From positions 806,001 through 870,000 of the forward strand of contig NZ_JRMB01000001.1 in the NCBI RefSeq assembly GCF_000759445.1: 64,000 nt of DNA, in the 5' to 3' direction. The DNA is from Pseudomonas lutea (GTDB taxonomy: Bacteria; Pseudomonadota; Gammaproteobacteria; Pseudomonadales; Pseudomonadaceae). Position numbers and translations under genes: made by a program. Within the stretch, counting starts at the first letter, position 1. Each line of letters begins with the position of its first letter. Below are positions 1 through 64,000 of the stretch, piece after piece. The notes under the pieces were generated by a model. That model was given only the letters and a program-made list of their open reading frames with translations, had not been told where the DNA came from and did not search any database.

Positions 1-3000
1 GCCGAACCCAGCAAAAGGCCGGCGGCGTTGCGAACCACAATCGTGTCGCCGGCGATACCGGTACCGGAGATCGTCAGACCGTCGTTGCTGATGCTGACTC
101 CGGTTGGCGCACTCGGCACCGATGTATCCGGCGCGGTGTAGGAGGTGGCAGCAGAGGTGTTGCCTGCCAGGTCTGTCTGGGTGACCAGCAGCAGCTGCCC
201 GTTGTCCTGGGCCGAGGTGAAGGTGAAGCTGAAACCACCGGTCGAGTCGGCGACGGCGGTGCCCAGCGGGTTACCGTTAGCATCGCGGACGGTGACAGTT
301 GCGCCGGGCTCGGCCTGGCCGCTCAGGGTCAGGCCATCGGTGCTCAGGGTGAGCCCGGTGAGGGCGGCGGGAGGCTGGATATCTGCCGCCTGCAAGGGAA
401 CCGCCGGAGACACCAGGGTCGAGGCGTCGACTTGGGTCACGCTCAGGGCCTGGCCATTGATCTGCGGATTGGACAGGGTGATCTCAAAACGTCCATCGCT
501 GCCCACCACGGCGCTGCCCAACGTTGCGCCGAGGGGCCCGGTGACGGTCACGGTGGCACCGCTCTGGCCGTTACCGGTGACGATCAGACCGTTCGCTGAC
601 AAATCAAGATTGGTCACGGCAGGCGGTGCACTGAGGTCCGGCGCGATAACCGGCGCGGGGGGCGATTGGTTGCCTGCGCCATCGGCCTGAGTCACCTGCA
701 ACAGTTGGCCGTCGGTTTGCGCCTGGTCCAGCGTCAGGGTAAAGCGACCATCGGGGCCAACCTGGCCTCTGCCTATGATGCTGCCGTCAGGGCCGCGTAC
801 CGTCAGGCTGGCATTGGCCTCACCGGTACCGGTCATAATCAGGCCGGTTCGATCAAGCGTCGGGGTGACCAGTGCTGCAGGCGCCTGGGTGTCAGGGGTC
901 ACAAAGCTGACGCTGGACGCCGGGCCGCCCGACGTGTCAGTGGCGCTGACCACCAACGTCTGGCCGTTATTTTGCGGGCTGCTCAGGACCACCGTGAAGC
1001 TGCCGTCCGCTGCCGCAATGGCGGTGCCGAGCACGGCCCCATTGGTCGCGCTGACGGTAATGGTCGAGCCGGCCTCGCCGACGCCGCTCAGGGTCGTGCC
1101 GCTGACGTCGATGTTGATGGCGCCCGGCTGCAACGGGCCATCCAGGTCCGGCGCGCTGACCGGGGTCACGGGCGACGGGTTGCCGGCAGCGTCGCTCAGC
1201 ACCACTTGCAGGGCCTGACCATTGGTTTGCGGCGTACTCAGGGTGACAGTGAAATTGCCAGTGGCCGAGGTCACACCGGTGCCAATCACATTGCCCTGGG
1301 CATCAAGCACCGACACGCTGGCGCCCGGCTCGCCACGGCCGCTCAGCGTAAGGCCGTTGTTGGCCACGCCGAGATCGGTGGCGGCCGTCGGGCCGGTGAT
1401 GTCGGGCGCAGTGACCGGCACGGTGACCGAGCTTTCGCCCAGTCCATCCACGGCGACCACGTCAACCACTTCGCCATTGGCTTGTGCGGGCACCAGCGTC
1501 ACCGTGAAGCTGCCATTGCCGGCGGCGGTTGCGCTGCCGAGTAACACGCCGTTGGCGTCGCGCACCTGAATCAGCGAGCCGGCACTCGCGGTACCGGTCA
1601 GCTGCGCTCCATCGGCACTGATGGCCAATGCGGAAGGTGTCGCAGGACCGTTCGCATCGGGTGCTGTAACCACCAGCACGGGCGAGACCAGCCCGACACC
1701 ATCGGTCTGGGTAATTTGCAGCTGATTACCGGCGCTGGCGGCTGGGAAGAGGGTGGTTTCAAACGTGCCATTGGCACCGACAACCGCCGTGCCCAATGGT
1801 GCACCGGCGGCACTGACGATCGAAACGGTCGCACCGATCTCGCCTTTGCCGGAAATTTGCGTACCGTCTGCGCTGATCACCACATCGCGCACCTGCGTCG
1901 GCGCAGTGGTGTCGGACGCGGTCAGCTCTGCCGACGCCGAGTTGCCCGCCGCATCCGTCGCGCTGATGTTGAGTTTTTCGCCGTTGCGCTGCGCGGCGTC
2001 CAACAGGACGCTGAAGCTACCGTCCAGCTCGACACGCGTTGCGCCAATCACCCGACCTGATGCATCACGCACCAGCACTCGCGAGCCTGCCTCCGCCCGG
2101 CCGGTGAGGGTCAAGCCGTCTGCCGACAATACAAACGCCGAGGGTGCCAATGGAGGCGTAGTATCCGGCGCCGGCACAGGCACGTTGCCTGACGTATTGC
2201 CTGCAGCGTCGGTGAGGGTGAGCTGAAGCACCTGACCGGCGTTTTGCGCCACGCTCAGGTTGACGTTGAACAGGCCGTCGGTGCCGACGACTGCGGTCCC
2301 CAATACGTTGCCATTGATGTCGATGACGCTCGCCGTGCTGCCGGGTTCGCCGCGTCCGCTGACAATAAGCCCGTTGCCGCTGATGGCAATATCGGTAGGT
2401 GCGTCCGGCGCAGTAACGTCGCCGCCGGGCGGGGTGACATTGATGTCCGGCGCCACCGCCTGTGCAGGCACCGATACGTTGCCGGCGGCATCGACTGCGT
2501 TGACGGTCAGCGACTGGCCGTCAGTTTGCGGAGGGTTCAGACCCAGGCTGAATGTGGCGTCGGCGCCGACGACAGCGCTGCCCAGCAAGGTGCCATCGGC
2601 GGCACGCACTTGAATGGTTGCGCCCACTTCGCCCGAGCCGCTCAGCCGGATGCCGTCGGCACTGACTGCGAGATTACCCGGGGCGTCTGGCGGCGTGGTA
2701 TCGGCGGGTGGCGTGACGTCGAGGTCCGGCGCCAGTGCCTGCGCCGGTACGGACACATTGCCCGCAGCGTCGATCGCGTTGACGGTCAACGATTGGCCGT
2801 CAGTCTGCGCAGGATTGAGCCCGACGCTAAAGGTCCCGTCCGCGCCGACGATGCCACTGCCCAACAAGGTGCCGTCGGCCGCACGCACCTGAACGGTCGC
2901 GCCGACTTCGCCTGAGCCGGTCAGGACAGTGCCGCCTGGGTTGACTGCAAGGTTGGTTGGAGCAGCGGGAGGCGTAGTGTCTGCGCCGGGCGGCGTACCG

Positions 3001-3752
3001 CCACCGGGCTGGCCATCGTCGACAACCGGCGTCGTAGTCTGAGCAGGAGGCGATACGTTGCCGGCAGCATCGATTGCGCTGACCTGCAATGGCTGGCCGC
3101 TGGTTTGTGGCGGACTGAGCGTGAGGCTGAAGTTGCCGTCCGGCCCGGTGACTCCGCTGCCCAGCAGGACGCCGCTATTGTTGCGTACCTGAATGGTCGA
3201 GCCAGCTTCGCTGGTGCCGGTCAGGAGGGAGCCGTCAGCGCTGACCAGGAGATTGCCCGGTGCGACGGGGGCCGAAGTGTCGGCCGGACTGCTGCCGCCA
3301 CCACCGCCCCCGCCACCGCCTCCAGCTACCCCGCCTGCTGCAGCGGCACCGCCGGCACCGAGCAGGCCGAGGCCGGCAAACGCCCAGGTCGGCGTCGCGC
3401 CGCTGACTACGCCCGCGTCTGCGATGAGTGTGTCCAGCGAATTGACTTCATCAAATGTGAAACCGTTAAAGGACTGGGCATCGTATTGGGCCTGCCAAAG
3501 GGTGCCATCCTCACCCTGAAAAACCATGTCGCTGTTGACGCCGTCCGCGGTCGCATTAAAAAAATTGGCAACTTTGATCTGTTCGCCATTTTTCAGATTC
3601 ACCACAAGTTCCTGGCCATTGCGGCTCACTGAAGCGACTTGACTGGGGGGAACGGGCATTTGAACAACGGAGGGCGTGTCGAGGGACAGATTCCCCCAGG
3701 TCTTTGCGGTAAGTTCGGAGGTTGCTTTATTGGCTACAACGATATTGTCCAT
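1..3752 (-). CDS. Giant BapA/LapF-type surface adhesin with Ig-like repeats (5' part)
   Basis: This gene starts at ATG 3752-3750, preceded by a weak AGGGA ribosome site, and stays open to the left edge, so about 1250 N-terminal residues are visible and the C-terminus is outside. The first ~130 residues (start MDNIVVANKATSELTAKTWG) look like the BapA prefix-like domain: a beta-rich segment ending in VVNLKNGEQIKVANFF, then a short hydrophobic stretch (AFAGLGLLGAGGAAAAGG). A poly-glycine linker covers about residues 140-156. It is followed by about 12 Ig-like repeats of 83-100 residues, each carrying motifs such as FSVTL..Q.NGQ.L.V..TDAAGN. Proteins of this kind are exported by type I secretion and act in biofilm adhesion. 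That role is inferred, because the RTX and secretion end cannot be seen. Its start region faces the XRE regulator at 4370. Confidence 0.85.
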   Translation of the reverse strand, partial: MDNIVVANKATSELTAKTWGNLSLDTPSVVQMPVPPSQVASVSRNGQELVVNLKNGEQIKVANFFNATADGVNSDMVFQGEDGTLWQAQYDAQSFNGFTFDEVNSLDTLIADAGVVSGATPTWAFAGLGLLGAGGAAAAGGVAGGGGGGGGGGSSPADTSAPVAPGNLLVSADGSLLTGTSEAGSTIQVRNNSGVLLGSGVTGPDGNFSLTLSPPQTSGQPLQVSAIDAAGNVSPPAQTTTPVVDDGQPGGGTPPGADTTPPAAPTNLAVNPGGTVLTGSGEVGATVQVRAADGTLLGSGIVGADGTFSVGLNPAQTDGQSLTVNAIDAAGNVSVPAQALAPDLDVTPPADTTPPDAPGNLAVSADGIRLSGSGEVGATIQVRAADGTLLGSAVVGADATFSLGLNPPQTDGQSLTVNAVDAAGNVSVPAQAVAPDINVTPPGGDVTAPDAPTDIAISGNGLIVSGRGEPGSTASVIDINGNVLGTAVVGTDGLFNVNLSVAQNAGQVLQLTLTDAAGNTSGNVPVPAPDTTPPLAPSAFVLSADGLTLTGRAEAGSRVLVRDASGRVIGATRVELDGSFSVLLDAAQRNGEKLNISATDAAGNSASAELTASDTTAPTQVRDVVISADGTQISGKGEIGATVSIVSAAGAPLGTAVVGANGTFETTLFPAASAGNQLQITQTDGVGLVSPVLVVTAPDANGPATPSALAISADGAQLTGTASAGSLIQVRDANGVLLGSATAAGNGSFTVTLVPAQANGEVVDVVAVDGLGESSVTVPVTAPDITGPTAATDLGVANNGLTLSGRGEPGASVSVLDAQGNVIGTGVTSATGNFTVTLSTPQTNGQALQVVLSDAAGNPSPVTPVSAPDLDGPLQPGAINIDVSGTTLSGVGEAGSTITVSATNGAVLGTAIAAADGSFTVVLSSPQNNGQTLVVSATDTSGGPASSVSFVTPDTQAPAALVTPTLDRTGLIMTGTGEANASLTVRGPDGSIIGRGQVGPDGRFTLTLDQAQTDGQLLQVTQADGAGNQSPPAPVIAPDLSAPPAVTNLDLSANGLIVTGNGQSGATVTVTGPLGATLGSAVVGSDGRFEITLSNPQINGQALSVTQVDASTLVSPAVPLQAADIQPPAALTGLTLSTDGLTLSGQAEPGATVTVRDANGNPLGTAVADSTGGFSFTFTSAQDNGQLLLVTQTDLAGNTSAATSYTAPDTSVPSAPTGVSISNDGLTISGTGIAGDTIVVRNAAGLLLGS

Positions 3753-4369
3753 GTGACAGTCCCTTTCTTCGCTTTTAGCACTACAACAACGCGGTGAGTG
3801 GCGTGTCATACCAGCCGCCTGACTTCGGCTTCCCAGTCAGGTGCATTTCGTTCTTATGAGTGGAAGCCGTTTGCCATTAATTTAGATTGGATCCACCCAA
3901 TATCAACGGAATATTGTTTGACGGATAGGCAGCAAGCGGATTGAGGGGATGACAACTTACTGATTTCGCTGCTAAAAATCTAAGTTAGATAGGGATCTAC
4001 CGGTCGTCGGGGCGTTTGCGCAAATGCATTCGATCGGGGGGGAAACGTTTGCGTTGACGCTTTGAATTAAGTCGGTCCCGACGAATGGCATCAGGCTCTT
4101 TGCGTTATAAACCGGCACATTCATGTGAATGCCCGGCACGACATTCGCTGCCAAGGTTTTTTTAGCGCTCGCAATGATTTTGCGGGAACAAAAGGCTGGA
4201 AAGTACGTTGCTCAGGTCCGTTAAATACCTGCTCGCGCCGTATTTAAACGCTGTAAGGTAGTGCCCCCTACCGTACGAGGCTGTTTCGCTAGTTCAGGAA
4301 GCTCGCACTCCAGCCCCCCATTGCACCCACCGGTCCATCGTGTGGCGTGAATTCAGCAGGAGTTTGCCC
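3753..4369. promoter_or_regulatory. Long divergent intergenic region between adhesin and XRE gene
   Basis: These 617 bp separate two divergent start codons and should hold both promoters. The stretch is AT-richer than its surroundings around 3870-3920. Two short inverted repeats are visible: CAATAT/ATATTG at 3898-3903 and 3911-3916, and CATTCA/TGAATG at 4118-4123 and 4126-4131. Either could be an operator. No coding sequence is convincing here. Confidence 0.45.
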
Positions 4370-4861
4370 ATGGAACCCCTTGGATCGCGATTGAGAAAAG
4401 AACGCAAACGGTTGGGCCTGACGCAGATTGCGTTCGCCCGGATCGGCGGTGTCGAACCCAACGCGCAGAGTCACTACGAGAGCGGTCATCGTTCCCCCAA
4501 GGCGGATTATCTGCAGCGGGTGTGTGATGCGGGAGTGGACATGCATTACCTGTTCTCCGGCGGGGCGGTTCGGGCTGATCCGCAAGGCTATGAACCCCGG
4601 GAGCCATCCCGCATGGGGCGCTTGTTGGCCGGCAGCCATGGCGAAGTGCTTGTCTCGAACCGCAACGCGGTCGGCATTCTGGGGACGCTGCATCAAAGTC
4701 TGAATCACACCACGCAAGTCATCGCCGACGTTGCGACCTGTTTCGGCACGCGCCCGCCAGACAACCGCGAGGAACAGTTCGCCGCGCAGGTGAGGGATTT
4801 TCAGGAAGACTCGCGACGCTTCATCGGGCTGGCAATGATGAAGGTGCAACACAGCGTTTGA
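4370..4861 (+). CDS. XRE-family helix-turn-helix transcriptional regulator
   Basis: The 163-residue protein carries an N-terminal HTH_3-type DNA-binding domain at about residues 5-60 (GSRLRKERKRLGLTQ, then a degenerate recognition helix and YESGHRSPKADYL). The remaining ~100 residues are helical and match no ligand domain I know. The ATG at 4370 is chosen because CAGGAG lies seven bases upstream; an in-frame GTG at 4340 has no such site. The pattern 'GGV.PNAQ..YE.G.R.P...YL' is common in Pseudomonas stand-alone XRE regulators. Its divergent placement opposite the giant adhesin suggests it may control that gene, but this is inference from position only. Confidence 0.8.
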   Translation: MEPLGSRLRKERKRLGLTQIAFARIGGVEPNAQSHYESGHRSPKADYLQRVCDAGVDMHYLFSGGAVRADPQGYEPREPSRMGRLLAGSHGEVLVSNRNAVGILGTLHQSLNHTTQVIADVATCFGTRPPDNREEQFAAQVRDFQEDSRRFIGLAMMKVQHSV

Positions 4862-4994
4862 CGTGGCACCCGTGTGCTCCCGGCGCACAGCGGTCTCGCG
4901 CCAGCCTGAATCGCAAGTTGCACGAAAACCTGAGGGTGTTGACGTGCCGAGACAGCGGGTGGTCAGGGGCGGGTGATGTCGCGAGGGGAATCGC

Positions 4995-5760
4995 GTTCGC
5001 CAGCAAGCCGGCTCCTACGGATTTTCGTGTCCGTCACGACTGCATGCTCATGCCAGCTTTTGTAGGAGCGCGCTTGCCCGCGATGCGGTGTGTCAAGCAA
5101 CGATGATGCCGCTGCAGGAGTGCATTCGCCAGCAAGCCGGCTCCTACGGATTTTCGTGTCCGTCACGACTGCATGCTCATGCCAGCTTTTGTAGGAGCGC
5201 GCTTGCCCGCGATGCGGTGTGTCAGGCGACGATGATGCCGCTGGAAGAATGCATTCGCCAGCAAGCCGGCTCCTACGGATTTTCGTGTCCGTCACCACTG
5301 CATGCTCTTGCCAGCTTTTGTAGGAGCGCGCTTGCCCGCGATGCGATGTGTCAGGCAACGATGATGCCGCTGGAAAAATGCATTCGCCAGCAAGCCGGCT
5401 CCTACGGATTTTCGTGTCCGTCACCACTGCATGCTCATGCCAGCTCTTGTAGGAGCGCGCTTGCCCGCGATGCGGTGTGTCAGGCGACGATGATGCCGCT
5501 GGAAGAATGCATTCGCCAGCAAGCCGGCTCCTACGGATTTTCGTGTCCGTCACGACTGCATGCTCATGCCAGCTTTTGTAGGAGCGCGCTTGCCCGCGAT
5601 GCGGTGTGTCAGGCGACGATGATGCCGCTGGAAGAATGCATTCGCCAGCAAGCCGGCTCCTACGGATTTTCGTGTCCGTCACCACTGCATGCTCATGCCA
5701 GCTTTTGTAGGAGCGCGCTTGCCCGCGATGGCGGCCTGTTAGGCGATGAAGATGCCGCTG
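4995..5760. repeat. Tandem array of six 129-bp REP-pair units
   Basis: Six near-identical units start at about 5001, 5130, 5259, 5388, 5517 and 5646, an exact 129-bp period. Each unit contains one REP half (GCCAGCAAGCCGGCTCCTAC) and the inverted half (GTAGGAGCGCGCTTGCCCGC), separated by about 40 bp, so each is a REPIN-like doublet. Copies differ at only a few positions (for example gcaggag, gaagaat or gaaaaat before the left REP). The array fills the space between the convergent 3' ends of the XRE gene and the GGDEF-EAL gene, a usual place for REPs. Because 129 is divisible by three, both strands stay open by chance; I do not regard those frames as genes. Confidence 0.95.
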
Positions 5761-5761
5761 C

Positions 5762-7708
5762 TTAAACGACCAGCGCCGCATCCCGTTCGGGGCCGACCCA
5801 GCTCAGCGTTTGTTCAAGGAGCATTGGCCGCGAGAACAGGTAACCCTGAACCAGCGTGCAACCGAGGCTGCGCAATGCCTGCAGTTCGGCCTCGGTCTCG
5901 ACGCCCTCGCTGATGCACTGCAAACCCATGTCCTGGCTCAACGCCAGCAGCGACTTGACGATTTTGTAACTCGCCGGGTTCTGGTGGATATCGGTGACAA
6001 AGGTGCGGTCGATTTTGAGTTTGGTCAGCGGCAAGGCATGGAGCTGACTGAGGCTTGAATACCCGGTGCCGAAGTCGTCCAGCGAGATGCCGCAACCCAA
6101 TTCCCGAAACGCATTGATCGCCCGTTGCGCTTGCACCAGGTCCTTGATAACCGCGGTCTCGGTGATTTCCAGGTCGAGCCGCGTGGCGTCGAAACCACTT
6201 CCACGGATGACGCCGATCAACTGCTCAACCGCCTCCATCGACGAGCAGTCGTGCGCCGACAGGTTGAATGACAGGCGCACGTCCACCGGCCATGACTGTG
6301 CGGCCTGCATGGCCTTGGCCAGCAGCGGCGGGGTCAGGCGGTTGACCAGGCCGATCCGTTCAGCCACGCCGATAAAGTGCCCGGGCGCGACGCTGCCCAG
6401 CTTTGGACTCATCCATCGGGCCAAGGCTTCGAAGGCCACGGTGCGCGAGGTGCGGATGTCGATGATCGGCTGAAACACCAGCGTGAACTCTTCCTCGACA
6501 TTGGCCTGGCGCAGGCCCTGTTCGGTGAGCACATCGCGCTTGAGGCGCTGATGCTGACTGGCGGAAAACATGCACAGCTCCCCGGGCGTCTCGCGCTTGC
6601 TGCTGTACAAGGCGTAGTCGGCAAACTCATAACATTCGGTTGCGGTGCTCGCCAGGTCGGGGAACACCACCAGACCCATGGACGCGCTGATCGTCACCTG
6701 GATGTCACCGATGACGAAGGGCTGACGCATGGCCCGACACAGAGCCATGCCTTGCTTGACCAGTACGCTTTCGGCGCCGGCGTTGACCATGATCAGGCCG
6801 AATTCATCGCCGCCCAGTCGAGCCACGTGGAGCTGGTCGCTGGCGAACGCCAGCAGACGCTCGCCCACCTGACGCAGCAGTTTGTCGCCCACGCCATGGC
6901 CGTAGGAGTCGTTGATGGGCTTGAAACCGTCCAGATCAATCATGCCGATGGCAAGCCGTGAGCCGTCTTCTCGCGCCTTGACCAGCTCGCGCTCGAGCAT
7001 GCTGAAAAACTGCCGCCGGTTGGGCAACCCGGTCAGGCTGTCTTCGTTGGCCAGGCGCTGATTGTCGTCGCTGAGTTTCTCGGTACGGATCTGCATGTTC
7101 ACCAGCCGGGTGAACTCGCCGTAATGGTTTTGCAGCACCACGATCATCGCCAGCGAAACCAGAAAAACGTTGGCCGCCATGGCCGTGTAAGTGGCATTGC
7201 CGGCGGTGGCGAAGAACGCCACAAAGGCGATGTTGACCACCGCTGTGGTCATCATGGCGGAGGAGGGCAGATGCATCAGACAGAAGATGCAGACAATCAC
7301 CGTAATTGCCATGTAGAAGGCCACGTGCGACTTGGTGTAGGTGTCGCCATAGGGAAACAGCAGCAACGACCAGATCGTGAAACCGAATGCGATAAACACG
7401 GTGAGCTGGTTGGTGCGCGTCAGCTTTTTGTGGATTTGCTCGGTGGAAATACGCTGACCGCGGCTGTGCCACCAGATGCCGGCCCGCAGCCCGCCCACCA
7501 GGGTCAGCACCAGCGGGATGTACACCGTGAGCCAAGTGGGTGCCACTGCGTAGTGGGTGGCCGCCAGGGCGAGGGTGTTGATCAGCAGGATCACGTACAT
7601 CATCGGGAGTTGTCTGGACAGCGCGATGTATTGCGCTTCCAGCAGGCGGGCGTTGGTTCGCGGAACGCTGACCAGCGCTTTCAATCGTTTAAAAGGCAGG
7701 AATTTCAT
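5762..7708 (-). CDS. Membrane-bound GGDEF-EAL c-di-GMP turnover protein
   Basis: The 648-residue protein has an N-terminal block with about six membrane segments in the first 200 residues (for example YVILLINTLALAATHYAV and HVAFYMAITVIVCIFCLMHL). A GGDEF domain starts near residue 220, and an EAL domain near 410 runs to the end. The cyclase signature RLGGDEF (about residue 297) is canonical. The inhibitory RxxD site five residues before it is replaced by SDQL, so product inhibition is probably lost. The EAL half keeps FEALARW, FNLSAHD, LEITET, DDFGTGYSS, LKIDRTF, EGVE and QGY, so phosphodiesterase activity is likely. Either activity or both may be real. ATG 7708 was preferred over the upstream GTG codons, though no strong ribosome site is seen. 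Confidence 0.9.
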   Translation of the reverse strand: MKFLPFKRLKALVSVPRTNARLLEAQYIALSRQLPMMYVILLINTLALAATHYAVAPTWLTVYIPLVLTLVGGLRAGIWWHSRGQRISTEQIHKKLTRTNQLTVFIAFGFTIWSLLLFPYGDTYTKSHVAFYMAITVIVCIFCLMHLPSSAMMTTAVVNIAFVAFFATAGNATYTAMAANVFLVSLAMIVVLQNHYGEFTRLVNMQIRTEKLSDDNQRLANEDSLTGLPNRRQFFSMLERELVKAREDGSRLAIGMIDLDGFKPINDSYGHGVGDKLLRQVGERLLAFASDQLHVARLGGDEFGLIMVNAGAESVLVKQGMALCRAMRQPFVIGDIQVTISASMGLVVFPDLASTATECYEFADYALYSSKRETPGELCMFSASQHQRLKRDVLTEQGLRQANVEEEFTLVFQPIIDIRTSRTVAFEALARWMSPKLGSVAPGHFIGVAERIGLVNRLTPPLLAKAMQAAQSWPVDVRLSFNLSAHDCSSMEAVEQLIGVIRGSGFDATRLDLEITETAVIKDLVQAQRAINAFRELGCGISLDDFGTGYSSLSQLHALPLTKLKIDRTFVTDIHQNPASYKIVKSLLALSQDMGLQCISEGVETEAELQALRSLGCTLVQGYLFSRPMLLEQTLSWVGPERDAALVV

Positions 7709-7847
7709 AAAAAGGGACCCAACGCGCGCAACTGTAAATAAAGACAACGGCACCACTTGCAGCGCTGCAAAACGTTATGACTGTGTGTGGATATCGGCTG
7801 GCGGGCGTGTTTCTGTAGCCAAGGGCGGCGTCACGTGGGGCATCAGG

Positions 7848-7874
7848 CAAAACGCGGCCGCCGCAACGGCCGCG
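7848..7874 (-). terminator. Rho-independent terminator of the DUF892 gene
   Basis: Read on the minus strand, the arms CGCGGCCG and CGGCCGCG (7867-7874 and 7853-7860) enclose a six-base loop and are followed by TTTT. The hairpin lies nine bases past the stop of the 7883-8392 gene. Confidence 0.6.
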
Positions 7875-7882
7875 CGGTCAGG

Positions 7883-8392
7883 CTATTTTTTTGCTTCGGT
7901 ATTGGGTGCTTCCGAGCGGATCAGGAACGCCTCGGTGGTTTGCGGCAAATGCTCGAGTATCCACTTCGCCATGGCCTGCTCCTGGGGCAGGATCTTCTCG
8001 CACACCGCCTGGGTCTCGTGATCACCCGCCGCTTTGGCTGCCGCGATCAGCACGGTGTACATCGCAATCTCGACGTTTTCGAACACATAGCCGGCCATCG
8101 AGCCTTTGATCACTTCGTCGCTCATCATCGAGCCGCCGACCGCCTGGCCGAACGCCATGAGTTTGCCGCCCAGGTCTTTCAGCGTCGAAGGGCTCCCGCC
8201 AAGACGTGTCAGGCAGCCGTCGATCAGCTCCTGCTGCCCGAGGGTTTCCTTGATGTGCTGATCGATGCGGGCTTTCAGGTCAGGGTAATGCTCCAGGCGT
8301 TCGGACTGCGCCTTGAGCATCTTCTCGGCCTGCTGCTCCATTGCGTGAGCGTCGCGCAGCCAGTCGAGCAGGTTTTCTTGTGGAGTTGCCAT
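7883..8392 (-). CDS. DUF892 ferritin-like (YciE/YciF-type) stress protein
   Basis: The 169-residue protein is almost entirely helical and begins MATPQENLLDWLRDAHAMEQ, which is typical of the YciF/DUF892 family. These are four-helix ferritin-like proteins induced by osmotic or general stress. Acidic and histidine residues suitable for a dimetal centre occur along the helices (AHAMEQQAEKML, DQHIKETLGQQ, YVFENVEIAMY, KILPQEQAMAKWI). ATG 8392 has the ribosome site GAGAGGA. The gene is alone, with a terminator just after it. The biochemical role of the family is not settled; iron or redox protection is the usual guess. Confidence 0.85.
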   Translation of the reverse strand: MATPQENLLDWLRDAHAMEQQAEKMLKAQSERLEHYPDLKARIDQHIKETLGQQELIDGCLTRLGGSPSTLKDLGGKLMAFGQAVGGSMMSDEVIKGSMAGYVFENVEIAMYTVLIAAAKAAGDHETQAVCEKILPQEQAMAKWILEHLPQTTEAFLIRSEAPNTEAKK

Positions 8393-8648
8393 GAGGTGTT
8401 CCTCTCGCTGTGAATGTATGGGGTTGATAGGCAGGTTCGGGCATGAGTTCCACCTCATCGAAGGCTTGAGGAATAAACGGTCGGTCGCCGATAAAAAGCC
8501 GAAAAACTGACCTTTTCAAGCGAAGCCGTGCCCAATGCAGCAGAGCCGGTACAGGGGAGCGTGAGCGAGCGAAACCGTGAGCGCGCGAACCTTCCGGCCG
8601 GACTCCCGATGCTCACTTTCCCGATGCATGTTTAAAGGACGTTGAACG

Positions 8649-9176
8649 ATGGTAATAGCCTGTCTGGGTTGGGGCTCATTGATATGGAAGTCGGACCCGT
8701 TGCCGATGGCCAGCGAGTGGTTCATCGACGGCCCATGGTTGCCGGTCGAATTTTCGCGAATCGGCGACGGCGGTGAACTGTCCACGGCGCTGTGCCTGAA
8801 TGCACCGCCCTGCCGGGTGTTGTGGGCTGTTCTGGCAACGGATTCGCTGGAGCAGGCATGCAGCGCGTTGCGCGAGCGCGAGCAGATTCCGGCCGCGCGT
8901 GAAGATGGCATCGGCGTGTTCGTAACGAGCGGTTCTGCAACGGGGCCCCTGGCCGAGTGGGCCAGCGACCGCCAGGTGGACGCCATCATCTGGACTGCGT
9001 TACCGCCGCGCCTTCACACGGAGGGAAGGCTGCCTGCCTGTGAGGATGCGCTGGCGTACTTGCAGAGCCTTGCCGGTGAAGAACTTGAGCACGCTCGCGA
9101 GTACATCTGCCAGGTTCCGACACAGATCGACACGCCGTATCGCCGTGCCATCCAGAAAAAGCTGGGGTGGAAGTAG
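8649..9176 (+). CDS. Gamma-glutamylcyclotransferase-fold hypothetical protein
   Basis: The 175-residue protein opens with VIACLGWGSLIWKSDPL, which resembles the substrate-binding YGSL loop of the GGCT/AIG2-like fold. The rest has no second motif I recognise. ATG 8649 is preceded by AAAGGA at a good distance. The gene converges on cyoD with a hairpin between them. A role in cleaving gamma-glutamyl or related amides is possible by fold only; no catalytic glutamate can be assigned by eye. Confidence 0.6.
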   Translation: MVIACLGWGSLIWKSDPLPMASEWFIDGPWLPVEFSRIGDGGELSTALCLNAPPCRVLWAVLATDSLEQACSALREREQIPAAREDGIGVFVTSGSATGPLAEWASDRQVDAIIWTALPPRLHTEGRLPACEDALAYLQSLAGEELEHAREYICQVPTQIDTPYRRAIQKKLGWK

Positions 9177-9177
9177 C

Positions 9178-9206
9178 AGGCTGGAATCCCCTGATACCAG
9201 CCTTTA
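9178..9206. terminator. Bidirectional hairpin between convergent genes
   Basis: The perfect arms AGGCTGG (9178-9184) and CCAGCCT (9197-9203) enclose a 12-base loop, with short T runs. The hairpin sits exactly between the stop codons of the GGCT-like gene and cyoD. Confidence 0.5.
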
Positions 9207-9215
9207 CGACAGGCC

Positions 9216-9554
9216 CTAATGCGCCAGCATGTTGTGATGGATGCTGCTCATGATCCAGATCGACAGGCCGACCAGCAGCACGATGATGATTGCCGAAAAC
9301 ACCAGAGCAACCATATTCCAGCGTTGTTCGGCAGCGGTGTCCAGGTGCAGGAAGTACTTCAGGTGAACGAAAATCTGCACCACTGCCATGACGATGATGA
9401 GCCATGCGGTCGCATTGCGCGGCAGCGAGGGGTACATCGTCATCGCAAACGGCACGATGGTCAGCACGACTGACATGATAAAGCCGTTGGTGTAGGAACG
9501 TTTGCTGCCGTGGCTGCTGCCGGCGGAGCTTTTCACAGGGCTTTGGGTATACAT
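9216..9554 (-). CDS. cyoD: Cytochrome bo3 ubiquinol oxidase subunit IV (CyoD)
   Basis: The 112-residue protein has three membrane helices (GFIMSVVLTIVPFAMTM, TAWLIIVMAVVQIFVHLKYF, NMVALVFSAIIIVLLVGLSI). HLKYFLHLD is the family's conserved turn after helix two. It is the last gene of cyoABCD and starts one base after the cyoC stop at ATG 9554. It assists assembly and stability of the proton-pumping bo3 quinol oxidase in the inner membrane. In many pseudomonads cyoE (haem O synthase) follows directly; here the next gene is a convergent GGCT-like gene, so cyoE is missing from this locus. Confidence 0.95.
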   Translation of the reverse strand: MYTQSPVKSSAGSSHGSKRSYTNGFIMSVVLTIVPFAMTMYPSLPRNATAWLIIVMAVVQIFVHLKYFLHLDTAAEQRWNMVALVFSAIIIVLLVGLSIWIMSSIHHNMLAH

Positions 9555-9555
9555 C

Positions 9556-10170
9556 TCAAACCACTCCCAGCAAGTAAACGACAGTGAAGACGCAGATCCA
9601 GACCACATCGAGGAAGTGCCAGAACAGGCTCAGGCAACTCAGGCGGGTAGCGGTCGTGGTGTTGATGCCCTTGCGCTTGACTTGCCACATCAGAATTGCC
9701 ATCCAGACCAGCCCGGTGGCGACGTGTGCGCCGTGAGTTCCGACCAGCGTGAAGAAGGCGGTCAGGAACCCGCTGCGGTCTGGCCCGTAGCCTTCCTGGA
9801 TCAGATGATGAAACTCATTGATCTCCATGCCGATGAAGCCCAGGCCGAGCAGAAACGTCAGCCCCAGCCAGCGGATCACGTAGGTGGGTTCGTCGCGATT
9901 CATCGCCAGCATGGCGTAGCCGTAGGTGATGCTGCTGAACAACAGCAACATGGTTTCGGTGAGCACATACGGCAGTTCGAAGATGTCGACGGTAGAGGGT
10001 CCGCCCGCAACGCTGTCGCGCAGCACCGCATAGCCTGCAAACAGCGTCGCAAACAGAATGCAGTCGGTCATCAGGTAGATCCAGAAACCGAAGACCGTCA
10101 ATGACCCCGCGTCCTCATGCCCATGCTCCTGGCTGTGGGCAATATCCGTATTCAGCACACTGTTTGACAT
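9556..10170 (-). CDS. cyoC: Cytochrome bo3 ubiquinol oxidase subunit III (CyoC)
   Basis: The 204-residue integral membrane protein has five hydrophobic helices, the usual number for CyoC (E. coli is about the same length). Typical segments are [34 protein letters not shown] and [14 protein letters not shown]. The start at 10170 follows the cyoB stop by two bases, with GGAGG lying inside the cyoB end, so the genes are translationally coupled. Subunit III stabilises the oxygen-reducing core and does not bind haem. Confidence 0.96.
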
Positions 10171-10172
10171 GG

Positions 10173-12146
10173 TTAGGCCTCCGCCAGTTGTTTAAGTCTT
10201 GCCTGCTCGATGCGCGCCACTTCCTCCGCCGGGACGAAATAGTCGGTGTCCTCGTCCATGCTGCGCACCACCAGGGTCACGACCGTGGCGAGCAGGCTGA
10301 CAATCACCAGCCACCAGATATGCCAGACCAGGGCGAAACTGCAAATGAAGGCAAACACGCTCATGACCAGGCCCGCCGCCGTGTTGCGCGGCATGTGGAT
10401 CTGCCGGTAATCGGTGTGATTGAGGGTGCTGACGCCGCGCTCCTTGATCCCCCAGTAGGCGTCCAGATCATCCACCACCGGTTGCTCGGCGAAGTTGTAG
10501 AACGGCGGTGGCGAGGCGGTCGCCCATTCGAGCGTGCGGCCGTCCCATGGGTCGCCCGTCTTGTCGGCGTAGGCATGGCGGTTGCGCACGCTGATGAAGA
10601 TCTGCAGCGCCTGGCTGGCCACGCCGCACAGAATGACCCCGACGCCGATGACCTCAACGATCAGCCAGGGACGCCATTCCGGATTGTCGAAGTGATTCAG
10701 GCGGCGCGTCATGCCCATGAAGCCGAGCACATAGGACGGCATGAACGCCAGGTAGAAGCCCACCAGCCAGCACCAGAATGCAATGCGCCCAAGCTTGTCG
10801 TTGAGCCTGAAGCCGAACATTTTCGGGAACCAGTAAGTCAGCCCGGCCATGTAACCGAACACCGCACCGCCGATGATCACGTTGTGGAAGTGAGCGATCA
10901 GGAACAGGCTGTTGTGCAGCATGAAATCCGCGCCGGGCACCGCCAGCAAGACCCCGGTCATGCCGCCGATGCTGAAGGTCACGATAAAGCCCAGAGTCCA
11001 CAGCATCGGCGTTTCGAAGCGGATACGGCCTTTGTACATGGTGAACAGCCAGGTGAAGATCTTCACCCCCGTCGGCACTGCGATGATCATCGTCATGATC
11101 CCGAAGAACGCATTGACGTTGCCGCCTGCGCCCATGGTGAAGAAGTGGTGCAACCAGACGATGAACGACAGGATAGTGATCGCGATGGTCGCCCACACCA
11201 GGGAGACGTAACCAAACAGCCGTTTGCGGCTGAACGTGGCGGCGATCTCCGAAAAGATCCCGAACGCCGGCAAAATCAGGATGTACACCTCAGGGTGGCC
11301 CCAGGCCCAGATGAGGTTGACGTACATCATCGGGTTGCCACCGGCCTCGTTGGTGAACCAGTGCATGCCCAGATAGCGGTCAACCGTCAGCATGGCCAAC
11401 GTCGCGGTCAGGATGGGGAAAGCGGCGAGGATCAGCACCGAGGTGCACAGCGAGGTCCAGGTGAAGATCGGCATTTTGAACAGCGTCATGCCCTGGGTGC
11501 GCATCTTGAGGATGGTGACGAAGAAGTTCACGCCGGTGAGCAGCGTGCCGATCCCTGATATCTGCAGCGACCAGATGTAGTAATCCACGCCCACCCCGGG
11601 GCTGTAGCCCAACTCCGACAAGGGTGGATAGGCCACCCAGCCGGTGCGTGCGAACTCACCGATGCCCAGCGACACGTTGACCAGCATCGCACCGACCACG
11701 AACAGCCAGAAGCTCAGCGCGTTGAGGAAGGGGAAAGCCACGTCGCGCGCGCCGATCTGCAGCGGCACCACCACGTTCATCAGGCCGACCACAAAGGGCA
11801 TGGCCATGAAGAAAATCATGATCACGCCATGGGCGGTGAAGATCTGGTCGTAATGTTCGGGCGGCAAGTAGCCCGGGCTGCCGTCGGAGGCCAGCGCTTG
11901 CTGGGTGCGCATCATGATGGCGTCGGAGAAACCGCGCAGCAACATGACCAGCGCGACGATGATGTACATGCAGCCGATTTTCTTGTGGTCGACCGAGGTG
12001 AACCACTCGCGCCACAGGTAACCCCAGCTGCCCTTGAGGGTAATCCAGCCCACACCGCCAACGCCGATGATCATCACAATTGCCAGCGTGTACATCACGA
12101 TGGGCTCGCTGGTTGGGATCGCTTCCCAAGTCAATTTCCCGAACAT
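10173..12146 (-). CDS. cyoB: Cytochrome bo3 ubiquinol oxidase subunit I (CyoB)
   Basis: The 657-residue protein has about 15 membrane helices, which matches the family. It carries the haem-copper catalytic core: the CuB/tyrosine helix [15 protein letters not shown], the CuB histidine pair WLHHFF and the haem ligands in [11 protein letters not shown]. It reduces O2 to water with ubiquinol electrons and pumps protons. The start at 12146 is one base from the cyoA stop and has GGAGCG upstream. The length and motifs point to a bo3 quinol oxidase rather than a cytochrome c oxidase. Confidence 0.98.
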
Positions 12147-12147
12147 C

Positions 12148-13080
12148 TCAACGCTCCTTTGCCATCGTGTCTTCGGTTGTCATGGCGCCTGTCCCGGTGT
12201 CCGTCGGCTGAGCCTTGGCTTCACGGTTCTCTGCGGCTTTGCCCTTATTCATGCCTTCGTACTTGTCGACGATGGCCATGAACAGGCCCTGATCGACGTT
12301 CGAGTAGTACTCGATGCGATGGCCGATGGTGGGCTTGGCCAGCGTGTCATATGCGGTACGGTCCAGTTTCTGCGGCGAAGCTTTGACTTTGCTGACCCAC
12401 GCGTCGAAGTCGGCCCGAGTGGTGGACAGGGTGCTGAAGTGCATGTCGGAAAAGCCCTGGCCGTTGTAATTGGCCGCGATGCCGCGAAACTCGCCGGTCT
12501 CGTTGGCGATCAGGTGCAGCCGGGTCTGCATGCCGGCCATGGCATAAATCTGCCCGCCGAGCGCAGGAATGAAGAACGACGTCATCGCCGCATCGGAGGT
12601 GATGGTGAAACTGACAGGCGTGTGGACGGGCAATGCCAGTTCGTTGACCGTGGCGATGCCAAGGTCCGGGTAGATGAACAGCCATTTCCAGTCCGTGGCG
12701 ACCACTTGAACGTTCACCGGCGGCACATCGGAATCCAGGGGTCGGTAGGGATCCAGTGCGTGGGTTGTCACCCAGGTAACGATGCCCAGAATGATGATGA
12801 TCACCAGGGGCACGCCCCACACCACTGCTTCGATTTTGTGGGAACTGGCCCAGCGCGGTTTGTAATCGGCTGACTTGTTGGTCGCCCGATAGCGGTACGC
12901 GAACAGAAACATCATGACGATCACAGGGATGACCACCAGCAACATGAGCCCGGTGGCCAAAATGATCAGATTGCGTTCGTCAATCGCGACCTGGCCTTTC
13001 GGGTTGAAGACAATCAGGTTGCAGCCCGATAACAACAAGGCCGATAAGCCGATGCACAAACAGCGCCTCACAGTTCCCAT
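12148..13080 (-). CDS. cyoA: Cytochrome bo3 ubiquinol oxidase subunit II (CyoA), lipoprotein
   Basis: The 310-residue protein has a lipoprotein signal with lipobox LLSGC near residue 20, two membrane helices ([20 protein letters not shown] and [15 protein letters not shown]) and a periplasmic cupredoxin-like domain. The CuA ligand motif of cytochrome c oxidases (CxxxC...H..M) is absent, as expected for a quinol oxidase. ATG 13080 was chosen because AAGGAG precedes it; a TTG three codons upstream is less likely. It is the first gene of cyoABCD, about 95 bp downstream of the metallothionein gene on the same strand. Confidence 0.96.
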
Positions 13081-13175
13081 AGCGCTCAACTCCTTGCGGT
13101 TAATCCAGCGACGCGCTGTTTCGGCGTCGCCCTTAGCGGTTTGAATGCAGCTTTACGTTTCGTGTACAGGGCGGG

Positions 13176-13436
13176 TTATGGAGAGATCGGGTCACTTGCC
13201 GGGAAAGTCTCTTCAACCGCTTCGTCAAGTTGCGGCTCGCTGACGCCGGTTTGTTGTTCCTGACTGACCTCTTCGCAATGACACGCCGCATCAGGGCAAG
13301 GAGCACCCGCCGGGTGTTGATCGGCGCAGGCGAGACTGCAATAAGCCTCGTCATTGCGGGTAAATTTACTTTCTGGTGCGGCATCGCATGTGCACTTGGG
13401 GCACGCGCATCTTTGAGAACCAACAGGCGAAACCAT
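13176..13436 (-). CDS. Bacterial metallothionein with acidic ETFPASDP tail
   Basis: The 86-residue protein contains the cysteine pattern CACPKCTC, then YCSLACADQH and CHCE. It has ten cysteines and one or more histidines, the zinc/cadmium cluster of SmtA/BmtA-type metallothioneins. ATG 13436 has GAGGGGGA upstream. The final ~15 residues, EAVEETFPASDP followed by ISP, are not part of the metal fold. The same 'ETFPASDP' peptide occurs alone in many small proteobacterial proteins of unknown role, so this looks like a fusion. It is read toward cyoA, so co-transcription with the oxidase is possible; no terminator is seen between them. Confidence 0.85.
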   Translation of the reverse strand: MVSPVGSQRCACPKCTCDAAPESKFTRNDEAYCSLACADQHPAGAPCPDAACHCEEVSQEQQTGVSEPQLDEAVEETFPASDPISP

Positions 13437-13699
13437 AGGGTCTGTCCCCCTCGGGTAAGTGGTGGAAGCAACTAACAAGATGCCGGGAATGTGTAACAGC
13501 AATTAACGGTTTGGAATGAGGCGCTGCATGATGGTTTAACAACACCAGTGAACGGGTGACGAACGGCATAACTAACGAAACGGTAAATATTCGGGCTGAC
13601 TGAACTTGGCCGTTTAAGCGACTGGCCGGAATCATTCTGCGGTGCTTTAGTCTGTTGAGTGAGTCGTTGCTTATTACCCTCTTTCCAAGGAGCAATTCC

Positions 13700-14011
13700 A
13701 TGTTCAATCGCGGTGATGCCTATAACCACTGGACCCGGTCCCAGACACCTGACGAGTGCTACAGCGAGGCGGCAGAAAACGGTTGCCAGATAGAAGTCCG
13801 TGCGCGCGAAGGGGTCAGCGGCGTCGAGGTCCTGGTGTGCGTGTACGCAGCGGACGGCGAGCGTGTTGTGGAACGTATGGAAACGTTGTCACAGGACGAG
13901 TGGACGGTAGAGGACGCTCTGCAACGCGGCCGGGATCAGGCCGAACGGATTGCCGGAGGCGAATCCGGGCGCTTGCCATGCGCTGATACAGGGCAGCGTC
14001 AGACCGAATAG
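13700..14011 (+). CDS. Small hypothetical protein, 103 aa
   Basis: The protein begins MFNRGDAYNHWTRSQTPDEC and is soluble and rich in acidic residues, with a beta segment (EVLVCVYAADGERVVERME) followed by a helix (VEDALQRGRDQAERIAGG). ATG 13700 has the ribosome site AAGGAG, which makes it credible. I recognise no family. It is a single gene between the divergent metallothionein and the OBAP lipoprotein. Confidence 0.65.
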   Translation: MFNRGDAYNHWTRSQTPDECYSEAAENGCQIEVRAREGVSGVEVLVCVYAADGERVVERMETLSQDEWTVEDALQRGRDQAERIAGGESGRLPCADTGQRQTE

Positions 14012-14503
14012 GGCTGTGAGAACGGGGAGGGCGCGACGCTCTCCTGGCAGGCCTGGTCGATCAGGCTTCCCGCTGTTGCAATGCCGGACTTTTTTAAATA
14101 GGCCAAAACTGGTGGCGTTTAGATATCAACTAACAGGCATCTCTCCGGCTAAAAATGGGCAACTAACGTTTTGGATGCTTTGTCAGTGATGCACATTACC
14201 TGCCCCCACTGGCCGTCAGCAGCCTTAGTCTAAATAACGGGACTCAATCATCCATCCATTCGAATACGTTGGCTCGCATGTTCAGGGCTTAGTTGTACTA
14301 ACCGTTTGAAGGGAGTTCCGGCCGTTCGTCCCTAAATTTCAAATATGTGATGAACATTCATATTTTGCTCACGGTCACTTTTAATACACGCAGCTCGGCG
14401 CGTGTGTGGAAGCGCTTACTTGAGATATCGGGTACCGCCCCAGTTTTGTACGCGGCACGAAGCCGCCCTTGAAAGATTAAGGCCTCAATGATGGAGACTT
14501 ACC
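14012..14503. other. Gene-free region upstream of the OBAP lipoprotein
   Basis: The 492 bp contain no credible gene. Around 14320-14400 the sequence is AT-rich, with an inverted repeat AAATATG/CATATTT (14341-14347 and 14359-14365). It may be the promoter or operator of the 14504 gene. The word AACTAAC occurs twice (around 14130 and 14160). Confidence 0.4.
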
Positions 14504-15358
14504 ATGCGGTTAGCGCCTGAACGCATGTTCCTTACCCGGTCGCAATGTCTGAGTCCCAGATTTGGAATATCGGTCATGTTGGCCTGTGTTGCACTCAGCG
14601 GCTGCGCGAGTGATGACACGCAATCCAATGTGCCCAGCCCGGGAAAACCCACCAGTGCCACCTTGGGCGTGCTGGACGCAGGTGCAGCTGTACTCCAGTC
14701 CAGGCCGCCCATTGACGCCTTGAACGCCTACCTGGACGGATTCCATTTCTACAACGGCCATCCGGACGTGCAAATGGAAGCGCATCACTACTGCTCCGTG
14801 CTCAGCGAGTCGTTTATTCAGTGCGTCATCTACGACGGCAACGTTAAGGACGCCAAGCTGATGGGCGTCGAATACATCATCAGCGCCGAGCTCTTTGCGC
14901 AGCTGCCGGCAGGTGAAAAGCGTCTTTGGCACAGCCATGCCCACGAAGTGAAATCAGGCCAGTTGGTGGCGCCGGGCATCCCCGACACCGCCGAGCATGC
15001 CTTGATGGCCAAGCTCGCCAACACCTACGGCAAGACCTGGCATACCTGGCACACCGACCAGGACAAGCAGCTGCCGCTCGGTGTCCCGCAGTTGATGATG
15101 GGCTTCACGGCTGACGGCCAGGCCGATCCCGCCATGGTCGAGCAACGTAATCGGCGCATGGGCATCAGCACTGAACAGACGCGCGCTAATCGCGCCGATA
15201 TCAAGGCCCAGCCGGTCCTTCAGGGCGCGGATGCCTGGCAGCATGGGGACGCCGTGCAGCTGGCGGACCCGACCGGCCGCGAACATATCATGCAACCGCA
15301 AAAGCACTCGCCTCCGGGCACCAACAGCCGATCTGCCGCCTCCCAGACCGACTCCTAG
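14504..15358 (+). CDS. OBAP-family (DUF1264) lipoprotein
   Basis: The 284-residue protein has a lipoprotein signal ending LSGC at about residue 35. The following residues ASDD do not start with the Asp inner-membrane retention signal, so outer-membrane sorting is likely. The body matches DUF1264, the family of plant oil-body-associated proteins: DGFHFYNGHPDVQMEAHHYC, FIQCVIYDG, MGVEYIISAELFAQLP and LWHSHAHEVKSGQLVAPG. Conserved His and Cys residues suggest metal binding, but no reaction is known. ATG 14504 has GGAGA upstream. The last ~60 residues are polar and probably disordered. Confidence 0.8.
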   Translation: MRLAPERMFLTRSQCLSPRFGISVMLACVALSGCASDDTQSNVPSPGKPTSATLGVLDAGAAVLQSRPPIDALNAYLDGFHFYNGHPDVQMEAHHYCSVLSESFIQCVIYDGNVKDAKLMGVEYIISAELFAQLPAGEKRLWHSHAHEVKSGQLVAPGIPDTAEHALMAKLANTYGKTWHTWHTDQDKQLPLGVPQLMMGFTADGQADPAMVEQRNRRMGISTEQTRANRADIKAQPVLQGADAWQHGDAVQLADPTGREHIMQPQKHSPPGTNSRSAASQTDS

Positions 15359-15445
15359 CGTTCAGGCGTCGCCGACCGGTGAGTGAGCCGTCCACCTTCT
15401 CTGGAAACCAACAATACGAATTGACCTGTGAATGAGATCGCGATC

Positions 15446-15670
15446 ATGCAACATACCCAACACTACCGGATCGAGTACCTGTTCCACGGCAAGCCTCGAT
15501 GGTTCTACGTGTGCGCAAAGCAGATGGACAATGCAGAAGCGTGGCACTGGGCAGCCGTCGACGCCGGCGTCGCCGACATACCCAAATACCGGTGTGACAG
15601 GACCATCAAGTTGTCAAAACCCAAGGCCGAGCGGCTGGGCATAGATGCGGTGGCCTGGAAGCCGGCGTAA
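15446..15670 (+). CDS. Small Pseudomonas protein (DUF6555-like)
   Basis: The 74-residue basic protein contains YRIEYLFHGKPRWFYVCAKQ and MDNAEAWHWAAVDAGVADIP, a pattern I associate with the Pseudomonas-restricted DUF6555 family. No function is known. The ATG at 15446 was preferred to the GTG at 15428; neither has a strong ribosome site, so the first six residues are uncertain. Confidence 0.6.
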   Translation: MQHTQHYRIEYLFHGKPRWFYVCAKQMDNAEAWHWAAVDAGVADIPKYRCDRTIKLSKPKAERLGIDAVAWKPA

Positions 15671-15749
15671 AGCGCCAGATCCCGTGAGTTGTTGAAAATG
15701 AGCCGGTGCCGCTGAATGAGGTAAATATTCAGTGGCACTGGCTCTCACC

Positions 15750-16055
15750 CAATTCCCGGCTGAAGCCGGTCCCACAGAACAGATTCCCGGCTGAAGCCGG
15801 TCCTACAGAACTACTTCCCGGCTGAAGCCGGTCCCACAGAACAGATTCCCGGCTAAAGCCGGTCCTACAGAAGCAATTCCCGGCTAAAGCCGGTCCTACA
15901 GAAGCAATTCCCGGCTGAAGCCGGTCCTACAGAAGCACTTCCCGGCTGAAGCCGGTCCTACAGAAGCACTTCTCGGCTAAAGCCGGTCCTACAGATTCGA
16001 TTCTCGGAGTCCAGAACGGAGCGCTGTCCCTGTGGGACCGGCTTCAGCCGGGAAG
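15750..16055. repeat. Eightfold 31-bp tandem array of REP halves plus one inverted copy
   Basis: Eight units with an exact 31-bp period run from 15750 to 15997. Each contains TTCCCGGCTGAAGCCGGTCC followed by TACAGAA-like sequence. One complete REP in the opposite direction lies at 16031-16055 (GTGGGACCGGCTTCAGCCGG). Variation is limited to G/A in the loop (CTGAAG or CTAAAG) and C/T in CCCACAG or CCTACAG. The segments between the conserved words are also repeated, which rules out CRISPR spacers. The array lies downstream of both the DUF6555-like gene and galE. Confidence 0.95.
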
Positions 16056-16095
16056 GGGCCATGTCTGACCCCCCACCTACGGCCCCGCCCAGACG

Positions 16096-17121
16096 TCAGC
16101 TCACCAGTGTCGTAGCCTCTTCCTGATGCAGATGGCATTCCCAGCGCCAGGCGTCGGCCAGCATGCGGTCCAGTGAACGCCGCGCGCTCCAGCCCAGTTC
16201 ATTGAGGGCCTTTTCCGGATTGGCCCAGCAGCGCGCAATATCCCCCGCGCGACGGCCCTCGAAAACCAGCGGCACCTGCACCCCCGACACCTTCTCGAAC
16301 GCCCGCACCACCTCCAGCACGGAATAACCCAGGCCCGTGCCCAGGTTCCATATCTGCACGCCACGCTGGGTGCGCAGTGCATCCAGCGCCTTCACATGCC
16401 CTTCGGCCAGGTCCACCACATGTATGTAATCGCGTACCCCGGTGCCGTCGGGCGTGTCGTAATCGCGGCCGAACACGCTGAGCGCTGGACGCTGCCCGCT
16501 GGCGACCTGCAACAAGTACGGCAGCAAATTGTTCGGTGTGCTGGTGGGCGCTTCCCCCAGCAAGCCGGACTTGTGCGCGCCGATCGGATTGAAATAACGC
16601 AGCAGCCCGACCGACCAGCGTTCATCCGAGCACACCATGCTCTGCATCACGTTCTCGGCCATCAACTTGGACTGACCGTAAGGGTTGGTCGGCTGCCCGG
16701 TGGCGCAGGTTTCGTCAATGGGCATCATGGCGCAATCCCCGTAAACCGTGGCTGACGAGCTGAAGAGCAGGTTGAACACCCCGGCATGGGCCATGGCCTG
16801 GCACAACGTCACCGTGCCGCCGACATTGGTGTCGTAGTAACGCAGAGGCTCGCGGACGCTTTCGCCGACCGCCTTCAGGCCCGCGCAGTGCACGACGGCG
16901 TCGATGGGGTAGTCGGCGAATACCGGGTCCAGCAAGCCGCGATTGCGCACATCGCCCTGGATGAACCCCGGGCGACGGCCACTCAGTGCAGCGATCCGGT
17001 CGAGGGTCGAGCGGTAACTGTTACAAAGGTTATCCAGGATCAGTACGTCATCGCCCTGTTGCATCAATTCCAGCGCTACGTGTGCGCCGATGTAGCCTGC
17101 ACCGCCCGTAATCAAAATCAT
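16096..17121 (-). CDS. galE: UDP-glucose 4-epimerase GalE
   Basis: The 341-residue protein has the extended SDR fold: an NAD-binding glycine motif at the N-terminus (ILITGGAGYIGAH), NVGGT, the catalytic serine motif SSSATVYG, YGQSK as the YxxxK pair, and the NPIGAH and VRDYIHVVDLAEGH sugar-binding regions. It interconverts UDP-glucose and UDP-galactose. It is divergent from an operon that contains UDP-galactopyranose mutase, whose substrate it makes, so a shared pathway is likely. The start at 17121 is preceded by GGGGG. Confidence 0.95.
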   Translation of the reverse strand: MILITGGAGYIGAHVALELMQQGDDVLILDNLCNSYRSTLDRIAALSGRRPGFIQGDVRNRGLLDPVFADYPIDAVVHCAGLKAVGESVREPLRYYDTNVGGTVTLCQAMAHAGVFNLLFSSSATVYGDCAMMPIDETCATGQPTNPYGQSKLMAENVMQSMVCSDERWSVGLLRYFNPIGAHKSGLLGEAPTSTPNNLLPYLLQVASGQRPALSVFGRDYDTPDGTGVRDYIHVVDLAEGHVKALDALRTQRGVQIWNLGTGLGYSVLEVVRAFEKVSGVQVPLVFEGRRAGDIARCWANPEKALNELGWSARRSLDRMLADAWRWECHLHQEEATTLVS

Positions 17122-17433
17122 CTGTAACCCCCGAACTGACCCCCGGCGACCTGTGGCCGGACCTCCCTTTATGGGCTTGCCGAGCTAAAGCCAGCTCGAG
17201 AAAACCCGTGTCTGTCAGGGTTATGGGGATGCAGATGACGGGGAGTTCCACCGTCTTGAACCACCGGTACGTGCTGTTCATCGGCAAAGCGTTTGCGCAG
17301 ATGAACGGGGCGGTCAGGGGCGACTTCCAACTGCATGAGTCGCGCAAACAGATCACTGACTGCCGCGCGCCCTTTCGACGTTGAAGCCAAGGAAGTGATG
17401 GCCCACAACAGCCCATCCCAGAAGGAAGACGCC
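17122..17433. promoter_or_regulatory. Divergent promoter region galE / galactofuranose operon
   Basis: The 312 bp separate the starts of galE and the glycosyltransferase gene and must hold both promoters. I could not assign -10/-35 boxes with confidence. An open frame on the minus strand (17169-17435) overlaps the glycosyltransferase start and lacks a ribosome site. Confidence 0.45.
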
Positions 17434-18603
17434 ATGAATCTTGCCGAACAACCTGACTCTTTATCCGCCGTCGCGATTGACCACCCACTCCACTCCCACC
17501 CGCAAACCCGTCCGACGCTGCTGTGCCTTTCGCACCTGCGCTGGGGGTTCGTGTACCAACGGCCTCAGCACGTGATGTCGCGCCTGGCGCAGGACTACGA
17601 CGTGATCTTCTTCGAGGAGCCGGTGTTTGACGACCACGCCACGCCGCATCTGGATCATTCGCAGCCGGCGCCGGGTATCGAAGTCGTGGTGCCGCGCCTT
17701 GCGCATGGCTTGAGCGAAGAGCAAGTGGCCGACGCGCAACGCGCATTGCTGGATGAGCTGCTGCAATCCCGGGGCGCGGGCGAGTTGCTGCTGTGGTACC
17801 TCACTCCCATGAGCCTGGCTTTCACCGATCACCTGAAGGGCGCGGTGACCATCTTTGACTGCATGGACGAACTGTCGGCCTTCCGGGGTGCGCCGCCGCG
17901 TCTGGTGGACATGGAGCGCCAGCTGATGACCCGCGCCGACGTGGTGTTCACCGGTGGCTACAGCCTGTGGGAAGCCAAACAGCGTCAGCATGACAATGCG
18001 CATCCGGTGCCGAGCAGCGTTGACATCGAACACTTCGCCGCTGCCCGCCAGGGCTTGCCGGAACCCGCTGACCAGGCGGCCATTGCGACTCCGCGGCTGG
18101 GATTCTTTGGCGTCATCGACGAGCGGTTCGACATTGATCTGGTGGCGCAACTCGCGGCCCAACGTCCGGACTGGCAAATCGTTCTGATCGGGCCGGTGGT
18201 CAAAATTGACCCGGCGACGCTGCCCAGGCTGCCCAATATTCATTACCTCGGGGGCAAGCGCTATGAAGAGCTCCCGGCGTATCTCGCTGGCTGGGACGTC
18301 GCGCTGATGCCGTTCGCAATCAACGAGTCCACGCGCTTTATCAGCCCGACCAAAACCCCGGAATACCTCGCCGGCGGTTGCCCCGTGGTGTCAACGCCGA
18401 TCCATGACGTCATCCGTGGTTACGGCCAGAGCGGCGCAGTCACCATCGCCGACACCGCCAGCGCGTTCGTCGCCGCCATAGAAGCCGCGCTGGGTCAGAA
18501 GGGCTCGGCGGATTTCCTGCGCAGCGCCGATGCCGCCCTTGATGGCATGTCGTGGGATAAAACCAGCCGTTTCATGAAGGAGCAGATCGAATGCCTAAGA
18601 TAA
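17434..18603 (+). CDS. Glycosyltransferase of the galactofuranose operon
   Basis: The 389-residue protein has a two-domain GT-B outline: an N-terminal Rossmann-like half (LLCLSHLRWGFVYQRPQHVM) and a C-terminal half with the donor-binding region (RFISPTKTPEYLAGGCPVVS), which matches the E-containing motif of GT4-like enzymes. The start at 17434 has GAAGGAAG upstream; longer in-frame starts do not. It overlaps glf by 13 bp. Because its neighbour makes UDP-galactofuranose, it may transfer Galf or build the acceptor, but the sugar cannot be read from sequence. It lacks membrane segments and a signal peptide, so it works in the cytoplasm. Confidence 0.85.
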   Translation: MNLAEQPDSLSAVAIDHPLHSHPQTRPTLLCLSHLRWGFVYQRPQHVMSRLAQDYDVIFFEEPVFDDHATPHLDHSQPAPGIEVVVPRLAHGLSEEQVADAQRALLDELLQSRGAGELLLWYLTPMSLAFTDHLKGAVTIFDCMDELSAFRGAPPRLVDMERQLMTRADVVFTGGYSLWEAKQRQHDNAHPVPSSVDIEHFAAARQGLPEPADQAAIATPRLGFFGVIDERFDIDLVAQLAAQRPDWQIVLIGPVVKIDPATLPRLPNIHYLGGKRYEELPAYLAGWDVALMPFAINESTRFISPTKTPEYLAGGCPVVSTPIHDVIRGYGQSGAVTIADTASAFVAAIEAALGQKGSADFLRSADAALDGMSWDKTSRFMKEQIECLR

Positions 18604-19781
18604 CCCTGGAACAGGCCATCAGCGCCTCTTCGCGCGCGCCCCATGACGGCTACGACTACCTTATCGTCGGCGCCGGTTTCGCCGGCAGCGTGATCGCCGA
18701 ACGGCTGGCGGCGGGGCTGGGCAAGAAAGTGTTGTTGATTGACCGGCGTGAGCACATTGGCGGCAATGCCTACGACCATCTGGACGATGCCGGTGTGATG
18801 GTGCACCGCTACGGCCCGCACATCTTTCATACCAACGCCCAGCGGATTGTCGACTACCTCTCGCAATTCACTGAATGGCGTCCGTACGAGCACCGCGTCC
18901 TGGCGAGAGTAGACGAGCATCTGGTGCCCATCCCGATCAACCTCACGACCCTCAACACGCTTTACGGGTTGTCGATGACGTCTGAAGAGGCCGAAGTATT
19001 TTTGGCCGAGCGTGCAGAACCGGTGTCAACGATTCGCACCTCCGAAGACGTCGTCATCAACCAGATCGGTCGCGAGCTGTACGAGAAGTTCTTCCGCGGC
19101 TATACCCGCAAGCAGTGGGGACTGGACCCGAGCGACCTGGACAAATCGGTGACCTCGCGCATTCCCACGCGAACAAACGAAGACGATCGCTACTTCACTG
19201 ACACCTTCCAGATGATGCCGCGTGAGGGCTACACGCACATGTTCGAGCGCATGCTCGATCACCCGAACATCGACATCCTCCTCGACACCGATTTCAAGGC
19301 TGTGCGTGAATCGATTGCCCACCGTCACCTGATCTACTGCGGGCCGATCGACGAGTACTACGATTTCCGTTTCGGGCGCTTGCCATACCGCTCGCTGCGC
19401 TTTCAGCACGAGACGGTGCAGCAGGCCGAGTACCAGCCGGTGGCGGTGGTCAATTTCCCTGACCAGAGCGTGCCCTATACACGCATCACCGAATACAAGC
19501 ACCTGACCGGACAGACCCACCCGCTGACCAGCATCAGCTACGAGTTTCCCTGTGACGACGGCGACCCGTATTACCCGGTGCCGCGCCCGGAGAACGCCGA
19601 GCTGTACAAGCGTTACAAGGCTCTGGCTGACGAGACGGCAAATGTCACGTTCCTTGGACGTCTGGGCACCTACAAGTACTACAACATGGACCAGGTGGTC
19701 GGTCAGGCGCTGGCCCTGTATCAGCGCATCGAAGACGGCCATGCGGTTACGCCCGAGGCCGCCGGAGCAACGGCGTCATGA
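18591..19781 (+). CDS. glf: UDP-galactopyranose mutase
   Basis: The 396-residue flavoenzyme has the FAD-binding motif YLIVGAGFAGSVIAERLA and the family signatures IDRREHIGGNAYD, YGPHIFHTN, FRGYTRKQWG, YFTDTFQMMPREGY and YKYYNMDQ. It converts UDP-galactopyranose to UDP-galactofuranose in the cytoplasm. It overlaps the preceding glycosyltransferase by 13 bp and the next gene by 4 bp, so translation is coupled. galE opposite would supply the substrate. The N-terminal ~20 residues before the FAD motif are slightly longer than in the E. coli enzyme. Confidence 0.96.
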   Translation: MPKITLEQAISASSRAPHDGYDYLIVGAGFAGSVIAERLAAGLGKKVLLIDRREHIGGNAYDHLDDAGVMVHRYGPHIFHTNAQRIVDYLSQFTEWRPYEHRVLARVDEHLVPIPINLTTLNTLYGLSMTSEEAEVFLAERAEPVSTIRTSEDVVINQIGRELYEKFFRGYTRKQWGLDPSDLDKSVTSRIPTRTNEDDRYFTDTFQMMPREGYTHMFERMLDHPNIDILLDTDFKAVRESIAHRHLIYCGPIDEYYDFRFGRLPYRSLRFQHETVQQAEYQPVAVVNFPDQSVPYTRITEYKHLTGQTHPLTSISYEFPCDDGDPYYPVPRPENAELYKRYKALADETANVTFLGRLGTYKYYNMDQVVGQALALYQRIEDGHAVTPEAAGATAS

Positions 19782-20983
19782 CGGTACAGCGCCGCTGGGA
19801 CGGCAGTCATGGCGCTGGCGACAATGGCGCGCTGTTCAAGAGCTTCCTCATGGCCGGCTATGAGTGCTCGACCCAGCGCCGCAGGGATGGCAAGCGCCTG
19901 GACTTGTCGGCGTCAACCGGTCATGCGCAGTGGGCTGACAACGACTATGCGCAGCTGACCGGGCTGGGCATTCGTTGCGCCCGGGACGGGCTGCGCTGGC
20001 ACCTGATCGAGACGAGCCCCGGCCACTATGACTGGAGTAGCTTCCTGCCGATGTTGCGGGCTGCTCGACGTCAAGGCATCCAGGTCATCTGGGACCTGTG
20101 TCATTACGGTTATCCCGACGATGTCGATATCTGGCGGCCCGGCTTCGTTGACCGCTTCGCGCGCTTCGCCGGGGCGGCTGCGCGCTTGATGCGAGAGGAG
20201 GGCGAGGACGTGCCGTTTTACTCGCCCATCAACGAGATGTCTTTCTGGAGCTGGGCGGGTGGCGATGTCGGCTACTTCAATCCTGCGGCGCATGGCCGCG
20301 GACTGGAACTCAAGCACCAGTTGGTGAGGGCCAGCATCGCCGCCATCGAAGCCGTGCGCGATGTCGTGCCGGCGGCGCGCTTCGTCCAGTGCGATCCGCT
20401 GATCAACGTGGTCTCCGGTTCCCGGCGTGCCGAGGACCAGGAGGCCGCCGAGCGGTATCGCCTGGCGCAGTTCGAGGCCTGGGACATGCTGGCCGGGCGG
20501 CAGTGGCCGGGGCTGGGCGGTGACGAGAAGTACCTGGACATCCTCGGCGCCAACTTCTACCCGCACAACCAATGGATGTTCAACGGCGGCATGATCCCGC
20601 GGGGCAGCGCCGAGTATCGACCGCTGGCGGGAATGCTCAAGGAGTTGCACCAGCGCTACCAACGCCCGGTGTTGCTGTCTGAAACCGGCTGCGAGGATGA
20701 GGAGCGTGTGCCGTGGTTCAAATACGTCGTTGATCAGGTGCTTCTGGCAATTGATCGAGGCGTGCCCATGGAGGGCGTCTGCTGGTATCCGTTTCTGGAC
20801 TACCCCGGCTGGGACGACGGCCGCTACTGCCCGACCGGCTTGTTCGGTTATCCCGATGGTGAAGGCAAACGCGCCGCGTTTCATCCCCTGCACTTGCAGG
20901 CGCAAGCGCTGCAGCAGCGGTTGATGGCTCAGGCACAGCGTGATATCCGCCCGGAGCCTGCGGGAGTGGCCGATGAAAAATGA
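19778..20983 (+). CDS. GH1-like (clan GH-A) beta-glycosidase
   Basis: The 401-residue protein has a TIM-barrel glycosidase pattern. SPINEMSFWSW places the acid/base glutamate at about residue 153, and VLLSETGCEDE places the nucleophile at about 302. IWDLCHYGYPDDVDIWRPGF resembles the GH1 'DLPH..' loop. There is no signal peptide, so it appears cytoplasmic, which is odd for an exopolysaccharide hydrolase. It might trim a lipid-linked or soluble intermediate, or be a transglycosylase. Its start overlaps glf by ATGA and its end overlaps the ABC gene by 11 bp, so it belongs to the same transcript. The substrate is unknown. Confidence 0.8.
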   Translation: MTVQRRWDGSHGAGDNGALFKSFLMAGYECSTQRRRDGKRLDLSASTGHAQWADNDYAQLTGLGIRCARDGLRWHLIETSPGHYDWSSFLPMLRAARRQGIQVIWDLCHYGYPDDVDIWRPGFVDRFARFAGAAARLMREEGEDVPFYSPINEMSFWSWAGGDVGYFNPAAHGRGLELKHQLVRASIAAIEAVRDVVPAARFVQCDPLINVVSGSRRAEDQEAAERYRLAQFEAWDMLAGRQWPGLGGDEKYLDILGANFYPHNQWMFNGGMIPRGSAEYRPLAGMLKELHQRYQRPVLLSETGCEDEERVPWFKYVVDQVLLAIDRGVPMEGVCWYPFLDYPGWDDGRYCPTGLFGYPDGEGKRAAFHPLHLQAQALQQRLMAQAQRDIRPEPAGVADEK

Positions 20984-22736
20984 CCGATGGCGCGAGTGTC
21001 CTCTGCCGTTGACGCCTATAGCGTTTTTGTGGCGCTACGTGCGTGTGCGCCCGTGGCATTTTTCGACCATGCTGTTCCTGGTCATCGGGGCTGCCGGCTG
21101 TGCGGTTGCGGTGCAATACGGGATGAAACTGCTGGTGGACGCCATGGCCGCCGGCAGGGAACACGTCGCCCATGTCTGGGGCCCGTTCACCCTGTTCCTG
21201 GCGCTGATCGTGACCGAGAACGTGTTCTGGCGGTTGGGCGGCTGGCTGGGCTGCCGCACCGTGGTGGGCAGTTGCGCAGATTTGCGCATCGACCTGTTCA
21301 CCCACCTGACCGGTCACCCGATGCGTTACTTCACCCAGCATTTCGCTGGGGCGCTGGCCAATCGCGTGTCGTCAGCCGGCGCGGCGGCGGGTTCCATCTA
21401 CGGAGGGCTGGCGTGGAAGATCATTCCGCCCTGCGTGGACTTCATCGGCGCGGTGATCGTGCTGTGTACGGTGCGGCTGTCCATGGCCCTGGCGCTGATT
21501 GTCTGCGTGCTGCTGGTCGCTGCGCTGATCACCGTGATCGGCATTCGCGGGCGTACACGGCACATCGATTTCGCCTCGCAGTCTGCGCGGGTGGGGGGGG
21601 AAATCGTCGATCTGGTGTCCAACGTCTGGACCATCAAGGCGTTCTCGGGACGCGACCGCGAGCGCGCACGGCTGGAGCGGGAGATCGGCGTCGAGGCGCG
21701 CGCCCAGCGGCGCAGCTGGATTTACCTGGAGAAAGCCCGCGTGCTGCATGACATCTGCCTGTCGGTGATGGCGGGCGGCATGCTGGGCTGGGCGATATTG
21801 CTGTGGCTCGATGCGCAGGTCACGCCCGGCGACGTGGTGATGGTCAGCGCGCTGACGTTTCGCATCCTGCACGGCTCGCGTGACCTGGCCCTCGCGTTGG
21901 TAGATACCTCTCAGCAGATGGGTGTGATTGCCGAGACCCTGAACATCATCGCCCAGCCCCATGCCCTCAGCGACACCCGCGAAGAGCTGGCACCGCCGCT
22001 GGGCCACATCCAGCTGGTGGACGTCGGTTACCGTTACCCTGGCGGCGTGCAGGTGTTCAAGCATCTGCGGGTGGACATCCCGGCCGGGCAGAGCGTGGGC
22101 ATCGTCGGCGCGTCGGGCTCCGGCAAATCGACGCTGATCAGCCTGCTGCAGCGTCTGGACGACGTCAGCAGCGGCGCAATCCTCATCGACGGGCGCGACA
22201 TTCGTTCGGTCAGCCAGGACAGCCTGCGTCGGCAGATTGCCGTGGTGCCCCAAGAGCCTGCCTTGTCCAACCGCAGCATTCTGGAAAACATCGGCTACGG
22301 CTCGCCCCACGCCACGGAGGAGCAAATCATCGGTGCGGCGCGGCAAGCCTATTGCGACGAGTTCATCCGCGCGCTGCCCGAAGGCTATCGGACCCAGGTG
22401 GGCGAGCGCGGGGTGATGCTGTCGGGCGGTCAGCGCCAGCGACTGGGGCTTGCCCGTGCGTTCCTGAAAGATGCGCCGATCCTGATTCTCGACGAAGCCA
22501 CTTCGGCGCTGGACTCCGATTCCGAGGCCATCATCCAGAGGGCACTGACGGATTTGATGCGCGGCCGCACGGTGCTGGCAGTGGCGCATCGGCTGTCGAC
22601 CGTCTCGAATTTCGACCGCGTTCTGGTGCTGGACGCAGGGCGTTTGATTCAGGACGGCGCTCCGCGTGAGCTGCGCGAGGTCCCCGGTCAATTCCGCACG
22701 CTGTGGCAGCTACAAAGCATGAGCGTGCACAGCTGA
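20973..22736 (+). CDS. MsbA-type ABC exporter (fused membrane and ATPase domains)
   Basis: The 587-residue half-transporter has an N-terminal membrane domain of about six helices (residues 20-310) and a C-terminal ATPase. Walker A GASGSGKST lies near residue 380, followed by the Q-loop (VPQEPALS), the signature LSGGQRQRLGLARA, Walker B ILILDEATSALD near 503 and the H-loop AVAHRLST. It resembles lipid A, glycolipid and peptide exporters and would work as a homodimer. ATG 20973 is used because CGGGAG precedes it and it lies inside the end of the glycosidase gene. Its position makes it the probable exporter of the product of this operon. Confidence 0.9.
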   Translation: MKNDRWRECPLPLTPIAFLWRYVRVRPWHFSTMLFLVIGAAGCAVAVQYGMKLLVDAMAAGREHVAHVWGPFTLFLALIVTENVFWRLGGWLGCRTVVGSCADLRIDLFTHLTGHPMRYFTQHFAGALANRVSSAGAAAGSIYGGLAWKIIPPCVDFIGAVIVLCTVRLSMALALIVCVLLVAALITVIGIRGRTRHIDFASQSARVGGEIVDLVSNVWTIKAFSGRDRERARLEREIGVEARAQRRSWIYLEKARVLHDICLSVMAGGMLGWAILLWLDAQVTPGDVVMVSALTFRILHGSRDLALALVDTSQQMGVIAETLNIIAQPHALSDTREELAPPLGHIQLVDVGYRYPGGVQVFKHLRVDIPAGQSVGIVGASGSGKSTLISLLQRLDDVSSGAILIDGRDIRSVSQDSLRRQIAVVPQEPALSNRSILENIGYGSPHATEEQIIGAARQAYCDEFIRALPEGYRTQVGERGVMLSGGQRQRLGLARAFLKDAPILILDEATSALDSDSEAIIQRALTDLMRGRTVLAVAHRLSTVSNFDRVLVLDAGRLIQDGAPRELREVPGQFRTLWQLQSMSVHS

Positions 22737-22863
22737 ACAGCTCTGCGCGCTCGCGATGCCTTTCATCCGCTGGCTCGCGCGTCGTCGCAACCTGACGCGG
22801 CGAGCAGAATCCACAGAGCGTTACCCAAAGGAAAAATCTCAACGATTCTCAGGAGTTTGAACA

Positions 22864-23358
22864 ATGTCTGCCGAATCCGTTTTGGACTACTTGCGCGACC
22901 ATTCCCTGATGCTGGCCACGGCCGAATCCTGCACCGCCGGGATGATCATGTCGTTGCTGGCCAAAGTGCCGGGCAGCGGTTCGCTGATCGAATGTGGCTA
23001 CGTGGTCTATTCCCCGGAAGCCAAGCAGCGCCTGCTCAGCGTCAGCCCGGACACCATCGAGCGTTACAACCTGACCAGCGTGGAGGTGGCCGAAGAAATG
23101 GCCGCCGGTGCGTTGCATGACAGCCCGGCGACCGTCGCCGTGGCCACCACGGGCGTGTGCGGGCCCGACGACATGGACGGGATCCCGGCAGGTACGGTGT
23201 GCTTCGCCTGGGGCTTCGTTCACCAGGAACGGCTGCGTATTTTCACCCATTGTCATGTCTTCTCCGGCGACCGCGAGTCGGTGCAGCAGCAGGCCGCCGT
23301 CTATGCTTTGGAACAGGTTCCGGTGTTTCATCGACAGTTGGTGGAAACACGGCACTGA
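22864..23358 (+). CDS. CinA C-terminal-type nicotinamide-nucleotide amidase
   Basis: The 164-residue protein is the stand-alone amidase domain of CinA (PncC), with the catalytic region TAESCTAGMI, the mid motif YSPEAKQRLLSV and GDRESVQQQA near the end. It would hydrolyse NMN to nicotinate mononucleotide in the pyridine-nucleotide cycle. AGGAG precedes ATG 22864. Several Pseudomonas genomes hold two such paralogues; this one is away from recA, so it may be the second copy. Confidence 0.85.
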   Translation: MSAESVLDYLRDHSLMLATAESCTAGMIMSLLAKVPGSGSLIECGYVVYSPEAKQRLLSVSPDTIERYNLTSVEVAEEMAAGALHDSPATVAVATTGVCGPDDMDGIPAGTVCFAWGFVHQERLRIFTHCHVFSGDRESVQQQAAVYALEQVPVFHRQLVETRH

Positions 23359-23453
23359 GCCGGACCGTTCATCGCACCGTGAAGCGTTAGGGACAAACCT
23401 TCGTCAGCACCATTGAGTCATCCATTAAGGATCCTCAATCGGAAAAGACTGCG

Positions 23454-24494
23454 ATGCGAACATCTCCTCTTCTTGTTCTGCTGGCCGTGCCTGCGGCGCT
23501 CCTGCTTCTCTCCGGGTGCGCCACACAAAGCCTGAATGAAAGCGAACGCAACCGGCTGGTGGGCAAGACGTTCGTCGTCACCGGCGCGTCCAGCGGTATC
23601 GGCCGAGGCGTCGCGTTGCAACTGGGCCGCAGCGGGGCCAACGTGGTGCTGGCTGCGCGCCGCACCAAGGCCCTTGAAAGCCTGGCCCGGGAGATCGTCG
23701 TTGCGGGCGGTACGCCCCTCGTCGTGACCACCGACATCTCCAGAACCGAAGAGATGCAGCATTTGCTCAATGCCACGCTTGAGCGATTTGGCCGCATCGA
23801 TGGCTGGATCAACAACGCCGCGGTCATGGCGACCGGGCGCTTCGAAGACATTCCCCTGGAGGACCATCAGCGGCTGCTCGACGTCAATCTCAAGGGCACG
23901 CTGACCGGCAGCCACCTGGCGATGCGGCAGTTCCGCAAACAGGGCGAGGGCGTGCTGATCAATGTCGCTTCCATCGACAGCGAAGTGCCGCACACCTATC
24001 AGGCCTCCTACTCAGCTTCCAAGGCCGGCGTGCTGAGTCTGGGTCGTGTGCTGAACCAGGAACTGCGTTTGAACAAGGAGCGCGACATCCATGTCGTGAC
24101 TGTGATGCCGTGGGCGATCGACACGCCCATTTGGGACCACGCCGCCAATTACACCGGCCATCAGCCGCAGATGCCCACCATGGACGGGCCGGAGAAGCCG
24201 GTAAACGCCATCGTCCGCGCCACGTTGTACCCACGGCGGGAAATCACGGTGGGCTACAAGGCCAAGCTGGCGTACTGGAGCCATCGCCTGACCCCCGAAA
24301 TCAGTGACCTTTTCTCGCGCCACGCCGTGCAGAAAGGCCAGGTCGACATGAACCCGCAGGTGCCACCGACCTCCGGCAACCTGCATACCCCGCTGGAGAC
24401 CGGGCAAGGGGTTTCCGGCGGTATTCGCGAGCGGATGCGTGAGCAAAGTGAACACAGTGAGCAACCGCAAGCGCAGCCAGGCGCTGCGCGATAA
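23454..24494 (+). CDS. Short-chain dehydrogenase carrying a lipoprotein signal
   Basis: The 346-residue protein begins with a classical lipoprotein signal (LLVLLAVPAALLLLSGC, Cys at about residue 22). It is followed by a complete SDR domain: TGASSGIG for cofactor, NNAAVMATG, the serine in VASIDSE and YSASK. The last ~60 residues are polar. Ala rather than Asp after the lipid Cys favours outer-membrane sorting. A secreted SDR is unusual because NAD(P) is not expected in the periplasm. Signal and enzyme are in one frame without a plausible internal start before the SDR fold. The gene sits between cinA-like and DUF2934 genes. Confidence 0.85.
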   Translation: MRTSPLLVLLAVPAALLLLSGCATQSLNESERNRLVGKTFVVTGASSGIGRGVALQLGRSGANVVLAARRTKALESLAREIVVAGGTPLVVTTDISRTEEMQHLLNATLERFGRIDGWINNAAVMATGRFEDIPLEDHQRLLDVNLKGTLTGSHLAMRQFRKQGEGVLINVASIDSEVPHTYQASYSASKAGVLSLGRVLNQELRLNKERDIHVVTVMPWAIDTPIWDHAANYTGHQPQMPTMDGPEKPVNAIVRATLYPRREITVGYKAKLAYWSHRLTPEISDLFSRHAVQKGQVDMNPQVPPTSGNLHTPLETGQGVSGGIRERMREQSEHSEQPQAQPGAAR

Positions 24495-24519
24495 CCCATG
24501 CACTTGAGAGGGCGAGACC

Positions 24520-24741
24520 ATGATCGACGATGCGAAAATCCGTGAACGTGCCTACGAGCTTTGGGAGCTTGACGGGCGACCAGAAGGTGCCGAATACAGC
24601 CACTGGCTGCAGGCGCGCGAACAGCTTGAATCAGAAGCCCGCCAGCCTGCGGCGGCCAATACGCTCGATTCGGTTGGCGGCAGCGCCGAGAGCGGGATCC
24701 CCGAGCTGCCGGTGGACCAAGGCACTCACGCGGAGCAGTGA
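24520..24741 (+). CDS. DUF2934 small protein
   Basis: The 73-residue protein contains IRERAYELWELDGRPEG and HWLQAREQLE, the hallmark of DUF2934, a family of short proteins of unknown role widespread in proteobacteria. The C-terminal half is polar and likely disordered. GAGGGCGAGACC precedes the ATG. It starts 25 bp after the SDR lipoprotein and may share its transcript. Confidence 0.85.
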   Translation: MIDDAKIRERAYELWELDGRPEGAEYSHWLQAREQLESEARQPAAANTLDSVGGSAESGIPELPVDQGTHAEQ

Positions 24742-24885
24742 GGCCGTAGGGTGCGCCGTGTCTCGCGGCGCACCCGGTTGAATTTTTCCGGCCAGCGGCG
24801 ATCTTTCGATGCAGAGCAGCGCAGCGGCGTTGCTCCCCGCGAGCCACATTTCCCGAGCAACCTCGCTGCATAGCCGGAGCACACC

Positions 24886-26232
24886 ATGACATCACACCAA
24901 CACTCGCCGAGCAGGGCGCTCAAGCGCGCGGTCACCGGGCCCATGCTCTTGCTGTTCATTCTGGGCGACGTGCTGGGTGCCGGGGTCTATGCGTTGGCCG
25001 GGACCATCGCGGGCCAGGTCGGTGGCGCGATCTGGGTGCCTCTGCTGATTGCGCTGTGCTTTGCCATGCTCACCGCAGGTTCATACGCGGAGCTTGTGAC
25101 CAAATACCCTCACGCAGGCGCCTCCGCGGTGTTTGCGGGCAAGGCGTTCAAGTCGCCACTGACTTCATTTTTGATCGGCTTCTGCATGCTGGCTGCCGGT
25201 GTCACCAGTGCGGCCGGCCTGTCCCTGGCGTTCGCCGGCGACTACATGGCGCCGTTCATCCAGCTGCCTGCCCACGTTGTGGCGTTGATCTTTCTGGTCG
25301 TCATTGCGTTGCTCAACGCCCGGGGCATCAAGGAATCGTTGTCCGCCAATCTGGTGATGACAGTGATCGAGGTGTCGGGCCTGCTGCTGGTCATCGTCGC
25401 CGCCGTCTGGTTTTTCCAGACCGGTGAGGCGGATCTTTCCCGAGCCGTGCAGTTCAAGGAGGGGATCAACCCCGCGTACGCCGTGTTGGGCGCGGCGCTG
25501 CTGGCGTTCTATTCGTTTGTCGGTTTCGAGACGTCGGCGAATATGGCCGAAGAGGTGCGCAACGTGCGCAAGGTGTATCCCCGCGCTCTGTTTGGCGCGC
25601 TGTTGATCGCCGGGGCGATTTACATGGGCGTCGGGGTTGCTGCGGCGGCGGTAATGCCAATCGACCAGCTGATGCATTCTTCGGCGCCGCTGCTGGAGGT
25701 GGTCAAGGCTTCGCACCTGGGTATTCCGCCACGGCTGTTCGCTTTTATCGCGTTGGTGGCAGTCGCCAACGGCGCGCTGCTGACCATGATCATGTCGAGC
25801 CGGCTGGCCTATGGCATGTCCCGCCAGGGCCTGCTGCCGCACGCGCTGTCGAAGGTGCTGCCTGAGCGTCGCACACCCTGGGTGGCGATCGTCGCGACGA
25901 CGGTGGTGGCGATCATTCTGACGCTGACCGGCTCCCTTGCTACGCTGGCGGAAACCGTTGTGCTGCTATTGCTGTTCGTGTTTATCAGCACCAACCTGGC
26001 AGTGTTGATTCTGCGTCGCGACCACGTCGAGGCCGATCATTTCAGGGTGCCGACCTGGGTGCCGGTGCTGGCGATCGTGTCTTGCCTGATTCTGCTCACA
26101 CAGCAAAGCGCTGAAACCTGGCTGCGCGCAGGCGTGCTGATACTGGTGGGCGTGGCGTTGTATTTCCTCGCGCGAGTGGATGGAACCCGGCCTGCGTTCA
26201 ATACGCAGTTGGCGGAGGGTGACGCCGAATAA
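24886..26232 (+). CDS. APC-superfamily amino acid/polyamine permease
   Basis: The 448-residue protein has about 12 membrane helices. The APC substrate/Na site is near the N-terminus (GPMLLLFILGDVLGAGVYAL), and the helix 6 motif AFYSFVGFETSANMAEEVRN is typical of the family. The substrate cannot be named. The length fits the 430-480 range of cationic and neutral amino acid carriers. CCGGAG precedes ATG 24886. It is monocistronic, with 145 bp of upstream sequence. Confidence 0.85.
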   Translation: MTSHQHSPSRALKRAVTGPMLLLFILGDVLGAGVYALAGTIAGQVGGAIWVPLLIALCFAMLTAGSYAELVTKYPHAGASAVFAGKAFKSPLTSFLIGFCMLAAGVTSAAGLSLAFAGDYMAPFIQLPAHVVALIFLVVIALLNARGIKESLSANLVMTVIEVSGLLLVIVAAVWFFQTGEADLSRAVQFKEGINPAYAVLGAALLAFYSFVGFETSANMAEEVRNVRKVYPRALFGALLIAGAIYMGVGVAAAAVMPIDQLMHSSAPLLEVVKASHLGIPPRLFAFIALVAVANGALLTMIMSSRLAYGMSRQGLLPHALSKVLPERRTPWVAIVATTVVAIILTLTGSLATLAETVVLLLLFVFISTNLAVLILRRDHVEADHFRVPTWVPVLAIVSCLILLTQQSAETWLRAGVLILVGVALYFLARVDGTRPAFNTQLAEGDAE

Positions 26233-26652
26233 TCTCCGACCCCTCCTTGTGGGTCGAACGGTGGCGCGATGCCGCCGTGCTGTTGCAAGGCTTGTGCGAC
26301 GTGAAGGCGTGGTCCGCAGGCCCAGATAAGTGAGGTCACGGAAGTGCCACACGCCTTCCTGCGCCGGGAGTTGCGCAGGACTTCGCATCTGAGCACCCCG
26401 TTTCAGCCTGAAGCCCAAGCCGACCATCGCCCCCGTAGAAGCACGCAATGAGCGGCACAGCGGTGGGCAGATTGTTGCGCACGGTTGCCTGCGTTATCCC
26501 CTTTGAACACGCCCCGCATCTAGCTTGAAGCCCCGCAATCCCTTATCGCGCCATGGCTGCGCGCTGGCTGGCACGTCCCTTGATAGCTCCGTGGTCCTTC
26601 GCACGCTCCCCATAGCGTTCGGACTTCTGTCACAGCGCACAAGGAACACGGG
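26233..26652. other. Gene-free region before the VgrG island
   Basis: I see no gene, REP element or clear terminator in these 420 bp. The promoter of the vgrG-rhs-immunity transcript must lie here. Confidence 0.4.
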
Positions 26653-29487
26653 ATGTTCGCACCGGCAAATAAAGCTCAATTCAGCCTCACCGTGAATGGT
26701 CAGGACACGCTGTTTCAGGTGCTGTCCTTCACCGGCCGCGAACGATTGAACCATCCATTCGAGTTCGAGCTGGAACTGGTCAGCGAAAACCCGTCGCTGG
26801 ACCTTGAAAGCCTGTTGCACGCTCAGGTCTACCTACAGCTGTCTGCAGACGGGGCCGGCATTCACGGCCTCGCCTACAGCGTCGTCCAGGGAGAGGCTGG
26901 CAAACGCCTGACCCGTTATCGAATGAGCCTGCGTCCGCAGCTTGCTTACCTTGCACACCGGGTAAACCAGCGGATCTTCCAGCAGATGACGGTGGGGCAA
27001 ATCATCAGCCGCGTGCTGGAGGAGCATGGCATCCTCGCGGGTGATTACCGGTTCCAGCTCGGCGCAGCCTACCCCGAGCGCGTGTACTGCGTTCAGTACG
27101 ACGAGTCCGAACTGCACTTCATTCAGCGTCTGTGCGAAGAGGAAGGCATTCACTTTCATTTTCAGCACAGCCCCGAGGGCTACCTGCTGGTGTTTGGCGA
27201 TGACCAGACGGTGTTCCCGAAGCTCGCGCCGACGCTGTATCAGCAGGACACCGGACTGGTGGCGGACAGCGAGGTTATCAAGCGCTTCGGGCTGCGCCTC
27301 AATACGCGCACCAGCCGCACCACCCGGCGCGACTACGACTTCACCAAGCCGCGGTTCCAGCTGGAAGGCACCGCCGCAGGCACGGCCATTCCAGACCTGG
27401 AAGATTACGACTATCCCGGCCGCTTCGTTGACCGTGAGCGCGGTCGGCAGCTGGCCAACCGCGCCCTGGAACGCCACCGCAGCGACTTCCGGCTGGCCGA
27501 AGGCAGCGGCGATCAACCACGCTTGGTGGCCGGTCACTTTCTCGCACTGACCGGGCACGCCAACCCGGCATGGAATGACCTGTGGTTACTGACCGAAGTC
27601 CTCCACGAAGGCAAACAGCCGCAGGTGCTTGAGGAGGTCGCCACAAGTGACGTTAGTGACCTGAAGTCTGATTTTCATCAGGGGTATCGCAACCGCTTCA
27701 GCGCAACCCCCTGGGACGTTCACTACCGCCCGCCGCTGGAACATCCAAAACCCAAAGTACTCGGCACCCAGAGCGCCATCGTGACAGGCCCCGAAGGCGA
27801 GGAGATCTACACCGATCAGCACGGCCGGGTGAAGGTGCAGTTTTTCTGGGACCGGGAAGGGCAGTCCGACGACAAGACCAGCTGCTGGATGCGCGTGGCG
27901 TCCAACTGGGCGAGCCAGAACCTGGGATCCATCAATCTACCGCGAGTTGGCATGGAAGTGCTGATCACCTTTCTCGAAGGCGATCCCGACCAGCCTCTGA
28001 TCACCGGTTGCCTGTACCACGGCGTCCATTTGCCACCGTACAAGTTGCCGGATTTCAAGACCCTGGCCACGGTCAAGAGCAAGGAATACAAAGGCAGCCG
28101 TGGCAACGAGCTGCGCATCGATGACACCACCGGCGAGATCAGCATTGCGTTGCGCAGCGATCACGGCGCCAGTGCCATCAACCTCGGTTACCTGACCCAC
28201 CCGCGACCGGCTGGCGGCCAGCCGCGAGGCGAAGGCTTCGAATTGCGCACCGATCGTCACGGTGCCGTGCGGGCGGGCGCCGGCTTGTTGATCAGCACCG
28301 AACCGCGCCCCAACGAATCGAAGCACCATAAGGACCTGCCTGAAACCGCCGAGCGTCTGGCCACCGCGGCGGACCAGCAAGATGGCTTCGCACTGCAGGC
28401 CAAAGCGCTGGAAGCTCAAGAAGCCGGTGATCAGGACGCCGTGGCCAAAGCGTTGCATGCACAACATCAGGGCGTGCTGGGCAGCGGTCCGGGGCATACC
28501 GGCAGCCATGAATTTCCCGAATTCATCGAACCGCATCTGGTCCTCGCCAGCCCTGCAGGCATTGCGCTGACCACGCCGCGCTCCAGCCACATCGCCACGG
28601 GCGAACACCTGGCCCTGAGCAGTACGGGGCACACCAGCCTTTCCATCGGTAAACGCCTGTTGGCCAGCGCCAGCCAAGGCATGCGCCTGTTCGTGCAAAG
28701 CCTCGGCTGGCGTCTGGTGGCTGCCTCGGGCGACATCGATGTCCGCGCCCTGAAAGACAGCATCAACTTGCTGGCCAAGCTGAACATTACCGCCAACGCC
28801 GAGCGCATTACCCTGACTGCCAAAACCGAGCTTGTCATCCAGGGCGGTGGCAGCGCCACGACCTACAATGCGGCGGGCATCACCCACGTCACCACAGGCC
28901 CCTACACGGCCCGCGCCGCCAACTTTGCCTACACCGGCGCGGCGAACCTGTCAGGTGTGTTTCCCGAGCCGCCAAAAGCGGGTGAGGGCGATCTTCAGTT
29001 ATTCAACCAGTACGGGGGGCTGCAAGGCATCCAGGGTGGTGGGTTTGAAGTGGTCGACGCGCTGGGCAAACGTCTGACGGGCGCCCTCGACAGCCAGGGT
29101 TTTGGCACCGTCGCCGGCGCTGCGCCGGGCCCTGCGCGGGTGCTCTTCGACAAAGACCCGGCCGACACCTGGACCCAGGGCAGCGTCATCGGCAAACCCG
29201 ACTGGCCGCGCACGCCGGGCGGCCCCGCCGAGCCACCCGCGCCCTTGCTCAGTCAGGCGACCGAGCTTTTACCGAGCAAGAACTGGGACCCTGCGCAGTT
29301 TGCAATATCGACGCTGCAGGCCGAGTCGCACGGGTTGCCAGCACTGGCGAGCGCGGCCGCACCCGCTGCTTCGGCCCTGCTGGGTCGTTTGATCAAAAGC
29401 GGATCTTTCCCGCGCCTGCCAGCGGTGGAAGTGCCTGAGGTGCTGCTTGAAGTGTCGGGGCTGTTGGCCGGGGAGTGGTTGTCGTGA
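26653..29487 (+). CDS. vgrG: Type VI secretion spike protein VgrG with C-terminal extension
   Basis: The 944-residue protein is longer than the ~650 residues of a plain VgrG. Residues 1-500 are the gp27/gp5-like core (FSLTVNGQDTLFQVLSFTGR, IYTDQHGRVKVQFFWDREG, SCWMRVASNWA, PRVGMEVLITFLEGDPDQP). Residues about 500-780 hold a DUF2345-type beta helix (IEPHLVLASPAGIALTT). Then comes a short domain around 790-840 (FEVVDALGKRLTGALDSQG) that resembles the transthyretin-like effector-docking domain, and a final helical tail. It caps the T6SS tube and would carry the RHS protein encoded next, with which it overlaps by 4 bp. AAGGAA precedes the start. No other T6SS gene is in the window. Confidence 0.95.
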   Translation: MFAPANKAQFSLTVNGQDTLFQVLSFTGRERLNHPFEFELELVSENPSLDLESLLHAQVYLQLSADGAGIHGLAYSVVQGEAGKRLTRYRMSLRPQLAYLAHRVNQRIFQQMTVGQIISRVLEEHGILAGDYRFQLGAAYPERVYCVQYDESELHFIQRLCEEEGIHFHFQHSPEGYLLVFGDDQTVFPKLAPTLYQQDTGLVADSEVIKRFGLRLNTRTSRTTRRDYDFTKPRFQLEGTAAGTAIPDLEDYDYPGRFVDRERGRQLANRALERHRSDFRLAEGSGDQPRLVAGHFLALTGHANPAWNDLWLLTEVLHEGKQPQVLEEVATSDVSDLKSDFHQGYRNRFSATPWDVHYRPPLEHPKPKVLGTQSAIVTGPEGEEIYTDQHGRVKVQFFWDREGQSDDKTSCWMRVASNWASQNLGSINLPRVGMEVLITFLEGDPDQPLITGCLYHGVHLPPYKLPDFKTLATVKSKEYKGSRGNELRIDDTTGEISIALRSDHGASAINLGYLTHPRPAGGQPRGEGFELRTDRHGAVRAGAGLLISTEPRPNESKHHKDLPETAERLATAADQQDGFALQAKALEAQEAGDQDAVAKALHAQHQGVLGSGPGHTGSHEFPEFIEPHLVLASPAGIALTTPRSSHIATGEHLALSSTGHTSLSIGKRLLASASQGMRLFVQSLGWRLVAASGDIDVRALKDSINLLAKLNITANAERITLTAKTELVIQGGGSATTYNAAGITHVTTGPYTARAANFAYTGAANLSGVFPEPPKAGEGDLQLFNQYGGLQGIQGGGFEVVDALGKRLTGALDSQGFGTVAGAAPGPARVLFDKDPADTWTQGSVIGKPDWPRTPGGPAEPPAPLLSQATELLPSKNWDPAQFAISTLQAESHGLPALASAAAPAASALLGRLIKSGSFPRLPAVEVPEVLLEVSGLLAGEWLS

Positions 29488-32400
29488 GCGTGGGGTTAAA
29501 AGGTACGCAGCCTCAGGTAGCGATTGTTCCCCTTGATCAGATTCAACTGGAAGACGTCGGGCTGGGCGCGGCCAACGTCGATGCCTGGCTGCAGGAGATC
29601 AGCGGCGGCGTCGTGACGCTGGACAGGATCAAGACCGCTGCCGGCGCGCTGCCGGTCGTGGGCAACATCATGGCGCTGGTGGATGCGCTCAACGACATCG
29701 TCAGGCTGTCGAGCAGTGAACAGCGCGACCCGCTGGATTGGGTCAGTCTCGGCATCAATCTGATCGGGGTGCTGCCGTTCCCCCCGACCATGGCGGCGGC
29801 ACGCATGACCCTGCGGCCGACGCTGTTTCTGGTGCGTCAGGAGATGCGCCAGGCCGGAAAGTTGGTGCTGGGCGACGGGCTGGTTGAAGTGCTGATCGGG
29901 CATCTGAATGCCGACATCATCGGCACGCTGGATGACTTCGTGACCCAGGCGCAGGCCCGGCTGGGCGGCATTCTGGATGAGGCAGGGAAACTCGGCGAAG
30001 AAATGCTGTGCCAGATCGCCCAGGGTCTGGAGACGCTGGTCAACGCCGATCTCGATGCCCAGGCTAATTTGCTGGAAGCGGAGCAGTTGGTCCAGGCGGC
30101 TGGCGATCAGTGGGCTTACGACCCCGCGGCGGCGATCGGCAACATCTTCGTGGCGGCGGCCGATGTGTACATCGCTGCTGGTAAGGGGGCTGTTAATAGC
30201 GTTGTGGACCATTTGGTGCCCACTACGCTGAAAGAAGAAGTGCTCAGGCAGGCGGCATCTTTGCGGGCCATGGGTGCAGAGCTTCGGGGCCAGATTGCTG
30301 GCTTGGCGGATCCTGCGGCTGAGCACTCCATTGGCGCGTTGCTGATGACTCTGGCTGGCGCGGTGGCCAGTTGGCGCTCGCGTAACGGTCATGGGCAGTC
30401 GGTCAACATCAAGCCGGGGTTGGTCAGTCAGGCCAAGCGTCGTGGGGGTGAAGGCAGACTGGGCGTTGTCCAGCATGAAGCCGCTGCCAAAGGCCGGCCC
30501 AACCCGAAGAAAAACTGCGTGTGCGACTCGACGATTCGCAGCATCAACTTTGCGATGGGGTCGGAGTCGGTCGCGCACACCGATTTCAGTCTGCCGGGGC
30601 CGTTTCCTGTTGAGTGGACGCGAACGTATTGCTCAAGTCTGGGTGCCTACGACCAGGACGTCGTCGGCGCACGCTGGATCACACCGTTTACCACACGGTT
30701 TGACTGCGTGGACGAGGGCCTGGTGTTCCATGACGCCGACGGGCGCAGCCATGAGTTCACCCTGCCCAAGGTCAAGCTGGTTCACTACAACGCCATCGAA
30801 AACCTCACGCTGATCCGCGTCAGCAACGACACGCTGGTGTTGTGTCGAGGGTTTGAGCGCCGGGAAACCTATGTCCGACGGGGTGAGCACTTTGTCCTCA
30901 CCAACATCGTTTTGCGCAATGGCGCCGGGGCGATGCTGCATTACGAGCATCGGCATGGGGAACAGTCGGTGCTTTCCGAGGTGGTGACGTACTCGGAAAA
31001 CGATGTCAGCAAAGTCCATCTGCGCCTCGGCACTCAGATCGACGATCACGGACACCTGACCGGCATCTGGGAAATCCGCGACGGTGAGGTGAAACGGCAG
31101 CTGTGTGCGTACGAATATGATGATTCTAGCGACCTGACGCTTGCTCAGGACGAGAACGGTTCCGCGTGGCGATATCAGTACGAAAATCACCTGATCACCC
31201 GTTATACCGACCGCACCCATCGCGGCATGAACCTGCAATGGCAAGGCACGGGCCCCGACGCCAAGGCTGTGCGCGAATGGGCCGACGACGGCAGCTTCGA
31301 TACGCGGCTGTCTTGGGACAAAAACATCCGCCTGACTGTCGTCACCGATGCTCTCGGCCAAGAGACCCAGCACTTCTACGACAGCCTTGGCTACACCCAT
31401 CGCATTCGCCATGCCGACGGGCGCTCGGAGTGGTTCTTTCGGGACGACGCCAAGAACATCATTCGCCACGTCCATACCGACGGCACGACCGACCGCTATC
31501 GCTACGACCGCCTCAGCAATCTGACCGAACACACCCGCGCTGACCACAGCGTGATGAACTACGCCTACGACGACAAAAGTCAGCTGATCAAAATCAGCGA
31601 TGGCGAGGGTGGGCTGTGGCGGCGCGACTACGACGACAAGGGCAATCTGGTCGAAGCGGTTGATCCGCTGGAGAACACCACCGAATACGCCTACAACCCG
31701 TTCGGGCTTCCTACGGCGATCAGGGACGCCAACGGCAACACAAAAGCGTTGGCCTACAACGACGCCGGACAAATCGTTAAGTACACCGACTGCTCTGGGA
31801 AGGTAAGTGCGTGGGAATACGACGAGCGCGGGCAGATGGTCTGCTTTACCGACGCTGCCGGACATAAAACCGAGTATTCCTACGCATCAGGCCACTTGGT
31901 GGTGACCAAGCACCCGGATAAAACGGAAGAACGCTTTAGCCGCGATGCCGAAGGTCGCCTGCTTGCGCGCTCCGACGGCCTCGAACGCTGCACCACCTGG
32001 CGCTACACCGCCGCCGGCTTCATCGCCGAACGCACCGACGCCGCCGAACAGACCCTGCGCTATCGCTGGGACAAACTTGGTCGCTTGATCGCGCTGGAAA
32101 ATGAAAACCAAAGCCGCGCCCATTTTCAATACGACCCGGTCGGCAGATTGTTGGAAGAACGCGGCTTCGATGGCCGCTCGACGCGATACCGCTACGACCC
32201 CGAAACAGGCCGCTTGGCCGAGACCGTCAACGGCCAGCGCGCCATCGGGTTGAGCTTCGACCCCATGGGTCGCCTCACCGAACGCCACGCCACCCTTGGT
32301 GAGCAATCGCAAAGCGAAACCTTTTCCTACGACGGCAACGGCCAACTGATCAGAGCCACCAACGCCGCCAGTTGCCTGCAATGGTTTCATGATCAAGCTG

Positions 32401-34172
32401 GCAATCTGGTGCGCGAGCACCAGCACTACCTGAGCCTGGAAAAGCCGCTGGTTGCGGTCTGGCAGCACGAATACGACGTGCTGAACAACCGCGTCGCTAC
32501 CGTCCGCCCAGACGGCCATCGCGTTAGCTGGCTGACCTACGGCAGCGGCCATCTGCTCGGCATGAAGCTCGATGACCATGAACTTCTGAGCTACGAGCGC
32601 GACGAATTGCATCGCGAAGTCGCTCGGCATCAGGGCAACCAGCTCAAGCAAACGCAGCAATGGGACCCTGCGGGACGCCTGCAAGAACAGCTGTTGGGCA
32701 GCGCAGACGATAAAACCACGTTCATAAAACGCGCCTACACCTACGACGCTGCTGGCCAATTGACTGAGATTCAGGACAGCCGTCGCGGCCAGCTCTCGTA
32801 TCGCTACGATCCCGTAAGCCGACTGCTCAGCGCAACAAGCCGATTGGGCGTCGAAACCTTCGCCTTCGACCCGGCAAGCAATTTGCTAAACGACACTGCC
32901 GCACCGGTGCGCCGCCCACTCGACCCCGAACCCACCCGCAACAAACTCATGGACAATCTGCTGCGCGAATACGCCGGCACCCATTACAACTACGACGAAC
33001 GCGGCAACCAGATACAGAGGTTAACCAATGGCGCCCGCAGCGACCTGCAGTGGGATCTGTTCGATCGACTGATCCACTTCAAAGACCCACGCCTCACCGT
33101 CGACTTTGCCTACGACCCGCTCGGACGTCGCCTCTATAAACATTCCAAAGCCCATTACCGACCACGCCCCGAAGCCGGCACCGGCTGGAACCAAAACGAA
33201 CACGCCCGCAAAGAACAGGAATTGGGCTGCGGCTTCACCCTCTACGGCTGGGACGGCGACACCCTGGCCTGGGAAAGCAGCCCCGCGCGAGGTCCCGGTG
33301 AAACCGGCCGCACCGTGCATTACCTCTTCGAGCCCGGCACCTTCGTCCCGGTCGCCCAGGCGATCCGCCACGCCACCATCCGCCTGATCAGCCAACCCAC
33401 CTACCAAGGGCGTTACAACCGGAAAGAAGACCCGCTGTGGACCTACAAACCCACAGCACAACCCATTGACGTTCTCGCCTGGTACCAATGCGACCACCTC
33501 GGCACGCCACAGGAACTCACCGACCAGAACGGCAACACCGCGTGGAGCGCCCAGTACAAAGCATGGGGCCAAGCCCACGAACAGCGCTCGGACTTCGCTC
33601 AAAAGGTCGGCCTCAAAAACCCGATCCGCTTCCAGGGCCAATACCACGACCCCGAAACCGGCCTGCACTACAACCGGCATCGGTACTATGATCCGGGGGT
33701 TGGCCGGTTTATCAGTAAAGACCCTATCGGTCATCAGGGTGGGCTGAACCTTTACCATTACGCAGCTAATCCGGTTTTCTTCGTCGACCCTCTGGGCCTT
33801 GCTGGTCATCGGGTCACCGCGCAAACTGCAGGGCAAGACGTACTAGCGCGCGGTGTTCACGTAAATGTGAATGGTCCTGGGCTACCACCTAAGGGGGGAC
33901 ATATTGAATTAAAGCCTGACCCTAAAGGGACACACGTAATACTAGAACCGGCTGACAAAGCGACTCGCAATATGAACGGCGTCCAGTGGCGCAAAGCCTG
34001 TAAATGTGTGGGTAGCTACCTTGATGAGTCTAGAAACGTAGACCGTATGGCGAAAGCTTCGGAAGCTGGAATTTCGGCAAACCCCAACTCTGGGAGAGTC
34101 CCAGAACTGAGTAAGGTCGGAAATATCTTGAGGAATCATCATCGTGATGGAACCAACCCGGTGTCGAAATGA
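29484..34172 (+). CDS. RHS-repeat T6SS effector with unrecognised C-terminal toxin
   Basis: The 1562-residue protein has an N-terminal ~340-residue helical part with two hydrophobic stretches (GALPVVGNIMALVDALNDIV and LGINLIGVLPFPP). A DUF6531-like segment lies near 350-430 (VAHTDFSLPGPFPVEWTR), followed by about 900 residues of YD/RHS repeats. The RHS core at 1381-1439 ends in DPLGL. The remaining 123 residues (from base 33801) are the variable toxin tip, with His-containing strands (GGHIELKPD, THVILEP), a CKC pair and RNHHRDG. I cannot name its activity. No PAAR domain is visible. The GTG at 29484 overlaps the vgrG stop (GTGA) with GGGGAG upstream; a GTG three codons earlier is the alternative. 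Confidence 0.92.
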   Translation: MSVGLKGTQPQVAIVPLDQIQLEDVGLGAANVDAWLQEISGGVVTLDRIKTAAGALPVVGNIMALVDALNDIVRLSSSEQRDPLDWVSLGINLIGVLPFPPTMAAARMTLRPTLFLVRQEMRQAGKLVLGDGLVEVLIGHLNADIIGTLDDFVTQAQARLGGILDEAGKLGEEMLCQIAQGLETLVNADLDAQANLLEAEQLVQAAGDQWAYDPAAAIGNIFVAAADVYIAAGKGAVNSVVDHLVPTTLKEEVLRQAASLRAMGAELRGQIAGLADPAAEHSIGALLMTLAGAVASWRSRNGHGQSVNIKPGLVSQAKRRGGEGRLGVVQHEAAAKGRPNPKKNCVCDSTIRSINFAMGSESVAHTDFSLPGPFPVEWTRTYCSSLGAYDQDVVGARWITPFTTRFDCVDEGLVFHDADGRSHEFTLPKVKLVHYNAIENLTLIRVSNDTLVLCRGFERRETYVRRGEHFVLTNIVLRNGAGAMLHYEHRHGEQSVLSEVVTYSENDVSKVHLRLGTQIDDHGHLTGIWEIRDGEVKRQLCAYEYDDSSDLTLAQDENGSAWRYQYENHLITRYTDRTHRGMNLQWQGTGPDAKAVREWADDGSFDTRLSWDKNIRLTVVTDALGQETQHFYDSLGYTHRIRHADGRSEWFFRDDAKNIIRHVHTDGTTDRYRYDRLSNLTEHTRADHSVMNYAYDDKSQLIKISDGEGGLWRRDYDDKGNLVEAVDPLENTTEYAYNPFGLPTAIRDANGNTKALAYNDAGQIVKYTDCSGKVSAWEYDERGQMVCFTDAAGHKTEYSYASGHLVVTKHPDKTEERFSRDAEGRLLARSDGLERCTTWRYTAAGFIAERTDAAEQTLRYRWDKLGRLIALENENQSRAHFQYDPVGRLLEERGFDGRSTRYRYDPETGRLAETVNGQRAIGLSFDPMGRLTERHATLGEQSQSETFSYDGNGQLIRATNAASCLQWFHDQAGNLVREHQHYLSLEKPLVAVWQHEYDVLNNRVATVRPDGHRVSWLTYGSGHLLGMKLDDHELLSYERDELHREVARHQGNQLKQTQQWDPAGRLQEQLLGSADDKTTFIKRAYTYDAAGQLTEIQDSRRGQLSYRYDPVSRLLSATSRLGVETFAFDPASNLLNDTAAPVRRPLDPEPTRNKLMDNLLREYAGTHYNYDERGNQIQRLTNGARSDLQWDLFDRLIHFKDPRLTVDFAYDPLGRRLYKHSKAHYRPRPEAGTGWNQNEHARKEQELGCGFTLYGWDGDTLAWESSPARGPGETGRTVHYLFEPGTFVPVAQAIRHATIRLISQPTYQGRYNRKEDPLWTYKPTAQPIDVLAWYQCDHLGTPQELTDQNGNTAWSAQYKAWGQAHEQRSDFAQKVGLKNPIRFQGQYHDPETGLHYNRHRYYDPGVGRFISKDPIGHQGGLNLYHYAANPVFFVDPLGLAGHRVTAQTAGQDVLARGVHVNVNGPGLPPKGGHIELKPDPKGTHVILEPADKATRNMNGVQWRKACKCVGSYLDESRNVDRMAKASEAGISANPNSGRVPELSKVGNILRNHHRDGTNPVSK

Positions 34173-34822
34173 GAGAAGCTTTTAACAGGCTAGATCTATC
34201 ATTCTTTGAAATTTTTTGTCTTTTTTTAAGAGACGCAACATCAAGTCAGTCTCGTTTGTTTGGGCTCACAAGCTTCTCGCCAGATGAACTCATAAAGCAT
34301 GACTTTGAACGGGTAGGCGAATGTGATGACTATCATTTTTTTGAAAAGCTTTACTGCGTCAGTCACAGGAATCGTGACGTGGCCGTAGTCTTTAAACTCT
34401 ACTTCTATCGGTGTCAGCAGATAGGGAGCGGCTTTGACGTTTTGAAGGGGGTGAGGCTTACCTCGTTATTGACCAACCATATGAGATTTGACCAACGCCA
34501 ACCTGACATGCAGCAAAGGCCTCTGGAATTGTATTTTTCGAAGGACCAGAAAGAAGGTGCGGTAATTTTGCAGGATTCAATAGTCATCCGATTCAGCCAC
34601 AGCAAAAAAAGGGACGGATATCAAGTTGACACCCTTGAAAGTGACAGCGATAAATCGGGAACCTTAAACAGGATCGCTACCAACACCATAAGGCACACGA
34701 TGGACTTCTATGATCTGGATCTGTCAGACCCAGGCCTGAATGCACGTAACGCTTCTGCTGGCTTGCGTCGACTCATTGATACTTTGACAACTTACCGGCT
34801 TTCAAGCATGGCCACCTTTTGA
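34169..34822 (+). CDS. Probable immunity protein for the RHS toxin
   Basis: The 217-residue protein overlaps the rhs stop by ATGA, the standard place for a cognate immunity gene. It is cytoplasmic by appearance, with no signal or membrane helix, and I recognise no family. Base composition drops sharply here (runs such as tttgaaattttttg at about 34205-34218) compared with the GC-rich RHS core. This indicates that toxin tip and immunity gene were acquired together. The function as antitoxin is inferred from position. Confidence 0.7.
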   Translation: MREAFNRLDLSFFEIFCLFLRDATSSQSRLFGLTSFSPDELIKHDFERVGECDDYHFFEKLYCVSHRNRDVAVVFKLYFYRCQQIGSGFDVLKGVRLTSLLTNHMRFDQRQPDMQQRPLELYFSKDQKEGAVILQDSIVIRFSHSKKRDGYQVDTLESDSDKSGTLNRIATNTIRHTMDFYDLDLSDPGLNARNASAGLRRLIDTLTTYRLSSMATF

Positions 34823-35154
34823 AGTACTTAAACGGTCGACATGTTGGCCAAAAATCGCACGTCTCAAAACTGCATGAATCGGTTGACGGAGTGTAGCGCC
34901 GGGAGCTGAGGACTGAAATAAACTTCTCTGCCACGAATCCTCATTCGATCAGGTCAGGTCGGGCGCTTTCAGCCAAAAACCGTGAGCTAATGCAGAACAC
35001 GCTGGCGGGCCATTAGGGGCGGCCGGCATGAGCAGCATTGGCAGATCAAATGGTTAGCGCTGGCGTGCTCGGGTTTACTGTCGTCGACGAACCGGCCGCA
35101 GGCTATCCAACGAGCCACTCACCTCAACTGGCCCGTTGGCGCCCACTTACCTCA
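34823..35154. other. Gene-free region after the RHS immunity gene
   Basis: The 332 bp separate convergent genes. I see neither a credible small gene, an orphan toxin tip nor a clear terminator. Confidence 0.4.
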
Positions 35155-36315
35155 TCACCAAAACGTCGTCGCCTGCGCCCTCGCTTTTTCGCCAATCACC
35201 GCAATAGCCTTCTCCACATCGCCCTCAGTCGTATAACGCCCCAAACTCAATCGCAAGCTGCTGCCCGCCTGGGCCTGGGTCAGGCCCAGCGCCAGCAGCA
35301 CATGAGAAACACTGCTGCTCGCCGAGTTGCACGCGGAGGTGGACGAGACGGCCAGGTCGCTGGCCAGGCTCGCGACGTTGAAGCCCGGGCGGTCGATGCA
35401 CAGGTTGAGTGTGTGCGGGATGCGCTGTTGCGGATCGCCGTTGAGGCTGATGCCCTCAAGGCCAAGCAAACCTTCGCGCAACTGCGCAGACAGCCGGTCG
35501 ATGCGCGTGACTTCTTCGGCCATCTCGGCGCTGGCCAGCGCGTAGGCCGCGCCCATGCCGACGATCTGGTGGGTGGCGAGGGTGCCTGAGCGATAACCCT
35601 GCTCGTGGCCGCCACCGTGCATTTGCGCTTCAAGGAGCGGCCGCGCGCGGTCGCCGACATACAGTGCGCCGATGCCTTTCGGGCCGTAGGTTTTGTGTGC
35701 AGAGAAGGACATGAGGTCGACAGGCAGTGCCGACAGGTCGATCGGCAGTTTGCCGGCGCCCTGAGCGGCGTCGACGTGGAACAGGGCACCGTGCTCACGG
35801 ACGATCTGGCCGATGGCCGCGATGTCAGTGACAGTGCCCAGTTCGTTGTTCACTAGCATCAGCGACACCAGCAGCGTGTCATCGCGCAGGGCCTGGCTGA
35901 CGGCATCGGGATGGATCAGCCCGCGGTCGTCAGGTTCCAGCCAAGTGACCGGGCAACCGGCCAGTTCCAATTGACGAACCGTGTCGATGACCGCTTTGTG
36001 TTCAATGGTGCTGGTAATGAGGTGCCGACGCTCGGTGTGGTGCGGATTGAGCGCAAGGCCCTTGATGGCAAGGTTGTTTGATTCGGTGGCGCCGGAGGTC
36101 CAGACCAGGGCATCAGCATTGCAGCCCACCAGCTCTGCGACTTGCCGGCGAGCCAGCTCAACGGCTTGGCGTGCTTGATTGCCATAGGCGTGGGAGCTGG
36201 AGGCCGGGTTGCCAAAAGTGCCTTCCCGACCGAGGCAGGTGACCATCGCCTGAATGACGCGATCGTCGACCGGGGTGGTGGCTGCGTAATCGAAATAACA
36301 AGGGAGTGTTTTCAT
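35155..36315 (-). CDS. Cysteine desulfurase (IscS/NifS family)
   Basis: The 386-residue PLP enzyme has the family landmarks: YFDYAATTPVD at the N-terminus, FTSGATESNN-like WTSGATESNN, the pocket His in TSTIEHKAV, HVDAAQGAGK, the PLP lysine in SFSAHKTYGPKG, and the catalytic-loop cysteine in STSACNSASSSVSHVL. It takes sulfur from cysteine as an enzyme persulfide. It is not in an isc or suf cluster, so it is probably an auxiliary enzyme. An Lrp-type regulator is encoded divergently 200 bp away. That suggests induction by cysteine or another amino acid. Confidence 0.92.
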   Translation of the reverse strand: MKTLPCYFDYAATTPVDDRVIQAMVTCLGREGTFGNPASSSHAYGNQARQAVELARRQVAELVGCNADALVWTSGATESNNLAIKGLALNPHHTERRHLITSTIEHKAVIDTVRQLELAGCPVTWLEPDDRGLIHPDAVSQALRDDTLLVSLMLVNNELGTVTDIAAIGQIVREHGALFHVDAAQGAGKLPIDLSALPVDLMSFSAHKTYGPKGIGALYVGDRARPLLEAQMHGGGHEQGYRSGTLATHQIVGMGAAYALASAEMAEEVTRIDRLSAQLREGLLGLEGISLNGDPQQRIPHTLNLCIDRPGFNVASLASDLAVSSTSACNSASSSVSHVLLALGLTQAQAGSSLRLSLGRYTTEGDVEKAIAVIGEKARAQATTFW

Positions 36316-36518
36316 GAGTGTTCTGCGCTGTCCGTCGTGCAGAAAATACTACTAGCGTCCACGTGAAAAAAAATTGATTCCTCGCCGTTGTTTGTCCGGC
36401 CGTGCGAAATAATATTCCGCTAAAAAACGAAAGCGCGGAATTCTGTTCTCGTGGTAGCGCTTTTTGACTTATCTTTATCGCCTTAATGCATATGAGTCAT
36501 CTGAGGCAAAGTACCGTC

Positions 36519-36980
36519 ATGGACAAGTTTGACCAAGCCATCCTGAGCATTCTGCAGAACGACTGCACGCGTCCGATTGCTGAGATCGCGGACCGTGTAG
36601 GGCTGGGCAGCACGGCGTGCTGGCGCCGGGTACAGAAGCTCGAAGAGCAGGGCATGATTCGCGGCCGAGTGGCCTTGCTTGATGCAGGCCAGTTGAACGT
36701 CGCGGTGACGGTGTTCGCGGCGATTCGCACCAATCAGCACAATGCCCAGTGGCTCGGTCGGTTCCATGACCTGATCGCAACCTTGCCGGAGGTAGTCGAG
36801 TGTTATCGCATGGCGGGCGACACCGATTACATGCTGCGCATCGTGGTGCCGGACATCGCCGGTTATGACGCGGTGTACAAGAAGCTTATTCAGCTGTCGG
36901 GGATTACGGACATGAGCTCCAGCTTCGCGATGGAGCAGATCAAGTCCACCACCCAGCTACCGTTGACCTACACGGCCTGA
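36519..36980 (+). CDS. Lrp/AsnC-family transcriptional regulator
   Basis: The 153-residue protein begins MDKFDQAILSILQNDCTRPI, the normal Lrp start. The winged helix continues through IAEIADRVGLGSTACWRRVQ, and the RAM ligand-binding domain follows (VECYRMAGDTDYMLRIVV). ATG 36519 was chosen over ATGs at 36486 and 36492 because the family's HTH begins right there, although GAGG is 13 bases away. It is divergent from the cysteine desulfurase and is the obvious candidate regulator of that gene, in the manner of cysteine-responsive Lrp proteins; this is inference. Confidence 0.9.
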   Translation: MDKFDQAILSILQNDCTRPIAEIADRVGLGSTACWRRVQKLEEQGMIRGRVALLDAGQLNVAVTVFAAIRTNQHNAQWLGRFHDLIATLPEVVECYRMAGDTDYMLRIVVPDIAGYDAVYKKLIQLSGITDMSSSFAMEQIKSTTQLPLTYTA

Positions 36981-37028
36981 CCCGTCAGGTAGCCATTAAA
37001 CTGGCTGGTCTAATCTAGGCCAAAAAAA

Positions 37029-37051
37029 ACAGCCATCAAAGGATGGCTGTT
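37029..37051. terminator. Bidirectional Rho-independent terminator
   Basis: The ten-base arms AACAGCCATC and GATGGCTGTT enclose a three-base loop, with an A run on the left and a T run on the right. The hairpin serves both the Lrp gene and the convergent pcs gene. Confidence 0.9.
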
Positions 37052-37081
37052 TTTTTGTGCGCTTACAGACTCACATGGGGA

Positions 37082-37801
37082 TCACACGCGGGCTTTGTCG
37101 ATCCACTCCATCGACGTGCGCCAGATGCAGATGCCCAGAAAGTACGCCGACATCGCCAGCCACACGAACAGGGTGACGGAAGCGTTGTACGGATGGTTCA
37201 TGACCAGCAGAAAGCTGCAGAAGAACCAGACTGCGGTGACCGCAATGTTCAGCGGCATGAAGCGGCGGACGCGAAACGGGTGCAGGAACTTCATGCGCGT
37301 AACGGTCAGCAGCGCCAGGCAGATCACGGTGATGAACGTCAGCCACGGGGCCGGTGAAAGGATGTACACGCACAGCGCCACCACGTTCCAGGCTGCAGGG
37401 AAGCCCTGAAAGTAGTTGTCCTTGCTCTTCATCTCGACGTTGCAGAAACAGAACAGCGACGACACCAGAATGATCGACGTGGTCAGCAGCAGGGTGTATT
37501 CCGGCAGCGGGATATAGCGATAGATGAACAGCGCGGGGATGAATACGTAGGTCAGGTAGTCGATGACCAGGTCCAGCACGGAGCCGTCGAAGTGCGGCAG
37601 GACCGACTGCACATTGAGCTTGCGCGCCAGTGAGCCATCGACACCGTCGACGATCAGGGCAAAGCCCAGCCAGAGCAGGCACGCCTTGGGTTGATTATCG
37701 AACAGAGCAATGGTTGCCAGGAAGGCGAGCACCACCCCGGTGGCGGTAAAACCATGGGCGCCCCAAGCCTTGAGCCAGGCCATGCGTTGAATTGGAATCA
37801 T
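37082..37801 (-). CDS. pcs: Phosphatidylcholine synthase
   Basis: The 239-residue membrane protein has about seven helices and the CDP-alcohol phosphotransferase signature spread over DGVDGSLARK and HFDGSVLDLVIDY, with DG..AR...D...D spacing. Pcs enzymes condense CDP-diacylglycerol with choline to make phosphatidylcholine in the inner membrane. The length (about 240) and motif spacing fit Pcs rather than phosphatidylserine or phosphatidylglycerophosphate synthases. GGAAGGA precedes ATG 37801. It is monocistronic and ends at a shared terminator. Confidence 0.92.
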   Translation of the reverse strand: MIPIQRMAWLKAWGAHGFTATGVVLAFLATIALFDNQPKACLLWLGFALIVDGVDGSLARKLNVQSVLPHFDGSVLDLVIDYLTYVFIPALFIYRYIPLPEYTLLLTTSIILVSSLFCFCNVEMKSKDNYFQGFPAAWNVVALCVYILSPAPWLTFITVICLALLTVTRMKFLHPFRVRRFMPLNIAVTAVWFFCSFLLVMNHPYNASVTLFVWLAMSAYFLGICIWRTSMEWIDKARV

Positions 37802-38088
37802 GAACGGTCCTTCCGGAAATAAGCGGGTTCGGTCGGGTACAGCCGCAGTCGACGGAACCAGAGGTGCATCTATCGACCGGGGATCGGTCGATAAGGTTCA
37901 GACGTAACCCCTACACGGTAGCAGGCGGCGCCGGCTTTCGTTACTCAAATGTGACGCGGCGCCATGGTACACGCCGGTGGCAGCGGTCATTGGTCGGCTG
38001 ACTGACAAAGAAGGCAATATGCTGGCCCATGAAGCGCAGCGGCGCATGCAGAATCACCCGCTAATCAGTCAGTTAGCCAAGGAACCGC

Positions 38089-38418
38089 ATGTCATTTCTC
38101 AGGACCGTATTGACTTTCTCTCTGCTCGCGTTAGTGACCAGTGAGGCCTTCGCCCGAGGCCCCAGCAAGAATGAGCGCGACCTCTGTACGTGGGGCGCGG
38201 GCATGGCCGGTACGGCCCAGCAATACAAACTGTCCGGCCTGACACTGTATGGCGCGCGCAAGAAGATGCAGGCGCAGCATTTTGCCCAGCAGTGGATGCG
38301 CATGAGTGCATTGGGGATTACCGAGCAAACGTACGACAGCCCGTCGCGGCTGCGGCCGGAAAGCGTCAAACAGGTTTACTACGAAGGCTGCATCAAGCAC
38401 GAGGTGGCCAGACGCTGA
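38089..38418 (+). CDS. Small secreted hypothetical protein, 109 aa
   Basis: A Sec signal peptide (FLRTVLTFSLLALVTSEAFA) is followed by an ~85-residue mature part with two cysteines (LCTWG and YEGCIK) that could form a periplasmic disulfide. AAGGA precedes the ATG. The family is unknown to me; similar short secreted proteins occur in Pseudomonas. It converges on rlhA. Confidence 0.75.
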   Translation: MSFLRTVLTFSLLALVTSEAFARGPSKNERDLCTWGAGMAGTAQQYKLSGLTLYGARKKMQAQHFAQQWMRMSALGITEQTYDSPSRLRPESVKQVYYEGCIKHEVARR

Positions 38419-38474
38419 TCCATCGCGCCGCGAACCAGATGTTCGCAGCGCGACAGGTCCTCAAGGGCTGAGGA

Positions 38475-40469
38475 TCAGTGCGGCGCGCGGGGAATGGTTT
38501 TCATCAGGTCGGCCGGGCTGATATGCCCGACCACCTGCACGCCGCTGCCGGGTTGCGGCAAGCCCAGGATATGGCCTTTGATCTTGCCGATGACGTGCAT
38601 CTCGCACGGCTTGCAATCGAACTTCAATGTCAGAACTTCGTCGCCATGTACCAACTGCATCGGCGCCACCTTGGTGCGCACGCCGGTCACGCCCTTGGCC
38701 TGTTTCGGGCACAGGTTGAAGGAGAAGCGCAGGCAATGCTTGGTGATCATCACCGGCACCTCGCCAGTTTCCTCGTGGGCTTCGTACGCGGCGTCGATCA
38801 GTTGCACGCCATGGCGATGATAGAAGTGCCGCGCTTTCTCGTTGTACACGTTGGCCAGAAACGACAGGTGCGCCTCGGGGTATACCGGGGGCGGGGACGT
38901 CTCCGGCTTGCGCGCGCCACGCGGGTGCGCCTGGATACGTGCCAGGGTCAGCGCTTCGATCACCTCACGGCGCAGGGCCTTGAGTTGCGAATTGGGGATG
39001 AAGAAGGCCTGCGGCGCGTCCAGCTCAATGGCCGTGGCGTGGTATTCGGTGGTGCCCAGTTGGCCCAGCAAGTCATGCAACTGCTCGAGCGCCTGCTCCG
39101 GCTTGTTGGCAACGCCAAACGGGCCGTTCAACTGCACCCGGGCGCTGATGCCTTCCTCGCTGGTGGCGACCAGTTCCAGAGCGTCTTCACGCAGACGTGC
39201 AACCCACGACACACCGATCCGCCGCTCGGCAGAGGTCTTCTGCAGGGCCTGTTGCCAGTTGTGGTCCAGGTTGCGGCTGAGCGGGTGGTTGGGCCGCAAT
39301 TGCAGACCTTTGGGCATCTCATTGGGCTCGACGCGGTAGCGATAGCGTTTCTCGCCATCTTCCTCGAACTCGCCCTTGGGCTCGGCGATGTTGGCGCGGA
39401 AACCCAGCACCTCGCGCTTGACCAGCACATTGAGCCCGTCGCCGTTGGACAGCGGCTCATGGGTGACCACTTGCAAATCGCGCTTGCCGACTTTTTCGAC
39501 CACGCCCACCAGCAGACCGGTGAAGGTCGGTGAGTCGAACGCGCCGATGTCGATCTTGCGGTCGCTGACAAAATAGTCGGTGCTGCCGCGGTGGAAGGTC
39601 TTGTCCGGGTCTGGCAGGAAGAAGTGCGCGGTGCGGCCGCTGGAGGCGCGGGCCAAGTCCGGGCGGTCTTCCAGAATGTCGTCCAGGCGCTGACGGTAGT
39701 AGGCCGTGATGTTCTTCACGTAGCCCATGTCCTTGTAGCGGCCTTCAATCTTGAACGAGCGCACGCCGGCGTCGACCAGTGCGCGCAAGTTGGCGCTCTG
39801 GTTGTTGTCCTTCATCGACAGCAGGTGCTTTTCATAGGCCACAACGCGACCCTGATCGTCCTTCAGGGTGTACGGCAAACGGCAGGCTTGTGAGCAATCG
39901 CCACGGTTGGCACTGCGGCCGGTCTGGGCATGGGAAATGTTGCACTGGCCCGAGAAGGCCACGCACAGCGCGCCATGGATGAAAAATTCGATGGCCGCGT
40001 CGGTTTCATCGGCGATGGCGCGGATTTCCTGAAGATTCAGCTCGCGAGCCAGCACCAGCTGCGAGAAGCCCGCCTGATCCAGAAAGCGGGCGCGTTCCAG
40101 TGTGCGGATGTCGGTCTGGGTACTGGCGTGCAGTTCGATGGGTGGAATGTCCAGCTCCATCACGCCGAGGTCCTGAACGATCAACGCGTCAACACCCGCG
40201 TCGTACAACTGATGGATCAGCTTGCGCGCCGGCTCCAGCTCGTTGTCGTGAAGAATGGTGTTGATGGTGGTGAATACGCGCGCATGGTAGCGGCGGGCGA
40301 ATTCGACCAGCCCGGCGATTTCGCTGACTTCGTTGGCGGCGTTGTGGCGCGCGCCGAAGCTGGGGCCGCCGATATAGATGGCGTCAGCGCCATGCAGAAT
40401 GGCCTCGCGGGCAATCGCCACGTCGCGGGCAGGGCTGAGCAATTCGAGGTGATGTTTGGGCAGAGACAT
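38475..40469 (-). CDS. rlhA: U32-family 23S rRNA C2501 hydroxylase RlhA (YdcP)
   Basis: The 664-residue protein opens with the U32 TIM-barrel (ELLSPARDVAIAREAILHGA and AIYIGGPSFGARHNA). It contains the four-cysteine region (ALCVAFSGQCNISHAQTGRS, NRGDCSQACRLPY) likely to hold an iron-sulfur cluster, and a long C-terminal part with CPKQ and CKPCEM cysteines. Length and layout match E. coli RlhA/YdcP, which makes 5-hydroxycytidine at C2501 of 23S rRNA and is active in well-fed cells. The shorter U32 proteins TrhP and UbiU/V are excluded by size. The start is ATG 40469 without a clear ribosome site. Confidence 0.88.
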   Translation of the reverse strand: MSLPKHHLELLSPARDVAIAREAILHGADAIYIGGPSFGARHNAANEVSEIAGLVEFARRYHARVFTTINTILHDNELEPARKLIHQLYDAGVDALIVQDLGVMELDIPPIELHASTQTDIRTLERARFLDQAGFSQLVLARELNLQEIRAIADETDAAIEFFIHGALCVAFSGQCNISHAQTGRSANRGDCSQACRLPYTLKDDQGRVVAYEKHLLSMKDNNQSANLRALVDAGVRSFKIEGRYKDMGYVKNITAYYRQRLDDILEDRPDLARASSGRTAHFFLPDPDKTFHRGSTDYFVSDRKIDIGAFDSPTFTGLLVGVVEKVGKRDLQVVTHEPLSNGDGLNVLVKREVLGFRANIAEPKGEFEEDGEKRYRYRVEPNEMPKGLQLRPNHPLSRNLDHNWQQALQKTSAERRIGVSWVARLREDALELVATSEEGISARVQLNGPFGVANKPEQALEQLHDLLGQLGTTEYHATAIELDAPQAFFIPNSQLKALRREVIEALTLARIQAHPRGARKPETSPPPVYPEAHLSFLANVYNEKARHFYHRHGVQLIDAAYEAHEETGEVPVMITKHCLRFSFNLCPKQAKGVTGVRTKVAPMQLVHGDEVLTLKFDCKPCEMHVIGKIKGHILGLPQPGSGVQVVGHISPADLMKTIPRAPH

Positions 40470-40591
40470 ATTTTTTTAGTCGGCACGGTCACGGTCAAGG
40501 CGCGTATTGTAGCGGCGAAACGCCTGACCGGCACCCGTCTGCTGCCCGATGGCGTCAGCACATTGGATGCCGACGCCCGATACGCCCGTGA

Positions 40592-40972
40592 TCAGGCCTT
40601 GGCAGCCATCGCGGTCACTTCAACGCGCATGCCTGCCACGCCCAATGCGGCCACGCCGACGGCGGCACGCACCGGCCAGGGCTTGGCGAAAAAGCGCTGA
40701 TAAACCTCGTTGAAGGCGGCACGATCGGCCATGTCGGTGAGGTAGATGGTCAGGTGCAACACGCGATCCATGGAACTGCCAGCACGCTCCAGGGCGACCT
40801 TCAGGGCCTGAAGCGTGCATTCGCTTTGTTCGACGATGCCGCCCAGCTCCAGACTGCCGTCGGCGCGCGTGGGAATCTGCGTGGAAACCAGCAGGCCGCC
40901 GAAACCGGCAACGTCCGAGGAAATGGAGTCGACGTCAGGATCGGGCGTGAAAGTGATGTCGTGGTTTGCCAT
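40592..40972 (-). CDS. RidA-family protein (imine/enamine deaminase type)
   Basis: The 126-residue protein has the YjgF/RidA fold, with the substrate arginine in MRVEVTAMA near the C-terminus and the family segments GFGGLLVSTQIP, VLHLTIYLTDMAD and RAAVGVAAL. Keeping the arginine suggests deamination of reactive imines, as in RidA itself, but it is a diverged paralogue. AGAGAGA precedes ATG 40972. Confidence 0.85.
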   Translation of the reverse strand: MANHDITFTPDPDVDSISSDVAGFGGLLVSTQIPTRADGSLELGGIVEQSECTLQALKVALERAGSSMDRVLHLTIYLTDMADRAAFNEVYQRFFAKPWPVRAAVGVAALGVAGMRVEVTAMAAKA

Positions 40973-41411
40973 GGTGATCTCTCTTCAACGAAATGGGGTG
41001 AACGGGCCGTTCGAGGGCCGTCGCACATGATGGCGGACTCGGAAGGGAAAAGGCAGGCTTGACGGTAGGCGAGGTCCTGACATTGGCGCAAAGCCAGCGC
41101 AGTGGACGTCGCGCCATTGTGTGGCCGTAAGCCAAGAAGCAAGCCGCCCCCACGTTATCTCTGACGTGGAGGCGGCTCCGGGGGGGGGGGTCAAATCGGC
41201 GGATTCAACGGGGTTAAAGCTAGCAGCGGACCCTACCGTTAGCGAGCTAACTTTCTGCAAAACACTGTTCCCGATTCGGAAAGAATCTGCCGAAGACCCC
41301 AGCGATAACCGCCAATCACATCCTTGCCAAAAAAGTCCGAACTCCTCGCGAAGGCTCAAAGTCCACCTTTAACGCTGACCACTTTGCGTTGAAAACTTTA
41401 AGGAGAGCGAC
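40973..41411. promoter_or_regulatory. Upstream region of the SDR gene with long hairpin and G11 tract
   Basis: These 439 bp hold a 14-bp stem with one mismatch (AGCCGCCCCCACGT at 41142-41155 and ACGTGGAGGCGGCT at 41164-41177) around an eight-base loop. A run of 11 G lies at 41180-41190. The hairpin lacks a T run, so it is either a weak terminator of transcripts from the left or a regulatory structure. No gene is seen. Confidence 0.5.
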
Positions 41412-42269
41412 ATGACTGATTACCCGAAACCACCTTTCAAGCCTCAGCAGCAGCCGGTTCCCGGCGATCAGAGCAGAATGGAGCCATACCCCGATTGCGG
41501 CGAAACCAGCTACAAGGGCTCGGGCCGCATGAGCAACAAGATCGCACTGATCACCGGTGGTGACAGCGGCATTGGCCGTGCCGTGGCCATTGCCTTTGCC
41601 CGTGAAGGGGCAGACGTCGCGATCTCGTACCTCGATGAGCATGAAGACGCGAAAGAAACTGCCCGTTGGGTGGAAGAGGCAGGCCGTCAGTGCCTGCTGC
41701 TGCCGGGCGATCTGACCGCTAAATCCCAATGCGAGGCTATTGTCGCCGAGACCGTGAAGAAATTCGGCCGCATCGATGTGCTGGTCAACAACGCAGCCTT
41801 CCAGATGACCCATGAAACGCTGGAGGAAATCCCGGACGAGGAGTGGGTGAAGACTTTCGATCTGAACATCACGGCCATGTTCAGAATCTGCAAGGCGGCA
41901 TTGCCGTCGATGGCGGCGGGCAGTTCGATCATCAACACCAGCTCGGTCAATTCCGATTCACCCAAGCCCACGTTGTTGGCGTATGCGACCACCAAGGGCG
42001 CGATCGCCAACTTCACCGCAGGCCTGGCCCAGTTGCTGGGTGATCGCGGCATTCGGGTCAACAGCGTCGCGCCAGGCCCGATCTGGACGCCGCTGATTGT
42101 CTCGACCATGCCGGAAGAGCAGGTCAAAACGTTCGGTGAAGAAACCCCTCTGGGTCGTCCCGGCCAACCTGTGGAAGTCGCTCCAATCTACGTGCTGTTG
42201 GCGTCCGACGAAGGCAGCTACATTTCGGGCGCTCGTTACGCAGTGACGGGCGGCAAGCCGATCCTCTGA
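41412..42269 (+). CDS. YghA/GSP39-like short-chain dehydrogenase
   Basis: The 285-residue protein belongs to the SDR subgroup of YghA and Bacillus general stress protein 39. It has an extended N-terminus (FKPQQQPVPGDQSRMEP), ITGGDSGIGRAVAIAFA for NAD(P), VNNAAFQM, the serine in NTSSVNS, YATTKGA as the YxxxK pair, and the C-terminal GARYAVTGGKPIL. The substrate is unknown; the subgroup is often stress-induced. AAGGAGA precedes the start. A strong bidirectional terminator follows. Confidence 0.9.
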   Translation: MTDYPKPPFKPQQQPVPGDQSRMEPYPDCGETSYKGSGRMSNKIALITGGDSGIGRAVAIAFAREGADVAISYLDEHEDAKETARWVEEAGRQCLLLPGDLTAKSQCEAIVAETVKKFGRIDVLVNNAAFQMTHETLEEIPDEEWVKTFDLNITAMFRICKAALPSMAAGSSIINTSSVNSDSPKPTLLAYATTKGAIANFTAGLAQLLGDRGIRVNSVAPGPIWTPLIVSTMPEEQVKTFGEETPLGRPGQPVEVAPIYVLLASDEGSYISGARYAVTGGKPIL

Positions 42270-42290
42270 ATCCTTCGAGGGCTGCATAGC

Positions 42291-42320
42291 AAAAGGGGCT
42301 GCACATGCAGCCCCTTTTTT
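42291..42320. terminator. Bidirectional Rho-independent terminator
   Basis: The arms AAAAGGGGCTGC and GCAGCCCCTTTT enclose a four-base loop, with a T run to the right and an A run to the left. It ends both the SDR gene and the convergent DUF3618 operon. Confidence 0.93.
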
Positions 42321-42339
42321 TGTCGAGTGTCCGTCAGAT

Positions 42340-43179
42340 TCACGTGCCTTTGACGGTGCTTTTGAGGTCGTCAGCCATGTTGACGCCGGCGTCCGAGACC
42401 GTTTCCCACGCCTCGCTCACCGTGGACTTGGCCTTTTGTGCCATGTCATCGCTGGCTTTGCCAAAAACCTTATTCTCTTTCTCGGTGCTCGGCAATGCCG
42501 CACCCAGGGCAGCGCCGAGGGCGATGCCCATGGCCGCCAGCGCCAGCGGTTGCTCGCGGAGCATGTACTGGAAACTGCCCTGCAGGTTACGGCTTTGACG
42601 CAGCAGCGCGTCTTGCGCAGAACCGGCCGATGACGACAGTTTGTCTTTCATCGCGGAGGTCTGGGCGCCTGCTTGCTGTTTGAAATCGCCCAGGGTCTGG
42701 CTGGCGGATTCGCCGAACTGACTGACTTTGTCACTGGCGTGATGCCCTGACTCCCTGGCATGGGCGGTGGCGCCGCTGAACGCTTCGGTGACGCTGTGGG
42801 CTGCGCCGCTGAACCTGTCTGCCAGGTCGCCAAACATGGAAGAGCCGCTGCTGCCAGTGCTGTAGCCGGGCTTCTGATTCTGTCCGAGCATCAGCCAGGC
42901 AACGCCCACGGTGGTGAGCAGGGCAGGCATCGGGTTGTTTTTGATCGAGGTCCCGAGGTTGCCGAAGAACTCACCACCGTTTTCCTTGGTGAAGGCCAGC
43001 GCCTGATCGATCAATTGCCCCGGAGACAGTTTGTTTTCCAGTGCATCGACGATGTTCTCGATGTTGGCCCGTCGCGCGTCGATGTTGCGCTCGATTGCGT
43101 CCGGGCTGTCGCCGGCCACGCGTTCGCTGCGGTCACGGCCGAATTCATCGTCGGTGGCAAAGCTGCTTTCGATGCTCAT
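42340..43179 (-). CDS. DUF3618 envelope/stress protein
   Basis: The 279-residue protein has the DUF3618 segment near residues 25-60 (IERNIDARRANIENIVDALE). It also has two hydrophobic segments (MPALLTTVGVAWLMLG and PLALAAMGIALGAALGAALP) and a long low-complexity helical middle rich in Ala, Ser, Gln and Lys (LEA-like). Its start overlaps the stop of the upstream holin-like gene by ATGA. It is probably an inner-membrane protein that stabilises the envelope under stress; this role is inferred from gene context in related bacteria. Confidence 0.82.
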   Translation of the reverse strand: MSIESSFATDDEFGRDRSERVAGDSPDAIERNIDARRANIENIVDALENKLSPGQLIDQALAFTKENGGEFFGNLGTSIKNNPMPALLTTVGVAWLMLGQNQKPGYSTGSSGSSMFGDLADRFSGAAHSVTEAFSGATAHARESGHHASDKVSQFGESASQTLGDFKQQAGAQTSAMKDKLSSSAGSAQDALLRQSRNLQGSFQYMLREQPLALAAMGIALGAALGAALPSTEKENKVFGKASDDMAQKAKSTVSEAWETVSDAGVNMADDLKSTVKGT

Positions 43180-43595
43180 GAGACTTTCCTCTGAATGGCG
43201 TCTTTGTCCTTATGGAGCGAATTCATGGTGCGCTCCGGGGCGAGGTGTGTGGCTTCCAGGTGTTTCTTCCCGGACTGAACCATCACAAAGCCGACGATCA
43301 TGGCGATCACGCCGACGATCAACGCGGCTAGCCACGGCGCCATAACCATTGCCAAGGCGTAAACGGCGGCCAAGAGCAAAATGACCAAGCCTGCGAGCAT
43401 GACCACCATGCCACCGGCCAGCGCAGCGGCGGCGGCTTTAGCGGTGGCCACGGAGCTGCGGATTTCAGCCTTGGCCAGCGCCAGCTCTTCGCTGATCAGC
43501 GCCGGGACCTCGTGGGTCAGCTGACGGATCAGGCTCAGCACCGAGGTGTCGCTGTCACCGTTGCCACGTGGCGGAAGTTCTGAATTGATCGACAT
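43176..43595 (-). CDS. Holin-X-like (DUF1469) membrane protein
   Basis: The 139-residue protein has an amphipathic N-terminal helix (VLSLIRQLTHEVPALISEEL) and two membrane helices (AAAALAGGMVVMLAGLVILL and WLAALIVGVIAMIVGFVMV). This is the pattern of the 'phage holin family/DUF1469' proteins found beside DUF3618. Despite the name it is chromosomal and not lytic. Its ATG overlaps the stop of the preceding gene (TAATG) with GAGGAG upstream. It is the middle gene of a three-gene operon. Confidence 0.85.
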   Translation of the reverse strand: MSINSELPPRGNGDSDTSVLSLIRQLTHEVPALISEELALAKAEIRSSVATAKAAAAALAGGMVVMLAGLVILLLAAVYALAMVMAPWLAALIVGVIAMIVGFVMVQSGKKHLEATHLAPERTMNSLHKDKDAIQRKVS

Positions 43596-44392
43596 TAGAA
43601 TTCTCCTCGGGGTGCGGGCTTGTCAGGCGCTGGCGAAATCGGCGATGACGGGGCGGTCGAGGCCGGGCTGTTCACAGTGCCGGGGTCGGAGTTGAAGCTG
43701 CCCAGCTCGGCGCCGGACTGCTGGATGCCCACACCATCGTCAAGGTCGGTGGTGGCGGAACCGTGGGCGGTGGGGTCATGGGGGGCCAGCGGGTCGGGCG
43801 TCTGGATGGGCGCGCCGCGCACCGCATCACCTCTGTAGGGGTGCTGTGCCTTCAGTGCGTCGCCTTCACGGTTGCTTCCGTCCGTTCCTGCACTGAACCC
43901 GCCGTCGCGTTCGCCTGCCGGGTATTGCGGACTGGCCCCCGAGGTGGACGAGGCATCCGTAGCAGAAGCGCTCAGGTCTGAGCTACTGGCGCGCAGGAAT
44001 CGCGACAACCCGAAGCCCACCGCCACGCTGCCGGTGACGAACAGTGCCGGGTTCTCGCGGGCGAGCCGACCGGCCTGCTGCAGCATTTCTTCTGCACTTT
44101 TGCCACGCATGCTGGAGGCGAAGGCGCTCAGGCTCTCGGCGATGTCGCTGATGTAATGAGAGATGCCCAGCGTGTCCTTTTCCTGCAGGTCTTCTGCCGC
44201 GGCGCTTGCGGTTTTCGCCAGGTTCTCGAGCTGATCGGCCGCGCTGTCACGGTACTGCCCGAGCTGTTCGGTGCCATGTTCGCGTGCGCTTTCAAGCACA
44301 TGCTTCGCGTCGTCTTGCAAGGTGTGCAGCGCCTCTCCTGGAGACGCGGGGCGCGCTTGAGCGCCTGCGGTGTCTTCACTGAATGTGGGCAT
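43595..44392 (-). CDS. Hydrophilic partner of the DUF3618/holin-X operon
   Basis: The 265-residue protein has a helical N-terminal third (LHTLQDDAKHVLESAREHGT), one hydrophobic segment (NPALFVTGSVAVGFGLSRF) and a C-terminal ~120-residue disordered tail rich in Ser, Ala, Pro and Gly. It resembles the first gene of 'nutrient deprivation-induced' DUF3618 clusters, but I cannot name a domain. It leads the operon; the next gene overlaps it by one base. The tail composition is unlike its neighbours. Confidence 0.7.
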   Translation of the reverse strand: MPTFSEDTAGAQARPASPGEALHTLQDDAKHVLESAREHGTEQLGQYRDSAADQLENLAKTASAAAEDLQEKDTLGISHYISDIAESLSAFASSMRGKSAEEMLQQAGRLARENPALFVTGSVAVGFGLSRFLRASSSDLSASATDASSTSGASPQYPAGERDGGFSAGTDGSNREGDALKAQHPYRGDAVRGAPIQTPDPLAPHDPTAHGSATTDLDDGVGIQQSGAELGSFNSDPGTVNSPASTAPSSPISPAPDKPAPRGEF

Positions 44393-44633
44393 TTGATCAT
44401 CATCCTTAACCGAAACGGGATATAGGCAGCATCCGATGACGGGCGCGCCTGCTCATTTCACGCTGCAGAGAACCTGCACGCTTATAAAGTTGAGCAACGC
44501 TGCGATGACCGAGTTCGGGGTTGAGGACGAACGGTCGAGCACTTTGTCAGAAGGCCGCGCGCCGGGCGTTTGGACCTATCCGAACGAGCGCTTGAGGGTC
44601 CGTCTGAGGGGGAAAGGTAAGGGCGGTAACGGG

Positions 44634-44663
44634 CTGAATGCGCGGAGAGAACCGCGCATTCAG
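44634..44663 (-). terminator. Perfect 12-bp hairpin after the PLDc_N gene
   Basis: The arms CTGAATGCGCGG and CCGCGCATTCAG enclose a six-base loop. The hairpin lies 13 bases past the stop of the small membrane gene at 44676. No T run follows, so termination efficiency is uncertain. Confidence 0.55.
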
Positions 44664-44675
44664 AGGGGGAAGCAA

Positions 44676-44894
44676 TCAGCCTTTGCTGTGCTCGTCAGAC
44701 GTTGGCGGGTTGGCGACGCCGCGTGGCCCGGCGATGCCCCAGATGACCAGGCCCACCACCGGGAAGATCAGAATCAACACGGTCCAGCCCAACTTGGCGC
44801 CGGAGGATTTGGTGCTGCGCCAGACGCTGGCGATGGCCCACAGATCGACGAGCAGGATGATGATCGCCACGGCGGTCGAGAATACGCTTTCCAT
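44676..44894 (-). CDS. Small PLDc_N-type membrane protein
   Basis: The 72-residue protein has two membrane helices (TAVAIIILLVDLWAIASVW and LGWTVLILIFPVVGLVIWGI) and the PLDc_N signature of a short loop followed by the GP-containing end (WGIAGPRG). These domains occur at the N-terminus of cardiolipin synthases and as stand-alone proteins of unknown role. CAGGAGG precedes the start. It lies 22 bp downstream of the alcohol dehydrogenase and is probably co-transcribed. Confidence 0.85.
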   Translation of the reverse strand: MESVFSTAVAIIILLVDLWAIASVWRSTKSSGAKLGWTVLILIFPVVGLVIWGIAGPRGVANPPTSDEHSKG

Positions 44895-44916
44895 CTTCTG
44901 TACCTCCTGACTGGGG

Positions 44917-46140
44917 TTACATTGCGGGGACGCCGGTCACCGCTTCAGGTTCGACGACAGGGATTTCGGGACGGCCCGGGGTCAGGATGACCTTGCGGCA
45001 ATCTTCTTGTTTCTTGTCGAAGATCTTGTAGCCGTCGGCAGCCTGCTCAAGGGACATGCGGTGGCTGATGATGGCCTCGGGGGCCAGGCGACCGGCTTCG
45101 ATGTGTTCGAGCAATTCCGGCAGGAAGCGCTGAACGTGAGTCTGGCCCATCTTGAACGTCAGGCCCTTGTCGAAGGCATCGCCAAACAGGAAGCCATGAA
45201 TGAAGCCCGCGTACACGCCAGGCACGCTGACCACGCCGCCACGGCGCACGGCCGCGATGCACTGCCGCAACGCCTTGCCGCTGCTGCCTTCCATTTTCAG
45301 GTTGGTCAGGATGGTTTCGGTGGTGCTGCCCTTGGCTTCGAAACCCACCGCATCGACCACGCCGTCCACGCCGCGCATGCCTTTGGTCTGGCGAATGATG
45401 GTATCGGCCGGGTCATCGTCTTCGTCGAAGTTGATCGGGATCACGCCATAGGTCGCCTGAGCGTAGGCCAGGCGGTACGGATGGTGGTCGACCATGAATA
45501 TCTGTTCGGCGCCGAGCATTCTGGCGACCGCAGCGCTCATCAGCCCGACCGGGCCTGCCCCGTAGATGGCAATGCTTGAGCCTTTGCCGATCCCGGTATT
45601 GAGCACGGCCTGATAGCCGGTGGGCAGGATGTCAGAGAGGAACAGCACTTTCTCGTCAGACAGGGTGCCGGGCACCTTGAACGGCCCGGTATTGGCCTTC
45701 GGTACGCGCACCAGTTCGGCCTGACCGCCGGGGATGCCGCCATAAAGGTGACTGAAACCGAACAGGGCCGCTCCTGGTGGAATGGCCTTTTTGTTCATGA
45801 TGGCGCCGCGACCGGTATTGGTGGTTTCACAGGCGGCATACAGGTCGATGTTGCAGAAGAAGCACTCGCCGCAAGCGATCACGAAGGGGATCACCACACG
45901 GTCGCCGCGCTGAACCTTGGTCACTGCCGAACCGGTTTCTTCGACGATACCCATGAATTCGTGGCCGAAGATGTCACCGTGCTCGACGGTCGGTATCTTG
46001 CCGCGATAGAGGTGCAGGTCGGAGCCGCAAATGGCGGTGGCGGTGACGCGCAGAATGATGTCGTCGGGCTGTTCCAGGACCGGATCGGGGACGGTGTCCA
46101 CTTTCACGTTGTGGGCGCCGTGATAGGTGAGTGCTCTCAT
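44917..46140 (-). CDS. Zinc-dependent alcohol dehydrogenase, formaldehyde-dehydrogenase-like
   Basis: The 407-residue MDR enzyme has catalytic zinc ligands in [12 protein letters not shown] and [10 protein letters not shown], and a structural-zinc-like segment ([16 protein letters not shown]). NAD binding is at [18 protein letters not shown]. The length and the insert after the structural lobe fit the 'glutathione-dependent formaldehyde dehydrogenase-like' subgroup (such as P. putida FdhA) rather than the AdhC class III enzyme. The true substrate may be formaldehyde or another aldehyde or alcohol. It leads a two-gene unit with the PLDc_N protein. Confidence 0.85.
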
Positions 46141-46294
46141 TGGGATTCTCCGCGAGTGAAAAATTCAGATGTCTGAATAGCGGAGCGGCAAGCGAGGCGT
46201 TTAGTTCATGACTTTGCATGGATGAGGGATTAGCGGTGTGCGTGACGCGAGCAAAAACATCGTCACCGGAGGCATCTTTGTTCGGCGCCAAGAG

Positions 46295-46405
46295 CTTCCC
46301 GGCTGAAGCCGGTCCCACGAATCGCGTGGGCCAAACCAGTGGGATTGGCTTTAGCCCGTCCCAGCAATCGCCGGCCAACCTGTGGGACCGGCTTTAGCCG
46401 GGAAG
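46295..46405. repeat. Inverted REP group (GTGGGACCGGCTT family)
   Basis: One REP lies at 46295-46318 and an inverted complete REP at 46382-46405 (GTGGGACCGGCTTTAGCCGG), with a degenerate third copy around 46339-46364. They occupy the gap between the alcohol dehydrogenase promoter and the DUF2188 3' end. Confidence 0.9.
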
Positions 46406-46507
46406 GGGCCAGACCGTTCACCTCAACCCTGAAGCGATCGCTCGTGCAGTCCCTCAAATCACCCCCGGCAAAGCCTGTCTCACCACCTGCATGGCGAGTC
46501 GGAGCCT

Positions 46508-46732
46508 TCAGCCCTTGGTCTTGGTCGGATCCGCAGCGCGCAGATAGGTACGCTCTTCCTGAATCGTGCCGTCCTCCTTGTGGATCTTCAGCGACGCTGT
46601 TTTACCGTCCAGATACTCGCTGGCCAGGCTGACGATTTCCGTCTTGGTGCCTGCCGTCTTGGAGGCGCGCGCCGCGCCTTCCTTGGTCAGTGCCCAGCCG
46701 TTGTCGGTTTTGGTGATGTGGTAGTTGTCCAT
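46508..46732 (-). CDS. DUF2188 small protein
   Basis: The 74-residue protein (MDNYHITKTDNGWALTKEGA) matches DUF2188, small proteins often found next to LigD or Ku genes or in stress loci, with no known reaction. ATG 46732 has TGGAGGAAA upstream. It follows ligD by 20 bp and is probably in the same transcript, which suggests a link to DNA repair or desiccation survival. Confidence 0.85.
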   Translation of the reverse strand: MDNYHITKTDNGWALTKEGAARASKTAGTKTEIVSLASEYLDGKTASLKIHKEDGTIQEERTYLRAADPTKTKG

Positions 46733-46752
46733 GGTTTCCTCCAGTTGATGAA

Positions 46753-49458
46753 TCATTTGAGGCCGACACGCTTGCGCATCTCGGCCGTGATGGTCTGTCG
46801 GGTCTTGGGCAGATCGGCCCAAGGGTCTTCTTCCAGTTCGGCGAGCCGCTGGTGCACGTTGTGAATGTTCCAGGCATTCGCGCCTTTGATCTCCAGCAGT
46901 TCCTCGCGGTTAATCGGCACCGACACCGGCAAGCCTTCGCGTGTACGGACCGAATACGCGCTGATCGTCGTCGCGCCCAGGCCGTTGCGCAGGTAATCGA
47001 TGAAAATCCGCCCCACGCGATTCTTCGGCCCGGACACGGCAGAAAACCGGTCCGGCAGCAGCTTGGCGATGTGCTTGACGATGGCGTGGCTGAAATCCTT
47101 CACCGCGTCCCAGTCAGCCTTGGGCGTCAACGGCACGACCACATGAATGCCCTTGCCGCCGCTGGTTTTCAAAAACGAGGTCAGGCCCAGCTCATCCAGC
47201 ACGGCTAGGGTCAGCTGCGTGGCCTCCACCATACTTTTCCAGGGCAGGACCGGGTCCGGGTCGAGGTCGAGGATGAACCGGTCCGGACGCTCCAGGTCTT
47301 TGGCGACGGCGTTCCAGGTGTGCAGCTCCATGGCGCTCATCTGCACCGCGCCGACCAGCGCTTCGATGTTGTTGATCAGCATCACCGGGTGGCCGGTGTA
47401 TTCCTTGCCCATGGTCTCGATGCCCGGGATGGCGAGGCGATCAGCGTTCTTCTGGAAAAACAGCTCGCCGCCGATGCCCTCGGGGGCGCGTACCAGCGCC
47501 ACCGGGCGTTGAGCCAGCTGCGGCAGAAGCCACTCCGAAATGCGGATGTAGTAATCAGCGAGGTCGCGTTTGGTTGCGCCGCCGGTGGGGTCGATGACGC
47601 GCTCGGGATGGGTCAGGCGGATCTTGCCACTGGTCACCGCCGGTTGCGCAGGCTTGGCTGCGGCCTTGGCTTTGGCAGTTTTCGGTGATTCTGTCGCGTC
47701 AGCCTTGCCGGATTCTGCAGCTTTGGCGGGTTTAGCCGCCTTGGCTGGCTTGGCTGGCTTGGCAGGCTTCGGCGATGCAGCAGCCTCAGCCTCAGCCTCA
47801 GCTTCAGCGCTGTCGCCGGCAGCGGGGGCCGGGGCAGGGAGCTCCTCGGTGATCGACTCGGCAGGCTTGTCGTTGCGCAACCCGTGGAACACGGCGTGCC
47901 GGACTGATCCCTCTTTGGTGATCTCGGCAAAGGCGACCTCTGCCAACAGGACCGGCTTGAGCCAGTGCACACCCTTGGCCTCAAAGCCGGTGGGCGGATT
48001 GACTACCGCAGCCTGCTTGGCCTGCAATGGCGTCAACTGATCGAAGATGGTCCCCAGGGTCGCCTCGTTGAACCCGGTGCCTACCTTGCCCGCGTAGCGC
48101 AATTCGCCGCTGTCGGCGTCGTGCAGCCCCAGCAGCAGCGCGCCGAATTTGCTGCGTGCGCCTTTGGGGTCGGTGTAGCCCACCACCACGAACTCCTGAC
48201 GACGCTTGCACTTGAGTTTGATCCAGTCACCGCTGCGGCGTGACACGTACGGGCTGCCCGATCGCTTGCCAATCAGCCCCTCCATCTGCATCTGGCAGGC
48301 ACTGTTGAGCAGGGCGTCGGGCACTTCGTCGAAGTCTTGCGAATAACGCAGGACTTCGTCCTCGCTGCGCTCAAGCACCGTCGCCAGGGCGGTGCGGCGC
48401 TGCTCGACCGGCACTTCGCGAAGGTCCATGCCGTTGAGAAAGGGCATGTCAAAAAGGTAATAGACGATGTTGCCGCTGCGGCCCGCTTCGAAGGCGTTCT
48501 GCAGGGCCTGAAAGTCCGGCACGCCTTGTTCGTTGGCCACCACCATTTCGCCGTCAAGCCAGGCTGATTCCAGTCCCAGCGCTGCGATGGCTTCGGCCTG
48601 GCGAGGCAGTTTGTGGGTCCAGTCATGGCCATTTCGGGTGAACAGCTGGACGTTGCCATCCGCGACCCGCGCCATGACCCGGTAACCGTCGAACTTGATC
48701 TCGTAACGCCAGTCGCCCTCGGGGGCAGAGTCCACCAGCGTGGCCAGCTCTGGCTTGAGCAGCGCAGGCAGTTCACCCGGCGCGGCGCCTGACAGCTGTG
48801 CCTTGGCGGGTTTCTTGCGCGAAGCCGGAACGCTCTCGACGGGTTTGGGAGCGGCGGCTTTCCCTCCACGTTTTTTAGGGATCAACGTCCGGTCACTGAG
48901 CACACTGTCCGGCAGCGCCTTGACGACGTCGTATTCGGCTTCCGGGCGGGCCGATTCGTCTTGATGCTTGATCAGGAACCATTGCTCCTGCTTGCCGGGA
49001 ATATGGGTTTTGACCAGGTTCCAGACGCCGCCAAGCTTTTCGCCCTGAAGCTCGAATTTGAGTTTGCCTTTCGCATAGGCCTCTGCAGGGTCGGAGAGCG
49101 GCGTCCATACCCCACGGTCCCAGACGATGACATCCCCCGCACCGTAATGCCCTTCGGGGATGTGACCTTCGAAACTGGCGTAATCGAGGGGATGGTCCTC
49201 TACGTGAACGGCGAGGCGTTTGATCTTCGGGTCCAGCGACGGACCTTTGGGCACGGCCCAGCTCTTGAGCGTGCCGTCGATTTCGAGGCGGAAATCGTAA
49301 TGCAGGCGGGTTGCGTCATGCTTTTGGATACAGAACTGCAGGGCATGCGCCTGACCGCGCTTTTTGGCGGCCGTACGCTTGGGTTTCGCGCCGCCCGACG
49401 GCTCGGGCGTCGCGTCGAAATCGCGCTTGCGGTTGTACTCGTCGAGTCCGGCACTCAT
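46753..49458 (-). CDS. ligD: Multifunctional ATP-dependent DNA ligase LigD
   Basis: The 901-residue protein has all three modules of bacterial end-joining LigD. These are a phosphoesterase at about 36-190 (FCIQKHDATRLHYDFRLE), an ATP-dependent ligase at about 230-540 with the adenylated lysine in YEIKFDGYR near residue 255, and a polymerase/primase at about 620-895 (LDLDPDPVLPW, KTSGGKGIHVVVPL). A 50-60-residue Ala/Lys/Pro repeat links ligase and polymerase. It seals double-strand breaks together with Ku. No ku gene lies in the window. GGGAGAG precedes the start; the next gene upstream is 18 bp away. Confidence 0.97.
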   Translation of the reverse strand: MSAGLDEYNRKRDFDATPEPSGGAKPKRTAAKKRGQAHALQFCIQKHDATRLHYDFRLEIDGTLKSWAVPKGPSLDPKIKRLAVHVEDHPLDYASFEGHIPEGHYGAGDVIVWDRGVWTPLSDPAEAYAKGKLKFELQGEKLGGVWNLVKTHIPGKQEQWFLIKHQDESARPEAEYDVVKALPDSVLSDRTLIPKKRGGKAAAPKPVESVPASRKKPAKAQLSGAAPGELPALLKPELATLVDSAPEGDWRYEIKFDGYRVMARVADGNVQLFTRNGHDWTHKLPRQAEAIAALGLESAWLDGEMVVANEQGVPDFQALQNAFEAGRSGNIVYYLFDMPFLNGMDLREVPVEQRRTALATVLERSEDEVLRYSQDFDEVPDALLNSACQMQMEGLIGKRSGSPYVSRRSGDWIKLKCKRRQEFVVVGYTDPKGARSKFGALLLGLHDADSGELRYAGKVGTGFNEATLGTIFDQLTPLQAKQAAVVNPPTGFEAKGVHWLKPVLLAEVAFAEITKEGSVRHAVFHGLRNDKPAESITEELPAPAPAAGDSAEAEAEAEAAASPKPAKPAKPAKAAKPAKAAESGKADATESPKTAKAKAAAKPAQPAVTSGKIRLTHPERVIDPTGGATKRDLADYYIRISEWLLPQLAQRPVALVRAPEGIGGELFFQKNADRLAIPGIETMGKEYTGHPVMLINNIEALVGAVQMSAMELHTWNAVAKDLERPDRFILDLDPDPVLPWKSMVEATQLTLAVLDELGLTSFLKTSGGKGIHVVVPLTPKADWDAVKDFSHAIVKHIAKLLPDRFSAVSGPKNRVGRIFIDYLRNGLGATTISAYSVRTREGLPVSVPINREELLEIKGANAWNIHNVHQRLAELEEDPWADLPKTRQTITAEMRKRVGLK

Positions 49459-49476
49459 GACTTTCTCTCCCTTTAC

Positions 49477-49710
49477 CTAACGCTGCTCGGTGGCCTCCGC
49501 TAGCATCGCCAACGTCTGTTCCATCTCGACAATGGAGGCCTCAAGTGTCACGAAGCCTTGAGCGATGCTTTGCGAATTGTCGACGGTCTGGTGCCCGGCA
49601 AGCTCGGGTACCTCGCTGAGTTCCAGACGGGCGAGTGCCTCGACACAGGCCCGAAGTGTGTCCAGTTGATTGAGCACGATTGCCATCTGATTGCGTATCG
49701 CATCGCTCAT
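49477..49710 (-). CDS. Small helical hypothetical protein upstream of ligD
   Basis: The 77-residue acidic protein (MSDAIRNQMAIVLNQLDTLR) consists of two long amphipathic helices, probably a coiled-coil dimer. ATG 49710 has AGGAG upstream. I recognise no family. It is read into ligD with an 18-bp gap, so it is likely the first gene of a small-protein / ligD / DUF2188 unit. Confidence 0.65.
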   Translation of the reverse strand: MSDAIRNQMAIVLNQLDTLRACVEALARLELSEVPELAGHQTVDNSQSIAQGFVTLEASIVEMEQTLAMLAEATEQR

Positions 49711-49783
49711 GTCCGGCTCCTGCTTGTGGTGCAACGATCGGGCTATGTATCAGGCCCGCATTTGTATGGCATCAGACACAAAA

Positions 49784-49807
49784 AAGGCAGGGCTTTCACC
49801 CTGCCTT
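49784..49807 (-). terminator. Rho-independent terminator of the DUF4142 gene
   Basis: The arms AAGGCAGGG and CCCTGCCTT are followed on the minus strand by a T5 run. The hairpin lies about 45 bp after the stop of the 49851-50366 gene. Confidence 0.85.
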
Positions 49808-49850
49808 CATCAACTAAACCGGGTACTAATCCTTAAAAGGATTAATCGGC

Positions 49851-50366
49851 TTACTTGGCAGCGTCGCCGCCGTGAGCCTTGGCCAGTTCTTTAGCGTGAA
49901 CCAGGTGCTCTTTCAACTTGGGCAGCATCTGAGTTGCGAAGGCTTTCAGCTCTGGATCTTTGCCATCAGTGGACTCTTTCTCGAACAGCTTGATGGTCTG
50001 TTCATGTGCAACAACCTGATTGTTGGCGTAGGCCTGATCAAACGACTTGGCGCTGCGCAGTTCCAGAATCATCGACTTGGCTTTGTCCATCAGCATCGCG
50101 TTGTCGGACACTTCCAGCTTCTTGGTGTCAGCAATGCCTTTGAGCTTGGTGTTCGCCTCGGTGTGATCCTTGATCATCATCGCAGCGAAAGTTTTCACGT
50201 CGGCAGCGGTGCCTTTCTCTTGCGCCAACTTGCCGGCTTCAACTTCAGCAACGCCCTTGGCAGAAGCGTCTTCCACGAAGTCATCGTTATCCTGCGCAGC
50301 GAATACGCCCTGGCTGCCCACCGCCATCAACAGAGCCAGTGCGGAAGTCTTGAATAGTTTGTTCAT
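49851..50366 (-). CDS. DUF4142 secreted helical protein
   Basis: The 171-residue protein has a Sec signal (FKTSALALLMAVGSQGVFAA). It is followed by a ferritin-like helical DUF4142 domain (DDFVEDASAKGVAEVEAGKL, AAMMIKDHTEANTKLKGIA, VVAHEQTIKLFEKES). Family members are periplasmic and have no established reaction. They often sit in stress regulons, which fits the neighbouring ligD and small stress genes. GAGGAA precedes the start and a terminator follows. Confidence 0.88.
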   Translation of the reverse strand: MNKLFKTSALALLMAVGSQGVFAAQDNDDFVEDASAKGVAEVEAGKLAQEKGTAADVKTFAAMMIKDHTEANTKLKGIADTKKLEVSDNAMLMDKAKSMILELRSAKSFDQAYANNQVVAHEQTIKLFEKESTDGKDPELKAFATQMLPKLKEHLVHAKELAKAHGGDAAK

Positions 50367-50530
50367 CGTGAAGTTCCTCTTCAGTGTATTGATTCGTAGG
50401 AGCCGCTTTAAGCGCCCGTATTCTTTCCGACGGGGCCATTTGTAAAACGTTCAGAGAATTTTTAAACAGATCGCCCGGATGGATTCGTCGACGGGTTAAC
50501 CGGATATCAAGGGCATCTTGATACGGCCGA

Positions 50531-50860
50531 TTAGTGCAGTTGCAGATCCACTTGCGACTCGAACCACTCGCGGTAGGGAGTATTAACTGCCTTGTATCGA
50601 TTGAAGTCTGGTGAGCCGTCCGTCCACCAGACCGGACCGCGCTCGCCAAGGGCGATTTTCGCTGCATTCACCTCGGCGCGGGCGGCTTTGAGGGCCGATG
50701 CATCGTCCTGCCGCTTCGCCGCTTTGACCGCCTGACGCGCTGCCATCAAGGCGTTGACCCAGCGCTGGCGTTCATTTTCATCCAGCGCTGGATTGCTGCA
50801 GCGCCACAGCTGACCCTTGACGACGATGTAACGCCCGTCCGGCGTCGATGGGTATCTCAC
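50531..50860 (-). CDS. Small conserved protein of the diiron-methyltransferase operon
   Basis: The 109-residue protein has an N-terminal strand pair (DGRYIVVKGQLWRCSNPAL), a long helix rich in Ala and Lys, and a C-terminal segment GPVWWTDGSPDFNRYK. I recognise no named domain. Its ATG overlaps the methyltransferase stop by four bases, so it is translationally coupled. It may be an accessory protein of that enzyme, but this rests only on position. Confidence 0.7.
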   Translation of the reverse strand: MRYPSTPDGRYIVVKGQLWRCSNPALDENERQRWVNALMAARQAVKAAKRQDDASALKAARAEVNAAKIALGERGPVWWTDGSPDFNRYKAVNTPYREWFESQVDLQLH

Positions 50861-51855
50861 CGGGTCCGCGTGACCGTCAGCACAACGGCGGCGATGCGGT
50901 CAGCCTGCTGATAGGTCTCGGTTTCCAGCTCCTCACCGAATACGTCCGGGTCCATCTCGCGGTAGGACCAGGCAAGATCAGGGCGGTCGATCAGCCCCCG
51001 AGCCTGTTGCAGAAAGACATCTTCGCCGTCGATGGAAGGCGCGCCGGTGTACAACAGCACGCTGCCGCCTGGCGCCAGTCGCTCAATGGCCTGCCCGAGA
51101 ATGCGCACCGACAGTTCCGAGCCCAGATGCTCGCCGCCATGGCGGTACGCGCGCTCCTGGGTGTCTTTCATGTAGGGCGGATTGGCGACGATCAGGTCGA
51201 ATTCGCCCGTGGTGCCTGCCAGGATGTCGCTGTGATAGGCAACCACGTTATCGGCCTTGGCGAGAGACGCGTTGACGGCGGTAAACCGCAAGGCAGTCGG
51301 GTTGATGTCCACCGCGAGTACGTGTGCATCGCGACGGGCCCGGCCAACCAGAATCGCGCCGACGCCACTGCCGCAGCCGATGTCGACGGCGGTGCGGATC
51401 GGGTGTGAGGACGTGCGCAAATGGTCTTCAATCGCCTGGGCGAAGCGGTAGGTGTCGGGGCCGAAGAACACCGAGTCATGCGCCACCGTGGGGAAGGCGG
51501 AGTGGACGAACAACAGGTCGTCAAGGCTTGACCAGCGCACTTCGCTGACCCACATGCCAGCGTGGGCGCGGAGAATACCGCTGGCCAGCAGAGTTTCCAG
51601 TTCGGTTTCATCGAGCAGGCCGGTTTCAAAGGGCCGGCTCCAGCCGAACACATCGCGCAGCGTGCGGGCTACCCGATTTTCATCCCGCGCGTTGACCCGC
51701 TGGTGAGTCAGCGGCGTAACCGTGACGAAACGATAATCCTCGGCTTGTAGATGCTGACCCAGTTGCAAAAGGGCGAGGTCGTGGCTCTCATCGGTCAGTT
51801 CCGGGGCGTCGAGTTCAGTGTCGATTTGCGGCTCTATTACGTTCTGCTGATTCAT
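50857..51855 (-). CDS. Class I SAM-dependent methyltransferase (MTS/NPPY type)
   Basis: The 332-residue protein has a ~130-residue N-terminal domain followed by a Rossmann methyltransferase: motif I VDIGCGSGVGAILV, the acidic end of strand two in LAVDINPTAL, and VANPPYMKD as the catalytic NPPY. NPPY is typical of enzymes that methylate exocyclic or amide nitrogen (HemK/PrmC, RlmG, RsmC). The target here is unknown. The N-terminal domain differs from PrmC and RsmC. The gene is coupled by 4-bp overlaps to the diiron oxygenase upstream and the small protein downstream, which points to a metabolite or peptide substrate rather than rRNA. Confidence 0.82.
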   Translation of the reverse strand: MNQQNVIEPQIDTELDAPELTDESHDLALLQLGQHLQAEDYRFVTVTPLTHQRVNARDENRVARTLRDVFGWSRPFETGLLDETELETLLASGILRAHAGMWVSEVRWSSLDDLLFVHSAFPTVAHDSVFFGPDTYRFAQAIEDHLRTSSHPIRTAVDIGCGSGVGAILVGRARRDAHVLAVDINPTALRFTAVNASLAKADNVVAYHSDILAGTTGEFDLIVANPPYMKDTQERAYRHGGEHLGSELSVRILGQAIERLAPGGSVLLYTGAPSIDGEDVFLQQARGLIDRPDLAWSYREMDPDVFGEELETETYQQADRIAAVVLTVTRTR

Positions 51856-53207
51856 CGAGTCAGGCTTCCTTGCGCCAGTTGGCGAGCATAGATACGGGTG
51901 GCGGCAAGGCCTTCGGGAGTCGGATGTGCATCGGGCGCGATCAACCGGACCAGTTCAGCGAACGGCAGGGCAGGCGAGGCGTCTGGTCGGCCGGTGTCGG
52001 TGGATGCCACGTGGCGGCGGCGAAAGCGCGTACGGAAAGGATTGTTCTGGCCCGGCGCTTGCCAGTCGCCCGCGATCCAGTCCTTGAGCAACTGCATTTC
52101 GTAGCCGCTGAAAACGCCAAACATCACGGCGCCCGGCCCGTCGATCAGCTGCCAGAAACGGCTGTCCTGAGGGTCCTGATTGCGCTTGATCCAGCCTCGG
52201 TCTTCCAGAGCAGTCAACAGCTGGCGGCTTTGGCCCGGCGTGGCAAGCCAGTCGTTGATGGTGCGGCCTTCGAGGCGGCAGTAGTCCGAATGCATGTGTT
52301 GACCGAAGGTGCTCTTGGTCTCCAGCATCGACACCACTTCTTCTTCCAGATCAAACCCTCGAACGATGTCGGTCGAACCCAGGCCCAGGTCGTTGAGCAA
52401 ATAGCCCGCTTGCAGGCGCTGCAGGAATTCGCCTTTGCTGTCGTCATTGGGCAGCAAGTCCAGCACAGCCTGTACGGCCTTATGGGCATGGCCGGAGCTG
52501 GCGTTATCGATGGTGACGTGCAGGGTGAAGTAATAAGGATCAATGCCCAACTCGCTCAGCTCGAACGAGGTGATCAGCAAGTGCAGCGGCAGTTGCTCGT
52601 AGCCCAGGTTGTAGCCCAGCACCTCGGGCAGAAACTCATCGCTCAGATGACCAAGGCCCAGTTGAATCGCACCCTGCAAGTACAACGCATCGTCCAGCGC
52701 AGCGATGGGTGCGCAGTCGTGTTCGGTGAGCAGGTTGCGGTACAGCACCACGTGGTTGAGTGCAGGTTCGCCGTCACCCAACTCTTCAAGATAAGTGCGA
52801 ATCAGGCCGTGATAGCGCCAGTCATCGGCGTGCTTCACAGTGCCGTAAAGCCAGGCGCCATCGACCAGCTTGCTCGGCGCAACGCTCTGCAGAAAGTAAA
52901 GCGCATGGGCTTTGTTGGTGAAGAATTTGCGAGGGCCGCCTGCGCGGCGCTCTTCCAGATACACGCGGTAGCGCTCGGCCACCGAGTGGCTGTTGCTCGC
53001 CACCCATCCAGACAGGTCGGCCAAGTCAGCAGGCAGGTTCGACGGAAGCTTTTTCGCGATCTCCAGTTGCTCATGGAGAAAGTCACGCACGTTGTCCTGC
53101 TCGCCTTCAACCTGTCCACGCAACAGACGGGAGTACAGCGAGTAGTGGGCGCCGGTGGATACATGCGCCGTGGCAGAACGCTCGGAAAGTAGCTGTAAAG
53201 AGGTCAT
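51852..53207 (-). CDS. Haem-oxygenase-like diiron oxidase (iron-containing redox enzyme family)
   Basis: The 451-residue protein is all-helical and matches the HDO superfamily of non-haem diiron oxidases and oxygenases (UndA, BesC, PvfB, SznF relatives). Candidate metal ligands lie in EFLPEVLGYNLGYEQLPLH and in FTLHVTIDNASSGHAHKAV (H-x4-D-x5-H). The C-terminal ~150 residues exceed the usual ~250-residue HDO core and form a second region. Known members cut C-C bonds, make terminal alkenes or N-oxygenate amino acids. Which reaction applies here is not known. It is the first gene of the three-gene operon. Confidence 0.78.
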   Translation of the reverse strand: MTSLQLLSERSATAHVSTGAHYSLYSRLLRGQVEGEQDNVRDFLHEQLEIAKKLPSNLPADLADLSGWVASNSHSVAERYRVYLEERRAGGPRKFFTNKAHALYFLQSVAPSKLVDGAWLYGTVKHADDWRYHGLIRTYLEELGDGEPALNHVVLYRNLLTEHDCAPIAALDDALYLQGAIQLGLGHLSDEFLPEVLGYNLGYEQLPLHLLITSFELSELGIDPYYFTLHVTIDNASSGHAHKAVQAVLDLLPNDDSKGEFLQRLQAGYLLNDLGLGSTDIVRGFDLEEEVVSMLETKSTFGQHMHSDYCRLEGRTINDWLATPGQSRQLLTALEDRGWIKRNQDPQDSRFWQLIDGPGAVMFGVFSGYEMQLLKDWIAGDWQAPGQNNPFRTRFRRRHVASTDTGRPDASPALPFAELVRLIAPDAHPTPEGLAATRIYARQLAQGSLTR

Positions 53208-53414
53208 GGATAGCCTGCTGACTTTTCTTGATATGTATGTCAGAGGGAGCCGCTTCCCGAAAATTCAAAAGAGTTGCAGCGCAGTCGATGATCGACACCT
53301 GTTGCCGATGAAAGGCGAAGTTAGTGCTCAGTATAATTACGCCCGACGGGGTAGGGGCTCGCGTTCCTGCGAGAGGGTAGGTCAGGCGCATGAATGGCGC
53401 AGGTTGATCGAGGG

Positions 53415-53491
53415 TCGCGGGCAAGCGCGCTCCTACACCGATATGCGGTGTGGGTGGCACCAACTTAGTGGGACCGGCTTCAGCCGGGAAG
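53415..53491. repeat. Two REP fragments of different families
   Basis: A lone TCGCGGGCAAGCGCGCTCCT half lies at 53415-53436 and a complete REP GTGGGACCGGCTTCAGCCGG at 53468-53491. They sit between the diiron-enzyme promoter and the 3' end of the epimerase gene. The rest of the 383-bp gap (53208-53590) holds the operon promoter and a terminator. Confidence 0.85.
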
Positions 53492-53548
53492 ACGCCGGTA
53501 TGTGCGCCCTCCTATTAGAAGGATGCCGCACAACTGCCAGACGAAAAA

Positions 53549-53571
53549 ACGGCCTCCATTGCGGAGGCCGT
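53549..53571 (-). terminator. Rho-independent terminator of the epimerase gene
   Basis: The nine-base arms ACGGCCTCC and GGAGGCCGT enclose a five-base loop. On the minus strand they are followed by a T6 run, 20 bp after the psmE-like stop. Confidence 0.9.
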
Positions 53572-53590
53572 CCGGGTTCACAGCGGTTTA

Positions 53591-56500
53591 TCAGACCACG
53601 AGGTCAGTGGCATGCAGCTCCTTGACGCCCACCAGCTGGATCTCGAAGTCAGGGGTCGCATCGGCGTTGACGCTGCCGTAGAGAATCCCGTCGGCGAAAC
53701 GCAACTGGCCGGTCGCATCGTTGCTGTCAAAGGCGTTGTTGCCGATGAAGGTGAAGTGGTCCATGCCCGGGGTCTGCGGATTGGCGTCCAGGCCGCTGAA
53801 GTCGAGCAAGTCACCTTCGGCGGTCTTGAAGCCATTGATCACGTCGCGCAATACGCCCACACCCATGTCCGCAACGGAATTGAACACATAAGTGTCGGCT
53901 CCGGTGCCGCCGGTCAGCGTGTCAGTGCCCAGACCACCGATCAGACGGTCATTGCCTGAACCACCCACCAGCGTGTCATTGCCCGCGCCGCCGTTGAGTA
54001 CGTTGGCGCCGCTGTTGCCGGTCAGGGTGTCACCAAAGGCACTGCCGATCAGGTTTTCGATGCTCTTGAGCGAATCGAGCCCCGAGCCCAGCGTGTTCTG
54101 CTGCGCCGAGGTCGACAGCGTCACGGTGATCCCCGACTGAGCGCCGCTGTAGGAGACCGTGTCGTTACCGTCACGTCCATCCAGCACGTTGTTGCCGATG
54201 CCGGCGAACAGCACGTTGTCCAGCGCGTTGCCGATACCGTTGGCCGCATCGCTGCTGTCCAGGTACAGGTTCTCGACGTTGCTGCCCAGGGTGAAGGTCG
54301 CCAGGGTGCTGTGCACGCTGTCGATGCCGCCAGAGACACGATCGGCGTTGGTTTCGATCACGCTGTCGCCGCTGTTGTCGACGTAGTAAGTGTCGTTGCC
54401 GTTGCCGCCGCTCATGCTGTCGGCCCCGCCTGCGCCGTTGATCACGTTGGCTGCCGCGTTACCGGTGATGAAGTTGCGCAGGTCGTTGCCGTTGCCGTCG
54501 ATGGCGGAAACGCCCGTCAGTACCAGGTTCTCCAGATTCGCGCCGAGGGTCCAGCTGACCGACGCCTGCACGGTGTCGATCTGCGAAGGTGAGTCGCTGG
54601 ATTCGGTAACGCTGTCAAAGGCGTTGTCGACGATATAGATGTCGTTGCCGTCGCCACCGCTCATGGTGTCGGCCCCGAGGTCGCCGTCCAGCGTGTCGTT
54701 GCCGGCCGAGCCGACCAGGGTGTCGTCCTGGTCAGTACCGAAAATCATGCCGCCTTCGTTTTGCGCGCCGTCGAAGATTGCCTGCACGCTGTTGTTGTCG
54801 CTCGGGTCGCCATGGAAGCCCAGGTCGTCGGCAATGTAGTCGGCCAGACGCTGGCCGACGATCTCGGCGGACTCTTCGTGCAGGTGCCAGACGTCGTCCG
54901 GGTAAACCAGGGGGTCGACCTCATGGCGCAGTGGCAGGTCGGTGTAATCCACCGCCAGCTTGACGTCGTCGCGCTGGGCGGCAATCGCCTCTTGCGCGGC
55001 GCGGACATAGCCAACGCCCTCAACGATGCCGGCGATTTTTTCTTCCGAGAAACCGCGAGCGCGCGCCGCATCCTGGTCGTAGTGACCGGTTTCCATCATG
55101 TACACGTTGAAGTTGCCGAACTGCGCGTGCAGGTAATCGAACACCGACAGGGTCGCCGCCTTGTAGGCGGCTGCAGCAGCGTCCTTGTCCGAGGCGCGGG
55201 CGATTTCCTGCGCCGCTTCCTCGCCCTGGCCCCAGATGATGCCCATGGTCACCTTGTCGATTGACTTGAGCTCAGTGAGCTGGTCGTTCAGCAGGGCGAC
55301 GGCACGCAACAGGGCAGGGCCCGGCTGGTCGATATCGGTCAGCCACCAGCACAGCTTCAGTTCTTCGGCGCCAAGGGTGGACATGCCGTTGACCGTGCTG
55401 CCGCCCACTGCAATGTCGATCCCGTTGCCGTCGGCGTCGTTGAACTGACTGCGCACGTCGTAGGTGGTGTACTTGCTCAAGCCGTCCACCAGCATGGAGG
55501 TGCCGGACTGGCTGTCATCTTCGGTCATGCGCAGCAGACGCGCATTGGACTGGCCGAGGGTTGGCAGGAACAAGATCTCCTGATCGGCCCGGGAGCCAAA
55601 CACGAAATCGTCGGCGGTCAGGGTATTGAGGTAGTTGCCGCTCAGGGCGATCTCGAAGCGATGACCGTCAGCGTCGGGCTGGCTGGATTTGATGTACGTC
55701 TTGTCGCCAGCGGCGTTCAGGCTCAGGTACAGCGTGCCGTTGCTGCCGTCACCCAGACCGAGGAAGCCCAGGCCGGACACATCGATCTTGTCTACGCCGT
55801 GAGTAAAGTCGTAGATCGTGTCGGTGGCCGTGACGCCGCCGGTGCTGTAGTCGCGATAGCTGTCCTGGACGCTGGTGTAGCGGAAGGTGTCGGCACCTTC
55901 GCCGCCGTACAGCGCGTCACGTCCCAGGCCGCCGTCGATGATGTCGTCCCCGGCGCCGGCGCGAATAGTGTCGCTGCCACCCAGACCCAGGATCAGGTCG
56001 GCGCCTGCGGTGCCGGCGATCGTCTCGCCGTTGTCGGTGCCGGTGAGGGTGCTCGCCGGTGCATCGGCCACCGCCAGGGCAAAGCTGTCACTGACAGAAG
56101 CGCCTGACGGGTCGGTGGCCTTGATCAGCAGCGTGTAAGTTCCCGCCGCAGTGCTGGTCGGCGTGCCGCTGAAGGTCAGCAGCGTGCTGTCGAAGGTCAG
56201 CCAGTCGGGCAGGGCGCTGCCATCGGCCAGGGTCGCGGTATAGCTCAGCGTGTCGTTATTGCCGTCGGTAAAGCTGTTGCTGGTGACGGCGTACGTGAAC
56301 GGCGAGTTTTCGGTGGCGTTCTGGTCGAGCAGCGGTATCACCACCACGGGTGCGACGTTAACCGGCACGTTCTGGTTGGCAAAGATGAAATGGCTGGCAT
56401 TGAGACTGCCGGTCAGGTTGCCGGCCAGGGACAGCTCAAAACGGTTGCCGTTGGCGTCGGCCACGCTGTCCTTGATGTACGTGCGGTTGTTGCCGGCGTT

Positions 56501-59206
56501 GTAGGTCACCTGCAGCGTGCCGTTCTGGCCGTTGCCCAGCGCGGTGTAGCCGAGGGCTGACACGTCGATCTTGTCGGCGGCGGCATCGAAATCAAGGATC
56601 TGATCGCTGACGCTGCTGGTGGCGGTGCGATAGCTGTCCTGGGTAGAGGTGAAGCGGAACACGTCCGCACCCGCGCCACCGGTCAGTTTGTCTGCGCCGG
56701 CACCGCCGATGATGACGTCGTTGCCGTCACCGCCATTGAGTACGTCGTTGCCCGCGCCCCCGAACAATTGATCGTTGCCCGCAGTGCCCGTGAGGGTGTC
56801 GTTACCCGGCGTGCCGTTGATTACGCCCGGGGTCAGCGGGACGTCCTGCACTGCGAGGGTGAAGCTGTCGCTGACCACGGCGTTGCTGGCATCGCTTGCG
56901 GTGATCTTGATCGCGTAGGTGCCCGAAGCCGTGTTGCCCGGTGTGCCGCTGAACGTGCGCGTGGCGGCATCGAACGTCAGCCAGGCCGGCAGGGCGGTGC
57001 CGTCTTCCAGGGTCGCGGTGTAGCTCAGGTTGTCGTTGTCCGGGTCGGTAAAGCTGGTGCCCGGTACCACGTAGCTGAACGGCGTGTTTTCGGTGGCGTT
57101 CTGATCAAGCAGTGGATTGGCCACCACAGGTGCCTGGTTGACCGTCGGCGGGGTGGCGAAGACGAAATTGGCGCTGGTCAGCTTGTCGACATAATTGCCC
57201 GCGAGCGCAACCTCGAACCGGTTGCCGTCCGCATCGGCCGTCAGCGACTTGATGTAGGTCTTGTCGCCAGCGTCGTTGAGGACCGCATACACGGTGTTGT
57301 TCATGCCGTCGGCCAGCGCGGTAAAGCCCAGCTTGGACAGGTCGATCTTGTCGGCGGTGACATCAAAATCGGTGATCAGATCACCCAGGTTAGCGCCGCC
57401 TTCATTGTAGTTGCGGTAGCTGTCGAGCCGGCTGGAGAACGCGAACGTGTCAGCGCCCGCTCCGCCGCTCAGGGTGTCCTGACCGGCGCCGCCGTCCAGG
57501 CGATCATCACCGCCGCCGCCCGCCAGGCTGTCGTTGCCCGCCAGGCCCAGAAGTGTGTCCTTGCCCTCGGTGCCCTGCAGAGAATCGTTGTTGGCGGTGC
57601 CGGTGAGGGTGCGGTTGAAGATGAAATTGTCGGCGGTGAGCGAGCTGACCAGGTTGCCCGTCAGAATCAGCTCGAACCGGTTGCCGTTGGCGTCGGCGTC
57701 GTAATCTTTGATGTAGGTGCGGTCGTTGCTCGCGCTGTAGCTGACCTGCAAGGTGCCGCCACGGCCGTTGCCCAGACCGGTGAAGCCCAGGTCGGCGAGG
57801 TCGATCTTGTCCTTGGTCGGGTCGAAGTCGGTGATGGTGTCATCGAAGCTGGTGGTCGCGTTGCGATAGCTGTCCGTTTCGCTGGTGAAGCGGAAGATGT
57901 CTGCGCCCGTGCCGCCGCTGAGCTTGTCGACGCCGGCGCCGCCGATCACGATGTCATCACCCGCGCCACCGTTGATGGTGTCATTGCCGGCCGCGCCGTA
58001 GAAAATCTCGTTGGCATCGGTGCCCAGCAGGGTGTCGTTGCCATCGGTGCCCTGGACTGCAATGACCGGCACGGTGTCGCTGACGTAGCTGCCATCGCCG
58101 TACACCAGGGTGTCGCCCTTGGTGGTGTGGCTGATGGTGTTGCCGATGATGGCGTTGCGATCAGTGCCGTCTTCGTTGCGCTCGGCGACGCCGTAAGTCG
58201 ACAGCGCGCTGCCGTTGATGGTGTTGCCCTGGACCGTGTTGTCGCTGCCGTTGAAATATTTGCCGGAAACGCCCTTGGTGTCGTCGTAGGACTGAATGAT
58301 GATTTCCGGCACGCCGCCACCCAGGGCGTTGTTGCTCAGGGTGTTGTTGATGACGTCGACGTTGTTGCTGCCGTAGATGCGCACGCCGGCGCTGCTGTTG
58401 TCGTGGATGTCGACGCCAGTGAGGGTGACGCCGCCGGACAGTTTGATCAGCACGCCTTCGGCGCCGTTGTCATACACCTCGCCACCGGTGATGGTGATGT
58501 TATTGGGCGAGGGGATGTTCTCGCTGCCACGCTGTACAACGATTCCGCCGCCGCCGTTGCCATAGGCAACGTTATTGCTGAGGGTGAAGTCGTGGGTGCT
58601 GGTCACGACGTTGAAGCCGTGACGGTCGTTGTCGTAGGCGACGTTGTTTTCGAAGGTGCTGTTGCTCAGGAAGTCGGCAACAAAACCGTCCAGGCCATTG
58701 CCGTGGGACACGCTGTTCTTGATGACCATGTTGACGGTCTGTTCATGCGGGTCGAAACCGTAACCGGAGCAGTCCTTGATTTCGACGCCGTCCAGCGTGA
58801 CGTTGGAGTCGTAGCCTTCCTTGCCAGGAATGAAACCGTTGAACCAGCCATCGATCTTGCCGGTGGTGTTGTCCCGGTTGCCGTCGATGGTCAGGTTGCT
58901 GAGGCCGAAGTCGTGGGTTTCTTCTCCGTAGGCGGAGCGGATGACGCCGGTGATTTTGGTGTCAGAGCCGTCGGCCACTTTGATGTTCGAAACGCCCATG
59001 CCGTCGCCGTACATGTAGACGTTGCTTTTGAGCATGAGACAGCCGTCAGACGGTTCTTCGCCGCCCGTCACGATGTAGGTCCCGGGCGGTACGTACACTT
59101 GTCCTCCGCCGGCCGCCGCGGCTGCATCAATCGCTTGTTGAATCGCCGCGGTGTCGTCAGAGACGCCATCTCCTTTGGCGCCAAAATTTTGGACGTTAAA
59201 AATCAT
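53591..59206 (-). CDS. psmE: Secreted mannuronan C5-epimerase / O-acetylhydrolase (PsmE-like)
   Basis: The 1871-residue protein starts with an AlgE-type A module at about 1-380: [38 protein letters not shown] and the catalytic YGFDPHEQ. Calcium-binding R modules lie at about 385-533, 534-688, 792-949 and 1053-1202, with Ig-like domains at 688-792 and 952-1052. An SGNH-type esterase domain at about 1205-1465 keeps GQSN, WGQGEE and DDVWH. RTX nonapeptide repeats run from 1488 to the end, which finishes in a type I secretion-like tail (ATDLVV). It would epimerise mannuronate to guluronate in alginate and remove O-acetyl groups, as known for P. syringae PsmE. ATG 59206 has GGAGAT upstream; longer starts lack it. 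Confidence 0.93.
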
Positions 59207-59455
59207 GTACTTATCTCCGGTTCCAGGCTGTGGTCGTACTGCGTGCCAATTTCCGATCGGCTTGCACCGCAGGTATGACCTAACTGGATGGGAAAGTTGT
59301 AGCCGTATGTCGGGAAACCGTCGTTTTGTGACGACCGGCACATTTCGGTTGATTTTTACGTCAGGTATTTGACGAATTAAGGGTGCGCTTTTCTGGCACG
59401 GCGAGCGGTTTTAGAACCTGTCAATTGGCCCTGCAACTACGCCGTGCACGTTTCT

Positions 59456-59936
59456 GTAGGAGCGCGCTTGCCCGCGAAGGGGTAAATGCGGTCGACGGCG
59501 ATGTATGTGGATGCTGGCGAAAGGGTTCTGGCTATCACCGCTGCAGCGTCTGCCCCGGCGGGTTCGCCAGCAAGCCGGCTCCTACGGGTCATTTAAACGT
59601 CGCCGGTTGCATGTTTTGGCGGGATCGACCGTAGGAGCGCGCTTGCCCGCGAAGGGGTAAATGCGGTCGACGGCGATGTATGTGGATGCTGGCGAAAGGG
59701 TTCTGGCTATCACCGCTGCAGCGTCTGCCCCGGCGGGTTCGCCAGCAAGCCGGCTCCTACGGGTCATTTGAACGTCGCCGGTTGCATGTTTTGTCGGGAT
59801 CGACCGTAGGAGCGCGCTTGCCCGCGAAGGGTTAGTCGTGGCGATGGCTGGTTTCGGTGGAAGCTGGCGCGAGGGTTTTGGCCTTCGCTGCTGCAGCGCT
59901 TGACACAGCGGGTTCGCCAGCAAGCCGGCTCCTACA
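59456..59936. repeat. Three 175-bp units carrying REP pairs
   Basis: REP halves GTAGGAGCGCGCTTGCCCGC start at 59456, 59631 and 59806, a 175-bp period. Each is paired with an inverted GCCAGCAAGCCGGCTCCTAC about 120 bp later. Units one and two are almost identical over their full length; unit three has diverged in the middle. The array lies between the diguanylate cyclase 3' end and the psmE start. The family is the same as in the 4995-5760 array. Confidence 0.93.
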
Positions 59937-59980
59937 GTGGGACCGTGTGCATCCAACAGGTCCGCCGTTTCGGGTTAGGC

Positions 59981-60145
59981 GTACGCATCAGGTGACACGT
60001 TCGCATTGGGACACGTCCGCATTGGGGTGACACGTTCGCATTGTCGTGACGGGTACGCGTTGGGTGATACGTACGCACTGGGCTGATACGTACGCATTGG
60101 GGTGAAGGGTACGCATTGGGTGATACGGGGCATTGGGGTGGTTTG
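59981..60145. repeat. Degenerate 18-19-bp tandem repeat, about nine copies
   Basis: The consensus is GTACGCATTGGGGTGATAC. Units start at about 59981, 59999, 60015, 60034, 60053, 60071, 60090, 60109 and 60128 and share CGCATTGG. They are not related to REP palindromes and have no coding potential. Iteron-like spacing (near two helix turns) is notable, but no replication or phage gene is nearby. Confidence 0.8.
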
Positions 60146-60155
60146 TGCGTTTTTC

Positions 60156-60179
60156 GTGGGACCGGCTTCAGCCGGGAAG
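60156..60179 (+). repeat. Single REP of the GTGGGACCGGCTT family
   Basis: A complete copy GTGGGACCGGCTTCAGCCGG followed by GAAG lies 23 bp downstream of the diguanylate cyclase stop. Confidence 0.9.
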
Positions 60180-60202
60180 GCGTTAGCGGTCGCGATTGAC
60201 GA

Positions 60203-61414
60203 TCAGGCCACTTCCGCCGGGGCGCAGCGCAGGCAGTCGCGGCCTTCGCGTTTGGCGGCGTACAAGGCTTTGTCGGCCATGGCGATCAGTGCTTCGGCGC
60301 TGATCTGAGGCGCATTGGCAACCGCGACCCCGAGGCTGATGGTGACTTTGGCGCCAGCGCCCAGCGCCGGGTGTGGCACGTTGAGCGCTGACACCGCGGA
60401 ACGCAGGTTTTCCGCCAGCGCCCGCGCCTGAGCCGGATGGGCATGGGTCATCAACACCAGTATCTCCTCGCCGCCAAACCTGAAGGTCAATGCGTCAGCC
60501 TTGTTCGCGGTGCGCTGAATGACCCCGCTGAGCAGCCGCAGGCACGTGTCGCCCTGCAGATGCCCATAGTTGTCGTTGTAGGATTTGAAGTGATCGATGT
60601 CCAGCAGGATCACCGCGACATTCATCGGCACCTCCGCAGCCCGGCTCCACAGGGACGCCAACACCTCACCCTGAAACCGCCGATTGAACAGCTGCGTAAG
60701 GGAATCGATGCGCGCCAGTTCCAGCAGTTGCTTCTGCAGCAACCGCCCACGCAGCGCAAACAGATAACTCAGCCGACTGCCGTGCTCCAGAAACCAGGAC
60801 GCCATCAGCAGCAACGCGACGGTCGACACAAACAGCAGCGCGTTGGCCTGCCAGATCTGAAAGTCGGCGAAGTCGGCGATGTAAGTGGTCACCAGCTGGA
60901 ACGTCAGCATGAATGCCATCGCTACGGCCGAGTAGCGGATCGGCAACTGTTGAATCACCGTGCAGTAAACCATGATCAACAGCATGCCCAGCTGGTAATG
61001 CAGCCGGAACGGACTCTCGCTGAAGATCATCACCACCAGCGGCATCAGCGAGCACAGCACAGTGCCGGTCCCTGCGGCCGCTTCCACAACCGCACGGGTC
61101 TTGGCGCGAAGCACGATCACCGTCAGGAAGATAAACAAGGGCGTGATCAGGAAAACCCGCCCAAGCGCCACGTAGGCAAACATGTCGTTGAGACTCAGCC
61201 AGTCGCTGACCATGAACACGTTGTAAATGATGCCGCCGGTAATACCGACCGCTGTCAGAAACCGCCGCCGCTGTTCAAGGGTTTCGGCCTCATACCGTGA
61301 CTCCAGTTCGGCACTGAAACGCAGGCCACGGAAGCGCGACGCGATAGTGCGGTCGACCTCGGCGAGGACTTGCGCATCGTTGGGGCCAGGGCGGTCGAGG
61401 ACAAAGGAAAGCAT
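60203..61414 (-). CDS. Membrane diguanylate cyclase with GGEEI motif
   Basis: The 403-residue protein has a soluble N-terminal ~55 residues and about six membrane helices (for example VFLITPLFIFLTVIVL and ANALLFVSTVALLLMASWF). A coiled linker leads to a C-terminal GGDEF domain (IDSLTQLFNRR, LLDIDHFKSYNDNYGH, RFGGEEILVLM). The signature is GGEEI instead of GG(D/E)EF. The inhibitory RxxD is absent (KADA in its place). Metal-binding LDIDHFK and the NxxxGH-type segment are kept, so activity is possible. The start at 61414 matches the family's soluble lead; no strong ribosome site is visible. It is monocistronic between the chemoreceptor and psmE, both on the same strand. Confidence 0.88.
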   Translation of the reverse strand: MLSFVLDRPGPNDAQVLAEVDRTIASRFRGLRFSAELESRYEAETLEQRRRFLTAVGITGGIIYNVFMVSDWLSLNDMFAYVALGRVFLITPLFIFLTVIVLRAKTRAVVEAAAGTGTVLCSLMPLVVMIFSESPFRLHYQLGMLLIMVYCTVIQQLPIRYSAVAMAFMLTFQLVTTYIADFADFQIWQANALLFVSTVALLLMASWFLEHGSRLSYLFALRGRLLQKQLLELARIDSLTQLFNRRFQGEVLASLWSRAAEVPMNVAVILLDIDHFKSYNDNYGHLQGDTCLRLLSGVIQRTANKADALTFRFGGEEILVLMTHAHPAQARALAENLRSAVSALNVPHPALGAGAKVTISLGVAVANAPQISAEALIAMADKALYAAKREGRDCLRCAPAEVA

Positions 61415-61540
61415 GATGCACCAAAAGGGTGAGTTGACCGGACTATGACAGATGAGTGATGCCTTAGTGCCATCATTTCGTCGGAATACGTTTCGGGTGC
61501 CGTTGGTCCTCACCGGTCACCCGAAAAAACAGGCGCCAAT

Positions 61541-63430
61541 TTAGATGCGGAAGCTGCCGACCAGCTGAGTCAAGCGTGCCGACTGACTTTCCAGGTCAGC
61601 ACAGGCGCGTAACGTCGCTTGCAGGTTTTCAACGCCTTCCTGGTTAAGCGTATTGATCTCGGTGATGTCGACATTGATGGCCTCGACCACCGACGTCTGC
61701 TCCTCCGTTGCAGTGGCCACCGACTGGTTCATGGCATCAATCTCGCCAATGCGCACGGTCACGCTCTCCAGGCTGGTACCGGCCTGATTGGCGATGCTGA
61801 CGCTTTCATGGCTCTCGCGCTGACTGTCGTTCATGATCGCCACCGCTTCACGCGCACCCAGTTGCAGCTCCTCGATCATCTTCTGCACCTGGCTCGCCGA
61901 TTCCTGGGTGCGATGAGCCAGGCTGCGGACCTCGTCAGCCACCACGGCGAACCCACGGCCGGCTTCACCGGCACGCGCGGCTTCAATGGCCGCGTTGAGC
62001 GCCAGCAGATTCGTCTGCTGGGAAATCCCGGTGATGACTTCGAGAATCTGCCCGATGTTGGCGGTCTTGGCGTTGAGCTGTTCAATCTGCTCGCTGGCGC
62101 CGCTGATGCGCGTGGACAACCGGTTCATCGCTTGAATGTTTTGACCCACCACCGCCTGACCGTTTGAAGCCAGATCGCGCGCATCGCTGGAATGCCCCGA
62201 GGCCATCGCGGCGTTCTGCGCGATTTCCTGCGCCGCAGCGCCGAGTTCGTTGATTGCCGCTGCCACGCTGCTGGTACGGTTGGCTTGTTGATCCGAGTTC
62301 AGCATCGAGGAGTTCGATGCACTCACCACGCGCAGGGCCACTTCATTCAGCTGTACGGTGGAGGAGGCGACTTGACGCATCGAATCATGGATTCGCCCGA
62401 CGAAGAGGTTGAAGCCGTTGCCCAAGTAACCGAACTCATCCTGGCTGAGGATTTCCAGACGCTTGGTCAGATCACCTTCGCCGGCAGCAATGTCGTGCAT
62501 CGCCCGGCCCATGGTGTTCAGCGGACGCATCAGCACGTTCAGCAGCACACCGAGCAGCAGGATGATCAGCACCACGGCAATCACCGTGGCGACGATGGCC
62601 GAAGTACGGAAATCGCCCAGCGCGGCGTAGGCCTGTGCTTTGTCGACGGCGATGCCGACGTACCAGTTCACTGAAGGCAGGCCGTTGACGTGGGCGAAGG
62701 TGATGATCTCCGTGCGGCCGGCGTGCTCGCTCTCGCTGATGTCCTGTGACAGGCGAGGCGTCGCATCGGGGTAAACCTCGGCCAGGGTTTTCATGACCAG
62801 CGAGGTGTCCGGGTGGACGAGGATGCGGCCGTTGGCGTCAACCAGAAAGGCGTGGCCGTCGTTTTGCAAGTGCAACGCGCTGATCATTTTGACCAGTACT
62901 TCGAGACTCAAGTCGCCACCCGCCACACCGCTGACACCGGACGGGCCTTTGACCGGTGTGGCAATGGTCACGATCAGGCCTTTGGTCACGGCGTCCAGAT
63001 ACGGTTCCGTCAGCGTGGTTTTGCCAGCCTTCACCGCGTCGGTGTACCACGGACGGGTGCGCGGGTCGTAGTCGCCGGGCATGTCGTCAGGCGGCTGGGT
63101 AAAAAATGAGCCGTCATTTTTGCCCAGATAGATGCTCATGAATGTCGAGATCAGGGTCGGCTGGCCGAGCTGGCGGTTAAGCGCGTCCTGGGATTGCGAT
63201 GTGGCGGCCGCTTCGGCCACGTTTTCCACCAGCAGGATGCGTCCCGACATCCAGTTCTGGATATTACCCGCCGTGCTTTCGCCCATCTGGTTCAGACTTT
63301 CCCTAAGCTGATTCCGGATGGCATTGCGTTGCAGATAATCGTTGTAAAGGGTGAACAAGCTAAACGCCGCGATCACCACCAGCGAGGCCGCCAGCAGGAT
63401 TTTGTGGCTGAATTTCAGGGATTTGGTCAT
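61541..63430 (-). CDS. Amino-acid chemoreceptor (dCACHE, PctA/B/C type)
   Basis: The 629-residue methyl-accepting protein has a first membrane helix at about 10-28 and a periplasmic double CACHE domain to about 275. A second helix ([20 protein letters not shown]) is followed by HAMP and a signalling domain with the conserved hairpin tip ([20 protein letters not shown]). In the ligand pocket, Y121, R126, W128, Y129, Y144, D146 and D173 reproduce the amino-acid-binding motif of PctA at the same numbering, so amino acids are the predicted attractants. ATG 63430 gives this numbering; an upstream TTG is less likely. Confidence 0.93.
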
Positions 63431-63668
63431 GCCGTACGAGCCTTCAAGGTGTTGCAGGGAAAGAAACACAGTCAACGGGGCTATCGGCTGGGGTTTCTAT
63501 AGATGAAGACCGTCCTCCAACTAATCACCTCTATTTGAGTGGAATCGGACAACCGGTCGCGGGAGGGGAGGGAGAAGGAGGCCCATGGGCGAAAAAGCGA
63601 GGGTGAGACAGGGAGCAAGCGGCAGCCGAGTGGCACACCGCTTGATAGCGTTTAGCTGGGTTAATCAC

Positions 63669-64000
63669 TCAAAGCGTATGGCTGTAGACCAGCGCGTAGG
63701 ATTCGATACCGTCGTTTGGTTCTTTGATGCCGGCATTGGAGTAGTGGGTGACCCGAAGGGCCACGCGTTGGGTGTCGCCGAACTTCAGGCCGGCGCCCAG
63801 GCGATCCTCGAAGTTGAAAGCGGAGCCGAACTTCTGATCGCCGGCACTGGCACCGGTGAACATGGAAACACCCACGCCCGCTTCGATAAACGGCTTGATC
63901 TGGCCGCTGCCAAATTCATACACGAACACCGGAGCGAAGGACACCGAGTGACGTGCACCGGCTTGTTTACCGGCTTCCCAGTAGGTGTAACCCAAGTCCC
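63669..64000 (-). CDS. pagL: Lipid A 3-O-deacylase PagL (3' part)
   Basis: About 110 C-terminal residues are visible; the gene runs off the right edge. The beta-barrel pattern and the active-site region HYSNAGIKEPNDGIESYALV agree with PagL, whose His-Ser-Glu triad is present (H and S in HYS, E in GIE). PagL removes the 3-position acyl chain of lipid A in the outer membrane. The protein ends in a C-terminal strand (YALVYSHTL). The N-terminal signal peptide lies outside the window. Confidence 0.9.
   Translation of the reverse strand, partial: DLGYTYWEAGKQAGARHSVSFAPVFVYEFGSGQIKPFIEAGVGVSMFTGASAGDQKFGSAFNFEDRLGAGLKFGDTQRVALRVTHYSNAGIKEPNDGIESYALVYSHTL

Follow-up and report, generated by a model that had tools for sequence, protein, structure and literature searches.

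What product is made by a locus in which glf, the gene for a UDP-galactopyranose mutase (UGM), lies between the genes for a glycosyltransferase (GT) and a glycosidase (GH)? Galactofuranose (Galf) does not occur in animals; its best-known sources are mycobacteria, fungi, protozoa and O-antigens. In the window (the whole 64-kb stretch of DNA analysed), galE is divergent from an operon of four overlapping genes, which encode a GT4 enzyme, Glf, a GH1-like glycosidase and an ABCB-type half-exporter (Table 1).

Layout of the locus

Profile searches of all five proteins against Pfam and NCBIfam confirmed the families assigned in a first-pass annotation, and all five genes lie where it had placed them. 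Its start for the GT gene, 17335, was replaced by 17434, which is probably correct judging by a conserved ATG and an AAGGA-type ribosome-binding site. The ABC gene probably starts at the ATG at 20973, not at the GTG at 20940. With the revised starts, GT and glf overlap by 13 nt, glf and GH by 4 nt (ATGA) and GH and ABC by 11 nt. The GC content (0.63, compared with 0.61 for the whole window) gives no sign of recent transfer.

Table 1. Features of the galE-glf locus, in window coordinates
Feature	Coordinates	Strand	Evidence and remarks
galE, UDP-glucose 4-epimerase (UDP-galactopyranose source)	16096..17121	-	TIGR01179, 427 bits (cut-off 262)
Promoter-like element GGAGTTC-N16-CGGTA	17242..17269	+	Divergent intergenic region; candidate, by sequence likeness among Pseudomonas
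GT4-type glycosyltransferase, predicted galactofuranosyltransferase	17434..18603	+	Pfam Glyco_trans_1_4; ribosome-binding site and ATG conserved
glf, UDP-galactopyranose mutase, 3hdq (Deinococcus) type	18591..19781	+	TIGR00031
GH1-like retaining-type glycosidase	19778..20983	+	Pfam Glyco_hydro_1; E153 acid/base, E302 nucleophile, G344
ABCB/MsbA-like half-exporter, facultative part	20973..22736	+	Pfam ABC_membrane and ABC_tran

The mutase and the glycosyltransferase

Glf, the sole UGM match found in this genome, scored above the cut-offs of both UGM models (TIGR00031, 407.9 bits against 303.75; PF03275, 279.8 against 26.3), and its closest PDB chain was 3hdq (553 bits over 375 residues). By these comparisons, it is a clear UGM. 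UGMs 60–70% identical to it also occur with neither GT nor GH nearby (L087, L102 and L103). Conversely, the mutase slot beside the same GT and GH can apparently be filled by different, distant types of UGM. In Comamonas, it holds a type 41% identical to Glf; in a Chloroflexi MAG, a protein that aligned with 4dsg at 342 bits; and in Pantoea, a flavin domain with homologues in Steroidobacter and Methylomagnum. We take 4dsg and the other matched UGMs to be eukaryotic. The Pantoea domain matched solved UGMs moderately (163 bits to 4dsg, in two pieces), and Pfam called it Amino_oxidase. Such a match might mean that the nucleotide sugar is not UDP-Galf in every lineage, and that the UGM relatives of Pantoea, Steroidobacter and Methylomagnum make another furanose nucleotide, with the general plan alone being shared. 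Considering that the protein of the window is so clearly a UGM, and that galT and galK lie inside the Methylomagnum cluster, we regard this as quite unlikely.

The GT aligned with PF13692 (Glyco_trans_1_4; 38.8 bits, cut-off 27). Its group 1 GT domain, together with a structure model (pLDDT 88) that shows the GT-B fold and has GT4 enzymes such as MshA as its nearest folds, assigns it to GT4. These neighbours are generic GT4 enzymes that do not narrow down the acceptor. The GT's own sequence is silent on its donor, for which we infer UDP-Galf from the UGM neighbours: among 398 genomes of the phylum, the GT was detected in 16, all of which also carry a UGM gene.

The glycosidase

The GH contains a GH1 beta/alpha barrel, aligned with the Pfam profile Glyco_hydro_1 at 32.4 bits (gathering cut-off 22.6; best stretch, residues 97–228) and keeps both catalytic glutamates. 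It scored only 40.2 bits with BGL, the NCBIfam equivalog of GH1 beta-glucosidases, whose cut-off is 478.5. No signal peptide is visible by eye. Across 94 GH rows (L101 unscored, L085 and L081 excluded beforehand, and L098 representing a related GH1 subfamily), E153 was found in 81, replaced by glutamine in 12, and E302 in 93. Both residues are retained in every scored GH that has a GT or UGM linked to it; the 12 copies with glutamine at the acid/base position are enterobacterial and are among those with no GT or glf nearby. GH1 enzymes also have a clamp glutamate that binds O4 and O6 of the pyranoside in subsite -1. This glutamate is absent: position 344, whose equivalence with it was taken from GH1 alignments, is occupied in the same rows by G (77), A (9), D (3), S (2), M (1) or L (1), and never by E.

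Linkage, distribution and gene fusions

GT and glf were next door in 60 of 80 GH loci, these being the best 80 of 240 relatives and leaning toward Pseudomonas. P. orientalis DSM 17489 (locus L003) is among the carriers of the cassette. In 17 of the 80, neither was nearby (14 had no other part at all and three an ABC gene alone); at L071 the lack of neighbours is weak evidence, because the sequence ends 1.7 kb upstream of GH. A search of 249 genomes in the genus found glf in 21 and GH in the identical 21, with the two genes adjacent every time (Fisher p 6e-31, related genomes not being independent), with one internal stop in the GH match of one genome (G218). In the phylum sample of 398 genomes, for some of which part of the first-look candidates for GT, GH and UGM was scored, 16 had the GT, 13 the GH and 12 both (Fisher 8e-19). 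In all 12, the two genes were fused or no more than about 6 kb apart. By these counts, about 8% of the genus species sampled (21/249) carry the cassette, and about 3–4% of those sampled in the phylum. In a mirror-tree analysis, the divergences between pairs of loci correlated among GT, Glf, GH and ABC, with r of 0.87–0.92, a figure that includes shared host ancestry and is based on the 37 complete loci of the 80 (loci that were incomplete or lacked parts, and L017 and L055 by name, were excluded). On plasmids, 14 loci were examined, from 106 GH and 136 glf matches. By the titles of their records, many cassette-bearing bacteria come from plants and soil.

Several of these genes are fused. GT–UGM fusions were shown by Pfam in L061 and deduced from ORF and tblastn coordinates in L057, L058 and L062, and others are present in Sinorhizobium and Azospirillum. 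Sinorhizobium and Aureimonas have a fusion of another GT4 with GH, and GH is joined to the GT in Comamonas. In Pantoea soli, a single protein carries GH, GT and the UGM-like flavin domain. Linkage is not universal, as G557 and G603 contain GT–UGM pairs with no recognised GH1-like gene within about 7.5–8 kb, and G550 has two GT copies that both lack one. The flanking genes differ from host to host, so the cassette stands alone.

In public records, relatives of the glycosidase are often annotated as beta-glucosidases (among the matches listed, the best 120 of 4,137), as might be expected if an unrelated catabolic gene had entered the operon by chance. With linkage extending across several phyla, fusions, and neither a sugar-uptake gene nor a regulator common to the loci, we consider this very improbable. 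A role as a scavenging beta-glucosidase is likewise disfavoured by the tie to GT and UGM and by the fusions.

The exporter

The ABC protein fell below the cut-off of the MsbA equivalog (343.2 bits against 602) and below that of the ChvA model. An exporter of its own had been regarded as a fixed part of the system, a claim that did not hold: it adjoins 39 of the 56 loci with GT, glf, GH and an intact right flank and is missing from the other 17. Whole-genome searches of 12 exporter-less genomes (the best 66–94 first-look candidates scored in each; L017, L057, L058, L061 and L062 left out) gave no match at E <= 1e-100 in ten, only a 38% match in one and a 76% copy elsewhere in the genome in the last. 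L017 has another ABC gene nearby (41%). In the genus, where part of the first-look candidates was scored in some genomes, the exporter was adjacent in 15 of the 21, on another contig in one and without a match at E <= 1e-150 in five. Together, these counts rule out the exporter as a defining part of the cassette. The survey of glf neighbours proposed in the first-pass annotation bears out conservation with GH, at 60 of the 80 loci and in all 21 genomes of the genus, with ABC as a facultative neighbour. PADLOC matched the ABC protein only (mad3, 107 bits; mad8; AriA); we read these matches as a shared ATPase domain and discarded a defence-system role.

Surface polysaccharide genes

No polymerase, flippase or chain-length gene was detected among the 10 flanking ORFs scanned, as the first reading of the locus had maintained; they encode cytochrome oxidase subunits, DUF1264, CinA, SDR, amino-acid permease, VgrG and aminotransferase proteins, and one had no match. 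The Wzz and Wzy matches of this genome are on another contig, and the locus is not a Wzx/Wzy-type O-antigen or exopolysaccharide cluster with polymerase and chain-length genes inside it. Nevertheless, Wzz-family and Wzy-family matches occur somewhere in all 21 glf-bearing genomes of the genus, each above its family cut-off in 20. Standard polysaccharide genes near homologous clusters had been named as evidence against a self-contained cassette. Such genes are present in three of the 21, where Wzy and Wzz are about 8 kb and 17 kb from glf, within 20 kb and on the opposite strand. No such genes lie near glf in the remaining 18, as far as the assemblies, several of which are drafts, extend. Accordingly, an ordinary LPS or exopolysaccharide whose synthesis is encoded at another place in the genome could receive its Galf, as such or as a side group, from the cassette. 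The separate contig in this genome, the changing flanks and an exporter of ABCB rather than Wzm/Wzt type make this unlikely.

galE and the divergent intergenic region

Of the 60 loci with GT, glf and GH, 44 have a galE-like gene no more than 6 kb away. The promoter-like element of Table 1 recurs, with incomplete identity, at the corresponding position in most of the 15 Pseudomonas intergenic regions that were aligned. An AlgU-type promoter was rejected, as scanning 39 divergent intergenic regions with a loose motif retrieved four matches and none in the window; three of the four are alike and on the minus strand (L037, L038 and L041). Scanning of positions 16000–23000 found no sigma-70 promoters or terminators, and the mRNA leader folded no better than shuffled sequences (z 0.52).

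Proposed function

On balance, we think it probable that the locus is a self-contained cassette for the cytosolic assembly of a small Galf-containing glycoside, which may be soluble or a glycolipid, with the GH1-like enzyme most likely a biosynthetic partner. The compact Galf cassette of the first-pass annotation is sustained in this respect by the linkage with the glycosidase and by the lack of polymerase genes beside it. GalE would supply UDP-galactopyranose, which Glf is predicted to convert to UDP-galactofuranose, and the GT4 enzyme is predicted to transfer Galf onto an acceptor. The GH1-like enzyme, also cytosolic, would use this product as its substrate, more likely in biosynthesis than in digestion, either transferring a second sugar, perhaps by transglycosylation, or removing a temporary one. 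Where present, the ABC half-exporter would carry the product across the inner membrane.

Alternatively, the role of the GH1-like enzyme may be hydrolytic, trimming the Galf glycoside, recycling it or releasing it, in turnover or quality control or as part of a storage or signalling glycoside that is both made and unmade. The GH1 fold with its two catalytic glutamates is compatible with this, as is the trimming step suggested in the first-pass annotation, and GH can occur without GT, and GT–UGM without GH. The fusions of GH to GT, and to GT and a UGM-like domain, suit a biosynthetic partner better. Moreover, the GH may not act on the bond made by the GT, because alpha links are expected from a retaining GT4 whose donor is UDP-alpha-Galf, and GH1 enzymes act on beta links. 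We consider a hydrolase doubtful.

If the GH is indeed a biosynthetic partner, a broader proposal can be put forward tentatively, with low confidence: a widespread undescribed bacterial assembly unit of a GH1-fold biosynthetic transglycosidase with a transferase for Galf and the mutase that forms UDP-Galf, in some cases joined in a single polypeptide (1,242 aa in Pantoea soli), which would make a new class of small galactofuranosides, exported or retained, and would have recruited different UGM types to the same GT and GH. A stand-alone cassette points to an unrecognised bacterial Galf product, and the recruitment of a glycosidase for synthesis would have a bacterial example in a glycosidase-fold enzyme that is fused to a GT and to a UGM-like domain. 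The earlier statement that no system with this set had been described agrees with our literature search, mostly of open-access papers, in which no published description of such a cassette was found. The passages of PMC5342196 that were searched mention neither a mutase nor galactofuranose.

Comparison with known systems

The closest solved relatives of Glf are the structures 3hdq, 3hdy, 3he3 and 3mj4, which we take to be the UGM of Deinococcus radiodurans. The related D. gobiensis differs from the window in that the GH found close to its GT and glf is part of a fusion with an acyl-CoA dehydrogenase-like domain. The ABC protein shares with MsbA, ChvA and PglK the half-transporter architecture of membrane and ATPase domains, but is below the curated cut-offs of all these families.

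Klebsiella D-galactan I is an example of a Galf-containing O-antigen cluster, and clusters of this type also unite glf, one or more transferases and an ABC exporter. However, the cassette of the window has a single GT, an exporter that is not of the Wzm/Wzt type and a GH1-like partner, and stands alone with no polymerase or chain-length gene.

Compared with bacterial GH1 beta-glucosidases such as those of Thermus (1ug6) and Thermotoga (1od0), the GH of the window is tied to a GT and a UGM, has G344 in place of the O4/O6-binding glutamate and Y337 in place of the tryptophan seven residues before it. SFR2 and the acyl-glucose-dependent glucosyltransferases are plant GH1-fold enzymes that build glycosides. 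They share with the proposed role of the GH of the window the use of a GH1 fold in building glycosides, and differ in being eukaryotic.

Organization of the cassette

The first-pass annotation had described galE divergent from four overlapping genes, which form a single operon for a GT4-type glycosyltransferase (GT), a UDP-galactopyranose mutase (UGM; glf), a GH1-like glycosidase (GH) and an ABC half-exporter. Both gene set and arrangement were confirmed in the window (G000:C1:806001-870000, from a 5.64 Mb genome), and its distribution is wider than the first-pass annotation could have revealed. GT probably starts at 17434, 99 bp downstream of the position first annotated (17335), because a ribosome-binding site and ATG are conserved there in 15 aligned Pseudomonas regions. 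The galE–GT intergenic region contains a conserved element, followed in most of these regions by a conserved GTTCATCGGC stretch. None of the 10 flanking ORFs scanned was related to the cassette: they corresponded to cytochrome oxidase subunits, DUF1264, CinA, SDR, an amino-acid permease, VgrG and an aminotransferase, and one had no match.

Features of the window
Feature	Position	Strand	Description
galE	16096-17121	-	Divergent from the operon; Pfam and NCBIfam
Intergenic element	17242-17269		GGAGTTC-N16-CGGTA-like
GT	17434-18603	+	Pfam and NCBIfam
glf	18591-19781	+	Pfam and NCBIfam
GH	19778-20983	+	Pfam and NCBIfam
ABC	20973-22736	+	Pfam and NCBIfam
Type VI secretion-type arrangement	26653-34822		VgrG-like protein, 1565-aa RHS-repeat protein, small ORF without Pfam match
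LigD-type DNA repair ligase	46753-49458	-	Has primase-polymerase domain
1916-aa protein	53591-59341	-	Pectate-lyase-like beta-helix, putative Ig domains, RTX repeats

Conservation of the gene set

The 80 highest-ranking of the 240 relatives retrieved by a genome scan for GH were taken as loci, and their neighbours were scored by tblastn; among these 80, the nearest were from Pseudomonas. GT and glf adjoined GH in 60 loci. The remaining 20 comprised three with GT but without a window-type glf (two of which, L051 and L055, carry another UGM type), three with the ABC gene only and 14 with none. ORF clustering placed the five cassette families in 44 to 79 loci (window included) and the next family in 15, the flanks varying with the host. 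Of the 249 genomes in the genus sample, 21 carry glf; these genomes, and no others, also carry GH, side by side every time, the GH match of G218 containing an internal stop.

Across the phylum sample (398 genomes), GT was detected in 16 genomes, GH in 13 and both in 12. A UGM of any type was found in 46, including all 16 with GT, and its gene directly adjoined or was fused to GT in 13 of the 16. Genome G550 has two GT copies, both without GH, with UGM about 2.3 kb from one; in G631, GT lies inside a 1,245-residue frame also holding GH, like the Pantoea soli fusion (see below), with the scored UGM gene elsewhere; in G379, UGM and GT are on separate contigs. GT-UGM occurred without a recognised GH1-like gene in G557 and G603, and neither GT nor GH was found near the Glf-type UGM (60-70% identical) of loci L087, L102 and L103. 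By our own estimates, UGM and GT are very likely coupled and GH is probably a biosynthetic partner, while its acting specifically by transglycosylation is a tentative and somewhat doubtful proposal.

Alternatively, the cassette might decorate another polysaccharide. Wzz- and Wzy-family matches occur in all 21 glf-containing genomes of the genus (above cut-off in 20 for each family), and in three (G033, G034 and G098) both are encoded within 20 kb of glf, on the other strand: Wzy at a distance of about 8 kb and Wzz at about 17 kb. Such a role is less likely, because Wzy and Wzz are more than 20 kb from glf or on other contigs in the remaining genomes, as in P. lutea, with its matches on contig C2 and glf on C1. 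The original interpretation is partly supported, in the form of a compact galactofuranose cassette with a glycosidase that is usual rather than universal and an exporter that is not obligatory.

The exporter

The exporter is an ABCB-type half-transporter that does not reach the curated cut-offs for MsbA, ChvA and others. Of the 56 GT-glf-GH loci that could be evaluated, 17 had no adjoining copy of its gene. Whole-genome searches of 12 genomes without an adjoining ABC gene, in which two positive controls were both recovered, gave no match at E <= 1e-100 in 10, a 38% match in one and a 76% copy elsewhere in another. Among the 21 glf-containing genomes of the genus, ABC was adjacent in 15, elsewhere in one and not matched at E <= 1e-150 in five. 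In Microvirga (L046, L065) and Pigmentiphaga (L075), ABC lies beside GH with neither GT nor glf found nearby; these two genes therefore make up a separate pairing as well.

Variants of GH

In Sphingomonas and G586, the place of GH is taken by a second GH1-like subfamily, with an RmlD-like gene after it in Sphingomonas. This subfamily, too, partners GT, as seen at L098:10069-11466, L088:9265-11306 (where an RmlD-like gene comes next), L055:3792-5174 and L060:7920-9986. On Deinococcus plasmids (L089:8914-11286, L090:8965-11313), a single protein joins GH with an acyl-CoA dehydrogenase-like domain, and genes for a PIG-L deacetylase and a methyltransferase come next, L089 also having a TnpB gene in between; in Deinococcus gobiensis, such a fusion has PIG-L, methyltransferase, GT2, GT and glf genes in its vicinity. 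Twelve enterobacterial GH copies (L052, L054, L059, L068, L069, L071, L072, L074, L076, L077, L079 and L080) carry Gln in place of the acid/base Glu, with neither GT nor glf found near them. Beside most of these copies the same gene families recur; in L052 they are mdoG, an acyltransferase and a PLD-family gene.

Fusions and comparison with known mutases

We found no recognisable description of this gene set in the mostly open-access literature searched. GT-UGM fusions occur in Phyllobacterium, Pigmentiphaga, Azospirillum and Sinorhizobium, and in Sinorhizobium and Aureimonas GH is fused to a GT4 domain other than the cassette GT. Two rhizobial relatives (L082:1313-9176, L094:2087-9131) encode a chain of multidomain proteins, beginning with GT-UGM (L082) or GT (L094) and continuing with GT4–Gfo/Idh/MocA–zinc dehydrogenase and GT4-GH proteins.

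In Comamonas antarctica, a GH-GT fusion precedes a glf of 41% identity, and Pantoea soli combines GH, GT and a flavin domain within a single 1,242-aa protein. Steroidobacter and Methylomagnum have homologues of this flavin domain alongside GT and GH, the Methylomagnum cluster also containing galT and galK. Against solved UGMs (4dsg, 3ute and others), which we take to be eukaryotic, the Pantoea domain scores 163 bits, in two pieces, and a Chloroflexi MAG flavoprotein adjoining GT scores 342 bits. Since such varied UGM types occur beside them, the same GT and GH appear to be served by different mutases; among the sequence evidence, this makes the best case for GT using a furanose nucleotide.
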